Source of the DNA: an uncultured Eisenbergiella sp.
Lineage (GTDB): Bacteria; Bacillota; Clostridia; Lachnospirales; Lachnospiraceae
DNA length: 52,298 nucleotides
NCBI GenBank assembly: GCA_947627215.1
Contig: CANQVD010000027.1
Coordinates: 1-52,298 of the forward strand
Direction of reading: 5' to 3'
Part shown: positions 1 to 52,298 of the stretch, piece by piece
How positions within the stretch are numbered: the first letter of the stretch is position 1
Layout: each line of letters opens with the position of its first letter
Translations under genes and position numbers: made by a program
The notes under the pieces: model-generated
The model's database searches: none
The model's input: only the letters and a program-made list of their open reading frames with translations
Told to the model about the DNA's origin: nothing

Positions 1-103
1 CCACTGCTTTTTGTAAGAGTAAATGCCACTTTTTTTCTAGTGCTTTTCAAAGTGGAAATAAACTTTTCACTTCACCATTTTTCTGCGGCCGTCCCGCGCT
101 GTC

Positions 104-772
104 TCATCGTTTTTCCACGATATTTCCTTCTTCCTTGAAGATGCTGTCGGCCGGGACATAGCCTCTCACGCGGGAAAGCGGATAAATATTGGTATTCCTG
201 CCGACCACGGTGCCGGGATTCAAAACGCTGTTGCAGCCCACCTCCACGTGATCTCCCAGCATGGCGCCGAATTTTTTCAGACCGGTCTCAAACTGCACAT
301 CGCGGCTCTTGACCACCACCGGCGTCCTGTCGCTCTTGACGTTGGAGGTGACGGCTCCGGCTCCCAAATGCGCCCGGAAGCCCAGAATGCTGTCCCCCAC
401 ATAATTGTAATGGGGCACCTGCACCTGATTGAAAAGAATGACGTTTTTCAGTTCGGTGGAATTGCCCACGACGGCGCCCTTCCCGATGATGGCGCTGCCG
501 CGCACGAAGGCGCAGTGCCGCACCTCCGCCTCCTCATCCACAATGCAGGGCCCGTTCAGACAGGCGGTAGGAGCCACCTTCGCGCTTCTCGCAACCCAGA
601 CATCCCCGCCCCGTTTTTCAAAGCGCTCTTCGGGAAGCGTATTCCCCAGAGCGATAATGAAATCGCGGATCTTCCCCAGCACCTCCCACGGATATACCGC
701 CTGCTCCAGCAGCGGGGCCGCTATGCTTTCCTTCAGATCGTAAAGATTCCTGATCTCGATCGCTTCCATCAT
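104..772 (-). CDS. Left-handed beta-helix (hexapeptide) nucleotidyltransferase-like protein
   Basis: 222 aa. Residues about 60-200 carry imperfect hexapeptide repeats of the left-handed beta-helix type (for example AIIGKGAVVGNS and VEVGCNSVLNPGTVVG). This resembles the C-terminal acyltransferase half of GlmU-type UDP-N-acetylglucosamine pyrophosphorylases. There is no N-terminal Rossmann-like nucleotidyltransferase domain and no GxGxR signature, so the pyrophosphorylase name often given to such proteins is only a family label. The ATG overlaps the topB stop by four bases (ATGA), which points to translational coupling. It is the last gene of the argH-asd-topB unit. Acyl or nucleotidyl substrate unknown. 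Confidence 0.8.
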   Translation of the reverse strand: MMEAIEIRNLYDLKESIAAPLLEQAVYPWEVLGKIRDFIIALGNTLPEERFEKRGGDVWVARSAKVAPTACLNGPCIVDEEAEVRHCAFVRGSAIIGKGAVVGNSTELKNVILFNQVQVPHYNYVGDSILGFRAHLGAGAVTSNVKSDRTPVVVKSRDVQFETGLKKFGAMLGDHVEVGCNSVLNPGTVVGRNTNIYPLSRVRGYVPADSIFKEEGNIVEKR

Positions 773-2913
773 TTCGCACGTTTCTCCTTTTTCTTCTCCG
801 GATAAAATTTCGACGCTTCCTGAAACTGCCGGTACAAAACCGGCTGATTGTTCAGCGCCTTGACGGCGTTGGTCCGCCGCGTCACGAAATCCCGCAGCTT
901 CCCCATATATTCCTCCGGGGTGATCGTCCCCTCCGCCACGCCCGTCAAACCTTTTTCCCAGCTTGCGGTCAGCGCCGGGTTGAGCAGCGGGCGGATGGAA
1001 TCGGCCACCACGTCATAGATCATTTCCCCCATCAGCGTGGGCGTGATGATCTGTGTTTTTTTGTTCAAGGACAAATACTCGATGGTGAGCAGCTTTTTCA
1101 GGATCTCCGCCCGGGTTGCGGAGGTTCCGATGCCGCTGCCCCGGATCTGGGCCCGCAGCTCCTCCTCCTCGATGAACTGTCCCGCATTTTCCATGGTGAG
1201 GATCAGCGTTCCGGAATTGTAGCGCTTGGGCGGGGAGGTTTCCCCCTCCCGCACAGCCATGCCGCGCAGCGGCAGGGACGCGCCCTTCCTCAGTCTGCCA
1301 AGCGCCTCCAGAAAGGCGGCGTCGCACCGCAGCTCCCCGTCCTCTCCGTCTCCGTTTTTCTCACCGGCCGGAGCCTCCTCCGCGCTCTCCGCCGCGGGAC
1401 CGCCGGATCCGCTTTTGGGCTCCTGCTCCTGACCGGCCGGACGCGCCACGCGCAGATACCCTTCCTGCGCCAGCACCCGGAAGGAAGTGAAAAACCGCTC
1501 GCCCTCCGGCAGGAAATCCGAAGTGACCAGCGCGGTCAACGATACCTTCTGATATACCGCGGCCGGATAGAAAATGCTCAAAAACCGGCGCGCGATCGCC
1601 TCATATACCCTGCGGGCCATGAAAGACAGGCTTCCGCAGGCGGCCAGCCCCTGTCCGGTGGGAATGATGGCGTAATGGTCCGTGATCTGCTTATCGTTCA
1701 CATAGCGGCTTTTCGCCAGACGCTTTTCCAGCGAATCCGCCCCGTTCTTCAGGATCTCTCCGACAAATTCCGCCAGCGGCGCATACCCGCCGAGCCCGCG
1801 GATGTTCTTTCGGATCTCCTTCGCCACCGCCGAAGAAAGCACACGGGCGTCGGTTCTGGGATAGGTGGTGAGCTTTTTCTCGTAAAGCTCCTGCGCGATG
1901 CGCAGCGTTTCGTCCGGGCTGATCTTAAACCGCCTGGAACAGTCGTTCTGCAGCTCCGCCAGATTGTAAAGCAGCGGCGGATTCTTCTGTTCCTTTTTTT
2001 TCTCCAGCTTCTCCAGGACCGCGGCGCGAAACGCCTCCGTACAGCTCTGCTCCTCCAGGGAAAAGCCCAGCTTTTCGATCAATTCCTCAGCGTTCTTTTT
2101 TTCCCGAAAGCCGTTCTCCTTATATAAAAGCGGGGAAGCATACCAGGCGCTGCCCTCCGCGGCGCGCCATTCCCCCTCGAACGGTCTCTCTCCGTCCGGA
2201 GCAGGAACGCGGAAGCTTCCCGTCACCCGATAAAACGGCGTTTTGACAAAGGAGCGGATCTCCCGCTCCCGGTTGACCACCATGCCCAGCACACAGGTCA
2301 TGACCCGGCCCACGGAGATCACGGCCCGGTCCCGCTTCAGATAATTTTTCACATGGCTGCCGTATTTCAGCGTCAGCACGCGTGAAAAATTGATGCCCAT
2401 CAGATAATCCTCCCGGGCGCGCAGATAGGCCGCGTCGCTGAGGTGATCGTAGGCGGACAGGTCCTTCGCCTCCCGGATGCCCCGCAGAATCTCCTCCTCC
2501 GTCTGCGAATCGATCCAGACCCGGCGGCGCTTCTTCCCCGTGACCTGCGCCTTCTGCTCCACCAGGCGGTAAATATATTCGCCCTCCCGGCCGGAATCCG
2601 TGCAGACATAGATCGTTTCCACATCCGGCCGCTTCAGCAGAGAGGCCACGATGTCGAACTGCTTTTTCACGTTCGGGATCACTTCGTATAAATACGTATC
2701 CGGCAGAAAAGGAAGGGTATCCAGCGACCATCTTTTGTACTTGATATCGTAGGCCTCCGGATAGCTCATGGTGACCAGATGCCCCACGCACCAGGTCACC
2801 ACCGCGTCCTTCGACTCCAGATAGCCGTCCCTCCGGTCCGCGTTCAGCTTCAGCGCTTTGGCGAACTCCTGCGCCACGCTTGGCTTCTCCGCGATGAATA
2901 AATTTTTCCCCAT
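769..2913 (-). CDS. topB: DNA topoisomerase III (type IA)
   Basis: 714 aa from the ATG at 2913, which has AGGAAG just upstream; an in-frame ATG further upstream (2973) lies inside asd and lacks a good ribosome site. The protein opens with a TOPRIM strand (NLFIAEKPSVAQEFAKAL) and has the acidic TOPRIM motif CTDSGREGE. The active-site tyrosine is in the motif TTYPRTDARVL, and GIGTSATRAEIL follows. These are all hallmarks of type IA topoisomerases of the TopB group, which decatenate DNA and relax negative supercoils. A low-complexity Glu/Gly/Ala stretch lies near residues 500-535. The start is 8 nt from the asd stop. Confidence 0.95.
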   Translation of the reverse strand: MGKNLFIAEKPSVAQEFAKALKLNADRRDGYLESKDAVVTWCVGHLVTMSYPEAYDIKYKRWSLDTLPFLPDTYLYEVIPNVKKQFDIVASLLKRPDVETIYVCTDSGREGEYIYRLVEQKAQVTGKKRRRVWIDSQTEEEILRGIREAKDLSAYDHLSDAAYLRAREDYLMGINFSRVLTLKYGSHVKNYLKRDRAVISVGRVMTCVLGMVVNREREIRSFVKTPFYRVTGSFRVPAPDGERPFEGEWRAAEGSAWYASPLLYKENGFREKKNAEELIEKLGFSLEEQSCTEAFRAAVLEKLEKKKEQKNPPLLYNLAELQNDCSRRFKISPDETLRIAQELYEKKLTTYPRTDARVLSSAVAKEIRKNIRGLGGYAPLAEFVGEILKNGADSLEKRLAKSRYVNDKQITDHYAIIPTGQGLAACGSLSFMARRVYEAIARRFLSIFYPAAVYQKVSLTALVTSDFLPEGERFFTSFRVLAQEGYLRVARPAGQEQEPKSGSGGPAAESAEEAPAGEKNGDGEDGELRCDAAFLEALGRLRKGASLPLRGMAVREGETSPPKRYNSGTLILTMENAGQFIEEEELRAQIRGSGIGTSATRAEILKKLLTIEYLSLNKKTQIITPTLMGEMIYDVVADSIRPLLNPALTASWEKGLTGVAEGTITPEEYMGKLRDFVTRRTNAVKALNNQPVLYRQFQEASKFYPEKKKEKRAK

Positions 2914-2921
2914 AGATCTTC

Positions 2922-4013
2922 CTAATTGTCTTTCGCCGCGATATACCCCTTCGCCGTCAAAAGCTCCGCGCACAGAATGCCGCCGCCGGCCGCACCGCGA
3001 ACCGTATTGTGAGACAGGCCCACGAACTTCCAGTCATAGACGGTGTCCGGGCGCAGGCGCCCCACGGAAATGCCCATGCCGTTTTCAAAATCCACATCCA
3101 GCGTCACCTGGGGACGGTTATCCTCCTCCAGATACTGGATAAACTGCTTCGGCGCGCTGGGCAGCCGCAGCTTTTGAGGCACGCCAGAAAAAGAGACGAG
3201 CTTTTCGATGAGCTGTTCCTTCGCGGGCTTCTTTCTGAACTTGACAAAGACCGCCGCCGTATGGCCGTTCAGCACCGGAACCCGGATGCACTGGGTCGTG
3301 ATCAGGGGACCGTCCGCCGGCACGATTTTACCGTCCTCCACCCTGCCCCAGATGCGCAGCGGCTCCTTCTCGCTCTTTTCCTCCTCGCCGCCGATATAGG
3401 GGATAACGTTGCCCACCATCTCCGGCCAGTCCGCAAAGGTTTTGCCCGCTCCGGAAATGGCCTGATAGGTGGTCGCCACCACCTCATAGGGTTCAAACTC
3501 CTTCCATGCGGTCAGCACCGGCGCGTAGCTCTGGATCGAGCAGTTCGGCTTCACGGCGATAAAACCGCGCTTCGTGCCCAGCCGCTTCCTCTGGGCGTCG
3601 ATCACCGCCGCGTGCTCCGGATTGATCTCCGGCACCATCATGGGAACGTCCGGCGTCCAGCGATGCGCGGAATTGTTGGAGACCACCGGGGTCTCCGTTT
3701 TCGCGTAGTCTTCCTCGATCTTTTTGATCTCCTCCTTGCTCATATCGACGGCGCTGAACACGAAATCCACGCCCGCGGCGACCTTTTCCACCTCGTTGAC
3801 ATCGGCCACGATCAGCTTCTTCACCGCCTCCGGCATGGGCGTATCCATCTTCCAGCGGCCGCCCACGGCCTCCTCATAGGTCTTTCCGGCGCTGCGGGGG
3901 CTGGCCGCCACCGTCGTCACCTCGAACCAGGGATGATTTTCCAGAAGCGCGATAAACCGCTGCCCCACCATGCCTGTTGCGCCCAGGACGCCGACTTTCA
4001 GTTTCTTTTCCAT
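2922..4013 (-). CDS. asd: Aspartate-semialdehyde dehydrogenase (archaeal/yeast type)
   Basis: 363 aa from the ATG at 4013, preceded by AGGAGA. The N-terminal NADP-binding motif is VGVLGATGMVGQRF and the catalytic cysteine sits in KPNCSIQSYAP. It reduces aspartyl phosphate to aspartate semialdehyde, the branch point to lysine, diaminopimelate, methionine and threonine. Length and motifs fit the archaeal/fungal-type enzyme common in Clostridia rather than the E. coli type. It lies between argH and topB on the same strand, about 110 nt after argH, so it probably shares the argH transcript. An in-frame ATG five codons upstream is the alternative start. Confidence 0.95.
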   Translation of the reverse strand: MEKKLKVGVLGATGMVGQRFIALLENHPWFEVTTVAASPRSAGKTYEEAVGGRWKMDTPMPEAVKKLIVADVNEVEKVAAGVDFVFSAVDMSKEEIKKIEEDYAKTETPVVSNNSAHRWTPDVPMMVPEINPEHAAVIDAQRKRLGTKRGFIAVKPNCSIQSYAPVLTAWKEFEPYEVVATTYQAISGAGKTFADWPEMVGNVIPYIGGEEEKSEKEPLRIWGRVEDGKIVPADGPLITTQCIRVPVLNGHTAAVFVKFRKKPAKEQLIEKLVSFSGVPQKLRLPSAPKQFIQYLEEDNRPQVTLDVDFENGMGISVGRLRPDTVYDWKFVGLSHNTVRGAAGGGILCAELLTAKGYIAAKDN

Positions 4014-4127
4014 AATCTTTCTCCTCACATTCCGCCGCTTCGCAGCCTCTATGACAGGAGCGGAACATCCGCCCCGCCGTCACGCGCGGCCGTACGGGCC
4101 GTCACACGCTGCCATATCTCCGTGCCG

Positions 4128-5513
4128 TCACGCCCATTCCTCTTCCAGATACTCCCGATTCCTGGCGATCACGGCCTCCATCGCGGCCTTTCCCGGCGCG
4201 CCGAAGGTCAGGCGGCGCTCCACGCAGGCCTTCAGGCTGATCGCTTCGTACAGGTCCGCCTCAAAAAACGGGCTGAGCTTTTTCAATTCTTCGATCGAGC
4301 AGTCCTCAATGCTCTTTCCCTTTTCCAGGCAATACAGCACCAACTCTCCGATGATCCGGTGCGCATCCCGAAATGGAACGCCCTTCCCCACCAGATAATC
4401 CGCGGCGTCCGTGGCATTGGTAAAGCCCTTCATGGCGCTCTCCTCCATGACCCGCTTATCGAACCGCAGCGTCCGCACCATGCCCGCAAAAAGCGCCAGG
4501 CACCCTTTCACCGTATCGATGGCGTCAAAGGTCAGCTCCTTGTCCTCCTGCATATCCTTATCGTATGCCAGCGGGATCCCTTTCATGGTGGTCAGAAGGC
4601 TCATCAGCGCCCCATACACCCTGCCGGTCTTGCCCCGCACCAGCTCCGCGATATCGGGATTCTTCTTCTGGGGCATGATGGAGGAGCCCGTGGAATACCC
4701 GTCGTCGATCTCCACGAAATGATACTCGTTGCTGTTCCAGAGGATGATCTCCTCCGAAAAACGGCTCAGATGCATCATGATGAGGGAAAGGGCGGACAAA
4801 AACTCGATCACATAGTCCCGGTCGGACACGGAATCCATGCTGTTCGCGGTGGGACCGAAAAAGTCCAGGAGCGAAGACGTATAATCGCGGTCCAGCGGAT
4901 AGGTGGTCCCCGCCAGCGCGCCCGCTCCCAGCGGACAGTAATTCATGCGCCGGTAGATATCGTACATCCGCTGTCTGTCCCGCCTGAACATTTCAAAATA
5001 AGCGCCCAGATGATGGGCCAGCGTCACGGGCTGGGCCTTCTGCAGGTGCGTAAAGCCGGGCATATAGGTCTCCAGATGCGCCTCCATCAGCTCCTGCAGC
5101 ACCTGCAGAAGCTCCTTCAGAAGAGCATCTGTTTCCTTTACCTGTCCGCGCACATACAGCCGCATGTCCAGCGCCACCTGATCGTTGCGGCTCCGGCCGG
5201 TGTGGAGCTTCTTGCCCGCCTCCCCGATGCGCGCGGTCAGATTCGCCTCCACAAAGCTGTGCACGTCCTCGTATTCCTCCGTGACGGCCAGCCTTCCCTG
5301 TTCCACATCCTCCAGAATCCCGGAAAGCCCGGATACGATCCGGTCCTTTTCTTCCGCGGTCAGGATGCCCTGTTTCGCCAGCATGGCCGCGTGGGCCTTG
5401 CTTCCCTCGATATCCTCCCGCAGGAAACGCCGGTCAAAAAAGATCGACGCGTTGAACCGGTACGCCAGGCGATCGGTCTCCTTTGTAAAACGCCCTCCCC
5501 AGAGCTGCGCCAT
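4128..5513 (-). CDS. argH: Argininosuccinate lyase
   Basis: 461 aa from the ATG at 5513, which has an AAGGAGG ribosome site 4 nt upstream; the longer reading frame to 5711 has no comparable site. The fumarase/lyase superfamily signature GSSIMPQKKNPD is present, as are the N-terminal motif LWGGRF and the substrate-binding motif TGRSRNDQVALDMRLY. It splits argininosuccinate into arginine and fumarate in the last step of arginine synthesis. No other arg genes are in the window. It appears to be the first gene of the argH-asd-topB unit. Confidence 0.96.
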   Translation of the reverse strand: MAQLWGGRFTKETDRLAYRFNASIFFDRRFLREDIEGSKAHAAMLAKQGILTAEEKDRIVSGLSGILEDVEQGRLAVTEEYEDVHSFVEANLTARIGEAGKKLHTGRSRNDQVALDMRLYVRGQVKETDALLKELLQVLQELMEAHLETYMPGFTHLQKAQPVTLAHHLGAYFEMFRRDRQRMYDIYRRMNYCPLGAGALAGTTYPLDRDYTSSLLDFFGPTANSMDSVSDRDYVIEFLSALSLIMMHLSRFSEEIILWNSNEYHFVEIDDGYSTGSSIMPQKKNPDIAELVRGKTGRVYGALMSLLTTMKGIPLAYDKDMQEDKELTFDAIDTVKGCLALFAGMVRTLRFDKRVMEESAMKGFTNATDAADYLVGKGVPFRDAHRIIGELVLYCLEKGKSIEDCSIEELKKLSPFFEADLYEAISLKACVERRLTFGAPGKAAMEAVIARNREYLEEEWA

Positions 5514-5592
5514 GCTGCCTCCTCCTTCGCGCCCCTTGCAAAGGGCGCGGCTGTTTCCCTGAAATACCGACATTTGCGATATGTTACACACG

Positions 5593-5621
5593 ATGATAGC
5601 ACAATTCGTCCCCGCTGGCAA
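5593..5621 (-). promoter_or_regulatory. Sigma-70-type promoter of argH
   Basis: On the minus strand the -35 box TTGCCA (5616-5621) and the -10 box TATCAT (5593-5598) are separated by exactly 17 nt, about 80 nt upstream of the argH ATG. I see no clear ARG box or T-box leader between the promoter and the gene. Confidence 0.65.
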
Positions 5622-5837
5622 GGCCGCAAATCCCACAGAACTTCCCGTTCTTCCTCCCGGATTCTGCCCATTTTGCCCCTCTTTTGCGCCAATCGCACAG
5701 GCAGGAACCAAAAATTCGACATTTTCATACTATAAGATTATGACAGGCGGCCTCACAGGACCCGCCCGGCGCTCCTTGCATCCGGCTTCAGCCGCCGCAG
5801 CGCGTTTACCTTACAGAAATACAGGGGAGGAAATCAG

Positions 5838-6611
5838 ATGACATCCGACATTCTGAAGATAGAGAACCTATTTTTCGCCTACCACACCCTGACCGGCGAA
5901 ACGGCGGCCATTTCGGGGCTGAGCTTTTCTGTCAGAAGGGGGGAATTCCTGGCCATCGTCGGCCCCAGCGGCTGCGGCAAGTCCACGATCCTGTCCCTCA
6001 TCGCCGGACTGCTGGAGCCGGAATCGGGCGGCATCACCTTCTGCGGCGCCGACGGGAAAAAGCCCGGCATCGGCTATATGCTCCAGCGGGACCAACTGTT
6101 CGAATGGCGCAGCATCTGGAAAAACGTCACGCTCGGGCTGGAGATCCAGCATAAGCTCACCGCGCCAAATCTGGAGCGGGTGAAAAAAATGCTGGCCGAC
6201 TACGGGCTGGCGGACTTCGCCTCCAAGCGTCCTTCCGAGCTTTCCGGCGGCATGCGGCAGCGGGCGGCCCTGATCCGCACCCTGGCCCTGGGGCCGGAGA
6301 TCCTGCTGCTGGACGAACCGTTTTCCGCGCTGGACTATCAGACGCGCCTCACGGTGTCCGCCGACATCGGCCGCATCATCAAGGCCGAGGGAAAGACGGC
6401 CCTGCTGATCACGCACGATCTCTCCGAGGCCGTGAGCCTGGCGGACCGGGTCCTGGTGCTCACCAGCCGCCCGGCCCGCGTGAAGGCCGAATTTCCGATC
6501 CGCCTCACGCGCCCGGACGATTCCCCGCTCTCCGCGCGGAAGGCGCCGGAATATACCGATTATTTCAATCAGATCTGGGAGGAACTTTCCGATGAAAAAA
6601 ACAACGGCTGA
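5838..6611 (+). CDS. ABC transporter ATP-binding protein, nitrate/sulfonate/taurine type
   Basis: 257 aa; ATG preceded by GGGGAGG. It has Walker A (GPSGCGKST), the signature LSGGMRQRAAL, Walker B with the catalytic Glu (ILLLDEPFSALD) and the switch His (LLITHDLSEAV). Closest family by motif and length is the SsuB/TauB/ThiZ group that energises uptake of sulfonates, taurine, nitrate or pyrimidine precursors. It overlaps the permease gene by 20 nt. No periplasmic-type binding protein gene adjoins it, so the substrate cannot be inferred. These two genes are the only ones on the plus strand. Confidence 0.9.
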   Translation: MTSDILKIENLFFAYHTLTGETAAISGLSFSVRRGEFLAIVGPSGCGKSTILSLIAGLLEPESGGITFCGADGKKPGIGYMLQRDQLFEWRSIWKNVTLGLEIQHKLTAPNLERVKKMLADYGLADFASKRPSELSGGMRQRAALIRTLALGPEILLLDEPFSALDYQTRLTVSADIGRIIKAEGKTALLITHDLSEAVSLADRVLVLTSRPARVKAEFPIRLTRPDDSPLSARKAPEYTDYFNQIWEELSDEKNNG

Positions 6612-7404
6612 AACCTGTTCCCAGGCCCAGCGGGACTTTATCCGCGCGCATAAGAGACATCACCGCTTCGTCCGCCATATGCGGGCCGCGCTGCTACTCC
6701 TCTTTCTGCTTCTCTGGGAATATTGTGCGGACCAAAACCTCATTGACAGCTTTTTCTTCTCCAGCCCCTCCCGGGTCGCCGCCTGCTTCCTGGAAATGGT
6801 GCAGGACAGATCCCTGTTTTCGCATATCGGGATCACCCTGCTGGAGACCGTAGTCAGCTTTCTCCTGGTAACCGGCTTAAGCCTTCTGGCCGCCACGCTG
6901 CTGTGGCACTCGCGGAAGCTGTCCGAGATCCTGGAGCCCTATCTGGTCGTGCTGAACAGCCTGCCCAAATCCGCGCTGGCCCCGCTTTTGATCGTGTGGC
7001 TGGGTACGGGCATCAATACCATCATAACGGCCGGCATCTCCGTGGCCGTCTTCGGCGCCGTCATCAGCCTTTACACCGGATTCCTGCAGGCGGATCCGGA
7101 AAAACAGATGCTGATCCGGACGCTCGGCGGAAACAGGCGGGATATTTTTTTCAAGGCAGTGCTGCCCGCCTCCGTTCCCGTCATCTTGAGCAGCATGAAG
7201 GTGAACATCGGGCTGGCGCTGGTAGGCGTCATCATCGGCGAATTCCTGGCGGCCAGGCGGGGACTGGGTTACCTCATCATTTACAGCAGCCAGGTTTTTC
7301 AATTGACCGTCCTGATCACCTCCATTTTGATCCTGTGCGCCATCGCCATGGGACTGTACCAGATCGTGCAGGGGGCGGAGCATTGGTATAAGAAGAGGCG
7401 TTGA
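6592..7404 (+). CDS. ABC transporter permease, SsuC/TauC type
   Basis: 270 aa; ATG preceded by GGGAGGAA inside the end of the ATPase gene. About six membrane segments are visible from residue 25 to the end. The cytoplasmic EAA-loop region is recognisable around residues 155-185 (LIRTLGGNRRDIFFKAVLPASVP), as in BPD_transp_1 permeases of sulfonate/nitrate importers. It would form the channel with the upstream ATPase. Its 3' two thirds are covered on the opposite strand by the C-terminal extension of the membrane-protein gene 6877-8802. Confidence 0.9.
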   Translation: MKKTTAETCSQAQRDFIRAHKRHHRFVRHMRAALLLLFLLLWEYCADQNLIDSFFFSSPSRVAACFLEMVQDRSLFSHIGITLLETVVSFLLVTGLSLLAATLLWHSRKLSEILEPYLVVLNSLPKSALAPLLIVWLGTGINTIITAGISVAVFGAVISLYTGFLQADPEKQMLIRTLGGNRRDIFFKAVLPASVPVILSSMKVNIGLALVGVIIGEFLAARRGLGYLIIYSSQVFQLTVLITSILILCAIAMGLYQIVQGAEHWYKKRR

Positions 7405-8802
7405 CGGCCGGGAAGATGCGTGCGCGTTTTCCCTTCCGTCCGGCCCCCTCTTTTCTTCGGAAAATGCCAATGCCAGCAAAATGACATACACCGGAGCGCT
7501 GTAAGACGACAATTTCCAGAAAAGCGTCTGCAGCAGGAACAGCGCGGACAGCAGGAGATAACCTCTGACCATGGCGGAGGCTTCCTTCCAGCGTTTCCTG
7601 ATCTGCTGCAGGAAAAAGACCATGATCAGAAGCCAGAACACACAGCCCGCCACACCGTAGGAGTCCAGCAGTTCTTCGAAAAAGCTTCTGCTTCCGCCAA
7701 GAGCCTGCCTCCATGCTGCCGCAAAGCTCTTGAGGACCGGTACACCAAGCCGGTCCGTTATACCGTCCAGCCTGTTCCCAGAGATCATGATCCCGCCCAG
7801 AACCGCCAGCGCTATTGCCAGCGTGCTTTCATACCAGCGGCGAAAGCGCACAAGCACGACTGTTTCCGGATCCCGGTCCTTCGGTATCCTTTCCCAATAC
7901 TGCAGGATCACCGCTCCCGCCGCCGAAAGAAACAGATCCAAATAAACGCTGTATTCCAGAGAATACTGCCGTTCCAGATGAAAAGCATCCACATACTGAA
8001 GCAACGGTACATTACTCACCGTAAAAAGGAATGCAAAACAGAGGATCAGATTTTTTCTCACCAGCGCCGCCGTAGGCTGAAATGCCAGCGGGATACAGAG
8101 CAGAAAAATCCCCGTCACACACGCGCAAACCACATTCCCGTAGAGCAGAGAGACCAGGCTCCCGGCAGCAAAGGCAAAAAGGTAAAAATTCTGCCAGCGC
8201 TCCCGTTTTTCCAGACTGTACAGGATTGCTCCGACACATGACGGCAGAAGCAGCCACGGAACAGCCGTACCGGACCGACCGATCAGCGATTCGACCCCCA
8301 TCACGCTCACGGTCTGTGAAAAACCGTACTGCAGGAAACCGGCATCCAGAACCAGAGAAGCCGCCAGAAGCACCCGCAAATAATACTCATGTCCCCGGGA
8401 ATATGCGCGCAGAAGAAAATAAATGAGGATCAGGCAGACGAGAAAAATTTCCTTATCCTCTCCCACTTCCCCCCGAAATACCCGAAGCAGATCCCGAAGG
8501 ATCAAAAGTCCTGCCGCAAACAGCAGGAGAAGTTCACCGCACCGTATCCGCTGCCGGTAAAAAGCCCTGCCTGTGGATAAGGCATAAATATAGATCCCCG
8601 ATGTCACTCCCGTGAGGATCAGGCAGAGGGCCTCCTTCGCACTGAACAACCCGCCCCCGATTTCCTGTCCTTCCATCAGAAAAAGAGGAAACAGTCCCAG
8701 CATGATACGGATATAAAAATCCAGCATCACCGAACCGCCTTCCCCTATCGTCGGAAAACAGATCTTGCACAATTTATCTGACAGCAGTCTGAGCTTCTCC
8801 AT
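6877..8802 (-). CDS. Polytopic membrane protein, possible O-antigen ligase/polymerase type, with an unusual C-terminal extension
   Basis: 641 aa as an open frame. Residues about 25-450 form 11-12 hydrophobic segments joined by short loops, the general look of Wzy/WaaL-type polysaccharide polymerases or ligases. No motif proves this, so the role is inferred from topology and from its place after the heptose genes. From about residue 466 the frame is hydrophilic, rich in Gln, Asp and Gly, and lies entirely antisense to the ABC permease gene, ending 528 nt inside it. The natural stop has probably been lost, or the true protein ends near 7400. The start at 8802 has only a weak site; an internal GTG or ATG near residue 25 (about 8730), behind GGGGAAGG, is an alternative. 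Confidence 0.6.
   Translation of the reverse strand: MEKLRLLSDKLCKICFPTIGEGGSVMLDFYIRIMLGLFPLFLMEGQEIGGGLFSAKEALCLILTGVTSGIYIYALSTGRAFYRQRIRCGELLLLFAAGLLILRDLLRVFRGEVGEDKEIFLVCLILIYFLLRAYSRGHEYYLRVLLAASLVLDAGFLQYGFSQTVSVMGVESLIGRSGTAVPWLLLPSCVGAILYSLEKRERWQNFYLFAFAAGSLVSLLYGNVVCACVTGIFLLCIPLAFQPTAALVRKNLILCFAFLFTVSNVPLLQYVDAFHLERQYSLEYSVYLDLFLSAAGAVILQYWERIPKDRDPETVVLVRFRRWYESTLAIALAVLGGIMISGNRLDGITDRLGVPVLKSFAAAWRQALGGSRSFFEELLDSYGVAGCVFWLLIMVFFLQQIRKRWKEASAMVRGYLLLSALFLLQTLFWKLSSYSAPVYVILLALAFSEEKRGPDGRENAHASSRPSTPLLIPMLRPLHDLVQSHGDGAQDQNGGDQDGQLKNLAAVNDEVTQSPPGRQEFADDDAYQRQPDVHLHAAQDDGNGGGQHCLEKNIPPVSAERPDQHLFFRIRLQESGVKADDGAEDGHGDAGRYDGIDARTQPHDQKRGQRGFGQAVQHDQIGLQDLGQLPRVPQQRGGQKA
7406..7456 (+). 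terminator. Possible terminator of the ABC transporter genes
   Basis: Just after the permease stop, GGCCGG-GAAG (7406-7415) can pair with CTTC-CGT-CCGGCC (7433-7445) with a 3-nt bulge, followed by a short T-rich run. The stem is imperfect and the T-run weak. Confidence 0.35.
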
Positions 8803-8913
8803 CCTTAACCCCGTATTTTAAACAGCAATGTTTACAGTCTATTTTTGCATGCTCCAATCATCAGAAACCGTTATGAACTTTCCAAACTCCAATACGGTCC
8901 ACAGCCGCACAGA

Positions 8914-9585
8914 TCATGAAAAAGGTTCCGCGCTTTCCCCCGGTCCGAAAAAATGCTCCTCCAGCATCAGACACAGACAGTGATAAACCGGCAGATGCAG
9001 TTCCTGGATCATATAAGTCTCCGTTTCCGGAACACGGATCGCAACATCGGCAACGACTGCCAGTTCCCCTCCGTTTTCTCCGGTCAGCCCGATCACCCGG
9101 ATCCCCATCGCCCTGGCGACCACCGTCGCGCTCATCACGTTTTGGCTGTTGCCGGATGTGGAGATGCCCAGGAAAACGTCACCGGGCTTCCCATATCCCA
9201 GCAGTTGCTGCGCGAATACGCCCTGTCCGTCAACATCATTGATATATGCCGTCGTCAGCGCTTCGTGCGCCACAAGCGGAATCGCCATCAGGCCTCTCTC
9301 CAGACTTCCGGCCAGAGACGCCCCCCTGGCCGGATCGATCTCCGCCAGCTTTCGGGCAAACTCGGGCGTGACCGCTCTCGGCATCCGAAACCGTTTCATC
9401 AGTTCCCCAGCCATATGCTCACAGTCCGCGGCCGATCCCCCGTTGCCGGCAAGCAGCAGCTTCCCGCCATTCTCGTACGACTCCTCCAGAAGGGAATATG
9501 CCTCCTCAATTTCCCTCCTGCATATGTCCAGCACAGGATAGCGCCCGATCAATACATCGATATGTTTTTTCAGCTTATCTTCCAA
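8914..9585 (-). CDS. gmhA: Phosphoheptose isomerase (SIS domain)
   Basis: 223 aa from a TTG at 9585 that has GGAGG six nt upstream; an ATG at 9606 in the same frame has no good ribosome site. The SIS domain shows GNGGSAADCEHMAGEL, the GmhA active-site signature, and ISTSGNSQNV for phosphate binding; the C-terminal HxxxH region is VYHCLCLMLEEHFF. It converts sedoheptulose 7-phosphate to D-glycero-D-manno-heptose 7-phosphate, the first step of heptose synthesis. It follows the nucleotidyltransferase/phosphatase fusion with an 11-nt overlap and hddA further upstream, so all the steps of one pathway are clustered. Confidence 0.9.
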   Translation of the reverse strand: MEDKLKKHIDVLIGRYPVLDICRREIEEAYSLLEESYENGGKLLLAGNGGSAADCEHMAGELMKRFRMPRAVTPEFARKLAEIDPARGASLAGSLERGLMAIPLVAHEALTTAYINDVDGQGVFAQQLLGYGKPGDVFLGISTSGNSQNVMSATVVARAMGIRVIGLTGENGGELAVVADVAIRVPETETYMIQELHLPVYHCLCLMLEEHFFGPGESAEPFS

Positions 9586-10975
9586 TGTCTTCCTCCGTCC
9601 TGCCATCCGTCCGGTTTCCCATGATCCTGTCCACGAGTTCCGCCAGCGAGTTCCCGACCAGATCAGCCCCTGCCGCCGGGCCGACCGCCGCTTCTGTGAT
9701 CAGTCCTGTCCGGCAGCCCGCGTTTCGCCCCGCCAGGACATCATTTTCCCCATCGCCGATCATCCAGGACTCAGACAGGTCTATATTGTATTCTTTTGCC
9801 GCGCGCAGCAGCATACCCGGCTTCGGTTTCCTGCACGCACACTCCACCTTCAGTTCCGGGATCTCTCCGGCATATCCCCTATGGGGATGATGCGGGCAGA
9901 AATAAATCCTGTCCAGATATGCCCCCTGTTCCCCCAGAAGCGTTTCCATCTTATCATGAATCTCCTGAAGCCCTTCAAAGGACACTTCCCCGCGGGCCAC
10001 CACCGGCTGGTTCGTCACCACAACGGCGAGATATCCTGACGCATTGATCTTCCGGACCGCTTCAGCCGCACCGGGCAGCAGTTCAAAATCATCAATATCC
10101 CGCAAAAAACCTTTGTACCTGTTTATCGTGCCGTCACGGTCCAAAAAGATCGCTCTCTGTTTTCCGGAAAGATTCCTGCTCTGTACGATACCGGCCTCAT
10201 AGTCCCGGCAGACACCGTAATACCGCTCCGGCGTTCCCATATCCCTGACATACTCCGGACTGTCGTATACATACATCCTCCCGGTCCCTGCCAATGGCCG
10301 CAACAGATCCCGATCCAGGTCCATCTTTCCTCTCGGCGCCGCCGTCTCCCGATCCTGACCAATACCGCCGTCCGTCACAGTGATTCTTTCCTCAACGGAC
10401 AGAGAATCCAAATATTTCTCAAGGACAGAAGCCTTTACAACATGGAGCCCCGCATTCACCCGATTCTGATACCATTCCGGCCTGACGTCCTCCTTCGTCA
10501 GCCAGCGCACGACTTCCCCGCTTCCCGACGCGATGATGAGTCCGCTGTCATACGGATGAGAATTCGGATGCGTAAACAGCGTTACATCCGCGTTCTTTTC
10601 CCGGTGTGCCTTGATCATCCTGCCAAAATCCACATCAAAAACAGCATCCGCGTTCAGAAGCAGGAACGAATCGTCCCCGCTTTCCGCGATCTCTTTTCTC
10701 AGCCGGAACAACGCCCCCGCATTTCCCAGCGGTTCCTTTTCAAAATAGTATGAAATATGTACCCCAAACCGACGGCCGTCCCCAAAGTGATCCATGATCA
10801 CCTCTCCTCTGTGGCTGACGGTCAGAATAATATCGGAAAACCCCTGTTTTCGAAGACATTCCAGCTCCCGTTCCAGCACCGGCTTCCCGCAGACCGGAAG
10901 CATGGGTTTCGGAATGTCATGGGCCACAGACGCGATACGGGCACCCTTTCCTCCCGCCATGATCACGGTCAGCAT
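9575..10975 (-). CDS. hddC/gmhB: Fused heptose-1-phosphate nucleotidyltransferase and heptose-1,7-bisphosphate 7-phosphatase
   Basis: 466 aa; ATG preceded by GGGGGAGG and overlapping the hddA stop by 7 nt. Residues 1-240 are a sugar-1-phosphate nucleotidyltransferase (MAGGKGAR, then KPMLPVCGKP, and the NAD metal site near 108). Residues about 275-450 are a HAD phosphatase with the nucleophile motif FLDRDGT (D279, D281), VVTNQP and GDGENDVLAGRNAG. A zinc-binding pattern CPHHPH and CACRKP is typical of GmhB. In known GDP-heptose pathways these activities are HddC and GmhB, usually separate proteins. The fusion would couple removal of the 7-phosphate to nucleotide transfer. GTP as donor is inferred from the partner HddA. 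Confidence 0.88.
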   Translation of the reverse strand: MLTVIMAGGKGARIASVAHDIPKPMLPVCGKPVLERELECLRKQGFSDIILTVSHRGEVIMDHFGDGRRFGVHISYYFEKEPLGNAGALFRLRKEIAESGDDSFLLLNADAVFDVDFGRMIKAHREKNADVTLFTHPNSHPYDSGLIIASGSGEVVRWLTKEDVRPEWYQNRVNAGLHVVKASVLEKYLDSLSVEERITVTDGGIGQDRETAAPRGKMDLDRDLLRPLAGTGRMYVYDSPEYVRDMGTPERYYGVCRDYEAGIVQSRNLSGKQRAIFLDRDGTINRYKGFLRDIDDFELLPGAAEAVRKINASGYLAVVVTNQPVVARGEVSFEGLQEIHDKMETLLGEQGAYLDRIYFCPHHPHRGYAGEIPELKVECACRKPKPGMLLRAAKEYNIDLSESWMIGDGENDVLAGRNAGCRTGLITEAAVGPAAGADLVGNSLAELVDRIMGNRTDGRTEEDIGR

Positions 10976-12015
10976 CCCGCAGCCTCCCCCTCGCCGTGAT
11001 GCGCCTTTCGCTGCGCATCCGGTCGAAATTCCTCCTCCATATAATAGAGGATCCGGGTTCCCCCATTCTCAAACGCAAACGGAATATAAAGCAGATCCCG
11101 CATGGCATCTTTTACCGCCTCCTGCGCTTCCTGCGGCACATAAAAGATCAGGAATCCGCCTCCGCCCGCACCCAGAAGCTTTCCGCCCAGAGCACCGGCT
11201 TCCAGCCCTCTTTGATACAGCGTATCAATCACCTCCGTCGTGACCCACCCTCCGGTCCGCCGTTTGAGCTGCCAGGAGGCATCCAGCATTCTTCCGAACT
11301 CATCCAGATCCGCATGCCGATCCGTCAGAATATCCTGTGCTTTCTCCACCAGAACGTACATCTGCTCCAGCCTGGCTTTCCTTTCCGCATCCCGTACCGC
11401 ATGATTGGCCTTCTGAACCTCCGCTGAGAACCTTGTAAAACCGGTAAAAAACATAAGAATGTTCTGATTCAGTTTTCTTTTACGCTCCGGATCCATGACG
11501 ACGGGATGCACTTCATACCCATCCGGGCCAAAATCAATCCGATTCAGACCTCCGTAAGAAGCCGCGATCTGATCCTGCCAGCCGCCGGCCTCTCCGCAAA
11601 GCACACGTTCCAGATAGATCGCCTCGTCCGCCAGCCGTTTCTTATCCACGTATTTTCCCTTCATGGCATAAAAAGCGCTCAGCATCCCTACGGCGAAGGA
11701 ACTGCTTGTCCCAAGGCCGGAGCGTGCCGGAAGATCAGCCTCATAGGTGAGCCTTATTTCCCGCATGTCCAGCATCCGCATGGCATTGCGGATCAGCGGA
11801 TGCTCGATCCGTCCCAGGTCCGTCACCCGCTCCATCCGGGAATAGACCAGTTCCGTGCTGTAGTCAAAAAAGCGGGGCAGATGCCGGGCCGTAACGTAAC
11901 AGTATTTATCAATGGTAGTGGAAAGGACAGCCCCGCCGTTTTTTCTGAAATAATCTTCCATATCTGTTCCTCCGCCGAAGAAGGACATGCGAAAGGGCGT
12001 TTGCGTAATTATCAT
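10969..12015 (-). CDS. hddA: D-glycero-alpha-D-manno-heptose 7-phosphate kinase (GHMP family)
   Basis: 348 aa from the ATG at 12015 behind AGGAGAG; the frame is open for 28 more codons upstream without a start-site signal. It opens with TPFRMSFFGGGTDM, has the GHMP ATP-binding loop ARSGLGTSSSFAVG and the C-terminal glycine motif KLLGAGGGGFLIFY. This is the sugar-kinase branch containing HddA and fucokinase-like enzymes. It phosphorylates heptose 7-phosphate at C1. With gmhA and the downstream fusion it completes a route to GDP-D-glycero-alpha-D-manno-heptose, known from S-layer glycans and capsules. L-fucose kinase-like activity is the alternative but less likely given the neighbours. Confidence 0.88.
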   Translation of the reverse strand: MIITQTPFRMSFFGGGTDMEDYFRKNGGAVLSTTIDKYCYVTARHLPRFFDYSTELVYSRMERVTDLGRIEHPLIRNAMRMLDMREIRLTYEADLPARSGLGTSSSFAVGMLSAFYAMKGKYVDKKRLADEAIYLERVLCGEAGGWQDQIAASYGGLNRIDFGPDGYEVHPVVMDPERKRKLNQNILMFFTGFTRFSAEVQKANHAVRDAERKARLEQMYVLVEKAQDILTDRHADLDEFGRMLDASWQLKRRTGGWVTTEVIDTLYQRGLEAGALGGKLLGAGGGGFLIFYVPQEAQEAVKDAMRDLLYIPFAFENGGTRILYYMEEEFRPDAQRKAHHGEGEAAGC

Positions 12016-12040
12016 CCGTGTAACTCTCCTGACCGTTTTA

Positions 12041-12093
12041 GAAAAATAAAAATCCTGATATAGGGCAATCACATACTCTATACCAGAATTTTT
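12041..12093 (-). terminator. Rho-independent terminator of Rpn cassette A
   Basis: On the minus strand an imperfect 16-bp stem (arms 12078-12093 and 12048-12063) is followed by a T-rich tail. It lies after the last small Rpn ORF and before hddA. The same element with a more regular stem ends cassette B at 18464-18509, so it belongs to the duplicated unit. Confidence 0.65.
12066..12090. repeat. Left inverted repeat of Rpn cassette A
   Basis: A 25-nt sequence beginning CAATCACATACT matches, inverted, the right-end element at 15363-15387 at about 21 of 25 positions. It overlaps the terminator stem. The equivalent left element of cassette B is 18484-18508. Confidence 0.5.
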
Positions 12094-12138
12094 CTTCATT
12101 TTCTGCCGATCGATCTTCTGTATTCTAATTGTTATTTC

Positions 12139-12468
12139 TCATGACCCGTTTTTTGCGCCATACCGGAGCATCTGTTTGGAGAATTCGTCCTCGCTCAATC
12201 CTGCCTGTCTGGCCGCATCCCGAAGGGAAATCATCCGCTTGCGCACCATGTCAGTTAGAGTCGTCAAAATGCCTTTTTCCATCCCTTGCTGCACACCTCT
12301 TTCCATCCCGATCTCAATGCCTTCCTCCAGATAGGATTCCTGCAGCAGCTTTCGTTCTTTCGCTTCATCATATTCGAATATCGACATCGCCTTTACCTCC
12401 GCTCTCTGTCTGCTCAAAAAATCCGCCAGAATGTTCTCCCGAATGCACTCCGTCACTGCCCTGTCCAC
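12139..12468 (-). CDS. Stand-alone Rpn C-terminal domain, copy 1
   Basis: 109 aa, starting at a GTG (12468) behind AGGGGAA. It matches residues from about VDRAVTEC to the end of the full-length Rpn proteins in the window (RQRAEVKAMSIFEYDEAKER, then a Gly-rich linker, ARQAGLSEDEFSKQMLRYGAK). The nuclease domain is absent. The linker has few tetrapeptide units (GMER, GVQQ, GMEK). It is the most diverged of the array and the last before the terminator. An upstream in-frame stop separates it from copy 2, so it is not a simple read-through part. It could be a decaying fragment, or a small regulatory protein like the RpnS products of E. coli. Confidence 0.6.
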   Translation of the reverse strand: MDRAVTECIRENILADFLSRQRAEVKAMSIFEYDEAKERKLLQESYLEEGIEIGMERGVQQGMEKGILTTLTDMVRKRMISLRDAARQAGLSEDEFSKQMLRYGAKNGS

Positions 12469-12555
12469 CGCTTCCCCTAAAGGCAGTTTCCTCGATTCTT
12501 ATGCAGTTCATAGAAACCGTGGCGGGCTCATAAATAACGGGGAAATCCGCCTATG

Positions 12556-13029
12556 TTATCCGCTTTTTGCGCCATACCGAAGCATCTGTTTGGAGAATTC
12601 GTCCTCACTCAATCCTGCCTGTCTAGCTGCATCCCGGACGGAAATCACCTTCTCGTGTACCAGGTCGATCAGGGTGGTTAAAATTCCTCTTTTTATACCT
12701 TGCTCTATTCCTTGCTCTATCCCTTGCTCTATCCCTTGCTCTATTCCCTGCACGATCCCCTGCTTTATGCCCCTTTCCATCCCGATCTCAATGCCTTCCT
12801 CCAGATAGGATTCCTGCAGCAGTTTCCGTTCTTTCGCTTCATCATATTCGAATATCGACATCGCCTTTACCTCCGCTCTCTGTCTGGTCAGAAAATCCGC
12901 CAGAATATTCTCCCGGATACACTCCGTCACCGCCCTGTCCACCGCTTCCTCTAAAGGCAGTTCTTTCGCATGCGCTCTGATCCGCGCCACCAGGATGCTG
13001 TAGCCCTCCAGAGTTTTGCACTTTTCCAT
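12556..13029 (-). CDS. Stand-alone Rpn C-terminal domain, copy 2
   Basis: 157 aa, the longest of the partial copies. It starts exactly at the Met of MEKCKTLEGYSILVARIRAH, a point inside the full-length gene, after which it follows the parent sequence to the stop; upstream of that Met the similarity stops abruptly. Its ribosome site is weak. The linker holds nine tetrapeptide units, among them four GIEQ in a row. No nuclease motif. Same possible roles as copy 1. Confidence 0.6.
   Translation of the reverse strand: MEKCKTLEGYSILVARIRAHAKELPLEEAVDRAVTECIRENILADFLTRQRAEVKAMSIFEYDEAKERKLLQESYLEEGIEIGMERGIKQGIVQGIEQGIEQGIEQGIEQGIKRGILTTLIDLVHEKVISVRDAARQAGLSEDEFSKQMLRYGAKSG
12684..12795 (-). repeat. 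12-bp tandem repeats coding tetrapeptides, Rpn copy 2
   Basis: About nine 12-bp units with plus-strand core TTGCTCTATCCC code for G-[IMV]-x-[QRK] tetrapeptides, expanded here to four consecutive GIEQ. The same region has about 4, 10, 7 and 5 units in the other members of the array and about 3 in cassette B. Confidence 0.8.
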
Positions 13030-13122
13030 CAGTTCACTTGTGTTCGTATCTATTGCCGCTTCTGATGCAGTTCACAGAAACACCGCGACGGATTCATAAA
13101 ATGATGGGCAAATCCGCCTATG

Positions 13123-13533
13123 TTATCTGTTTTTCGCTCCATACCGGAGCATCTGTTTGGAGAATTCGTCCTCGCTCAATCCTGCCTGTCTGGCCGCATC
13201 TCGGACGGAAATTACCTTCTCGTGTACCAGATCGATCAGGGTGGTTAAAATTCCTCTTTTTATGCCTTGCTCCATCCCCTGTTCTATTCCTCTCGCTATC
13301 CCCCGCTCCATTCCTTGCGCTATCCCCCGCTCCATCCCCTGCTTTATGCCTCTTTCCATCCCGATCTCAATGCCTTCTTCCAGATAGGATTCCTGCAGCA
13401 GTTTCCGTTCTTTCGCTTCATCATATTCGAATATCGACATCGCCTTTACCTCCGCTCTCTGTCTGGTCAGAAAATCCGCCAGAATATTCTCCCGGATGCA
13501 TTCCGTCACCGTCCTGTCCACTGCTTCCTCCAT
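13123..13533 (-). CDS. Stand-alone Rpn C-terminal domain, copy 3
   Basis: 136 aa with a convincing own start: GAAGGA six to seven nt before an ATG. At this place the full-length gene has LPLEEAVDR; here the Leu codon TTA has become ATG (LPMEEAVDR), so a start codon has arisen or been kept. The rest follows the parent C-terminus, with ten linker units of mixed type (GMER, GIAQ, GIAR, GIEQ). It lies about 80 nt after the stop of copy 4. The intergenic sequence is conserved between copies. Confidence 0.65.
   Translation of the reverse strand: MEEAVDRTVTECIRENILADFLTRQRAEVKAMSIFEYDEAKERKLLQESYLEEGIEIGMERGIKQGMERGIAQGMERGIARGIEQGMEQGIKRGILTTLIDLVHEKVISVRDAARQAGLSEDEFSKQMLRYGAKNR
13252..13374 (-). 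repeat. 12-bp tandem repeats coding tetrapeptides, Rpn copy 3
   Basis: The longest run in the array, about ten in-frame 12-bp units, with alternating GMER/GIAQ/GIAR types rather than the uniform GIEQ of copy 2. Confidence 0.75.
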
Positions 13534-13608
13534 AGGTAGTTCCTTCGATTCTTATGCAGTTCATAGAAACCGTGACGGGCTTATAAATAACGGGGAAATC
13601 CGCCTATG

Positions 13609-13983
13609 TTATCCGTTTTTTGCGCCATACCGGAGCATCTGTTTGGAGAATTCGTCCTCACTCAATCCTGCCTGTCTGGCTGCATCTCGGACGGAAATCA
13701 CCTTCTCGTGTACCAGGTCGATCAGGGTGGTTAAAATTCCCCTTTTTATACCTTGCTCTATCCCTTGCTCTATTCCCTGCACGATCCCCTGCTTTATGCC
13801 TCTTTCCATCCCGATTTCAATACCTTCCTCCAGATAGGATTCCTGCAGCAGCTTCCGTTCTTTCGCTTCATCATATTCGAATATCGACATCGCCCTTACC
13901 TCCGCTCTCTGTCTGATCAGAAAATCCGCCAGAATATTCTCCCGGACGCATTCCGTCACCGCCCTGTCCACTGCTTCCTCCAT
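13609..13983 (-). CDS. Stand-alone Rpn C-terminal domain, copy 4
   Basis: 124 aa with the same start arrangement as copy 3 (GAAGGA then ATG in place of TTA). It carries seven linker tetrapeptides and then the conserved end ARQAGLSEDEFSKQMLRYGAK. It follows the full-length gene by about 75 nt. No nuclease residues are present, so any function must be binding or regulation. Confidence 0.65.
   Translation of the reverse strand: MEEAVDRAVTECVRENILADFLIRQRAEVRAMSIFEYDEAKERKLLQESYLEEGIEIGMERGIKQGIVQGIEQGIEQGIKRGILTTLIDLVHEKVISVRDAARQAGLSEDEFSKQMLRYGAKNG
13739..13824 (-). repeat. 12-bp tandem repeats coding tetrapeptides, Rpn copy 4
   Basis: About seven units, identical in type to copy 2 but two units shorter, as expected of slippage or unequal crossing-over between neighbours. 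Confidence 0.7.
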
Positions 13984-14058
13984 AGGTAGTTCCTTCGATT
14001 TTTATGCAGTTCACAGAAACCGTGACAGGCTTATAAATAACGGGAAAATCCGCCTATA

Positions 14059-15072
14059 TTATCTGTTTTTTGCCCCATACCGAAGCATCTGTTTGGAGAA
14101 TTCGTCCTCACTCAATCCTGCCTGTCTGGCCGCATCCCGAACGGAAATCATCTTCTCGTGTACCAGGTCGATCAGGGTGGTTAAAATTCCTCTTTTTATG
14201 CCTTGCTCCATCCCCTGCTTTATGCCTCTTTCCATTCCGATCTCAATGCCTTCCTCCAGATAGGTTTCCTGCAGCAGCTTCCGTTCTTTCGCTTCATCAT
14301 ATTCGAATATCGACATCGCCTTTACCTCCGCTCTCTGTCTGGTCAGAAAATCCGCCAGAATATTCTCCCGGATACACTCCGTCACCGCCCTGTCCACCGC
14401 TTCCTCTAAAGGCAGTTCTTTCGCATGCGCTCTGATCCGCGCCACCAGGATGCTGTAGCCCTCCAGGGTTTTGCACTTTTCCATCAGCTCCCGGTTCTTT
14501 CCATAGTTAATGTTCAGGATCCGGACCTTCAGTTCCAGTTCGGGATGCTGTGTCCGCTTCAGAAAAGAATCCGACAATCTCAATATGCTCTGCTCCGGCT
14601 GTTCTTCCATGCCGTTGTAAAAAACCACGAAACGGGGCTCCGGAATTCTCACCAGCCTGCGGCCATACAGGGACTTCCCTTCTGTATACCGCTCCAACTG
14701 GCGGGTCACATAGCTCAGATCCCGCAGCGGCAGATTCGGATTGACGGACGCCTGATGCTCGAACAGGCAAAGTTCTCCATCGAACAGAAGCGACACATCG
14801 TTCTTCACGTTCATGTAGATGGAATTCTCCAGCGTGTAGACCTCCAGCGCCGTCTCATCCGTATGTGCTGTCCCATTCAGCGCATTGTACAGTTCCAGAA
14901 GGTTCTTCTTCTCCCGAAAGAGCATTCGAAATACTGTGTCCTTATGGTTGCGGACCGGTTTTGCTGCGGTTACAGCAATGTCATGATCCGCAGTCATGGG
15001 AGCATCCCGGTTCGAGCCCGCAACTGCGGCACCCGCGCCCGAAATGGCAGCCCCATTTCTCTCATCCTGCAT
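14059..15072 (-). CDS. Rpn-family recombination-promoting nuclease/putative transposase, full length (cassette A)
   Basis: 337 aa from the ATG at 15072 behind AAGGAG; the same start context precedes the cassette B copy. Order: variable Ala-rich N-terminus (1-45), PD-(D/E)XK nuclease domain (about 48-160) with KDTVFRMLFREKKNLLELYN and the catalytic region NDVSLLFDGELCLFEHQA (Asp and ExQ), a helical middle, a Gly-rich tetrapeptide linker and a conserved tail. Family members (E. coli RpnA-E) are Mg-dependent DNases that raise RecA-independent recombination and have been linked to phage defence. Inside the gene a GTG at 14397 has AGAGGAAG just before it, so a C-terminal product of about 112 aa could be made separately. 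Four partial copies follow. Confidence 0.85.
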   Translation of the reverse strand: MQDERNGAAISGAGAAVAGSNRDAPMTADHDIAVTAAKPVRNHKDTVFRMLFREKKNLLELYNALNGTAHTDETALEVYTLENSIYMNVKNDVSLLFDGELCLFEHQASVNPNLPLRDLSYVTRQLERYTEGKSLYGRRLVRIPEPRFVVFYNGMEEQPEQSILRLSDSFLKRTQHPELELKVRILNINYGKNRELMEKCKTLEGYSILVARIRAHAKELPLEEAVDRAVTECIRENILADFLTRQRAEVKAMSIFEYDEAKERKLLQETYLEEGIEIGMERGIKQGMEQGIKRGILTTLIDLVHEKMISVRDAARQAGLSEDEFSKQMLRYGAKNR

Positions 15073-15257
15073 GGCGGCTCCTTTCTGCCTGTTCAACAAA
15101 TACGAAGCCGCCGCCCAGCCTTTCCTTCCTGTCTCAGCGGCTTTCGCATCATCAAATTGTAAACGGATTGCAAGCATAGAGATCAGAAAACAGCCAGATG
15201 AAAGAAAAGACACTTGATTCGGATTCTTCAGATTTTCGGAAATTTATGCTTAATTAC

Positions 15258-15286
15258 AGAATAGCACGGAGCACTGCGGATTGCAA
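15258..15286 (-). promoter_or_regulatory. Promoter of the cassette A Rpn gene
   Basis: Minus-strand -35 TTGCAA (15281-15286), 17-nt spacer and -10 TATTCT (15258-15263), giving a leader of roughly 180 nt before the ATG at 15072. Cassette B has the same arrangement at the same relative place, with a differing spacer but conserved boxes, which supports function. The rest of 15073-15495 holds the conserved leader and right-end element; I see no further gene there. Confidence 0.65.
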
Positions 15287-15362
15287 CAGCGGCGACAAAA
15301 ATTTGGCACTTCTGCATACACAAATCGTTCGGAATTCGGTCAACATACACAGTTGTGATGTC

Positions 15363-15387
15363 AATTCTGATATAAAGTATGAAATTG
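15363..15387. repeat. Right inverted repeat of Rpn cassette A
   Basis: A 25-nt element whose reverse complement begins CAATTTCATACTTTATA. It is identical in cassette B (19826-19850) and matches the left-end elements in inverted orientation. Confidence 0.5.
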
Positions 15388-15495
15388 TCAAGGTGCTCGA
15401 ATATTAGGAAGCCCTCTCCGCGGAAGAAACCTTCAGCAACTGCGGGAAAAATTCACAGCAGCCGCTGGAAAATTCCGCAAAGGAGAAAGCACTGT

Positions 15496-16920
15496 TTACT
15501 GATAAGTAAATGTAAACAAATCTACGAGTTCTCCCGTTCGCCTGTCAAACGCTGCCGTCACCAGGTTGGGGACATCTCCGTTCTCGTCAAGAAGATAATT
15601 CGTTTCATTTTCACCGACATACAAATATCCTTCACCCGTCTTCGAACTATAGCCATATCGTATCCTTCCGAAGGACGTCTCCCACTCTTTTCCGGCAGCA
15701 TCTCCCAAATACTCCGTACACCCTTTTTCCCGATCGGCTATCATGAAATAGGAAGCGTTCATATTCTGTGCTTCTGAATATCGCTTACTTCCCGCGATAT
15801 TGTGAATCATATAGGGCGGCGTTCCCCAATGCAGATAGTCCGACGATCCATTGACAAAAAGGAGTACATCAAGCCCTTCGTCCGAAAGCAGCATCATTTT
15901 CTGTACCTGCTCCTTCATCGCACGAAGACAATCCCATTTATAAGCGGCGTATTCCTCATAATCCATATTCCAGTGCGCATACCGGCCGTTATCCCGTTCA
16001 TCCGGAACAGCACAGTTTTCCTGAAGATATTGCCCGAGAAATTTTGTCACTTTTCTCGCTCCGGAGGGATTCAAATGGGAATTCGCGTCAAAGCAGTCTG
16101 TCATGAAATCAATTCCTGTATCCTCATAAAATAGATTCAGATAATCGATCCCATATTCCTCCGCGATCATCTGAGCGCTGTTTCCCCATTTCTGCTCGTC
16201 CAAGGAGGCCGGGAAAGGAATATTTACCAACAGAACCTCGATTCCTCTTCCCTGGCAGGATTCAATCATCTTTCTTAAGTATTCTTTTGCCAGCGTTTCC
16301 TCCCGGTACATATCCACCCTGTCTATGAGTGAAAAATCATCCGGCACTACCCGACTGACCCGATATTCCGCTCCTTTTCCAGGGTCGATCTTTGGCGAAA
16401 AATCTTTCTCCCCCAGCGACTGCCAACGCTCGTGATACTTTGATATCGGGAAAATAAACTCCATCCGGGTCGTCCAGTCATCGAAAAGATAACAGGCCAT
16501 TTTGATCTTATTCACCGAAAGCGGGAGCCAGTCGAAAGAAATGTGCTGTTGGTCAATTCCAGGCTGATCCGGCCTTATCTTCTCATTTAAACCCAATCCG
16601 AGAACATCGATCACAACAAGATCCGTCGTGCAGTGATCCAATACATTCTCCATCATCCAATATGTCGTAGGGAACCGGTTGCCATGCCCTGCACAATTAT
16701 AGGATACGATTCCATAATCCTTCCAGAGTTCCATCGGATACACAGCATTTATCATATGCGATGTCCCGAAGAAAAGAACATCATAGTGTTCATCCTCCTT
16801 CAAATCCGCGTATTTCACAACACTCTGTTTGTCCTCAAAAAGCTTTGTCAGCCCTTGTATAATCACAGCGAACACAACAACAAACAAAGCCACGCTCAGA
16901 AAATGTGAATTTCTTTTCAT
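15496..16920 (-). CDS. SGNH-type membrane-anchored protein, partner of the MBOAT acyltransferase
   Basis: 474 aa. A single N-terminal membrane segment (residues about 7-27) is followed by an extracellular SGNH/GDSL-like domain: VLFFGTSHM (nucleophile Ser block), an NCAGHGN block and DANSHLNPSGA (Asp and His block). This is the DltD/AlgJ/PatB-like pattern. Such proteins act with an MBOAT channel to put acyl groups on cell-envelope polymers. The MBOAT gene lies 12 nt upstream, which supports the pairing. The C-terminal 150 residues are not clearly assignable. The acylated polymer is presumably the glycan made by this locus. Confidence 0.75.
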   Translation of the reverse strand: MKRNSHFLSVALFVVVFAVIIQGLTKLFEDKQSVVKYADLKEDEHYDVLFFGTSHMINAVYPMELWKDYGIVSYNCAGHGNRFPTTYWMMENVLDHCTTDLVVIDVLGLGLNEKIRPDQPGIDQQHISFDWLPLSVNKIKMACYLFDDWTTRMEFIFPISKYHERWQSLGEKDFSPKIDPGKGAEYRVSRVVPDDFSLIDRVDMYREETLAKEYLRKMIESCQGRGIEVLLVNIPFPASLDEQKWGNSAQMIAEEYGIDYLNLFYEDTGIDFMTDCFDANSHLNPSGARKVTKFLGQYLQENCAVPDERDNGRYAHWNMDYEEYAAYKWDCLRAMKEQVQKMMLLSDEGLDVLLFVNGSSDYLHWGTPPYMIHNIAGSKRYSEAQNMNASYFMIADREKGCTEYLGDAAGKEWETSFGRIRYGYSSKTGEGYLYVGENETNYLLDENGDVPNLVTAAFDRRTGELVDLFTFTYQ

Positions 16921-16932
16921 AGCCGGTCACCT

Positions 16933-18432
16933 CTAAAACTGGAAATAAATAAACGTCTGGGCATCATAACCGGAACCATATTTCCCGAAAATGAGAACAG
17001 CCAGGACTCCCGCCATCGCGGCAGCAAATCGAAACCACCACTCCTGCCGGAGGATCCACTGCCTTATCACAATTCCTTTATACTTCGCCCAATCCGCCAG
17101 ACAAGTGACCAGCAGCCCCGCCAGCATCAGATCATATTCCTTCTGAGACAACCCGAGTTTAAACAGAGACCCATCAAAAAATATCCATAAATTTTTCGCG
17201 GTGAACATACTTTCCAGCGCCATCCATGCCGCCTTCAGGGATGGTGCGCGGAAAAACACCCAAGCCAGATCGACTAACGCGAAGGTGACGATGATTTCGG
17301 CCAACCTATGACTAAAGGAGTTTTTTATCAATCCCAATTTTTGATCAAGTCTCTCCCGGACAGGCCTCAGATAACTTCCCGCAATCTGAATGACTCCATT
17401 TACCCCCCCCCAAACCACATAAGTCCAATTCGCTCCATGCCAGAGTCCGCTCAACAAAAACACGATCATGAGATTCCTGTTCTTCTTCCGTTCTCCTTTC
17501 CGATTCCCTCCCAGCGGAATATAAACATAATCCCGAAACCAATAACTAAGGGAACGATGCCACCGCCTCCAAAACTCTCCCACCGAAGCGGATAGATAAG
17601 GAGACTCAAAATTGTCCATCAGAGAAAACCCAAGGATATAGGACACGCCGCGCGCGATATTGGAATATCCTGCGAAATCAAAATAAATCTGAAACGCAAA
17701 CAAAACGCTCGCCACTACCACATACCAGCCGGTATAAGCGGTCAGGTCACCGTATACCGTATCCACAATGATCGCAATTCTGTCCGCGAGCACCATCTTC
17801 AGGATGTACCCCCACAGGACCAAAAGGAAGCCCTCGCGGAAACGGTCATAAGAAAAGGCATGCTTATCTTTAAACTGTCCCAGCAGATTTCCGGAGCGCT
17901 CAATGGGACCTGCCACGAGCTGCGGGAAAAAAGACACAAAAAGCGCATATGTAATGAAATCGTGTTCAGCCTTCGTATCCCCCCGATATACATCGATCAG
18001 GTATCCCAACGCCTGAAAGATATAAAAGGAAATCCCCACCGGCAGGATCAGATTCAGCGAGATATCCATCTGTCTGCCACCGAAAGCCTGTCCCAGGAGA
18101 CTGAAATTCCGCACGGCGAAATCCGCATATTTGAAATAGAACAGAATCCCCAGGTTGAGAACCAGGCCGATGATCAAAATATTTCTTTTATATTTCCCAG
18201 AATCTGCCTCATCCTCATAGCTCCGCTCCATGTTTTCCATATCCAATGCCAAAAAGTAGGTTATGCAGGTGCTTGCCAATAAAAGCATTCCATATGAGGC
18301 ATTCCAATTCATGTAAAAGAAATAACTGCTGATAAGGAGCCAGATATTTCTTAACCGAACTGATGGGAGTAAGAAATAAACAAGGGTAACAACTGGGAAA
18401 AAGATTAAAAAACTTAGTGAGTTAAATAACAT
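16933..18432 (-). CDS. MBOAT O-acyltransferase (AlgI/DltB type)
   Basis: 499 aa from the ATG at 18432 behind GGGAGAG. About ten membrane segments. Signature blocks are PQLVAGPIERSGNLL, DFAGYSNIARGVSYILGF, FWRRWHRSLSYWFRDYVYIPLGG and LLSGLWHGANWTYVVWGG with the catalytic His of WHG. It transfers acyl groups across the membrane to an extracytoplasmic acceptor, here probably handed to the SGNH protein. A run of nine G inside the GG codons after VVW is in frame; a change of one base would truncate the protein about two thirds along. The gene sits directly after the terminator of cassette B, and I see no convincing promoter of its own. Confidence 0.88.
   Translation of the reverse strand: MLFNSLSFLIFFPVVTLVYFLLPSVRLRNIWLLISSYFFYMNWNASYGMLLLASTCITYFLALDMENMERSYEDEADSGKYKRNILIIGLVLNLGILFYFKYADFAVRNFSLLGQAFGGRQMDISLNLILPVGISFYIFQALGYLIDVYRGDTKAEHDFITYALFVSFFPQLVAGPIERSGNLLGQFKDKHAFSYDRFREGFLLVLWGYILKMVLADRIAIIVDTVYGDLTAYTGWYVVVASVLFAFQIYFDFAGYSNIARGVSYILGFSLMDNFESPYLSASVGEFWRRWHRSLSYWFRDYVYIPLGGNRKGERKKNRNLMIVFLLSGLWHGANWTYVVWGGVNGVIQIAGSYLRPVRERLDQKLGLIKNSFSHRLAEIIVTFALVDLAWVFFRAPSLKAAWMALESMFTAKNLWIFFDGSLFKLGLSQKEYDLMLAGLLVTCLADWAKYKGIVIRQWILRQEWWFRFAAAMAGVLAVLIFGKYGSGYDAQTFIYFQF
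17403..17411 (-). repeat. G9 tract in the MBOAT gene
   Basis: Nine consecutive G on the coding strand, spanning the codons for W-G-G-V. In frame in this sequence (ON). Candidate slipped-strand phase-variation site. Confidence 0.6.
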
Positions 18433-18463
18433 ATATATACTCTCCCGCCTGCTTTTCTGCGCA

Positions 18464-18509
18464 CAAAAAATCCTGGTACTAAGCAATCTCATACTTTATA
18501 CCAGGATTT
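18464..18509 (-). terminator. Rho-independent terminator of Rpn cassette B
   Basis: Perfect 11-bp stem on the minus strand (arms 18499-18509 and 18468-18478, core CCTGGTA/TACCAGG) followed by six T. It lies 40 nt after the Rpn stop and about 30 nt before the MBOAT start. Confidence 0.8.
18484..18508. repeat. Left inverted repeat of Rpn cassette B
   Basis: 25 nt beginning CAATCTCATACTTTATA, about 22 of 25 positions matching the inverted right-end element at 19826-19850. It overlaps the terminator arm. Confidence 0.5.
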
Positions 18510-18551
18510 GTTCATTCTTTTTTTATTGATGAATATCGTACGAACGGATTA

Positions 18552-19544
18552 TCAGGATCTGTTTTTTGCCCCGTACCGAAGCATCTGCCGGGAAAATTCA
18601 TCCTCGCTCAGCCCCGCCTGTCCGGCCGCGTCCCGGATGGAGAGCATCTGCTTGCGTACCAAGGCGGTCAGGGTCAACAGAATCCCTTTCTTCATTCCCT
18701 GTTCCATCCCGATCTCAATACCCTCTTCCAAATAGGATTCCTGCAGCAGTTTCCGTTCCTTCTCCTCATCATACTCGAATATCGACATCGCCTTTACCTC
18801 CGCTCTCTGTCTGCTCAAAAAATCCGCCAGGATATCCTCCCGGATGCATTCCGTCACCGCTCTGTCCACCGCTTCCTCTAAAGGCAGTTCTTTCGCATGC
18901 GCTCTGATCCGCGCCACCAGGATGCTGTAGCCCTCCAGGGTTTTGCACTTTTCCATCAGCTCCCGGTTCTTTCCATAGTTAATGTTCAGGATCCGGACCT
19001 TCAGTTCCAGTTCGGGATGCTGTGTCCGCTTCAGAAAAGAATCCGACAATCTCAATATGCTCTGCTCCGGCTGTTCTTCCATGCCGTTGTAAAAAACCAC
19101 GAAACGGGGCTCCGGAATTCTCACCAGCCTGCGGCCATACAGGGACTTCCCTTCTGTATACCGCTCCAACTGGCGGGTCACATAGCTCAGATCCCGCAGC
19201 GGAAGGTTCGGATTGACAGAGGCCTGATGCTCGAACAGGCACAGTTCGCCGTCGAACAGAAGCGACACGTCGTTTTTCACGTTCATGTAGATGGAATTTT
19301 CCAACGTGTAAACCTCCAGCGCCGTCTCATCCGTATACGCCGTTCCGTTCAGCGCATTGTACAGTTCCAGGAGATTTTTCTTTTTCCGGAAGAGCATCCG
19401 AAATACCGTGTCCTTATGGTTGCGGACCGGTTTTGTCGCTGCTCCGGCAAGGCCATGCGCAGCATCCCAAGACGTCTCCCGGTTCAATGCCGCAGCAGCG
19501 GCGTCTGCATCCGAAACAGCAGACCTATCTCTCTCATCCTGCAT
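18552..19544 (-). CDS. Rpn-family recombination-promoting nuclease/putative transposase (cassette B)
   Basis: 330 aa; ATG behind AAGGAG. Same architecture as the cassette A protein: variable Ala-rich head, PD-(D/E)XK domain with NDVSLLFDGELCLFEHQA, helical middle and conserved tail SEDEFSRQMLRYGAK. Residues 48-240 are almost identical to the other copy. The linker is the shortest in the window (GMEQ, GMKK). The internal GTG with AGAGGAAG before it is kept here too. Unlike cassette A, no partial copies follow; a terminator comes 40 nt after the stop. Confidence 0.85.
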   Translation of the reverse strand: MQDERDRSAVSDADAAAAALNRETSWDAAHGLAGAATKPVRNHKDTVFRMLFRKKKNLLELYNALNGTAYTDETALEVYTLENSIYMNVKNDVSLLFDGELCLFEHQASVNPNLPLRDLSYVTRQLERYTEGKSLYGRRLVRIPEPRFVVFYNGMEEQPEQSILRLSDSFLKRTQHPELELKVRILNINYGKNRELMEKCKTLEGYSILVARIRAHAKELPLEEAVDRAVTECIREDILADFLSRQRAEVKAMSIFEYDEEKERKLLQESYLEEGIEIGMEQGMKKGILLTLTALVRKQMLSIRDAAGQAGLSEDEFSRQMLRYGAKNRS

Positions 19545-19720
19545 GGGCGGCTCCTTTCTGCCTGCTCAGCATACATGGAGCTGCAGACCAGTGCTCCCCT
19601 GTCCCAGCGGCTCCAGCAACATCAAACTTTCGCGGATCTTAAGCATAGAGTTCTGAAAACAGCCAGACGTGAGAAAAGGGTTCGGATTCCTTAGATTTTC
19701 GGAAATTTATGCTCAGTTAC

Positions 19721-19749
19721 AGGATAGCATGGTACATTTCGGATTGCAA
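19721..19749 (-). promoter_or_regulatory. Promoter of the cassette B Rpn gene
   Basis: Minus-strand -35 TTGCAA (19744-19749), 17 nt, -10 TATCCT (19721-19726). Same position relative to the gene as in cassette A. The stretch 19545-19907 otherwise holds the leader and the right-end element and no gene. Confidence 0.6.
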
Positions 19750-19825
19750 CAGAGACGCCGGAATTTTGGGAAGCCTGCACATATACTGCATCAGGAATTC
19801 GGGCACTATGTACATCTGCGATGTC

Positions 19826-19850
19826 AATTCTGATATAAAGTATGAAATTG
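19826..19850. repeat. Right inverted repeat of Rpn cassette B
   Basis: Identical to 15363-15387; inverted match to 18484-18508. The identity between cassettes continues outward to about 19878. Confidence 0.5.
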
Positions 19851-19907
19851 TCAAGGTGCTCGATATATTAGGAAGCCTTGCATGTAACCTAAAGCTACTA
19901 TATAAAA

Positions 19908-20618
19908 TTACAAATGCAGAAATCTTTCAAGGTCTTCAGGTGTCCCAAGTCCATGCATCCGATCCCCAATATTTTTAAATACAATTTTCTTCCCAGCCTC
20001 TATCATCTCATTGTACACAGGAGCCACATAAAACTCATTATTGACTCGTATATTTTTTTTGATCATTTGTTTTGCATACTTTACAAAATCCGAACCTTTG
20101 CTATAGTTATAAATTCCAACTGTCGCTTCGTTGGAAATCACTTCCTTCTCCCTGACTAATGTGACATATCCATTATCATCATATCGTATAAAACTCCATT
20201 TGGGATTATCCGCAGGCATCGTCATAATAAGTCCGTCATTCTGCTTTAACACAGCAAGATAATCATCTATGCATATATCAACAAATTGATCACTGTTAGC
20301 AATCATAAGGGGATTTTCATTATTAATGTATTTTTCTACTAATAACACCGTACAAGCGGCCCCTTCAGTTATATGATCAACTGTAACAACAATGCATCCT
20401 GCGGCAATTGAATCCAACTTTCTAGCAAGGTCATACTTATCTAGGTGTTCCTGCTGACATATGAAAATAAATCTATGCTCACACTGTGGCATCAAATTTC
20501 GGGCTACACACTCTATCATGGGTACTCCTTTTACATCAATAAGCGGCTTAGGGAGCTCATAACCTGCTCTAGCAAATCTGCTTCCTTTTCCTGCCATCGG
20601 GATAACTATATTAAGCAT
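19908..20618 (-). CDS. Sugar/polyol-phosphate nucleotidyltransferase-like protein 1
   Basis: 236 aa; ATG behind AAGGAG. N-terminal NIVIPMAGKGSRF and KPLIDVKGVPMIE are the nucleotide-binding blocks of the NTP_transferase fold, and IANSDQFVDI takes the place of the usual metal-binding Asp block. It probably activates a small phosphorylated building block with a nucleotide. It shares clear similarity with the gene at 20950-21669, so two related enzymes, or an enzyme and a non-catalytic relative, lie in one module with a cupin, a HAD phosphatase and a GDPD-like protein. Substrate unknown. AT-rich like its neighbours. Confidence 0.75.
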   Translation of the reverse strand: MLNIVIPMAGKGSRFARAGYELPKPLIDVKGVPMIECVARNLMPQCEHRFIFICQQEHLDKYDLARKLDSIAAGCIVVTVDHITEGAACTVLLVEKYINNENPLMIANSDQFVDICIDDYLAVLKQNDGLIMTMPADNPKWSFIRYDDNGYVTLVREKEVISNEATVGIYNYSKGSDFVKYAKQMIKKNIRVNNEFYVAPVYNEMIEAGKKIVFKNIGDRMHGLGTPEDLERFLHL

Positions 20619-20632
20619 CTTTTTAATCTCCT

Positions 20633-20953
20633 TTATACCTCATATTTGTCGTTATTTGCACCCGGCAGTTTCACAACAACATTCTCCGCATCTGTCATAG
20701 CGAGAAAATCCGTTATTTCACCTGGCTCCATTATTATGATATCTCCAGCAACATATTCTTTGCTGTTCATGCAAATTTTTCCTTTTGTCACAACCGTTAT
20801 CTCGGTCGCGATTTTGTGATAATGTCTCCTTTCGTATGTCCCAGCACTGTAAGATTTTACTGCAACTTCGACATTATTTGTCCTATAGAGTGTAGGTTCA
20901 AAATTACCTATAAACCACCCTTTTGTCATATCATGCAGTTTTGCCGTTCTCAT
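20633..20953 (-). CDS. Small cupin-domain protein
   Basis: 106 aa; ATG behind GGAGG. A single cupin barrel: the metal-site motif is RRHYHKIATEITVV (His, His, Glu) and the second motif is GDIIIMEPGEITDF. Small cupins in polysaccharide loci act as isomerases or as regulators of sugar-nucleotide synthesis, but no specific role can be read from the sequence. The start overlaps the stop of the second nucleotidyltransferase by 4 nt, so the genes are translationally coupled. Confidence 0.75.
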   Translation of the reverse strand: MRTAKLHDMTKGWFIGNFEPTLYRTNNVEVAVKSYSAGTYERRHYHKIATEITVVTKGKICMNSKEYVAGDIIIMEPGEITDFLAMTDAENVVVKLPGANNDKYEV

Positions 20954-21669
20954 AAATATCTTCCTCCCTCATACTCCTTCACCTTTTCAGGAGAATAGAA
21001 CGAATGGTATTTTTCTTTTGGAATTTCATAATATGAAATTTTTCTGCACATAAGAATCATCTCGTTAATAGAAGCTGAGATATAAAATTTTCCATTTAGG
21101 CTGTTATCCTTTATGATCGCTTTCTTCGCACTTTCAATAAAATCCGATCCTTTTTTGTAGTAATAAAAACCTGCAATTGCATCTTTTGAAAGAGGCCTTT
21201 TTTCTGCAACTTCTATAACCTCTTTTCCCTGTTTTCTCGCATAGCTCCAACGCGGATGAATGCTCGGAAAAGTTATAATTCCCGCATCAGCTTTCTCATC
21301 TTCAAAATGCTTTATTACATGCTTGTAATCTATATCGATTATCTGATCACTGTTTGCAATTATAAGCGGAGTATTATTATTTATATAATCAACCGCCATA
21401 AGGCAGGTACACAGTGCACCTTTAGTTTGATTTTTGAGACGTATTATCGCACTAAGTGGAGATAGAATTTTAGCAGACTTATCAAGATGAAATTCGTTAC
21501 AATCTCTGTCATCAAAAACGAAAATATATCTTTTCGGATCAATGCAAGCATAGTTTTCCATAACCATTTCGAGCATTGTTTTCCCCTCTATCTCTATAAG
21601 TGGCTTCGGGAAAAAACTGTCTTCAAAAAAAATGGATTTTCCCATAGAGGGAATCAATATATTAACCAT
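20950..21669 (-). CDS. Sugar/polyol-phosphate nucleotidyltransferase-like protein 2
   Basis: 239 aa from the ATG at 21669, which has GGAGG 5 nt upstream; an ATG at 21681 precedes that ribosome site. It opens with VNILIPSMGKSIFFED, lacking the full GxGxR loop of its paralogue (PSMGKS instead of MAGKGSR), then has FFPKPLIEIEGKTMLE and IANSDQIIDIDY. The altered nucleotide loop suggests different specificity or loss of activity. It overlaps the HAD gene upstream by 8 nt and the cupin downstream by 4 nt. Confidence 0.7.
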   Translation of the reverse strand: MVNILIPSMGKSIFFEDSFFPKPLIEIEGKTMLEMVMENYACIDPKRYIFVFDDRDCNEFHLDKSAKILSPLSAIIRLKNQTKGALCTCLMAVDYINNNTPLIIANSDQIIDIDYKHVIKHFEDEKADAGIITFPSIHPRWSYARKQGKEVIEVAEKRPLSKDAIAGFYYYKKGSDFIESAKKAIIKDNSLNGKFYISASINEMILMCRKISYYEIPKEKYHSFYSPEKVKEYEGGRYL

Positions 21670-22312
21670 TTCCGCCTCCATTGACCTGGTCTATCAGTCC
21701 TCGTATATTGGCATAATTCACGTCATATACTGTAGCCACTTCCAACACTGAAGCACCACTCGCCTTTCCCGCCGCTATGCCGTTTGGATTGTCCTCTACA
21801 ACTATACATTCTTCAGGCTCAAGACCAAATTTAGCAATAGTAGTCTGATACATTTCCGGGTCAGGCTTCGCGTTTTTGACATCCTCGTTTGACACAATTA
21901 AATCAATATAACCAATTAGCATTGACTTTTCCATCATCAATTCGATGGTTGATCGTATTGAATTTGAGCATACCGCTATTTTATAACCCTCATTATGAAG
22001 TTTTGACAGCGCATATTCATGGTGAAACATCGGATGACATCTTTCATGGATCATCTGCACTGTATAAAGCTGTTTTATCTGATTTACAAAACTATGAAGC
22101 TGCTCTGGCAGATAATACTGTTCACTGAGCATTTTCAACTTAACTTTTGTAGGCAATCCATCAAAAGTATGTAAGTGATCATATCTGCTCATTTCTATCC
22201 CAAAGAGCTCAAGTGCCTTATGCAACGCTTCATAATGCCAGTCTTTGGCATCAATCAGCACTCCATCCATATCGAAAAGTATCGCTTTAACCATAATCCT
22301 GCCCCATTTCAT
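21662..22312 (-). CDS. HAD-superfamily phosphatase (beta-phosphoglucomutase-like)
   Basis: 216 aa from an ATG that overlaps the previous stop (ATGA) and has AAGGA upstream; an ATG six codons later is possible. Motif I is LFDMDGVLID, motif II is AVCSNS and motifs III-IV are KPDPEMYQ and VVEDNPNGIAAGKASG. The helical cap of subclass I is present between motifs I and II. It probably removes a phosphate from, or moves it on, a small sugar or polyol phosphate feeding the adjacent nucleotidyltransferases. Substrate not identifiable. Confidence 0.85.
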   Translation of the reverse strand: MKWGRIMVKAILFDMDGVLIDAKDWHYEALHKALELFGIEMSRYDHLHTFDGLPTKVKLKMLSEQYYLPEQLHSFVNQIKQLYTVQMIHERCHPMFHHEYALSKLHNEGYKIAVCSNSIRSTIELMMEKSMLIGYIDLIVSNEDVKNAKPDPEMYQTTIAKFGLEPEECIVVEDNPNGIAAGKASGASVLEVATVYDVNYANIRGLIDQVNGGGNG

Positions 22313-22947
22313 ATTACATCCTTAAAGAAACTCCGTGCTTCCTCAGGATAATCTGTACACAATAGTATTTTTGAAAAATCTATATTCCAACTTCTGAGAC
22401 GATCCCAAAACAAATCATAATCGGATTTCCCATGCAGTTCCGGAGAAACAAGACACACTTCTTTATCTGCCGAGATGTATTCCCGTAACAGTTCTGCCGT
22501 AATCCAATCGATTCCATCAAATCCATCGACCCATAGTCCCGCCGCCTGTCTATACATCACAGGAGTAGTCTCATATTCACTTCGGCGAGTGAAAAATCTC
22601 ATGCCCAACTGCTCGTACTCGATCATCTGCGGAACAGACATATCGAACAAAAAATAATTCTTCACATTATATTTTTTCAAATAATCCAATATAAGATTTT
22701 TTAATCCATCTGCTTTTATATTAATTGCGAAACAATATCGGTCTCCATATTCAGAAAGCCATTCAAAAACTTCCTCGGCATCCTGGCATGATTCAACTGC
22801 AATATCATGTGAAATAACCAAATGTCCTTTATAATCACGAATATCCGACTCAAAGCCGAACCCATACTTAAGGGCATTTTTAAGCGCCTCAGGCGAATTC
22901 CATGAAACCTTTTCATCCCAATATCCCCGATGAGCCAATATACGCAT
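22309..22947 (-). CDS. Glycerophosphodiester phosphodiesterase-like (GDPD) protein
   Basis: 212 aa; ATG behind AAAGGAG. It opens with ILAHRGYW and has FESDIRDYKGHLVISHD, the HR...ExD...HD metal and catalytic pattern of GDPD-type TIM barrels. The protein is short for the family and has no signal peptide, so it acts in the cytoplasm. In this setting it may handle a phosphodiester intermediate of the module that includes the two nucleotidyltransferases, the cupin and the HAD protein. That is inference. Confidence 0.75.
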   Translation of the reverse strand: MRILAHRGYWDEKVSWNSPEALKNALKYGFGFESDIRDYKGHLVISHDIAVESCQDAEEVFEWLSEYGDRYCFAINIKADGLKNLILDYLKKYNVKNYFLFDMSVPQMIEYEQLGMRFFTRRSEYETTPVMYRQAAGLWVDGFDGIDWITAELLREYISADKEVCLVSPELHGKSDYDLFWDRLRSWNIDFSKILLCTDYPEEARSFFKDVI

Positions 22948-22951
22948 CTGT

Positions 22952-24415
22952 TTACTCCTTTTCTTTCATCATTTTTATAAATTCAAGAATCCTTTTTTTC
23001 TTCCATAAAATCAGAATTAATATAAACATCATCATAAGATATTTCAAAATATAAATATCACTTATCAGACGTATCACCATTGTTACCGCAATAAGGGCAA
23101 AAGAAATCCATAAAAGTTTCGATCTATCATATATTTCCTGTCCGATATATTTTTTACACACCTTTCTATAAAACACATAATGCAAAAAACAAAAGACCAA
23201 ATAACAAATAAAAGTAGTATATGCCGCCGCCTTATACCCGCAAAGACTGATAAAAATATAATTAAGACCGATATTTAAAAACGCACAGCAGACCGATGCA
23301 ATGGTAATAGTATATTTCTGTTCAAAATACTCCTGCACTCGTGCAAACAACTGAAAAACATAATTAAAGAAAACACCAAGACTAATGGGAATAATGAGCG
23401 AAACACTTTCAGCATATTTTATTCCCCCAAATATAAACACAACCTCCTGTCCGAACAACATGATTCCGCAAAGTGCAACCGCAATAAACCCAATCACGTA
23501 ATTAGAATTTTTCGCAAGGATTGTAAATTTTTTGTCCTTTATCATTTGATATTGATATGGTGCAAAAGCTGAGTTCACGGCGTTGGTAATCATTGTTATT
23601 AAAAGTCCGACCGAATACGCCATGCTGTAAATCGCGACATCGGAAGAACCACACATCCTATCTATCATAATTCGATCGGAGCTCAGCAATACTATTTCCG
23701 AAAGATAATGCGGTAAAAGAGGTACACAAAATCCAAAAGAGAATTTCCAAACACTACTGTCATAAAAAGTTCTATTTTTGTTAAGGACACTGATTGTAAT
23801 AACCATGCCTATCACAACCGCAGATATAGCCCGAGAAAATATGTACGCTTCTGCCGTTTTTGAAACAAAAGCAATCATAAATAACCCGCCAAAGAGTACT
23901 CCAAAATTATATATCAATGATTGAAGTACTATGATTTTATAATCGTACTCATACTGCCTAAAATAGATCCAACAATAAATTATGCTTTGAAACACACAAA
24001 ATAAATATAAACACACGATAAGAAAACCTGACATTCCGGTAAATTTCCTGATAGTCTCAAATGAAAAGAATAGGATTCCTCCCCATATAAAAGCCAAAAA
24101 CAAATCGTATCCTATCAAACTTGAAAGCACTTTATTCCTATCTTCGTATTTTACACAAAGATTCATCACCGCATGGGCCGATGAAAATGTAATTAAAATC
24201 AGGAATATGTTTTCCCAAGATGTAAAGGTATTAATCTTTCCATATTCATCCGTAGACAACATCCTTGTTATAAAAGGTGTGGTTAAAATACTCATCGCCT
24301 TTTGTAAGAATTGGCAAAGAGTTAACCAGACTGTTGCCTTCAAAGGCATGGATAAATTATGGTACTTCTCTGATAGATCATCTATTTTTTTTTGCGACTG
24401 CTGTAGTATCTGCAT
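22952..24415 (-). CDS. Polysaccharide flippase (Wzx/MATE-like)
   Basis: 487 aa from the ATG at 24415; the frame extends to 24481 and the ribosome site is weak, so the start is uncertain (24349 is another option). About 12-14 membrane segments. The N-terminal pattern LKATVWLTLCQFLQKAMSIL then TTPFITRMLSTDEYG is typical of Wzx flippases of low-GC Gram-positive capsule loci. It would move lipid-linked repeat units across the membrane. It overlaps the end of the WavE-like gene by 38 nt. Confidence 0.85.
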   Translation of the reverse strand: MQILQQSQKKIDDLSEKYHNLSMPLKATVWLTLCQFLQKAMSILTTPFITRMLSTDEYGKINTFTSWENIFLILITFSSAHAVMNLCVKYEDRNKVLSSLIGYDLFLAFIWGGILFFSFETIRKFTGMSGFLIVCLYLFCVFQSIIYCWIYFRQYEYDYKIIVLQSLIYNFGVLFGGLFMIAFVSKTAEAYIFSRAISAVVIGMVITISVLNKNRTFYDSSVWKFSFGFCVPLLPHYLSEIVLLSSDRIMIDRMCGSSDVAIYSMAYSVGLLITMITNAVNSAFAPYQYQMIKDKKFTILAKNSNYVIGFIAVALCGIMLFGQEVVFIFGGIKYAESVSLIIPISLGVFFNYVFQLFARVQEYFEQKYTITIASVCCAFLNIGLNYIFISLCGYKAAAYTTFICYLVFCFLHYVFYRKVCKKYIGQEIYDRSKLLWISFALIAVTMVIRLISDIYILKYLMMMFILILILWKKKRILEFIKMMKEKE

Positions 24416-25490
24416 ATTTTTCAAACTTTTTATCAAAAATCGTATTTCCGGAATATAGATTGAACCAATTAAAAAAATCAAAATTTAATGTATCCATTCG
24501 ATCCGTGGAATCTGTCTTTTCATAATAAGATGCATAAAAAAAATTCAAATCATACAATCTGTCATATTTTTCCCACATTATATCGACATCCTTCATGCCG
24601 AAACATATCAGATTATTTTTAACAATCTCCCAAAAATTCTCTACCGTGTTTTTACAATCACAGTTCAAAATATCACAACAATAATGCTTCAATATATAAA
24701 TCTCCGGGGCAAACATCTCTTCTGCATTCTGACGTCTGGTAGCAGAAAAAATGTGCCTCCGTACATTGTCATTGTCATCATCTCTTCGTTTGTCCAATGG
24801 CGCAGAGAAAAGTTTAATCAGATCGTCTGTATAGCCTAAATACATAAAATCGCTTATATTATATGGAGCAAACATACTGCCCGCCGGCATACCCAATACA
24901 ATTAATCTTCCTTTTTGACAATTACATTTACTTGGAAAAGCATTCAACGCCGAAATCATTGAATCAAAAATATACGATTTGCAGATTCGTTGATCTGTTC
25001 TTGTTTTTACAGCATAAGTACAGCCATACTTTTTTGCTTCTTTTATTCCCGCCAGAGAATTCACAAGTTGAAAATTTACGTTAAGAATCCCGCTGTTTAA
25101 CGGTCTTTTACTTCTTACAACCTTTACTCCCAGATTACTGAGCCTCTCAAGTCGATCAGCAGGTTCATCCTCCCAAGTTGAAACTATAATCAAAGCATGA
25201 GGATATACCTTTTTATAAAACAGAATTGAATTTACGGTCATATCATTTTGTGTACAAATCGGTCCCTGCATTACTATTGCTAAATTACAGGATTTATTTA
25301 AATCACCTACCAAAGGTATATTTGTTGAAATTTTAGATTTTACCAAAAACGTAACATAGGAAGATGATGTTTCCACCGCTTTACAGATATGTTTCATAAT
25401 ACTCACGGTTGCATTCTCTGAAAAGAAATTTACAAACATAGAGAGGAATTTAATAAATATTCTTACTATAAAAACAAAAAAAACCTTCAT
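24378..25490 (-). CDS. WavE-like glycan synthesis protein (putative glycosyltransferase)
   Basis: 370 aa from the ATG at 25490 (AAAGG about 10 nt upstream). The core starts with NLAIVMQGPICTQNDMTVNS, then TWEDEP, and continues with VKTRTDQRI, the pattern of the WavE family first named in Vibrio lipopolysaccharide loci and also found in capsule loci. The fold is GT-A-like and the TDQR segment probably serves as the metal site. An N-terminal hydrophobic stretch may associate it with the membrane. Donor and acceptor sugars are unknown. Confidence 0.65.
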   Translation of the reverse strand: MKVFFVFIVRIFIKFLSMFVNFFSENATVSIMKHICKAVETSSSYVTFLVKSKISTNIPLVGDLNKSCNLAIVMQGPICTQNDMTVNSILFYKKVYPHALIIVSTWEDEPADRLERLSNLGVKVVRSKRPLNSGILNVNFQLVNSLAGIKEAKKYGCTYAVKTRTDQRICKSYIFDSMISALNAFPSKCNCQKGRLIVLGMPAGSMFAPYNISDFMYLGYTDDLIKLFSAPLDKRRDDDNDNVRRHIFSATRRQNAEEMFAPEIYILKHYCCDILNCDCKNTVENFWEIVKNNLICFGMKDVDIMWEKYDRLYDLNFFYASYYEKTDSTDRMDTLNFDFFNWFNLYSGNTIFDKKFEKYADTTAVAKKNR

Positions 25491-25587
25491 AATATAGCAG
25501 CCTTTCACTGTATCAAAATATACATATTCTATTCATTTTTCGTAAAATTTTCTATCTGAATTATTTCTTCCTTATATTTCTTTAAAT

Positions 25588-26148
25588 TTATCTGAAAAAA
25601 AGATACCATTTTTTTAAATCATATTTTTCTGCCTTTCTTTTACCTATACATAAAGCCGGATTCCCTGCATATACTGCATTTGGAAAATAAATTCCCGCTT
25701 TTGCAACTGTCCCGGCAGTAAATAAAGCACCATTTTGCATTATTACTCCTCCTAAAACAATACAACTTGCAAAAATAACACAATAATCATTAATTTCAAT
25801 CGGCCTCTTTTGATATGAAAATGTGGAATCATGAATATCATGATAACCTGTTATTAACTTTGAATATATTGCAACTGTGACATTAGATCCAATCTTTATC
25901 CTCCCTCTTCCATCTAAAAAACAGTATTCATTAACATAAGTATTTTCTCCTATTTCTATTTTCCATGGACACACAATAGTTGTCTTCATTAATATTCTCG
26001 AATTTTTTCCTATTTTTAATCCACATACGCGATATAATATTTTTCTTATGCTCCACATTGGAATGTTACATACAAAATAATTCAAAAAGATATATACAAG
26101 GCTATCTAAAATTGACATAAATATGTTGTAATTCCTCCGCATAGCCAT
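25588..26148 (-). CDS. Hexapeptide-repeat acetyltransferase (maltose/galactoside O-acetyltransferase type)
   Basis: 186 aa from the ATG at 26148 behind AAAGGAG. Left-handed beta-helix repeats run from about residue 60 (LKIGKNSRI, IEIGENTYV, IKIGSNVTV) to 165. TGYHDIHDS holds the catalytic-type His and YAGNPALCIGKR is the usual end of the helix. It probably acetylates a sugar of the glycan or its nucleotide precursor. The N-terminal 40 residues are hydrophobic and may bind the membrane. The start is 14 nt from the stop of the upstream membrane protein. Confidence 0.8.
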   Translation of the reverse strand: MAMRRNYNIFMSILDSLVYIFLNYFVCNIPMWSIRKILYRVCGLKIGKNSRILMKTTIVCPWKIEIGENTYVNEYCFLDGRGRIKIGSNVTVAIYSKLITGYHDIHDSTFSYQKRPIEINDYCVIFASCIVLGGVIMQNGALFTAGTVAKAGIYFPNAVYAGNPALCIGKRKAEKYDLKKWYLFFR

Positions 26149-26162
26149 AAGAAACTCCTTTC

Positions 26163-27911
26163 TCAATCCTCCAACTTTTCCCAAAGCTTCAGGCAAGCCG
26201 ATTCCTTTAGTAATTTATAATTATCCTTTGATAACTCATCCTCTCTCTCTGATTGTTTCGTGGTTAACAGATATTGATATTTTCCATAATCATAAATATT
26301 ATTTACGCAATGCAACGTATTTTCTGAAAGCAAAAACTGTAATTCAAAAATTCCCCGCGTTGATTCATCGTAAAAAAAATGCAATTCATCTTCCAACGCC
26401 TGTTCTTTTATATAATCGGCTAATTCCAATTCCGATTTTCCATGCATTACTGACCATTTTAAACATCCATTTTCATATATATAAAAAAAGGAAGTTATCC
26501 ACATATAAGCAGAAATTAATAAAGCTATCGGATATAATATATTTTCACTTTTTTTTATCAACACACTCCCAATCAAAAAAACAAATAAATTAAATATATA
26601 CAATGACAATCGAACGAAACCAATACGACTATAATCCTCTTCCATCAATATTTTTGCGATACCACTGCAATTAATCCATGTATTCGCGCCTCCTGACGTA
26701 TATGTCTGAAGTGCGCCGATAGATATCGATATCATTAAATAAATTAAGCCAATCAATAGGGACACTTTCATTATTTCTTTATCTACCTGATATAACTTGA
26801 CTAGAGTTACTAAAATCAAAGGCGGAAGTGTATATTCAAAATACCTTCCATAGATTAAAACATCATACCTAACTTCATAGTGAATCATAAAAAGGCTTGC
26901 TACGGCCATCATAATAATTGTATTCAAAAACATAAAAAACTGTATAATATCCAGATTAGATAATTCTTTTTTCGCCCACATTTTTTTTGTTCCACATATA
27001 ACATCAAAGAATGCAACTCCATAAATCAGATTTGTACTGGAAAGCGCATAGTATATTTTCCCAAGATATGCACCTATAAAAGATTTAATCCCTGGAACGG
27101 ATAACAGAAATTTAATTTTTCCAATCTGACCGGACACATCATTTCCCGAATTATATGCCACATAATCACTCGTCAAATAGTGCTGTTGATATGTCCCTTT
27201 AATCTGCCAAAATATAGTTAAAAGACATATGGAAAAGAATATAACTGCTAAAAAAGCCTTCCATCCTGATACGCTTCTATCCTTTTGTATCAAAAAAAAT
27301 AAGGAGCAGAAACCTACCATCAAAACACCAACTGTTCTCAAATGAACGGACAAACTGATTATCAGAATAAACAAAACGATAATTGTCTTCCATAGGGTCA
27401 CCTTTTTTATCATCAAGAGAAAAACATAAACCAAAATCCAATATAGCAATGCAATTAATATTTCAGATAATGTAAATTGGGTAAAAAAAATATTAGACGT
27501 ATACACAATAGAAGTATATGCAATTAAAACTTTTATTCCATATGGCATATCTATCGATTCTGTCACCAATATTACAATTTTCAATGCAATGAAATAAATT
27601 AAACACAAAAACAATGCATTAATCACAAGCGCTGTTTTGTACGCTACAACGGCAGAAGATGTCCATCGTAAAATAAAATTTAATACAAATAACCCATATC
27701 CATAGCCAAAATAAACACCTAAAGAACTGACATCAGACCAATCCCACCCGGCAAAATAACTTCCTGCTGCCCAGTACCCATATTCATCATCCAAAACTTT
27801 TACCATCTGATTATCTGGCAAATGATAGAGACATATTCCGAGGAGGATAAAAACTGGTATAATTGACAAAAGAAATTTAGACCACTTCCCATACAATACT
27901 TTTTGAATCAT
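26163..27911 (-). CDS. GT-C-type membrane glycosyltransferase-like protein 1
   Basis: 582 aa; ATG behind GGGAG. About 12 membrane segments, with an extracytoplasmic first loop carrying VLDDEYGYWAAGSYF and GWDWSDVSSLGVYFGYGYG. Acidic residues in the first loop are the usual catalytic site of GT-C enzymes (PMT/ArnT-like), which use lipid-phosphate sugars. The protein at 38261-40033 has the same N-terminal pattern (LPDEFGYW, LGWDWSGAASLGSYYSFGYS), so the two are paralogues, one AT-rich and one GC-rich. They probably add single side-branch sugars outside the membrane, but this is inferred. Confidence 0.7.
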   Translation of the reverse strand: MIQKVLYGKWSKFLLSIIPVFILLGICLYHLPDNQMVKVLDDEYGYWAAGSYFAGWDWSDVSSLGVYFGYGYGLFVLNFILRWTSSAVVAYKTALVINALFLCLIYFIALKIVILVTESIDMPYGIKVLIAYTSIVYTSNIFFTQFTLSEILIALLYWILVYVFLLMIKKVTLWKTIIVLFILIISLSVHLRTVGVLMVGFCSLFFLIQKDRSVSGWKAFLAVIFFSICLLTIFWQIKGTYQQHYLTSDYVAYNSGNDVSGQIGKIKFLLSVPGIKSFIGAYLGKIYYALSSTNLIYGVAFFDVICGTKKMWAKKELSNLDIIQFFMFLNTIIMMAVASLFMIHYEVRYDVLIYGRYFEYTLPPLILVTLVKLYQVDKEIMKVSLLIGLIYLMISISIGALQTYTSGGANTWINCSGIAKILMEEDYSRIGFVRLSLYIFNLFVFLIGSVLIKKSENILYPIALLISAYMWITSFFYIYENGCLKWSVMHGKSELELADYIKEQALEDELHFFYDESTRGIFELQFLLSENTLHCVNNIYDYGKYQYLLTTKQSEREDELSKDNYKLLKESACLKLWEKLED

Positions 27912-27935
27912 AATAATCTCCCGAAAACAACTTGT

Positions 27936-28094
27936 TTATTTTCTCCTCAATTTCAAAACATTTAAAAAAGTCCCTTTTGTCCATAGATATAGGATTTCCC
28001 TGTCATTCGCCAGATTTCCTTCAATGCTAATTGAATTCAGTAATTTAAAATCTCCACGGCTTAATGCGTCTATTGTTTTAAGCTTAATTCCAAC
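27936..28094 (-). pseudogene. Decayed fragment of a family 4 glycosyltransferase
   Basis: The minus-strand frame has no start and begins 6 nt after the methyltransferase stop. It reads VGIKLKTIDALSRG, then LLNSISIEGN, ending at a TAA. This lines up with GAGIKVKIIEALSCG and LTNSIGIEGI of the intact glycosyltransferase at 28904-30121, the donor-binding part of the family 4 fold. About 50 codons remain and the rest is missing. It is a relic of gene loss or of a recombination event between glycosyltransferase genes. Confidence 0.6.
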
Positions 28095-28100
28095 TTATCC

Positions 28101-28841
28101 TTACGACAGTTTCTTAGACACCAAAACATATAGGGAATATGCTTCAAGTCCTAAATAAGCATTTTCATCCCGATCAGCATACTTATCAAATTCTATAATA
28201 GAAGTTGGCATCCCTGAGCATTTTTCAGTCAACTCACAAATATCATTTCCCCAATCATATGTAACCAAAGATCCATTTTCTTTATCAATCGGATTACCAT
28301 GATAAACTTCCGGTAGAATTGGTTTGCGAATTCCATTTTCTATGCTTATTCTTGGAACTGTCCTTTTTAGCGGGGAATCAATTGGAACCGTAAAAATATG
28401 AACCCCCCCCGGTTTTAACACACGATATATTTCCTTGAATGCCACAAATGGATTATTAATATGTTCAAATACATCTTGAGTGATAAAGATATCAAAAGAA
28501 TTATCTTCGAATTTTAAATCCTCAAGATTTTGATTTGTGCATCCGGCAGATATAGTCTTCCCCAATTCCTTATCTTCATAAAAAAAGGAATATGTATAGT
28601 CTGCGCAATACTTTTTTAGCATTCTATGCACTGCTCCACTCGGACTGCTTTCATGTATTCTTTTTTGTTTCCATTCGGGCACATTATCATTCAACACTTT
28701 AATAAGAGCCCGCTGTCTTGGTGAACTATGGCAAAAGGCACATCTATATGACTCTCTTAGCCAATTATCGAAAGAAACAAAAATAGTTCTTTTTTGACAA
28801 ACAGAGCAATATCCTATCCGCATTTTTTTAATTGAATACAT
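28101..28841 (-). CDS. SAM-dependent methyltransferase with N-terminal zinc ribbon
   Basis: 246 aa; ATG behind GGAGG. A four-cysteine ribbon (CSVC near residue 12, CAFC near 34) precedes a class I methyltransferase domain: QDVFEHINNPFVAFKEIYRV and LKPGGVHIFTVP are the usual late motifs of methyltransferase type 11 proteins. The target is probably a sugar of the glycan. A run of eight G in the PGG codons is in frame. The motif-I glycine loop is poorly conserved (ESSPSGAVHRML), so activity is likely but not certain. Confidence 0.75.
   Translation of the reverse strand: MYSIKKMRIGYCSVCQKRTIFVSFDNWLRESYRCAFCHSSPRQRALIKVLNDNVPEWKQKRIHESSPSGAVHRMLKKYCADYTYSFFYEDKELGKTISAGCTNQNLEDLKFEDNSFDIFITQDVFEHINNPFVAFKEIYRVLKPGGVHIFTVPIDSPLKRTVPRISIENGIRKPILPEVYHGNPIDKENGSLVTYDWGNDICELTEKCSGMPTSIIEFDKYADRDENAYLGLEAYSLYVLVSKKLS
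28403..28410 (-). repeat. G8 tract in the methyltransferase gene
   Basis: Eight G on the coding strand covering the P-G-G-V codons; in frame here. Shortest of the three tracts. Confidence 0.5.
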
Positions 28842-28903
28842 AAATGAAGCCTCCGGTTAAATATTCATAAAATCTGCATAAAATCAAAATAAAAGTCTAA
28901 ATT

Positions 28904-30121
28904 TTATTTTTTTATTATTTCCTTTATTTTTTCAGCAAACCTTTCTGCACTCTCTTCATAATCAAAATTATTTCTGACTACGTCCTTTGCGTATTCACAT
29001 AGACGCTGCATATCAATTTTCCCCTCACTGATCTTTTTAATGACATCTGCATAATCGCCTGGTTTTTCACAATGAAAGTAAGACTCCCCATTAACAGCCG
29101 GGATTCCTTCGATGCCGATAGAATTCGTCAGCACCGGGATCCCACAGCTTAGCGCCTCAATGATTTTTACTTTGATACCTGCCCCCAGGACCAGGGGTGC
29201 GACCAAACACAGCCCCTTCGCCAATTCAGCAGAAATGTCATCCACATAACCTTTTATGATGATCCTGTCGCTGCAATATCGATATAATCTGTGATTCGGA
29301 TTGCTCCCGATAATCACAAAACGTATTTCTTCATCTTCAAGCAAAGGCATTACATTAAGAATAAACCATTCGGCACTTTTCCAGTTTTCCTCTCTTGACA
29401 TCGCGCCGTAATAAACAATATCTTTCGTATCTCTTTGAGGAAATACATTCAACAGAGACTGATAAAACACAGACCACACCAAGATTTCATTATTCACGCC
29501 GTCTTTTACGATCAGCCTGTAATCCTTTGTATTGTTTAGCACAACCAGATTCACACAATTCAGATACTCTAATTCAAGTCTTTTTACTTTCTCATATTTC
29601 ATGTTATAAAATACTTTTCGTAATCCCTCACTGCTTTCCCTGCGGCGGAACTGCCCAAGATAAGAGACGTCTTCCTCAACAGCCACAATGGGAATGTCTG
29701 GATAATACTTTTTAATATCGCCCAGCATAAAGAGTATTTCTGTCCATTGCAAAACAATACAGTCTGGGCTATAACCCTCTTGATATAATTCGTCTAACAT
29801 TTTTCTTATTCCATAGGAAATATCACATGGTGTAAGACCGGCATATTTATTCAAAATATTTAACTTAGAAGCCCATGCGATTCCTCTGCGGATAAATCCA
29901 TAAATTCCCTTCCATTTACGAATATATATTTTGTTCTTTATGTTGTATTTATCCAAATCGAGTTTGACAACCTCGTACTCTTTACAAAGTGTCAAAAGTG
30001 TGACATCAAAATCAGAAGACCAGTACTCATTTTTTAAATAATAGTTCTCTGTTTTTCCGCTGGCATGATCGACATGATCATAAGGCGCCATCATCGAAAT
30101 CCACAATATCTTCTTTTTCAT
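28904..30121 (-). CDS. Glycosyltransferase family 4
   Basis: 405 aa; ATG behind AAAGGAT. C-terminal half has IVYYGAMSREENWKSAEWF (start of the GT-B donor domain), GYVDDI and LVLGAGIKVKIIEALSCGIP, then NSIGIEGI, the retaining GT-B pattern with the family Glu in the EALSCG block. It transfers a sugar from a nucleotide donor to a growing lipid-linked chain in the cytoplasm. The base composition is intermediate between the AT-rich block to its left and the GC-rich block to its right. Confidence 0.85.
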   Translation of the reverse strand: MKKKILWISMMAPYDHVDHASGKTENYYLKNEYWSSDFDVTLLTLCKEYEVVKLDLDKYNIKNKIYIRKWKGIYGFIRRGIAWASKLNILNKYAGLTPCDISYGIRKMLDELYQEGYSPDCIVLQWTEILFMLGDIKKYYPDIPIVAVEEDVSYLGQFRRRESSEGLRKVFYNMKYEKVKRLELEYLNCVNLVVLNNTKDYRLIVKDGVNNEILVWSVFYQSLLNVFPQRDTKDIVYYGAMSREENWKSAEWFILNVMPLLEDEEIRFVIIGSNPNHRLYRYCSDRIIIKGYVDDISAELAKGLCLVAPLVLGAGIKVKIIEALSCGIPVLTNSIGIEGIPAVNGESYFHCEKPGDYADVIKKISEGKIDMQRLCEYAKDVVRNNFDYEESAERFAEKIKEIIKK

Positions 30122-30156
30122 ATATATCCTTTTACGATATGAATACCTTTTGATAT

Positions 30157-31218
30157 TTACTTGTTGTACATTATTTTGTTATAAATATCATTTACTTTAC
30201 ACATCACATCCATCAGGAGAAAGCTCTTGCTCCGGATCAGCACAGCTAACAGCCTCCGACGAAACGGCAGGCAGCTCAAATCGGCTTTTTTAAATGAATC
30301 TTCAAACGTATCCCTCTTGCTATCATGTTGAAATCTTTCTTTCCTTTGAAGATATGACTGCGGATTAAGTCTGTGGCAATAATCCTGGAGCACGTAATAG
30401 CTGAAATAAGCAACATCCGTATGATATAAAGCCTCAATGCATTCCCTGGAATCCGATAAATTGGTTCGAACATATTCATGAATGTATTTTAACGACATAT
30501 CATATTTTTCATATGCTTTATTCAAATATTTTCTCATGGTTGATTCATGTATATAATAATTGTAATAGCATTTATCCAAATATAATATCTTTCCGGCACA
30601 CCCATATGCCTTCAGCATACATGGGCGGTCCTCGCCGTATCCTTCGATGAATGCGAGTTCATTCGCCAGCCAAAAGGATCTCTTTATAAATTTCCCCCAT
30701 GGAACGGCAAAAAGGACTTTGTTAAGCGCATATTTATATGAGGAGAAAAAATTGAGCATATTTATTTGAAGGGCACGTTTTTCATCCGCCGTTTCAAAGC
30801 TTAATACAGTTCTTCCCGCATTCAAATATCTCGGCCGGATCGCCCGTTCATATACATCACACCTTCCAAATGCGAGTATGTCGATGTCATCCTCCAAGTA
30901 AGGCGCACATTCTGCGTACATATTCTCATCGAGCCAGTCATCATCATCAACAAACATCAGCCACTCACCTTTGGCAGCTCTTGCGCCTGTATTACGGGCG
31001 GCACCCTGTCCGCCGTTTTTCCTGTGAATGACCTTTATCCTCGCATCCTGTCTGGCCCATTCCTCACAGATCATTCCTGATTTATCAGGTGATTCATCAT
31101 CGACGAAAATCAATTCCCATTCCTGGAATTTCTGTCGAGCAATACTCTGCATACAGCGTTCCAGAAATTTTTCTGCTTTATATACCGGAACAATGAAACT
31201 AACAAATGGCTGCTCCAT
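30157..31218 (-). CDS. Glycosyltransferase family 2
   Basis: 353 aa; ATG behind GAGAGAGG. GT-A fold with FIVPVYKAEKFLERCMQSI, FVDDESPDKSG and MFVDDDDWLDENM (DxD-type metal site). Residues 200-350 form a charged helical tail without membrane segments. It is an inverting enzyme that probably adds one sugar of the repeat unit. It follows the frameshifted SDR gene by 37 nt in the same direction. Confidence 0.88.
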   Translation of the reverse strand: MEQPFVSFIVPVYKAEKFLERCMQSIARQKFQEWELIFVDDESPDKSGMICEEWARQDARIKVIHRKNGGQGAARNTGARAAKGEWLMFVDDDDWLDENMYAECAPYLEDDIDILAFGRCDVYERAIRPRYLNAGRTVLSFETADEKRALQINMLNFFSSYKYALNKVLFAVPWGKFIKRSFWLANELAFIEGYGEDRPCMLKAYGCAGKILYLDKCYYNYYIHESTMRKYLNKAYEKYDMSLKYIHEYVRTNLSDSRECIEALYHTDVAYFSYYVLQDYCHRLNPQSYLQRKERFQHDSKRDTFEDSFKKADLSCLPFRRRLLAVLIRSKSFLLMDVMCKVNDIYNKIMYNK

Positions 31219-31255
31219 TTTAACCTCTCTCTCATTTTCTTGGCAGCCACAGTCT

Positions 31256-32225
31256 CTATATAAACCCTTTCTCCCTGCACCATTTCATGGTTTTCTCAAA
31301 TCCAGCCGCGAAATCATGATCGGCATGGAATCCCAGCACTTCCTGGGCCTTTTTGCTTGAAGTACTGTGGTCTACCGCCAGAAAATCTATTTTGCTTTTT
31401 GAAACAAAACCATCCTTTTTCAGGACGTGGTTACAGAAACCTTCAATGATCCCCGCCAGGAAAACCGACAAACGGTATCCGATATTGATCTTGATGATCC
31501 CTGTATGGAAATACTCTGCAATCGTATCGAGATATTCCTGTACCGTAAGATCTGTATCAGCAGAGAGATTGAAAATTTCATTATATGCTTTTTCATTTCC
31601 AATCGCCTTTATAATCCCCCGCACGACATCCGTTACATATGTGGGGCTCAGATAGGAACTGCCCGAAGTCGTCAGCACAAATTTATGTTGGGCGATATTT
31701 CTGTACATCTTGATCCGTCGTGTATCCCCCGGACCATATACAAAATCCGGTCGCAAAATGGTATAGTTTACCCCCCCCCCGTAAGACTGCAAGTTCTGCC
31801 TGCATTTTCGTCTGCTCATAAGGATTGCGCGGAGCATACGGCGCATCTTCGGTACTGAGTCTTTTCCCCAAACCGATAACACCGGGTGTGCTGATATAAA
31901 TGAGCTGCTTCACATTTGCCGCAGAGCACGCCTCAACGATCCGTTTTGTCAGAAGATAGTTTACTTCTTCAAACTGCTCATACGGAATCCCATAAGCGCC
32001 CATCTGTCCGGCCATGTGAAGTACAACCTCCGCTCCTGTTAGCCTTTCACACAGATCCTCGGAACTGAAATTCGTGATTCGACACACAATATTATCCGGG
32101 CACGAGCACTCGGACAAATCGCTTTCCCCACGGACAAGACACAGATATTCATTTCCATCGTCCCGGATTGTTTCCAAAAGATTTCTCCCAATAAATCCGG
32201 TGATCCCCGTTACCACGATCCGCAT
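31256..32225 (-). pseudogene. NAD(P)-dependent SDR epimerase/dehydratase, out of frame at a G10 tract (possibly phase-OFF)
   Basis: One gene in two frames. The first (32225 to 31683) carries the Rossmann motif VVTGITGFIGRNLL, LHMAGQMG and the catalytic YEQTK. It reaches a run of ten G and is closed after a short missense tail, giving 180 aa. The second frame resumes with GGVNYTILRPDFVYGPGD and continues to 31256 with the substrate-binding domain. With nine G the frame would be continuous at 322 aa, the normal length for extended SDRs. The start has AGAGG upstream. Either slipped-strand phase variation or a sequencing error explains the shift; the rest of the gene is intact. It probably acts on a nucleotide sugar. 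Confidence 0.85.
31771..31780 (-). repeat. G10 tract that breaks the SDR gene
   Basis: Ten G on the coding strand within L-R-G-G-V codons. G9 restores the frame. Longest homopolymer of G or C I noticed in the window. Confidence 0.8.
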
Positions 32226-32237
32226 TACAGTTCCTCT

Positions 32238-33389
32238 CTACCTTTTCAAACTGAACTCCACCGTTTTCACCCCCGCCTTTACCAGCGTCGGGAAATGCAT
32301 CAGTTCATTGCTATATGCCATGTTCGCCAGCGGGCACGCGCAGTTTTTGTCCCGGATATATTTTCGGACCTCTTCCGCCCTCTGCGAATGCCATAGCTTC
32401 TGGAAATCGTAATCGTACTCCCTCAAGTTTCCCATTTCCTGCTCATATCCCAGCACACAGCAGGGCCAGACGCCGCCGTCATAGTTGATATGGACATTGG
32501 AAACGCCTGCGTAGCAGGGGATTACCTGCCGCTTTTCTTCCAGGATCTTTCCCGCCAGATCATAATACACGACGCGCAGCGCCTCCGTGGTCTTCGCCAG
32601 CGACTTCTTCTTGCCAATATTCTCCTCGATCTTCCTGGCGAAGTCCTTCATCAGCTTCTGGTAGACTTCCGCCGGCGGCGTGATCGGATCCGTCTGATTG
32701 AAAAATTCCGCCCGGCATTCCGCCACTTCATTGCGATAACTTTCTACGCCAAGGGAATGTACAAAATCCTCGATCTCGTCCAGATCGTTGATATTGAAGT
32801 TGGAAACCACCGTCCCCAGCTCGAGATGGAAGTTATCGTACTTTTCTTCCAGCTTTTTCAGCCCCTCTATCGTCTTGAGCAGACAGTTGAAGTTTCCTTT
32901 TACGCCCCTGATCTCATCGTGCTTCTCTCCCACGCCGTCGATAGAGGGTTTGACCGTGAACGGAACGGTCGGATCGTATCTCCGGATAATCTGCAGGATC
33001 TTCTCCGTGTCCTCAATGATCCGGTCCGTCAGGATAGCGTTCGTCGGCGTGTGCACGACCCGAGGCTTTAAATAATGGCAGGCCAGCTCCACGATCTGCG
33101 GCAGATCTCTGCGCAGAAAAGGCTCGCCGCCGCTGATATTGAAAAAATAAACCGGATGGATCGTCTGAAAGATCCTTTTGATCTCGTCAATACGAAGGTC
33201 ATTTTTCGCACGGGACGGGTCCTGACAGAACATGGCACCGATCTGACAGGTTTTGCATCTGGACTGGCAGGCCGCCGTGACCGAGTAGGTGACAGTCATG
33301 GGATCGAATTTCTGTCTTCCGAACCAGCGGTTCATTTTGTAATCAAAAAGATACGGTGACAGCTTCGTAAACAGGTCGCTTTTCTTCAT
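32238..33389 (-). CDS. Radical SAM protein with C-terminal SPASM-like cysteines
   Basis: 383 aa. The cluster motif CQSRCKTC (CxxxCxxC) follows VTYSVTAA; NISGGEPFLR is the GGEP SAM-binding motif. The C-terminal part has CYAGVSNVHINYDGG, then WPCCVLGYE, and CAC near 350, as in SPASM-type auxiliary clusters. Relatives in polysaccharide loci are thought to modify sugars or lipid-linked intermediates by dehydrogenation or epimerisation, but none is assignable here. The ribosome site is weak. It lies 12 nt upstream of the SDR gene. Confidence 0.85.
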   Translation of the reverse strand: MKKSDLFTKLSPYLFDYKMNRWFGRQKFDPMTVTYSVTAACQSRCKTCQIGAMFCQDPSRAKNDLRIDEIKRIFQTIHPVYFFNISGGEPFLRRDLPQIVELACHYLKPRVVHTPTNAILTDRIIEDTEKILQIIRRYDPTVPFTVKPSIDGVGEKHDEIRGVKGNFNCLLKTIEGLKKLEEKYDNFHLELGTVVSNFNINDLDEIEDFVHSLGVESYRNEVAECRAEFFNQTDPITPPAEVYQKLMKDFARKIEENIGKKKSLAKTTEALRVVYYDLAGKILEEKRQVIPCYAGVSNVHINYDGGVWPCCVLGYEQEMGNLREYDYDFQKLWHSQRAEEVRKYIRDKNCACPLANMAYSNELMHFPTLVKAGVKTVEFSLKR

Positions 33390-33470
33390 CTCATTTTTCG
33401 CGTACGAAACGCCTTTTCTCCTTATCCCGGTTCTGCCCGTTCCCTTTCTTCCGGGCAGGCCCGCCTCGCT

Positions 33471-34508
33471 CTATCTTGTCAAAAACACTTCGCCCCTCTT
33501 CACCCTCTGCCGCCAGTAATCCAGCAGATCCCGCATCGTCTTTTCAAAGGGAATCTGCGGCTCCCATCCGGTATGCGCCTTGAATTTCCGGCAGTCCGGC
33601 ACCTGCAGGTCCGCATCGATGGGACGAAGTCTCGCCGGATCGGTCACCACCTCGATGCTCTCTCCCATTGGAGAATAGGACAGCAGCGTCCGCAGCGTAT
33701 CCCCCACTTCGCAGGTGTAGGAACCTCCGATGTTGTAATAGGATCCCGGAACAGGATCCACGGTCACCAGCATATAATAGGCGCGCACCGCGTCACGCAC
33801 ATCCGCGTAGGTGCGCAGAGATTTCAGATTTCCTACCATGACCTTCGGTTCGATCAGCCCGGCCTCGATCATGGCGATCTGCTTCGCAAAGGTGGACTCA
33901 TGGAACACATCGCCCCGGCGCGGTCCGGTATGGGTGAACATTCGTGTCGTCATCACCGTCATCCCATATGCTTCCGCATAGTATCTGCCCAGCAGATCCG
34001 TTCCCACCTTGGAGATCGCGTAAGGCGACGCCGGATGGAACGAACATTCCTCATGGATGCCGGTTTCCGGCTTCTTGTCCGCCGGGATCTTTCCGAACAC
34101 CTCGGAGGAAGCGCAGACATGAACGATGGGCCGGTATCCCGCATCCGCCTCCATCGCCGCGCGGATGGCCTCCAGCAGGCGGCAGGTCCCAAAAATGTTC
34201 GTATTCAGCGTATCGATGGGCGCCGTGAAGCTGGTCAGCGGATAGCTCTGCGCCGCCAGATGGAACACATAATCCGGTTTGATCTTATGGATGACCGTCA
34301 TCAGTGAGATCTCATCGTTCAGATCCGCATATTCGAAGAAAAGCCGATCCCCGCGGTTCACTCGCTCCAGCAGATGGCTCACATTGTCCAGCGGACTTCT
34401 CCAGCGGCAGACACCGTAAACCTCCCAATCCGTATGCTCCAGCAGATAATCCGCCAGATGGGAACCCACCATCCCCGTCACACCCGTGATCAATGCCCGT
34501 TTGCTCAT
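33471..34508 (-). CDS. GDP-sugar 4,6-dehydratase (GDP-mannose or GDP-heptose type)
   Basis: 345 aa. Extended SDR with ALITGVTGMVGSHLADYL (GxxGxxG), FHLAAQSYP, ASSEVFGK and SPYAISKVG (YxxxK). The overall pattern is that of Gmd-type GDP-mannose 4,6-dehydratases. Because this locus also encodes a GDP-heptose pathway, GDP-D-glycero-manno-heptose is an equally good substrate, as for DmhA-type enzymes of Yersinia and the related Campylobacter capsule enzyme. The following reductase gene overlaps by 4 nt. Product would be a 4-keto-6-deoxy sugar nucleotide. Confidence 0.82.
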   Translation of the reverse strand: MSKRALITGVTGMVGSHLADYLLEHTDWEVYGVCRWRSPLDNVSHLLERVNRGDRLFFEYADLNDEISLMTVIHKIKPDYVFHLAAQSYPLTSFTAPIDTLNTNIFGTCRLLEAIRAAMEADAGYRPIVHVCASSEVFGKIPADKKPETGIHEECSFHPASPYAISKVGTDLLGRYYAEAYGMTVMTTRMFTHTGPRRGDVFHESTFAKQIAMIEAGLIEPKVMVGNLKSLRTYADVRDAVRAYYMLVTVDPVPGSYYNIGGSYTCEVGDTLRTLLSYSPMGESIEVVTDPARLRPIDADLQVPDCRKFKAHTGWEPQIPFEKTMRDLLDYWRQRVKRGEVFLTR

Positions 34509-35371
34509 AAAAGTCCTCCATCCTCCAGTTCCTTTTTCAGCCTTTCCGTAAAGCTTTTCTCCTCCAGAATCCCATACCGCTCCAGATACAGGCTCTTCAT
34601 CTGCGTCACGGCAGGGCGGTTCCGGTAAAAATCATCTCCCGGCCTGGAGATGTCATATGCGAGTTTATTCCCCAACAGTCGGTTCAACTCGTCCGCAATC
34701 CGCACCCGGCTCACCAACTCCGTACCGGCCACATTCAGCACCGCGGATTCATACTCATCCCAATGACGCATGAGCCACAGCACGACCTGCACCACATCGC
34801 TCACGGTAATGCAACTGCGATAAAACGGATGAAAGACATCCGCCCGCTCACCGCTCTGTATACAGGACAGGCAGTAGGACACGAAACGGTCCCTGGCGGA
34901 TACCACATAGGAAAGCCGGATCGCTTTGAAACGGGGATCGCCCCGAAAACGGTCCTCCACCGCTTTCTTCATGCAGCCATAAGGTGTCTTCGCTTTCGTC
35001 TCCGATGCCTCGGTATAGATCTCTCCCGGAATATCCCCGAATACGGCGTCGCTGGAAAAGAAAAGGACCTTACAGCCTCTCGCCAATGCCTCCCGGATAA
35101 AATACCCGGTGCCGTCCACATTGATCTTCCGGCAGAATTCATACTCGTCCGCACACTTGTCCGGTCCGGAGACCGCGGCGGTGAAAATCACATGATCCAC
35201 GTCGTCCAAAATATCATAATCAAACCGTTCCGGCTCCAGCAGGTTCAGAAACGCGCCCGGCTCCGGCGTCTGATCGATCCGCAGGACATCCCGGATGCCC
35301 GCTCCCGCTTCCAGCGCCCGGATCAGATACCCTGCGATATATCCTGAACTGCCTACAATAGCTGTTTTCAT
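34505..35371 (-). CDS. NAD-dependent SDR reductase/epimerase (RmlD/Rmd/DmhB-like)
   Basis: 288 aa from the ATG at 35371 behind AGGAG. AIVGSSGYIAGYLI is the Rossmann loop, FFSSDAVFGD and TPYGCMKKAVE hold the Ser and YxxxK catalytic residues. It probably reduces or epimerises the 4-keto sugar made by the dehydratase whose start it overlaps by 4 nt. Expected products are GDP-rhamnose-type or GDP-6-deoxy-heptose-type sugars; the sequence alone does not decide. GC-rich like the genes around it. Confidence 0.78.
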   Translation of the reverse strand: MKTAIVGSSGYIAGYLIRALEAGAGIRDVLRIDQTPEPGAFLNLLEPERFDYDILDDVDHVIFTAAVSGPDKCADEYEFCRKINVDGTGYFIREALARGCKVLFFSSDAVFGDIPGEIYTEASETKAKTPYGCMKKAVEDRFRGDPRFKAIRLSYVVSARDRFVSYCLSCIQSGERADVFHPFYRSCITVSDVVQVVLWLMRHWDEYESAVLNVAGTELVSRVRIADELNRLLGNKLAYDISRPGDDFYRNRPAVTQMKSLYLERYGILEEKSFTERLKKELEDGGLL

Positions 35372-35385
35372 ATCTGCTCCTCGTT

Positions 35386-36528
35386 TCACTCGCTCCAGCC
35401 CAGCAGATCCTCGATCTGCTCCCGCATGCGGTCCCAGTCGAACCGCCAGGCTTCCCGGCGAACGTTCTCACCCATTTCCGCCTGTCTGTTCCCTTCGAAA
35501 AAGTCGACGGCCGCCTCCGCCAGCAGCTCGGGACGCCTCGGTTCCACCACATAGCCCGTCTTTCCTGCCGTCACCACATCGGGCAGTCCGCCCACGTTCG
35601 TCGCGATGACAGGCTTTCCAAACGCATACGCGATCTGAACAATTCCGCTCTGCGTCGCCGATTCATAGGGAAGCACCACCAGATCACTGGCAGCAAAATA
35701 CTTCTCCACTTCCCCGTCCGGCACATAGCTGTCGACGATCTCCACGCAGTCCCCGACCCTTCCCGCGCGGATCAGCTCCATATATTCTTCCCGGTCTTCC
35801 CCGAAAGCGCCCACCGCCAGAAGCTTCACATCGTTAAGCCGTTCCCGGATCTGCGGCATCGCCCGCAGCAGATGCTTCAGACCTTTGTATTCCCGCACGA
35901 ATCCGAAAAACAGCAGAAGCTTCGTCTCCGTCTTCTCTCCCAGCCGTGCGCGGGCCTCCTCCTTCGTCATGTTCTTCTGTCGAAACACATTGAAGATCGG
36001 AAGCGGATTTCGCCGGTATCTGGCGTCTGGCCGGACCTGAAGTAGATCCTGGCCATCGCTCTGGGAAAAGACGATAAAATAGTCGCCCTGTTTCAGCACC
36101 AGTCGGGTCAGAAACCGATCCATCGGAAAACGTTCATGGGGAAATACATTATGACAGATCACCAGCTTCGGGATCCTCTTTCCAAGGATACCGGTCAGGA
36201 TCCGATAACACGGCGCGAAATAAGGATGCCACCACTGCAGGATGACAAGATCCGGATGCATGCTGCGAATCTGTCCGGCCACCCTCACTATGTTGAACGG
36301 ATTGGCCGTATGGATCAGGAAACGGGCATCTTCGATTCGAAACAGATCACTGCTGAAATCCTTTTGTTCCTTTTTAAACAGAAAACGGGGATACTGCATC
36401 TTATAGGAAATCAGGGTCACGTCATATTTGGGGACCAGCGTCCGGTACAGAAGACTCGTATTGTGAGCGATCCCGCCCTTATACGGATATACAGGGCCGA
36501 TCAGGATGACTTTTTTCTTTTGACCCAT
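35386..36528 (-). CDS. Glycosyltransferase family 4
   Basis: 380 aa from the ATG at 36528 behind GAGGAAA. GT-B fold: PVYPYKGGIAHNTSLL at the acceptor side, LLFFGFVREYKGLKHLL and LPYESATQSGIVQIAYAFGKP then ATNVGGLPDVV at the donor side, with the family E-x7-like region changed to YESATQSGI. It adds a sugar of the repeat unit from a nucleotide donor. It stands 14 nt before the reductase gene. Confidence 0.88.
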   Translation of the reverse strand: MGQKKKVILIGPVYPYKGGIAHNTSLLYRTLVPKYDVTLISYKMQYPRFLFKKEQKDFSSDLFRIEDARFLIHTANPFNIVRVAGQIRSMHPDLVILQWWHPYFAPCYRILTGILGKRIPKLVICHNVFPHERFPMDRFLTRLVLKQGDYFIVFSQSDGQDLLQVRPDARYRRNPLPIFNVFRQKNMTKEEARARLGEKTETKLLLFFGFVREYKGLKHLLRAMPQIRERLNDVKLLAVGAFGEDREEYMELIRAGRVGDCVEIVDSYVPDGEVEKYFAASDLVVLPYESATQSGIVQIAYAFGKPVIATNVGGLPDVVTAGKTGYVVEPRRPELLAEAAVDFFEGNRQAEMGENVRREAWRFDWDRMREQIEDLLGWSE

Positions 36529-36574
36529 ATCAGTTTCCTCATTTCGCACCATGACCGCACAAACGCTTCCGTCC

Positions 36575-37168
36575 TCAATTCTTCTGGTTTTCCGTCCTCT
36601 TTCCGGCCTTCATTCTTTTCTTCTTTTTCTTTTTCCTTCCCCGCTGTTTCCGCTTCCCATCGTCCTGGCGCAGTGCGCTGAACACACCCGCTCCAAAGAT
36701 CAGCACCACCAGGCCGATGATCACGCTCCCCCATATCCTTGACTGCCTGATCCCCGCCTGCTGAGCGAGCAGCGATTCCACCCATGATTCTCCCTTTTCC
36801 GCATTATCCCAAAACTCCTGATCCAACGCCTCAACATTGACCGGACTGGACTCGCTTACAGCCGAGGCCTCAATATAGGCTGTCTGCCCCTGAAAAAAGA
36901 TCTGATACCAGCCGTCCGTCTCTCCGGTCACCATCACGGCGCTGCCCGCCGGCAGCTCTGTAACCGCCGCCGCGTCCGCGTCAGGGTTCTCTCTTGCCAG
37001 CGCCGTCTCCTGAAGCGTCATCAGACTGCCCGCCAGATTCGACGGCTCAGCCTCTGCCGCACGGCTCACAGCAGAGAAAAAGAGAAGCGCGAACATGGCG
37101 CACAGAAAAAGCTGGATAAAACGTTTCGATTTATTCTTCAGAATATACTGTACTTTTCTCATTATCAT
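36575..37168 (-). CDS. Membrane-anchored SH3-domain protein with polybasic tail
   Basis: 197 aa; MIM or the second Met (37162) may be the start. Signal-type N-terminus (RFIQLFLCAMFALLFFSAVS), then a bacterial SH3 domain at about 55-105 (ELPAGSAVMVTGETDGWYQI, FFQGQTAYI), a membrane segment at about 145-165 and a tail of Lys and Arg (KRKQRGRKKKKKKRMK). With the tail in the cytoplasm, the SH3 domain would lie outside facing the wall. SH3 domains of this type bind peptidoglycan or other wall polymers, so it may tie glycan assembly to the wall. Function not established. Confidence 0.7.
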   Translation of the reverse strand: MIMRKVQYILKNKSKRFIQLFLCAMFALLFFSAVSRAAEAEPSNLAGSLMTLQETALARENPDADAAAVTELPAGSAVMVTGETDGWYQIFFQGQTAYIEASAVSESSPVNVEALDQEFWDNAEKGESWVESLLAQQAGIRQSRIWGSVIIGLVVLIFGAGVFSALRQDDGKRKQRGRKKKKKKRMKAGKRTENQKN

Positions 37169-37206
37169 GACCCCCGCATTTTCTTCCGTTCAGCTCCGGT
37201 CCTCGT

Positions 37207-38232
37207 CTACCGCACTGCGGCGTCCCCGCCCACATAAGAACTGAAATACAGCATTTCTCCTTCTTGTTCTCCCTTCGTGTCCTTTCCGGGCTCCTTCGCA
37301 TATTCCATCCGCTTTACATGATATTGGACATCCTGCAGGATCTTGCGGTTCGCGGAGATCAGATCCGCCATGAGCCCGATCATAAAGGTCAGAAAACCGA
37401 TGATGATCAGCGTACAGGCCAGGATCAGCGACTGCACATGGCCGCTTCCGGCGCCTCTGGCGACGAAGATCAGGAACCGCACGCCGATCCCCAGGCCGAC
37501 CGCCACAGTCGGAACGGAAAGCATCGTAAAACTCATCAGAGGCCTGTACATCATATAAGCCCGCAGGATCGTCAGGACAGATTTCTTCACATAGCCCCAG
37601 ATGCTGTGAAACAGTCTGGAAGGCCGCAGCTCCGGATTAGTATGCACGGGAACGCTGGTGATGGCGATCTTCTCCCGTCCGGCCTGGACGATCGTCTCCA
37701 GCGTATATGTATAATCGTTCACCACATTCATCCGCAGGGCGGCTTCCCTGGAAAACGCGCGGAAGCCGCTGGGCGCGTCCGGAATATCCGTCCTCGACGC
37801 CTTTCTCACGACCCAGCTCCCGAAATGCTGCAGTTTTTTCTTCAGAAAAGAAAAATGATCGGTCTCATCGATGGGCCGGGCGCCGATCACCATATCGGCC
37901 TCTCCGTTCAGGATCGGCCGGATCAGGAGCGCGATGTCCTCTCCCCGGTACTGATTGTCCGCGTCCGTATTGACGATAATGTCCGCTCCATTGGCAAGAC
38001 AGCCGTCCAGCCCGGCCATGAATCCCCTGGCCAGACCTTTATTCTGCGGGAAACTGACCACATGATGTACGCCCCATTTCCGCGCCACCTCCACCGTATC
38101 GTCATGGCTTCCGTCATTGATGATCAGATATTCTATCTCATCGACACCGTCCAGCGTTCTGGGAAGAGCATTGAGCGTCACTTCCAGCGTTTCCGCTTCG
38201 TTATAACAGGGAATCTGAATGATCAGTTTCAT
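37207..38232 (-). CDS. Family 2 glycosyltransferase, dolichyl-phosphate mannose synthase-like
   Basis: 341 aa from the ATG at 38232 behind AGAGGAGAG; the longer frame overlaps the upstream gene and is not needed. GT-A domain with IIQIPCYNEAETLEVTL, LIINDGSHDDT and VNTDADNQY (DxD), then FRAFSRE and two membrane segments at about 235-300. It probably makes a lipid-phosphate-linked sugar on the inner face. The adjacent GT-C-type protein (38261-40033) uses exactly such donors, and the two genes are 28 nt apart, which supports a DPM/GT-C pair. Confidence 0.88.
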   Translation of the reverse strand: MKLIIQIPCYNEAETLEVTLNALPRTLDGVDEIEYLIINDGSHDDTVEVARKWGVHHVVSFPQNKGLARGFMAGLDGCLANGADIIVNTDADNQYRGEDIALLIRPILNGEADMVIGARPIDETDHFSFLKKKLQHFGSWVVRKASRTDIPDAPSGFRAFSREAALRMNVVNDYTYTLETIVQAGREKIAITSVPVHTNPELRPSRLFHSIWGYVKKSVLTILRAYMMYRPLMSFTMLSVPTVAVGLGIGVRFLIFVARGAGSGHVQSLILACTLIIIGFLTFMIGLMADLISANRKILQDVQYHVKRMEYAKEPGKDTKGEQEGEMLYFSSYVGGDAAVR

Positions 38233-38260
38233 AATCTCTCCTCTTTCGCCGGTATCGTCT

Positions 38261-40033
38261 TCAGTCATTGTAGAACAGATCAAGATGCCCGCCGTGCCAG
38301 TAATGTCCGTACTGTTCATACAGGGATCGGACCCATTCCCCATTCGTATCCGCAATGACGATATCCTGTTCCGTCAGCCCCTCCGTTCCGTCCCGCCATA
38401 CCTCGATCTTCTTCTCCTGCAGGCGGAATTGGATCCGGTCGATATAGGGCTGGTCTCCGCCGTAGAGGTAGATGATCCGCGTCTCTTTCTCCTGAGATGC
38501 GCATTCCTCCAGCACTGTCTCCAGATGCTCTGCCAGAACCGCGTCCATCTCTCCGTAGGAGTTGGACGTATACAGAAACCCCTCGCAGGTCCAAATCCCC
38601 AAGAACACCTGCATTGCCACGGTCAGCGACAGGATCCGCTCCCTCCGGACCCGCACAGAAGCCGCGGCGGCCGCCGTCACCAGTACGGTCAGCAGAACGC
38701 CCAGTCCGAACGCCTTCCACAGATAGGAAACCGGCTCAAATGTCCCGAACCGCGCCAGATAGCTCATCCCCGTCATAAAAAAAGCCTGGTTGTCGGGATA
38801 TGCCACCCGCCCCGCTACGGATGCGGCTGTCAGATTCAGGATAGCGGCCCCTCCGATGACGAGGCCCGTTTCTCCCCAGCGCCTCCTGCTCTGCAGCAGC
38901 CGGTACATGCCCACCGCGGTCAGCACCGGGATCACCGGCTCCTCATAACGGCCGTGTACAAACAGATCCAATCGACCAAAGCCCTCTCTGACAGATCCGA
39001 TCGTGTACAGGGAAACGATGCCCAGTTGGAATACGGTCGCAAGAGACAGAAACACCCAGAAAAGCGCTGTCTGACAGGCCTGTCCCTGCCCATCTCTTTT
39101 TGCGGACGCTTTCCCATATTCTGCCGCACGCTGCAGAGCATAGATCAAGCCCCTCCAGGCAAGCCCATAGGTGGAAAGTCCCATATACAAAAGCTTTCCC
39201 GACAGACTCAAACCAAAATCCCGCAGTCCCGACGGGCTGAACAGAGAGCGCACCTTTCCCCACTGCCCGGTATAATCGTTGACGGAAAGCAGTTCCGAAG
39301 GCGCCGCCCCATAAGTCTCGGCCATCAATCCATTCCTGATCCCGATCCCAGCCGCGAAGAAAACGGCCAGAAAAAGAAGCGAGATCAGAGCCGTTCTTCC
39401 CGCCCTTTCCTTCCGCATAAGACAGGCTCCTGCCAAAAGCGTCGCTCCGCCTGCGGCCAGGATCCCGAGGCTTCTCATATGCACGAAATATATATATATG
39501 AGCGCCGCCGCCAGCAAAACGGCCGCAGCAACTCCAGGTTTTTCCAAAAATCGAACAAGTAAAAAGCAGATCAACACATACAGGAACAGAAGCAGCGCCT
39601 CCGTCATCGTCATCTGCACATAATAGATCCAGACAGGGGACAGCACCGCGATCCCGCTGACCAGAGCGGCCCGCTCTTTCCCCTCCCGCTCAAAGAGACG
39701 GAGCATCAGACGGTACATCAGATACAGACCCGCGCACATCAGCAGCATATTGACCGCCACTGCCGCACGGTATGCTGTCAGCGGATCCGGAAAAAATGCC
39801 AAAAGCGGCGTCAGAATCAGGCTGTAGCCAAAGGAATAATAGGAACCCAGCGACGCCGCACCGCTCCAGTCCCACCCAAGAGCCCGTGCCGCCGGCAGCC
39901 AATAGCCGAATTCATCCGGCAGCAGGGTAAAACCGAATATCCTCTGCAGTCCATAAGCGCACAGGAACAGGCAAAGAAGCATCCATGCGGACAAATACCC
40001 TGCGGCACTTCCCTTCAAAAAGGTTTTCTTCAT
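38261..40033 (-). CDS. GT-C-type membrane glycosyltransferase-like protein 2
   Basis: 590 aa; ATG behind AAAGGA. About 12 membrane segments with the first-loop pattern LLPDEFGYWLPAARALGW, matching the paralogue at 26163-27911, and a C-terminal extracytoplasmic domain of about 100 residues. It probably transfers a sugar from the lipid carrier made by the neighbouring DPM-like enzyme to the exported glycan. The paralogues have very different base composition, so at least one has probably been acquired separately. Confidence 0.72.
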   Translation of the reverse strand: MKKTFLKGSAAGYLSAWMLLCLFLCAYGLQRIFGFTLLPDEFGYWLPAARALGWDWSGAASLGSYYSFGYSLILTPLLAFFPDPLTAYRAAVAVNMLLMCAGLYLMYRLMLRLFEREGKERAALVSGIAVLSPVWIYYVQMTMTEALLLFLYVLICFLLVRFLEKPGVAAAVLLAAALIYIYFVHMRSLGILAAGGATLLAGACLMRKERAGRTALISLLFLAVFFAAGIGIRNGLMAETYGAAPSELLSVNDYTGQWGKVRSLFSPSGLRDFGLSLSGKLLYMGLSTYGLAWRGLIYALQRAAEYGKASAKRDGQGQACQTALFWVFLSLATVFQLGIVSLYTIGSVREGFGRLDLFVHGRYEEPVIPVLTAVGMYRLLQSRRRWGETGLVIGGAAILNLTAASVAGRVAYPDNQAFFMTGMSYLARFGTFEPVSYLWKAFGLGVLLTVLVTAAAAASVRVRRERILSLTVAMQVFLGIWTCEGFLYTSNSYGEMDAVLAEHLETVLEECASQEKETRIIYLYGGDQPYIDRIQFRLQEKKIEVWRDGTEGLTEQDIVIADTNGEWVRSLYEQYGHYWHGGHLDLFYND

Positions 40034-40054
40034 GAAAAATCCTTTACAGGCGTA

Positions 40055-40090
40055 CCGGGAACAAACCGCGGCCTCCGCGGTTGTCCCCGG
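40055..40090. other. Strong intergenic inverted repeat
   Basis: AACCGCGG and CCGCGGTT around a CCT loop, extended outward by a CCGGG/CCCGG arm with one bulge and one mismatch. It lies between the secreted-protein gene and the GT-C gene. There is no T-run on the minus strand, so it could attenuate, process or stabilise the transcript rather than end it. Confidence 0.5.
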
Positions 40091-40126
40091 TCATTTTCGA
40101 TCCGGCTCTGTCGGTACGGAAGGCCG

Positions 40127-40810
40127 TCACGCGACAGGATACATCACGATGGAATACGCGCCGAGACCGCCGGTCGTGGAGAACGTCACGGTCGCGGGAT
40201 CGTCGTCCAGATCAGGCATGATCTCGATCGCTCCGCCGGGACGCACACAGATCACCGCATAGGCATATCCGGCGGCAATGCTCTTCTTCGGGATCCCGAA
40301 CGCTGCGATGATCGGCGCACCGGTCTGAGGCAGAAGAGAGAAATTTCTTCCCAGCAGCTTGCCGATCTCCATGTTGACGGAGCTGACTACGCTGCCGCCC
40401 ACTGCAGCGGCCGCCGCGTTGATGCTCGCGTATGCCGCCGGGCTGCCCTTTGCGGTGATGTCATAGACTCTCACATAGGGCTTCTCCGCTCCGGTCAGGC
40501 CATAGCCTTCGGAGATCACGGCGCTGCCGGTTTCGATCACGGTCCCGGGGATCTGCCTGGACAGATACGCACCGCTGACGGCGCTCGTAAGCGTCTTGCC
40601 ATCGACGGTGACGGTGCTCGTCGTCGGGACGGCTGCTGCCTCCACAGCGCTCACAGACGTATCGGATGCGGTCCCGGTAACGGTCTCCTCCACGCTGGAA
40701 CCCGGCTCGGGCGTGTCGTCCGTCGCCCCCGCAGTGATCGCCGGCGCCATGACAAGGCTCATGGCCAGAGCCGCCGCCAGCACCTTTTTGAGTAACTTGG
40801 TCTGAATCAT
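40127..40810 (-). CDS. Secreted protein of unknown function
   Basis: 227 aa from the ATG at 40810 behind GAGGAGGAA; the open frame continues upstream into the leader but without a better start. Signal peptide: KLLKKVLAAALAMSLVMAPA, cut probably near AGA/ATD. The mature part is low in charge, Ala/Ser/Thr/Val-rich, with no cysteine-rich or enzymatic motif except one Cys near the C-terminus. No family recognised. It is the first gene behind the best promoter in the region and precedes the polysaccharide genes, so it may be an abundant exported protein or a glycan-associated one. Confidence 0.75.
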   Translation of the reverse strand: MIQTKLLKKVLAAALAMSLVMAPAITAGATDDTPEPGSSVEETVTGTASDTSVSAVEAAAVPTTSTVTVDGKTLTSAVSGAYLSRQIPGTVIETGSAVISEGYGLTGAEKPYVRVYDITAKGSPAAYASINAAAAAVGGSVVSSVNMEIGKLLGRNFSLLPQTGAPIIAAFGIPKKSIAAGYAYAVICVRPGGAIEIMPDLDDDPATVTFSTTGGLGAYSIVMYPVA

Positions 40811-40992
40811 TGGTGATTCCTCCTCTTGATTTTTTATATTCATTCCGCCGAAAATCCGCGCAGGCAGGCGGACGGTCATCAGACTCCCCCGCCCGACACG
40901 GCTTCCGCAGGAATAAATAACGGTTTTCTGTACACAGTGTATATCTTTGTTAATATTCAAAGTACAATATAATGTTTCTTTTTGATATTTGT

Positions 40993-41021
40993 AGTATATA
41001 TTTATCCGCAATTTCTGTCAA
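40993..41021 (-). promoter_or_regulatory. Consensus sigma-70 promoter of the secreted-protein gene
   Basis: Minus-strand TTGACA (41016-41021), 17-nt spacer, TATACT (40993-40998). The leader to the ATG at 40810 is about 175 nt and includes a GGCGG/CCGCC-type hairpin. I recognise no riboswitch class in it. The promoter is the clearest one upstream of the whole polysaccharide cluster. 40811-41183 holds this leader, the promoter and the DUF711 terminator. Confidence 0.85.
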
Positions 41022-41098
41022 TAGGGAATTAAAAATAAGACATCATATGTTTCTTTTTTTGCGCGAACATGAAACACGCTGCGCGGATTTTCGGGCGC

Positions 41099-41127
41099 AA
41101 AAAAACTGCCGCATCCACGGCAGTTTT
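41099..41127 (-). terminator. Rho-independent terminator after DUF711
   Basis: Perfect 10-bp stem AAAACTGCCG/CGGCAGTTTT with a 6-nt loop, followed on the minus strand by a run of T. It ends the housekeeping unit and separates it from the promoter at 40993. Confidence 0.9.
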
Positions 41128-41183
41128 CCGCTTTTTCGATATGGAATATATCGGAGGCCCCGCTTTCCTTTCCGGATTCTCCG

Positions 41184-42548
41184 TCAGTTCTTAAAGCTGT
41201 GGATCGGCGCCGGGATCCTTCCGCCCCGGCTGACAAAGGCCTCGCAGCCGAAGGGATTGACCGGCATGACAGGCGCATAGCCCAGCAGTCCGCCGAACTC
41301 CACCGTATCGCCCACGCCCTTTCCGATGGCCGGGATCAGGCGCACCGCCGTGGTCTTCTGGTTCACCATGCCGATGGCCATCTCGTCCGCGATGATGCCG
41401 GAGATCGTGGCCGCAGATGTATCGCCGGGTATGACGATCATATCCAGCCCCACGGAACAGACGCAGGTCATGGCCTCCAGCTTTTCCAGCGTCAGGGCGC
41501 CGGCCTGTGCCGCGCCGATCATGCCCCGGTCCTCGCTGACCGGGATGAACGCGCCGCTTAAGCCCCCCACATAGGAGGAGGCCATGACGCCGCCCTTTTT
41601 CACCTGATCGTTCAGAAGCGCCAGCGCCGCCGTGGTCCCGGGCGCTCCCACCTGCTCCAGCCCGATCTCGCACAGGATCTCCGCCACGGAATCGCCCACA
41701 GCGGGCGTGGGGGCCAGAGAGAGATCCACGATGCCGAAGGGCACGCCCAGCCGCTTCGAGGCCTCCTTCGCCACCAGTTGTCCCACCCGCGTCACCTTGA
41801 AGGCCGTCTTTTTGATGGTTTCGCAGAGGACCTCGAAGCTCTCGCCCCGCACCTTTTCGATGGCGGTCTTGACCACGCCCGGGCCGCTGACCCCCACGTT
41901 GATCACCAGATCGCCCTCGGTTACGCCGTGGAACGCGCCCGCCATGAACGGGTTGTCGTCCGGCGCGTTGCAGAACACCACCAGCTTGGCACAGCCGATG
42001 GAGCCGGCGTCCTTTGTGGCCTCGGCCGTTTCCTTCACGATCTGCCCCATCAGCTTCACCGCGTCCATGTCGATGCCGCAGCGCGTAGACCCCACGTTGA
42101 CGGAGCTGCAGACCCGCTCCGTCCGGGACAGCGCCAGCGGGATCGAACGGATCAGAAGCTCGTCGGCAGGCGTCATGCCTTTGCTCACCGTAGCGGAATA
42201 GCCGCCGATGAAATTCACGCCCACCGCATGGGCCGCCCGGTCCAGCGTCTCCGCGATCCGGGCGAAATCCGCCTCGCTCCTGCAGGCCGCGCCGCCCACC
42301 AGCGCGATGGGCGTCACGGAAATCCTCTTATTGATGACCGGGACGCCGAACTCCCTGGCGATCTCCTCGCCGGTCTTTACCAGATCCTTGGCGGAAACGG
42401 TGATCTTCTCATAAATCTTCGCACAGCATCGCTCCAGATCTGCGTCCACACAGTCCAAAAGGCTGATTCCCAGCGTGATGGTGCGCACATCCAGATTTTC
42501 CTGCTCCACCATCTTGTTGGTTTCAGCCACCTCGTATAAATTGATCAT
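41184..42548 (-). CDS. PFL/DUF711 (UPF0210) family protein
   Basis: 454 aa. Full-length member of the UPF0210 family: [20 protein letters not shown] at the start, [10 protein letters not shown] in the middle and [15 protein letters not shown] near the end. The fold is related to pyruvate formate-lyase-type barrels, but the reaction is unknown. Throughout Firmicutes it is paired with a small ACT-domain protein, as here (82 nt upstream), which suggests amino-acid-responsive control. Confidence 0.92.
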
Positions 42549-42630
42549 GTTCCATCCCTTTCAGGCATTCTGCAAAAGCGCTTTCCGAAGTATCCCCTGT
42601 CCGGAACCGCCGCGGGCCTCTCCCTCCGCC

Positions 42631-42903
42631 TCAGATCCGGTGCATCTGCGCGAAAATCTCTTCCCGCTGGCACTTGATGACCACGCCGATCTCTCTGCCC
42701 AGCGCCTCCAGCTCCTTCGCCACATCCGCAAAATGCTTCACGGAGGCGCTGCGGTCCACGATCATCATCATATTGAAATATTCCTGTACGATGGTCTGGG
42801 AAATGTCCAGAATGTTGATGTTGTTTTCCGCCAGATAGGTGCAGACCTTTGCGATGATGCCCACCGTATCGTGCCCCACCACTGTAATGATCGTCTTTTT
42901 CAT
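42631..42903 (-). CDS. ACT-domain protein (UPF0237)
   Basis: 90 aa from the ATG at 42903 behind AGAGGAA; four codons upstream there is another in-frame ATG. A single ACT fold: TIITVVGHDTVGIIAKVCTY with the ligand-binding Gly, then INILDISQTIVQEYFNMMMI. Such domains bind amino acids. Partner of the DUF711 protein downstream. Confidence 0.92.
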   Translation of the reverse strand: MKKTIITVVGHDTVGIIAKVCTYLAENNINILDISQTIVQEYFNMMMIVDRSASVKHFADVAKELEALGREIGVVIKCQREEIFAQMHRI

Positions 42904-43017
42904 AATTCCTCTCATTCCGCCGTCCCAACGGCATTCTGTGCCTGCCGCGGCGGCAGGCCTGCGGGCTTTTCCCGAATTCTTCTCCGGCCGGGCGCAGCTC
43001 CCGCTTCCCGGCGCCGC

Positions 43018-43815
43018 TCAGAACGCGATCATCTCTCCCACCTCGCTCCGGGGTGCGATCCGGATCGGAAAATCCTTCGCCCGGTACGGGTTGTCGGCCA
43101 GATCGATCTCCAGGCGCACCGACTCGTAGGCAAGCTCCGGAAGATTGTTTTCCAGACTCAGATGCCCCAGTACGATGTTCTTCATGCCGTCATGCAGCAC
43201 GGCCGCCAGAAGACGCCCCGCGTTCTCGTTGGAAAGATGCCCCCGCTTGCCCAGGATGCGCTGCTTCAGATAATAGGGATAGCTGCCCACCTGCAGCATG
43301 TTCACATCGTGATTGGCCTCCAGCAGCAGAACGTCCAGCCCCTTCAGACATTCTACGGTATAGTCGTTGTAAAAGCCCAGATCCGTGCACACGGCGGCAC
43401 GCTTTCTTCCGTAGGAAAAACGGTAGGCCACCGGACAGGCGGCGTCATGGGAAATCTGCATGGGATTCACCGTCAGGTCCTTGACCGTAAAGGGCTCGTC
43501 GGCCTTCACCTCACAGAAAAGCTCCTCCGGGATCCCGCCGAGCCCCCGGTTCTCCCGGATGGCGGCGATGGTCCCTGCCGTGGCATATATGGGCGTCCTG
43601 TTTTTCCGGCAGAACACCCCCAGCCCGTTGATGTGGTCGCTGTGCTCGTGGGTGACCAGAACGCCGTCGATATCCCTTCCCGTCAGATCCAGCCGGTTCA
43701 GTCCGGCCTCCGTCCGTTTCCCGCTGATGCCCACATCCACCAGCACATGGGTCGTGTCCGTTCCCAAATAAATGCAGTTGCCGCTGCTCCCGCTGGCAAT
43801 GCTACACAATCTCAT
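43018..43815 (-). CDS. MBL-fold metallo-hydrolase (YycJ/WalJ-like)
   Basis: 265 aa. Metallo-beta-lactamase fold with THEHSDHINGL (HxHxDH), ISHDAACPVAYRF and LEANHDVNML. The N-terminal SIASGSSGNCIYL is typical of the YycJ/WalJ group, thought to be exonucleases linked to DNA repair or replication-cell wall coordination. The walRK genes that often adjoin it are not here. The start overlaps the coaE stop by 4 nt, so the two are coupled. Confidence 0.88.
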   Translation of the reverse strand: MRLCSIASGSSGNCIYLGTDTTHVLVDVGISGKRTEAGLNRLDLTGRDIDGVLVTHEHSDHINGLGVFCRKNRTPIYATAGTIAAIRENRGLGGIPEELFCEVKADEPFTVKDLTVNPMQISHDAACPVAYRFSYGRKRAAVCTDLGFYNDYTVECLKGLDVLLLEANHDVNMLQVGSYPYYLKQRILGKRGHLSNENAGRLLAAVLHDGMKNIVLGHLSLENNLPELAYESVRLEIDLADNPYRAKDFPIRIAPRSEVGEMIAF

Positions 43816-44417
43816 CTGTACAGTCCCGCTTCCTTTAGGATCCCGTCGATCTGTCTGTAAGTATCCGACAGTTCGCCGCTGTTGTCAATGACGGTCTTAC
43901 AGCAGGCGAAAAACCGCTCCTCCGACAGTTGACTGGCGAAGATCCCGTCAATCCTTTCCGCCGGATAGCCTCTCTTCTGCGCCAGCCGTCTTCTGCGGAC
44001 CTCCGGGCCGGCATAAATATACCACAGCTCGTCCAGCAGCTCTCCGTATCCGTCCTCGATCAAAAGAGCCGCCTCCACAAAAAAGGCGTCGATCCTTCCG
44101 GCCCGCCGTTCCGTCTCGATCTCGGATAAAATATAGCGCTTCACCGCCGGATGGACGATATCGTTCACCTGTTTTCGCAGCGCATCGTCCGCAAAAATGC
44201 GCGCCGCCATCTTCTTTTTATCCAGGAAACCGTCAGCGCCCACCGCCTCCGGCCCCAGCAGGGCCGTCAGCCGCGCATGGCAGGGCTGCCCCGGCGCTTC
44301 CACCGCGTGGGCGGCGCTGTCCGCCAGAAGGACCCGGCAGCGGCATTTCTTCTCTATGTAAGACAGGACCTCCGTCTTCCCCGCCCCGGCCCCGCCTGTG
44401 ATCCCGATGGTTTTCAT
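43812..44417 (-). CDS. coaE: Dephospho-CoA kinase
   Basis: 201 aa. P-loop IGITGGAGAGKTEVL, then LLADSAAHAVEAPG and DIVHPAVKRYI and RRRRLAQKRG in the lid. It phosphorylates dephospho-CoA in the last step of CoA synthesis. It stands between polA and the MBL protein, a common order in Clostridia and Bacilli. The P-loop has GAGAGKT where many have GSGKS. Confidence 0.92.
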   Translation of the reverse strand: MKTIGITGGAGAGKTEVLSYIEKKCRCRVLLADSAAHAVEAPGQPCHARLTALLGPEAVGADGFLDKKKMAARIFADDALRKQVNDIVHPAVKRYILSEIETERRAGRIDAFFVEAALLIEDGYGELLDELWYIYAGPEVRRRRLAQKRGYPAERIDGIFASQLSEERFFACCKTVIDNSGELSDTYRQIDGILKEAGLYR

Positions 44418-44474
44418 TCCGGTTTTGTCCGCCTTTCCCGCCGCGCCGTCCGTTTTCTCCCGCCGGCGCGTCTC

Positions 44475-47162
44475 TCATTTCGCGTCGTACCAGTTTTTCC
44501 CGGTGTGCAGATCCACCTCCAGCGTCACCGCCAGATCGGCGGCGTTTCGCATCTCGTCCGCGAGAAGCTGCCTGACCGTCTCTTCCTCCTCCTCATACGT
44601 CTCGATGAGCAGTTCATCGTGGATCTGAAGGATCAGCTTTGACTTAAGCCCTCTTTCCCGCAGGGCCTCCCACACATGGATCATCGCGATCTTGATGATG
44701 TCCGCGGCGGTTCCCTGAATGGGGGAATTCATGGCGACCCGTTCCCCGAAGGAGCGCGTCATGAAATTGGCCGACGCCAGTTCCGGAATGGGACGCCTGC
44801 GGCCGAACAGCGTGGTCACATAGCCCTTCTCCTTCGCCTCCGCCACCTGCCGGTCCAGAAACGCCTTCACGCCCGGATAGGTTTCAAAATACTGCTGAAT
44901 ATAGGCCTCGGATTCCTTTCGGGAAATGTTCAGGCCCTGGCTGAGCCCGAAGGAGCTGATGCCGTACAGGATGCCGAAGTTCACCGCCTTGGCGCTGCGG
45001 CGCTGCAGATCCGTCACCTCCTCCGGCGGGATATGGAACACCTTCGCGGCCGTGATCCGGTGGATATCCGCATCGCTCCTGTAAGCCTCGATGAGTTGGG
45101 CATCCCCCGAAAGATGGGCCATCACCCGAAGCTCGATCTGGGAATAATCCGCGTCCGTGAAGACGCAGCCCGCCTTCGGCACAAAAACCTTGCGGATCAG
45201 CCGTCCCAGCTCCGTGCGCATGGGGATATTCTGCAGGTTGGGCTCCGTGGAGCTGATCCGTCCGGTGGCCGTGATGGTCTGGTTAAAGGACGTATGGATC
45301 CGGCCGTCCGCTCCGATATAATCCGCCAGCCCGTCCGCGTAAGTGGATTTCAGCTTGGTCAGGCCCCGGTATTCCAAAATGTCCGCGACGATTGGGTTAT
45401 CCCCCGCCAGCTTTTCCAGAATATCCGCCGCCGTGGAATAGCCGGTCCTGGTCTTCTTGCCGCCCTTCAGCCCCATTTTTTCAAACAGGATCTCTCCGAG
45501 CTGCCTGGGGGAATTGATGTTGAAGACCTCTCCCGCCGCCGTATGGATCGCGCGCTCCAGCGCTCCGATGCGGTCCACCAGCGCGTCTCCGTAGGCCTTC
45601 AGTTCCTCCCGGCGCACCGCCACGCCCTCTTTTTCCATCTCGTAGAGCACGCGGGAAAGGGGCATTTCGATCCGGCAGAACAGGTCCCACATCCCCTGCT
45701 CCTTCAGCTTCTCCTCCAGCACCCCCCGCGCGTTTCTGCACACCCAGGCGGCATAGCCCATATAGGACCGAAACGCCTCCCGCTTCTGCCGCATGGCCTC
45801 GCGCCAGGAAAGCCGGTCGAAAAGCTGCTTTCTGCCGGGGATCGTCAGCCCCAGGTATTCGGTCGCCACGTCCTCTGTCGCGTAATCGTTTTTCAGCGGA
45901 TTGAGCAGATATGCCGCGATCAGCACATCGAACAGCGCCGTATCCGCAGGGCCCCGGGCCGTCTGTTCCTGTGTCCTGTCCGGCTCTCCCGCCGCCAGAA
46001 GCAGCCCGTAGGCCTTTTTCACATGAAATGCGGAGAGCCGGACGCCCTTCCGGTACAGCTCCGCCAGCTTCGCGCGCAGATACGCGCCCGTCAGAAACCC
46101 TTCCGCGCACAGCACATACACGCTGTCCCCTTCCGGACAAAGCGCCAGTGCCAGCGGGCCGTCCGTGCCGGCGTCCTCCGCCGCGAAAAAGCCGCATTCC
46201 CCGGACCGCAGCGCTCGTCCGAACACCTGCTCCGCCCTTACCAGGTCCGTCACCGTCACGAAACCGGCGTCCAGCGCATCCTTTTTCCCCACACCGGCGT
46301 CAAACCGGGAGAGCATGTTTTTAAATTCCAGCTTCCGGAAAAGCGCGTAGGCCTCCGGCGTATAAAAATTCCCCGGCTTCGTCCGCTCCCAGTCCACGCT
46401 GACCGGGCTCTCCACGTTGATGGTCGCCAGCCGCAGGCTCAGATAGGCCAGATCCCGGTTCTCCCGCAGCGATTCCCGGACGGATTTTTTCCCCACGTCC
46501 TCCACATGTTCAAAAATACCGTCCAGGCTGCCGAACTGCCGCAGCAGCTCCAGGGCGGTCTTTTCTCCCACCTTCGGAACGCCGGGAATGTTGTCCGCGG
46601 TATCGCCCATCAGCGCCTTCAGCTCGATGAAGCCCGCCGGCGTCACGCCGTAGCGCGCCTCCACATCCGCCGCGAAATAATCCTCCACCTCAGTGCGCAC
46701 ACCCTTCGTCTTCGGGATCCGGATCTTGATGTGCTCCGTGGCGATCTGCAGAAGGTCCCGATCGCCGGAGATCAGGGAGACCTCCATGCCCTCCCGTTCG
46801 CCCCGCTTCGCCAGCGTGCCCAGAATATCGTCCGCCTCCAGCCCCGCCTGCTCCACGGTGCAGATGTTCATGGCGTGCAGGACGTCCTTCATCACCGGCA
46901 CCTGTTCCGCCAGCTCCTGCGGCATGGGCTTCCGCGTGCCCTTGTACGCCGGGAATATCTCATGGCGGAAGGTGGGGGCCTTCACGTCGAAGGCCACCGC
47001 CATATAGTCCGGTTTTTCTTCCTCCAGAAAATGAAACATGATATTTAAAAAGCCGTAAACCGCGTTGGTATGCAGTCCCTGAGCCGTGGACAGCTCCGGC
47101 ACCCCGTAGAAGGCCCGGTTCAGAATGCTGTGCCCGTCGAATAAAATCAGCTTTTTCTTCAT
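44475..47162 (-). CDS. polA: DNA polymerase I
   Basis: 895 aa from the ATG at 47162 (weak GGGG site). N-terminal 5'-3' exonuclease (LILFDGHSILNRAFYG, SGDRDLLQIAT, LMGDTADNIPGVPKVGEKTA). The middle domain lacks the DxE metal residues of a working 3'-5' exonuclease (CGFFAAEDAGTD), as in Bacillus and Thermus enzymes. C-terminal polymerase: DADYSQIELRVMAHLSGD, RRSAKAVNFGILYGIS and LQIHDELLIE. It fills gaps and removes RNA primers. Confidence 0.96.
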   Translation of the reverse strand: MKKKLILFDGHSILNRAFYGVPELSTAQGLHTNAVYGFLNIMFHFLEEEKPDYMAVAFDVKAPTFRHEIFPAYKGTRKPMPQELAEQVPVMKDVLHAMNICTVEQAGLEADDILGTLAKRGEREGMEVSLISGDRDLLQIATEHIKIRIPKTKGVRTEVEDYFAADVEARYGVTPAGFIELKALMGDTADNIPGVPKVGEKTALELLRQFGSLDGIFEHVEDVGKKSVRESLRENRDLAYLSLRLATINVESPVSVDWERTKPGNFYTPEAYALFRKLEFKNMLSRFDAGVGKKDALDAGFVTVTDLVRAEQVFGRALRSGECGFFAAEDAGTDGPLALALCPEGDSVYVLCAEGFLTGAYLRAKLAELYRKGVRLSAFHVKKAYGLLLAAGEPDRTQEQTARGPADTALFDVLIAAYLLNPLKNDYATEDVATEYLGLTIPGRKQLFDRLSWREAMRQKREAFRSYMGYAAWVCRNARGVLEEKLKEQGMWDLFCRIEMPLSRVLYEMEKEGVAVRREELKAYGDALVDRIGALERAIHTAAGEVFNINSPRQLGEILFEKMGLKGGKKTRTGYSTAADILEKLAGDNPIVADILEYRGLTKLKSTYADGLADYIGADGRIHTSFNQTITATGRISSTEPNLQNIPMRTELGRLIRKVFVPKAGCVFTDADYSQIELRVMAHLSGDAQLIEAYRSDADIHRITAAKVFHIPPEEVTDLQRRSAKAVNFGILYGISSFGLSQGLNISRKESEAYIQQYFETYPGVKAFLDRQVAEAKEKGYVTTLFGRRRPIPELASANFMTRSFGERVAMNSPIQGTAADIIKIAMIHVWEALRERGLKSKLILQIHDELLIETYEEEEETVRQLLADEMRNAADLAVTLEVDLHTGKNWYDAK

Positions 47163-47247
47163 AAACTGTACCCCGTTTTCCGCTTCCCGCCGGGAAAACC
47201 GCATGGCGCCCCGCGCTGCCGCCGGGAAGCACACCGCCGGTCTCAGG

Positions 47248-47586
47248 CTACACCGCCACCACCAGAAGCGTCAGAAAGCCCAGCAGCAGGGAAATGGCCT
47301 CCGTGGCGAACAGGCCGCTCTGAAGGGAATCCAGCACACGCACATGCTTCTTTTCCATCTCCAGCCTGCACTTAAGCTCCCGGTTCAGGTCGAAGGTATC
47401 CCCGTTTTCCAGGCGCTGCATGCCCACCGTCACGAGAAACTGGATGCTCAGCTCCTCCAGACAGGACGGACAGTGGTCCACATGGTACAGAAACGCCCGC
47501 CGCTCCCGCCTGTCCATATCGTCCCGCAGAAAGGCAGGGATTCTCTTTTCCGCCTGCTTGCACGGCATTTCCTCTCTGACAGCCAT
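47248..47586 (-). CDS. Zinc-finger membrane protein (anti-sigma-factor-like)
   Basis: 112 aa from the ATG at 47586 behind GAGGAG. Residues about 15-45 hold a putative zf-HC2 motif (FLYHVDHCPSCLEEL: HxxxCxxC, preceded by a Cys), and the last 25 residues form one membrane segment (ISLLLGFLTLLVVAV). Such proteins often bind ECF sigma factors, but no sigma-factor gene is nearby. It starts 14 nt after nagB. Confidence 0.75.
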   Translation of the reverse strand: MAVREEMPCKQAEKRIPAFLRDDMDRRERRAFLYHVDHCPSCLEELSIQFLVTVGMQRLENGDTFDLNRELKCRLEMEKKHVRVLDSLQSGLFATEAISLLLGFLTLLVVAV

Positions 47587-47600
47587 CACATTCTCCTCTT

Positions 47601-48383
<783 letters not shown>

Positions 48384-48434
48384 TCACCCGGCAGACGCCT
48401 GCACCGCGGCGGAAGGTTTTCATCACACGGTTCC

Positions 48435-48463
48435 ATTTTAATACATTTTCTCTCATCCGACAA
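48435..48463 (-). promoter_or_regulatory. Promoter of nagB
   Basis: Minus-strand TTGTCG (48458-48463), 17 nt, TAAAAT (48435-48440), in the 248-nt gap between enzyme I and nagB. Confidence 0.55.
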
Positions 48464-48574
48464 CGGAAAGTTTTCGCCGCCGGAAAACGGGATTTTTTGC
48501 CGCCGGAAAAGTGCCGCCGGACATCGCCCGAAAGCCCCGCGGACCGCCTCCGGACATTTCATCCGTCGATCCCT

Positions 48575-50245
48575 CTACCGGGGAAACCCGCGGATCGCGC
48601 TGCGCAGCCGCAGGATCCGGGAGGGCGCCACGGAAAGCTCGTCCACGCCCAGATCCAGAAACAGCTCCGTCAGGGAAGTATCCCCGGCCAGCTCGCCGCA
48701 GATGCCCACCCAGGCGCCCGCCCGGTGCCCGTTCTCCACCGTCATCCGGATCATGGAAAGCACGGCCGGATGATGCGGATCGTACAGGCGTTCCAGGCTG
48801 GGATTCTGCCGGTCCAGGGCCAGCGCGTACTGCGTCAGGTCGTTGGTTCCGATGCTCAGAAAATCCACCTCTTCGGCCAGCTCCCGGCTGATCATCACCG
48901 CCGCCGGTGTCTCCACCATGACGCCGACCTCCACCGGGCCCACTGTATTTCCCTCCCGCACAAGAGACTCCCGCGCCTGTTCCAGCATGGCCCTGCACCG
49001 GCGCACCTCGTCCACGGAAATGATCATGGGAAACAGCACGGCAGCCCTGCCCCAGGCCGCCGCCCGGCAGATGGCCCGAAGCTGCGCCAGAAACAGCTCC
49101 GGCCTGCTCAGACTGACGCGGACCGCCCGGAATCCCATGGCCGGATTTTCCTCCTCCGGCAGCTCCAGATAACCGGCCCGCTTATCCGCGCCCAAATCCA
49201 GCGTACGGATGATCACGCGCTTTCCCGCCATTTTCAGCAGCGCGTCCCGATAGATCCGGAACTGCTCTTCCTCCGTCGGACAGGCATCCCGTCCCAGATA
49301 AAGGAATTCGCTGCGGAACAGACCGATCCCGCCCGCATCGTTCTGCAGCGCCAGATCCACTTCGGCCGGACTGCCCACATTGGCGTGCACGCGGATGCGC
49401 CGGCCTCCCGCCGTCACATTGTCCAGCCCGATCAGCGCCGACAACTCCGCCCGTTCCCGCTCGAACTGCCGCTTTTTTTCTTCCAGCTCCGAAAGCGTGT
49501 CCGCATCGGGATCCAAGATCAGCCGTCCCCCGATCCCGTCCACAACGGCCCGCATGCCCTGGTATTCCGGCAGGAAATCCACATCCGTCTGTACCAGAGC
49601 AGGGATATTCAGAGCGCCGATCAGAATGGCCGTATGGGAATTGACGGAGCCCTGCCGCAGCACCAGCGCCAGCACCCGGTCCCGGTCCAGCCGCATCGCC
49701 TCGCTGGGGGACAGCTCCTCCGCCAGAAGGATCACGGGCTCCTGCCCCGGCCCGCCGCACGCATCCGCGGCATTTCCGCCCGCCGTCTCAGCCGCGCTCT
49801 CCTCCGTTCCGTCCTCCTCCAGCAGCCGCATCACGCGGTCCGTAACATCCTGCACGTCCGCGCTTCTGGCCCTCATATATTCATCCGCCATCGAGGTAAA
49901 TCGGGCGGCGAGGATTTCTCCCATCGCGCTGACCGCATATCGGGCGCATACCCGTTCCTGCCGGATATAGCGCTCCACGCCCTCCAGATAGGTTTCATCC
50001 TCCAGCAGCAGCTTATGCATATCGAAAATCAGAGCCTTCTCTTTTCCGGCCTCCCGGCGCGCCCGCCGGTAGAGCGTCTCCAGCTCCCTCACCGCCTGCA
50101 CGCGCGCACGGGAAAAGCGGCGGATCTCCGTTTCCACATCCGCCGCGGGCCTTTGTTCCGGCCGTCCCGCCTTCTGCCGCTGATAAAAAGTCAGCCTGCC
50201 GATCGCGATCCCCTTCACCACGCGTTTTCCGCCGCAGACGCGCAT
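48575..50245 (-). CDS. ptsP: PTS enzyme I-type phosphoenolpyruvate-protein phosphotransferase
   Basis: 556 aa from the ATG at 50245 behind GGGAGG. Domain order as in enzyme I: N-terminal helical HPr-binding part, phospho-His region RQGSVNSHTAILIGALNIPA (His in SHTA; canonical enzymes have GGxTSHxA), PEP-binding barrel with IIRTLDLGADK and EENPAMGFRAVR, and active Cys in GICGELAGD. A low-complexity Glu/Ala/Gly insert lies before the phospho-His domain (about 150-170). No HPr or EII gene is near, so it may be a paralogue of the main enzyme I. It starts 14 nt after pepF. Confidence 0.88.
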   Translation of the reverse strand: MRVCGGKRVVKGIAIGRLTFYQRQKAGRPEQRPAADVETEIRRFSRARVQAVRELETLYRRARREAGKEKALIFDMHKLLLEDETYLEGVERYIRQERVCARYAVSAMGEILAARFTSMADEYMRARSADVQDVTDRVMRLLEEDGTEESAAETAGGNAADACGGPGQEPVILLAEELSPSEAMRLDRDRVLALVLRQGSVNSHTAILIGALNIPALVQTDVDFLPEYQGMRAVVDGIGGRLILDPDADTLSELEEKKRQFERERAELSALIGLDNVTAGGRRIRVHANVGSPAEVDLALQNDAGGIGLFRSEFLYLGRDACPTEEEQFRIYRDALLKMAGKRVIIRTLDLGADKRAGYLELPEEENPAMGFRAVRVSLSRPELFLAQLRAICRAAAWGRAAVLFPMIISVDEVRRCRAMLEQARESLVREGNTVGPVEVGVMVETPAAVMISRELAEEVDFLSIGTNDLTQYALALDRQNPSLERLYDPHHPAVLSMIRMTVENGHRAGAWVGICGELAGDTSLTELFLDLGVDELSVAPSRILRLRSAIRGFPR

Positions 50246-50259
50246 CGCGGTCACCTCCC

Positions 50260-52065
50260 TCACATCTCTGTCAGCGCCTCCATCTCATCCAGCAGTCTCC
50301 CGAACAATGAGAGCGCCTCATGTACCGGCGCCGCCGTGCGCATGTCCACGCCCGCGCCGATGAGCAGGCTGATGGGATCCCTGGAGCAGCCGCCGGATAA
50401 AAACGCGAGGTAATCCTTCACCGCGGGCTCTCCCTGTTCCAGAATGCGCTCCGCCAGCGCCATCGCCGCGGAAAAACCGGTGGCATACTGGAACACGTAA
50501 AAATCGTAATAGAAATGCGGGATCCGCGCCCACTCCATGTCGATCTGAGGATCCACCGTCACCTCGGGTCCGTAATAGAACAGGTTCAGCTCCCTGTACA
50601 TTTGGTTCAGCAGTTCCACGGTCAGACATTCGCCCCGTTCGCTGGCGGCATTGATCTGCATTTCAAATTCCGCGAACATCGTCTGCCGGTACAGCGTGGT
50701 CCGAAACTGCTCCAGAAAATAATTGATCAGATAGGCCCGCGTCCGCTTATCCTGCGTCTTTTTCAGCAGATACCGCATCAGCAGCGCCTCGTTGCAGGTG
50801 GAGGCGACTTCCGCCACAAAGATCACGTAATCGCTGTCCACATGCGGCTGATTCTTATGGGAAAACCAGGAATGCAGCGCATGCCCCATTTCATGGGCCA
50901 GCGTGAACATGGAATCCAGCGTGTCCTTGTAATTGAGCAGCACATAAGGATGCACCCGCTGTCCGGCGGAATAGGCCCCGCTGCGCTTGCCCCGGTTCTC
51001 ATAGACGTCGATCCAGCGGTTTGAAAAGCCCTCCCGCAGGATATCCGTGTACGTTTCCCCCAGCACGGACATGGCCGCCAGCACTTCCTCCTTCGCCTTT
51101 TCGTAAGGGACTTTCACATCGGCTTCCGGCACCAGGGGCGTGTACAGATCGTACATGTGCAGCTCCCCGACACCCATCCGTTTTTTGCGCAGCCTCATAT
51201 ACCGGTGCAGATAACCGATATCCGCGTGCACGGCGTCGATCAGATTCCGATACACCGAAACCGGCACATTGTCGGCGTCCAGCGACGCTTCCAGGGTGCT
51301 GGCGTATTTGCAGCTTTTCGCATAAAACTTCATCTGGTTGACCTGCGCGTTCAAAAGCGCGGCCGACGCATGGATCACCCTTTCATACCCCTGATACAGC
51401 GAAAGGAAAGCGTCCCGGCGCACCTGACGTTCCGGGCTCTGCAGCAGAGTCAGAAACGTCCCGTTGGTGACCTCCAGGGTTTCCCCCGCCGCATTTGTCA
51501 CCGGTTCGAACCGCAGATCCGCGTCGTTCAGGGCGGAAAAAACCGTATAAGGGGCCTGCGCCATCTCCACGGAATCGGTCAGAAGTTTCTCCAGCTCCGG
51601 GGAGAGCACGTGCTCCTTCCGGCGGCGCAGCTCCTCCAGCCTGCGCCGGTAAACCAAAAGGCCGCTGTTTTCCTCATAAAAACGCTTCATCGTCTCCTCC
51701 GGAACCGCCAGGATCTCCGGATCGAAAAACGACGTCAGACTGCCGCATTCCACCCGCAGCCGGGACGCCTTTGCGGACATGGAGACCCCAAAGGCCTCCG
51801 CCACATCCTGATCGTGATATCTCGCCGCATAACCGCAGATATCGCTCAGAAGACAGGACAGGCGCTCCTCCAGCCGGCAGAACCGCAGCAGATTGTCCGC
51901 GCTCTCCGACAGCCTCCCCTGCATGGCCGCGGCCTCCTGCGCCGCCTGTCTGGCCTTCTCACAGTCCGCCTCCCACGCCTGTGCATCCGCATACAGATCC
52001 TCCAGCGCCCAGGTATCCTCCGGCGCCACATCCCTGCGCGCCGGGATCTTTCCAGCCTCACTCAT
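50260..52065 (-). CDS. pepF: Oligoendopeptidase F
   Basis: 601 aa; ATG behind GGGAGGG. M3-family zinc peptidase: TLAHEMGHALHSWFSHKN holds HExxH and EVASTCNEALL the third ligand region, with YQTMFAEFEM and FYYDFYVFQYATGFSAA in the C-terminal part. It hydrolyses medium-length peptides in the cytoplasm. First gene of the housekeeping unit at the right end of the window. Confidence 0.95.
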   Translation of the reverse strand: MSEAGKIPARRDVAPEDTWALEDLYADAQAWEADCEKARQAAQEAAAMQGRLSESADNLLRFCRLEERLSCLLSDICGYAARYHDQDVAEAFGVSMSAKASRLRVECGSLTSFFDPEILAVPEETMKRFYEENSGLLVYRRRLEELRRRKEHVLSPELEKLLTDSVEMAQAPYTVFSALNDADLRFEPVTNAAGETLEVTNGTFLTLLQSPERQVRRDAFLSLYQGYERVIHASAALLNAQVNQMKFYAKSCKYASTLEASLDADNVPVSVYRNLIDAVHADIGYLHRYMRLRKKRMGVGELHMYDLYTPLVPEADVKVPYEKAKEEVLAAMSVLGETYTDILREGFSNRWIDVYENRGKRSGAYSAGQRVHPYVLLNYKDTLDSMFTLAHEMGHALHSWFSHKNQPHVDSDYVIFVAEVASTCNEALLMRYLLKKTQDKRTRAYLINYFLEQFRTTLYRQTMFAEFEMQINAASERGECLTVELLNQMYRELNLFYYGPEVTVDPQIDMEWARIPHFYYDFYVFQYATGFSAAMALAERILEQGEPAVKDYLAFLSGGCSRDPISLLIGAGVDMRTAAPVHEALSLFGRLLDEMEALTEM

Positions 52066-52180
52066 ATTATTATCCCTCCCTGTTCATCAATTTGATCACA
52101 TGCTTCGGATATAACCGCAGCAGACGCATCGGCCCTTTTCCGGGCCGGTCATCCGAATTTTCCCGCGATAACGCGAAATT

Positions 52181-52209
52181 ATTTTATCATTTTTTCAGGA
52201 TCATTGCAA
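52181..52209 (-). promoter_or_regulatory. Promoter of pepF
   Basis: Minus-strand TTGCAA (52204-52209), 17 nt, TAAAAT (52181-52186), about 115 nt before the pepF ATG. I see no gene in 52210-52298. Confidence 0.7.
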
Positions 52210-52298
52210 CGGTACATTATGCTTGAGTTTCCGCAGTTCTATCAGCAGAGCTCATATCTGGCAGTATCTGTTATAAATACCTTAAAAATTATACGCAA

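What the first reader, a model, noticed from the sequence alone, without database searches (positions are those of the whole stretch)
12139..15072. Full-length Rpn nuclease followed by a tandem array of four C-terminal-only ORFs
Sequence: one 337-aa Rpn gene is followed on the same strand by four ORFs (109-157 aa) that repeat only its C-terminal third, each separated by a conserved 75-95 nt spacer. Copies 3 and 4 have a start codon (ATG where the parent has a Leu TTA codon) and a GAAGGA ribosome site; copy 2 starts at a parental internal Met; copy 1 uses GTG behind AGGGGAA. Known: in E. coli, Rpn nucleases are toxic and are blocked by small C-terminal proteins made from an internal start (RpnS). 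Inference: the array could be a multi-member set of stand-alone inhibitors of different specificity, or a store of cassettes that recombine into the full gene. I know of no description of such an array.
Basis: partly seen in the sequence, partly recalled or inferred. Interest (0 to 1): 0.88.

Follow-up and report, generated by a model that had tools for sequence, protein, structure and literature searches.

The report
Array of four stand-alone Rpn antitoxins
Behind one bacterial nuclease-toxin gene lie four spare copies of its built-in antitoxin, each with a different number of four-residue repeats, which suggests, but does not prove, a set of inhibitors with different targets.

Summary
The array is real and lies on the minus strand of a contig from a genome of the genus Eisenbergiella: one full-length Rpn gene (L1, 337 aa), then four C-terminal-only copies (S4-S3-S2-S1), then a terminator-like hairpin. 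Every copy, L1 included, keeps GGAGGT-7 nt-ATG inside. At 154 distinct homologous sites this column is ATG or GTG in 141, with a strong ribosome site in 148 (50 expected): the start of RpnS, the known intragenic antitoxin of Rpn nucleases. The five RpnS proteins differ mainly by whole 4-aa repeats (6, 8, 11, 10, 5); none of the four extra copies matches L1. In a published E. coli test one added repeat abolished inhibition. S3 has the repeat order of the RpnL at the same locus in a sister genome. The copies look like tandem rpn genes that lost the nuclease part. Single stand-alone RpnS genes are known; I saw no other head-to-tail run of them in the loci fetched or places listed. New variant of a known kind: most likely antitoxins of several specificities; a decaying tandem array is the main rival. 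No expression or binding data.

The parts
14059..15072 (-). L1: full-length RpnL-type nuclease (337 aa) with invariant D92, E105, Q107
14059..14316 (-). RpnS of L1 from the internal ATG (85 aa, 6 repeats)
14324..14329 (-). Shine-Dalgarno GGAGGT of the L1 internal start, 7 nt before the ATG at 14316
13609..13983 (-).
13123..13533 (-). S3: stand-alone ORF (136 aa); RpnS proper 13123-13440, 105 aa, 11 repeats in the same M/I order as the sister-genome RpnL; SD 13448-13453
12556..13029 (-). S2: stand-alone ORF (157 aa); RpnS proper 12556-12861, 101 aa, 10 repeats; SD 12869-12874; leader/C-terminus junction of its own
12139..12468 (-). S1: stand-alone ORF (109 aa, GTG); RpnS proper 12139-12387, 82 aa, 5 repeats, the most diverged tail of the array; SD 12395-12400
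13030..13122 (-). S3-S2 spacer; contains 26 nt identical to the 5' leader of the sister-genome full-length rpn gene
13534..13608 (-). S4-S3 spacer, one of three spacers that share the same leader/C-terminus junction (the others precede S4 and S1)
12028..12092 (-). Terminator-like hairpin after S1 (z -3.6); similar ones follow L2 and the sister-genome rpn gene; the two of four spacers that were folded show none. Not in the list of the consensus scan
18552..19544 (-). L2: second full-length rpn gene (330 aa, 4 repeats; RpnS 18552-18788)
14390..14730 (-). 341-nt tract identical to L2 18862-19202, ending 74 nt before the internal start

Best explanation
A set of four stand-alone RpnS antitoxin genes behind an rpnL-rpnS gene. 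Shown by sequence: each unit keeps the conserved internal ribosome site and start of RpnS and an open RpnS frame; the RpnS proteins differ mainly by whole 4-aa repeats. Supported, not proven: the units came from tandem rpn genes that lost the nuclease part, with two junction types. Inferred: they lie in one transcription unit; each is translated as an 82-105 aa RpnS that dimerises through the long repeat helix; because repeat number sets RpnL-RpnS pairing in E. coli RpnC, each neutralises RpnL of its own repeat number, not the neighbouring L1, which carries its own RpnS inside. The set would then protect the cell from other RpnL variants: earlier forms of this locus, other tandem copies, or incoming rpn genes.
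For: Internal start: 141 of 154 distinct sites (6 from the window) have ATG or GTG at that column; 63 of 64 Val are GTG, against 37% of Val codons overall; strong SD in 148 of 154, against a mean of 49.8 and a maximum of 68 in 1000 synonymous resamplings. Present in all 6 copies of the window. Repeat counts 6/8/11/10/5. S3 has the repeat order of the sister-genome RpnL, with 4 residue differences in the 44-residue tract. Purifying selection in the RpnS part: 8 silent, 2 replacement changes unique to stand-alone copies, P = 2e-4. In adjacent tandem pairs, 16 of 18 differ and 18 of 18 internal indels are multiples of 4 aa (4 of the 18 pairs are from the window). E. coli: stand-alone YpaA (RpnE-S) differs in repeat number from its RpnE in 14 of 14 opened strains that carry it. 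Published: RpnS inhibits RpnL, the stand-alone RpnE-S is made, and one extra repeat in RpnC-S or RpnC-L breaks inhibition.
Against: No expression, binding or toxicity data for this locus. Mismatch with the parent is not beyond chance: E. coli 0 matches observed, 1.3 expected under random pairing, P = 0.17. Part of the silent divergence may predate the loss of the nuclease part, and S1 supplies most of the selection signal. RefSeq flags the E. coli stand-alone copy as a pseudogene (N-terminus missing) in 13 of the 14 opened strains. The repeat-specificity rule rests on one E. coli RpnC experiment. No RpnL of this repeat type with 5, 8 or 10 repeats was seen; the 8-repeat RpnL on contig C13 has a different repeat sequence. 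The consensus scan lists a weak terminator-like site before the internal start in L1, S4, S3 and S2, which speaks against one read-through transcript. RpnL is not known to me to pass between cells, so the source of targets is unproven.
Confidence: 0.52

Rival explanations
1. Decaying tandem rpn array: duplicated rpn genes lost the toxic, costly nuclease part, and the C-termini are leftovers with no present job.
For: Tandem full-length rpn genes occur in several fetched loci (L044, L045, L047, L073, L178), and published work describes rpn arrays made by tandem duplication. Two junction types in one locus. No sign of constraint before the internal start. Repeat number changes even between copies 99% identical elsewhere (L073, L208). 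13 of 14 E. coli stand-alone copies opened are flagged pseudogenes.
Against: Four of four copies keep an open RpnS frame, SD and ATG; 8 silent to 2 replacement unique changes in the RpnS part. In E. coli the stand-alone copy of rpnE is nevertheless translated (published tagging), and at least 30 of 60 listed E. coli records carry it (29 by the features listed, plus H54 opened).
Confidence: 0.28
2. Cassette store: the C-termini recombine into L1 or L2 and change the repeat number and so the specificity of the nuclease.
For: Recent exchange: 341-nt identical tract L1-L2 inside about 12-13% divergence; 188-nt identical tract L1-S2 that spans the internal start. S3 holds the repeat order that sits in the full-length gene of the sister genome.
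Against: The L1-L2 tract ends before the RpnS part, so the body of the gene is shared, not the C-terminus. L1 repeats look like a contraction of the S3/sister type, which needs no donor (my reading). Only one sister genome is available.
Confidence: 0.12
3. The extra RpnS proteins are weak or partial inhibitors of L1 itself and set the dose or the trigger of its release.
For: Position behind L1 and before a terminator-like hairpin; outside the repeats the RpnS parts of L1, S4, S3 and S2 are nearly identical.
Against: Repeat numbers of S4, S3, S2 and S1 differ from L1 by 2, 5, 4 and 1; in E. coli RpnC a difference of one abolished inhibition (paper).
Confidence: 0.08

Closest known systems
RpnL/RpnS of E. 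coli (Zhong et al., PMC10327210; parts 1-3 of 4 of the text read)
   Same: Nuclease with D...ExQ core, RpnS from an internal start, 4-aa repeats of varying number in the first RpnS helix, stand-alone RpnS copies downstream of rpnE and (in some strains) rpnC
   Different: Here four stand-alone copies in a row, all of different repeat number; sequence similarity of L1 to E. coli Rpn is remote (hhalign 83.8%, E 8e-6)
YpaA (RpnE-S), stand-alone antitoxin downstream of E. coli rpnE
   Same: C-terminal copy directly downstream of its rpnL on the same strand; repeat number differs from its RpnL in 14 of 14 opened strains that carry it
   Different: One copy, not four; flagged a pseudogene in 13 of those 14 records
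Tandem rpn gene arrays (described in PMC10327210; seen here in L044, L047, L073, L178 and others)
   Same: Head-to-tail copies whose RpnS parts differ by whole 4-aa repeats
   Different: Those copies are mostly full length; here four of five lack the nuclease part
Orphan antitoxins and anti-addiction (review PMC7354431; passages seen)
   Same: Antitoxin genes without a toxin, proposed to neutralise incoming toxins
   Different: Classic type II systems; no length-coded specificity or array in the passages seen

Membership tests
Rpn nuclease family (RpnL) | PD-(D/E)XK core residues | tested here: met
Rpn nuclease family (RpnL) | Match to curated family profiles | tested here: inconclusive
   L1 itself is below the cut-offs: TIGR01784 15.3 of 52.1 bits, PF04754 12.9 of 21; at E 0.01 or better 23 of 48 aligned members match TIGR01784 and 8 of 48 PF04754
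Rpn nuclease family (RpnL) | Intragenic start for RpnS | tested here: met
   SD and ATG/GTG conservation at 154 distinct sites; use of the start not tested
Rpn nuclease family (RpnL) | 4-aa repeats of varying number 8-20 residues after the RpnS start, in the first helix | tested here: met
   Repeats begin 20 residues after the start; single predicted helix 247-307 in L1 and 8-73 in S3 (mean pLDDT 72)
Rpn nuclease family (RpnL) | DNA cleavage and growth inhibition by RpnL, blocked by RpnS | not testable with these tools
   needs bench work
Stand-alone RpnS antitoxin | C-terminal copy downstream of rpnL, no nuclease part, RpnS start site kept | tested here: met
Stand-alone RpnS antitoxin | Protein made and inhibits an RpnL | not testable with these tools
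   needs bench work
Type II orphan antitoxin (anti-addiction) | Neutralises a foreign toxin | not testable with these tools
   needs bench work; relatives of L1 were found on 5 faecal phage records and 2 plasmid records

The most novel reading that the evidence does not exclude
The array is a length-coded antitoxin bank: a series of RpnS proteins, each keyed by repeat number to one class of RpnL, that keeps immunity to nuclease variants no longer (or not yet) in the genome; S3 would preserve immunity to the 11-repeat RpnL that a sister genome still carries at the same locus.
Probability: 0.28. Interest if true: 0.77.

Novelty: new variant of a known kind. Interest (0 to 1): 0.57.

Why it matters
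It gives a natural series of five closely similar antitoxins that differ mainly in repeat number, next to two toxins: a ready test of whether repeat number alone codes RpnL-RpnS pairing. It also points to a wider pattern worth testing: in most tandem rpn pairs examined, and in the E. coli rpnE-ypaA strains opened, the neighbouring antitoxin does not match its toxin in repeat number, so the assumption that a downstream copy backs up its own toxin is open.

Tried and rejected
Consensus sigma-70 promoters: 2 found, 4.0 expected. Terminator-like sites in the same scan: 8 found, 3.0 expected; four are one weak hairpin (6 pairs) in the coding part before the internal start of L1, S4, S3 and S2, left unexplained; the scan did not list the hairpin after S1 that folding shows. 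Rfam: no match. PADLOC: only a weak match to a 'putative invertase' profile over the repeat helix; FliH and Yae1 matches also fall on the repeats and were treated as low-complexity matches. Profile search of the PDB gave three matches, the best a ribosomal protein at E 0.03, no nuclease; Foldseek gave nothing at E 0.001. 7TH0 (RpnA-S, number from the paper) is not in the rows shown. Viral contigs: 4 relatives, the best 70% identical over its best segment, not followed. Mismatch as a law: not significant. Papers: searches (listings) showed no description of an RpnS array; of the listed papers I opened PMC10327210 (parts 1-3 of 4) and passages of PMC7354431; most subscription papers and the supplements were not available.
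Full report
What is there. The window is contig C27 of a 4.04 Mb genome in 108 contigs. Its closest relative at this locus is held as G002, same genus; by contig number, length and match it is the record named uncultured Eisenbergiella sp., CANQTI010000006.1 (my inference). That the genus belongs to the Lachnospiraceae is recalled. On the minus strand a 337-aa gene (L1, 14059-15072) is followed by four ORFs that repeat its C-terminus (S4, S3, S2, S1). A second full-length copy, L2, lies at 18552-19544 (88% identical), a third relative (73%) is on contig C13, and more distant ones lie on four other contigs. Neighbouring genes are sugar-nucleotide and polysaccharide genes (SIS isomerase, nucleotidyltransferase/phosphatase, GHMP kinase, MBOAT).

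What family. L1 has N91, D92, E105 and Q107, invariant in 48 aligned sequences, as in a PD-(D/E)XK core. Its predicted structure has a nuclease domain from about residue 43 to 200, a long helix 247-307 that carries the repeats, and two short helices. Structural matches are to PD-(D/E)XK nucleases and, for the tail, a DeoR-type DNA-binding domain, all weak. L1 is below the curated cut-offs of Pfam and NCBIfam, but 23 of 48 aligned members match the Rpn profile TIGR01784, and the alignment matches E. coli RpnE over the EHQ motif (hhalign 83.8%, E 8e-6).

The internal start. In each of the six copies in the window GGAGGT, 7 nt, ATG lies 20 codons before the repeats. At 154 distinct homologous sites (6 from the window) the start column is ATG in 78 and GTG in 63; 13 have another codon. 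Where the residue is valine the codon is GTG in 63 of 64, while GTG is 37% of valine codons overall. The Glu of the SD is GAG in 142 of 147, against 39% overall. A strong SD is present in 148 of 154, against a mean of 49.8 (maximum 68) when synonymous codons are resampled 1000 times. The sites are related by descent and not independent, but the other Glu columns of the same alignment show 17-53% GAG. This is the signature of the RpnS start described for E. coli and C. difficile (PMC10327210). The stand-alone units therefore carry a complete RpnS reading frame whatever their upstream start.

How the copies differ. From the internal start, RpnS is 85 aa in L1, 93 in S4, 105 in S3, 101 in S2, 82 in S1 and 78 in L2. 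The repeat counts (EEGI up to LTTL) are 6, 8, 11, 10, 5 and 4. Aligned residues of neighbours are 95, 96 and 92% identical along L1-S4-S3-S2 and 84% between S2 and S1, whose tail has diverged. Changes unique to the stand-alone copies are 8 silent and 2 replacement in the RpnS part (P = 2e-4 against 23% silent sites), and 1 silent and 3 replacement in the stretch before the internal start. The contrast between the two parts is suggestive only (Fisher P = 0.095); S1 supplies 6 of the 10 changes, and without it P = 0.038. The pair S3-S4 gives 0 silent, 4 replacement before and 10 silent, 1 replacement after the start (P = 0.004), but part of that divergence may be older than the loss of the nuclease part.

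How it arose. The spacer before S2 contains 26 nt identical to the 5' leader of the full-length rpn gene of G002, whose contig ends there. S2 therefore looks like a full rpn gene whose nuclease part is missing. S1, S3 and S4 share one different junction. G002 has one full-length gene in the same place, upstream of the same GHMP kinase gene; its 11 repeats have the same M/I order as S3, with 4 residue differences. L1 and L2 share 341 identical nt inside 12-13% divergence, ending 74 nt before the internal start, and L1 and S2 share 188 nt, which points to recent exchange between copies. A terminator-like hairpin follows S1, L2 and the G002 gene; the two of four spacers that I folded have none. 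Against a single transcript, the consensus scan lists a weak terminator-like site inside L1, S4, S3 and S2, before the internal start. One transcription unit is an inference.

How general. In loci L014-L226 and the window, 25 of 173 C-terminal ORFs (some loci overlap) are C-terminal only and not cut by a locus edge; 4 of these are the window's. Of the 21 others, 15 have the recognised internal start and 8 have a nuclease fragment close upstream in another frame. A head-to-tail run of intact stand-alone units was seen only in the window. The nearest cases: L069 has two broken pieces, and L049 has two C-terminal ORFs with short nuclease remnants, 2.2 kb apart, behind a full-length gene. The place lists of two family-wide searches (113 of 299 and 157 of 397 genomes with a match; lists cut short) show no other close run of short frames apart from that pair of L049 (genome G227). 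In 18 adjacent tandem pairs (4 from the window), 16 differ in repeat number, all 18 internal indels are multiples of four residues, two pairs have no indel (L045 identical, L049 79% identical), and two pairs that are 99% identical elsewhere already differ. In the 14 opened E. coli strains with rpnE and stand-alone ypaA the repeat insertions (RpnE/YpaA) are 0/1 (4 strains), 5/1 (3), 5/2 (2), 1/4 (2), 8/4, 5/0 and 6/2: none match, but 1.3 matches are expected by chance, P = 0.17. So mismatch is common but not shown to be selected. RefSeq flags ypaA as a pseudogene in 13 of these 14, although tagging showed that the protein is made in K-12 (paper).

Mechanism and verdict. Published work shows that RpnS blocks RpnL and that one added repeat in RpnC breaks the pair. 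If that rule holds here, none of S1-S4 inhibits L1, which carries its own RpnS; S3 would fit the RpnL of the sister genome. I therefore favour a set of antitoxins of different specificity (0.52), with a decaying tandem array as the main rival (0.28). Single stand-alone RpnS genes and tandem rpn arrays are already described, so this is a new variant of a known kind. I found no description of a multi-copy RpnS array in the listings of searches of the held library. Assembly error is not excluded, although the array lies inside a 52-kb contig and its copies are distinct.

Noticed in passing
window 18552-19544 and 14059-15072: Two full-length rpn genes 3.5 kb apart share a 341-nt identical tract in the body of the gene while their RpnS parts have diverged, which looks like recent gene conversion of the body only.
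   Followed up: partly
window 8900-28000: The rpn genes sit among polysaccharide and heptose-type sugar genes (10 neighbouring ORFs scanned), not beside a recognised defence gene.
   Followed up: partly
window 14355-14371, 13929-13945, 13479-13495, 12900-12916 (minus strand): A weak terminator-like hairpin (CCGGGAG...) in the coding part before the internal start of L1, S4, S3 and S2, listed by the consensus scan; role unknown.
   Followed up: no
L043 (G002:C6), end of contig: The sister-genome contig ends inside the leader of its rpn gene, 39 nt before the ATG, at a sequence that is repeated in our window; more rpn copies may lie beyond the break.
   Followed up: no
L047, L048, L178, L182, L183, L217 (genome G071): One single-contig genome of the family has 11-12 rpn C-terminal matches, several in tandem: a natural test set for repeat-number change.
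   Followed up: no
phage records MT838692, MT836069, MT837051: Unannotated faecal phage contigs encode full or partial relatives of L1; whether any carries RpnS alone was not checked.
   Followed up: no
L241 (E. coli NZ_CP158351): An E. coli strain without ypaA has an RpnE whose tail is that of YpaA, consistent with deletion or fusion between the two copies as described in PMC10327210.
   Followed up: no
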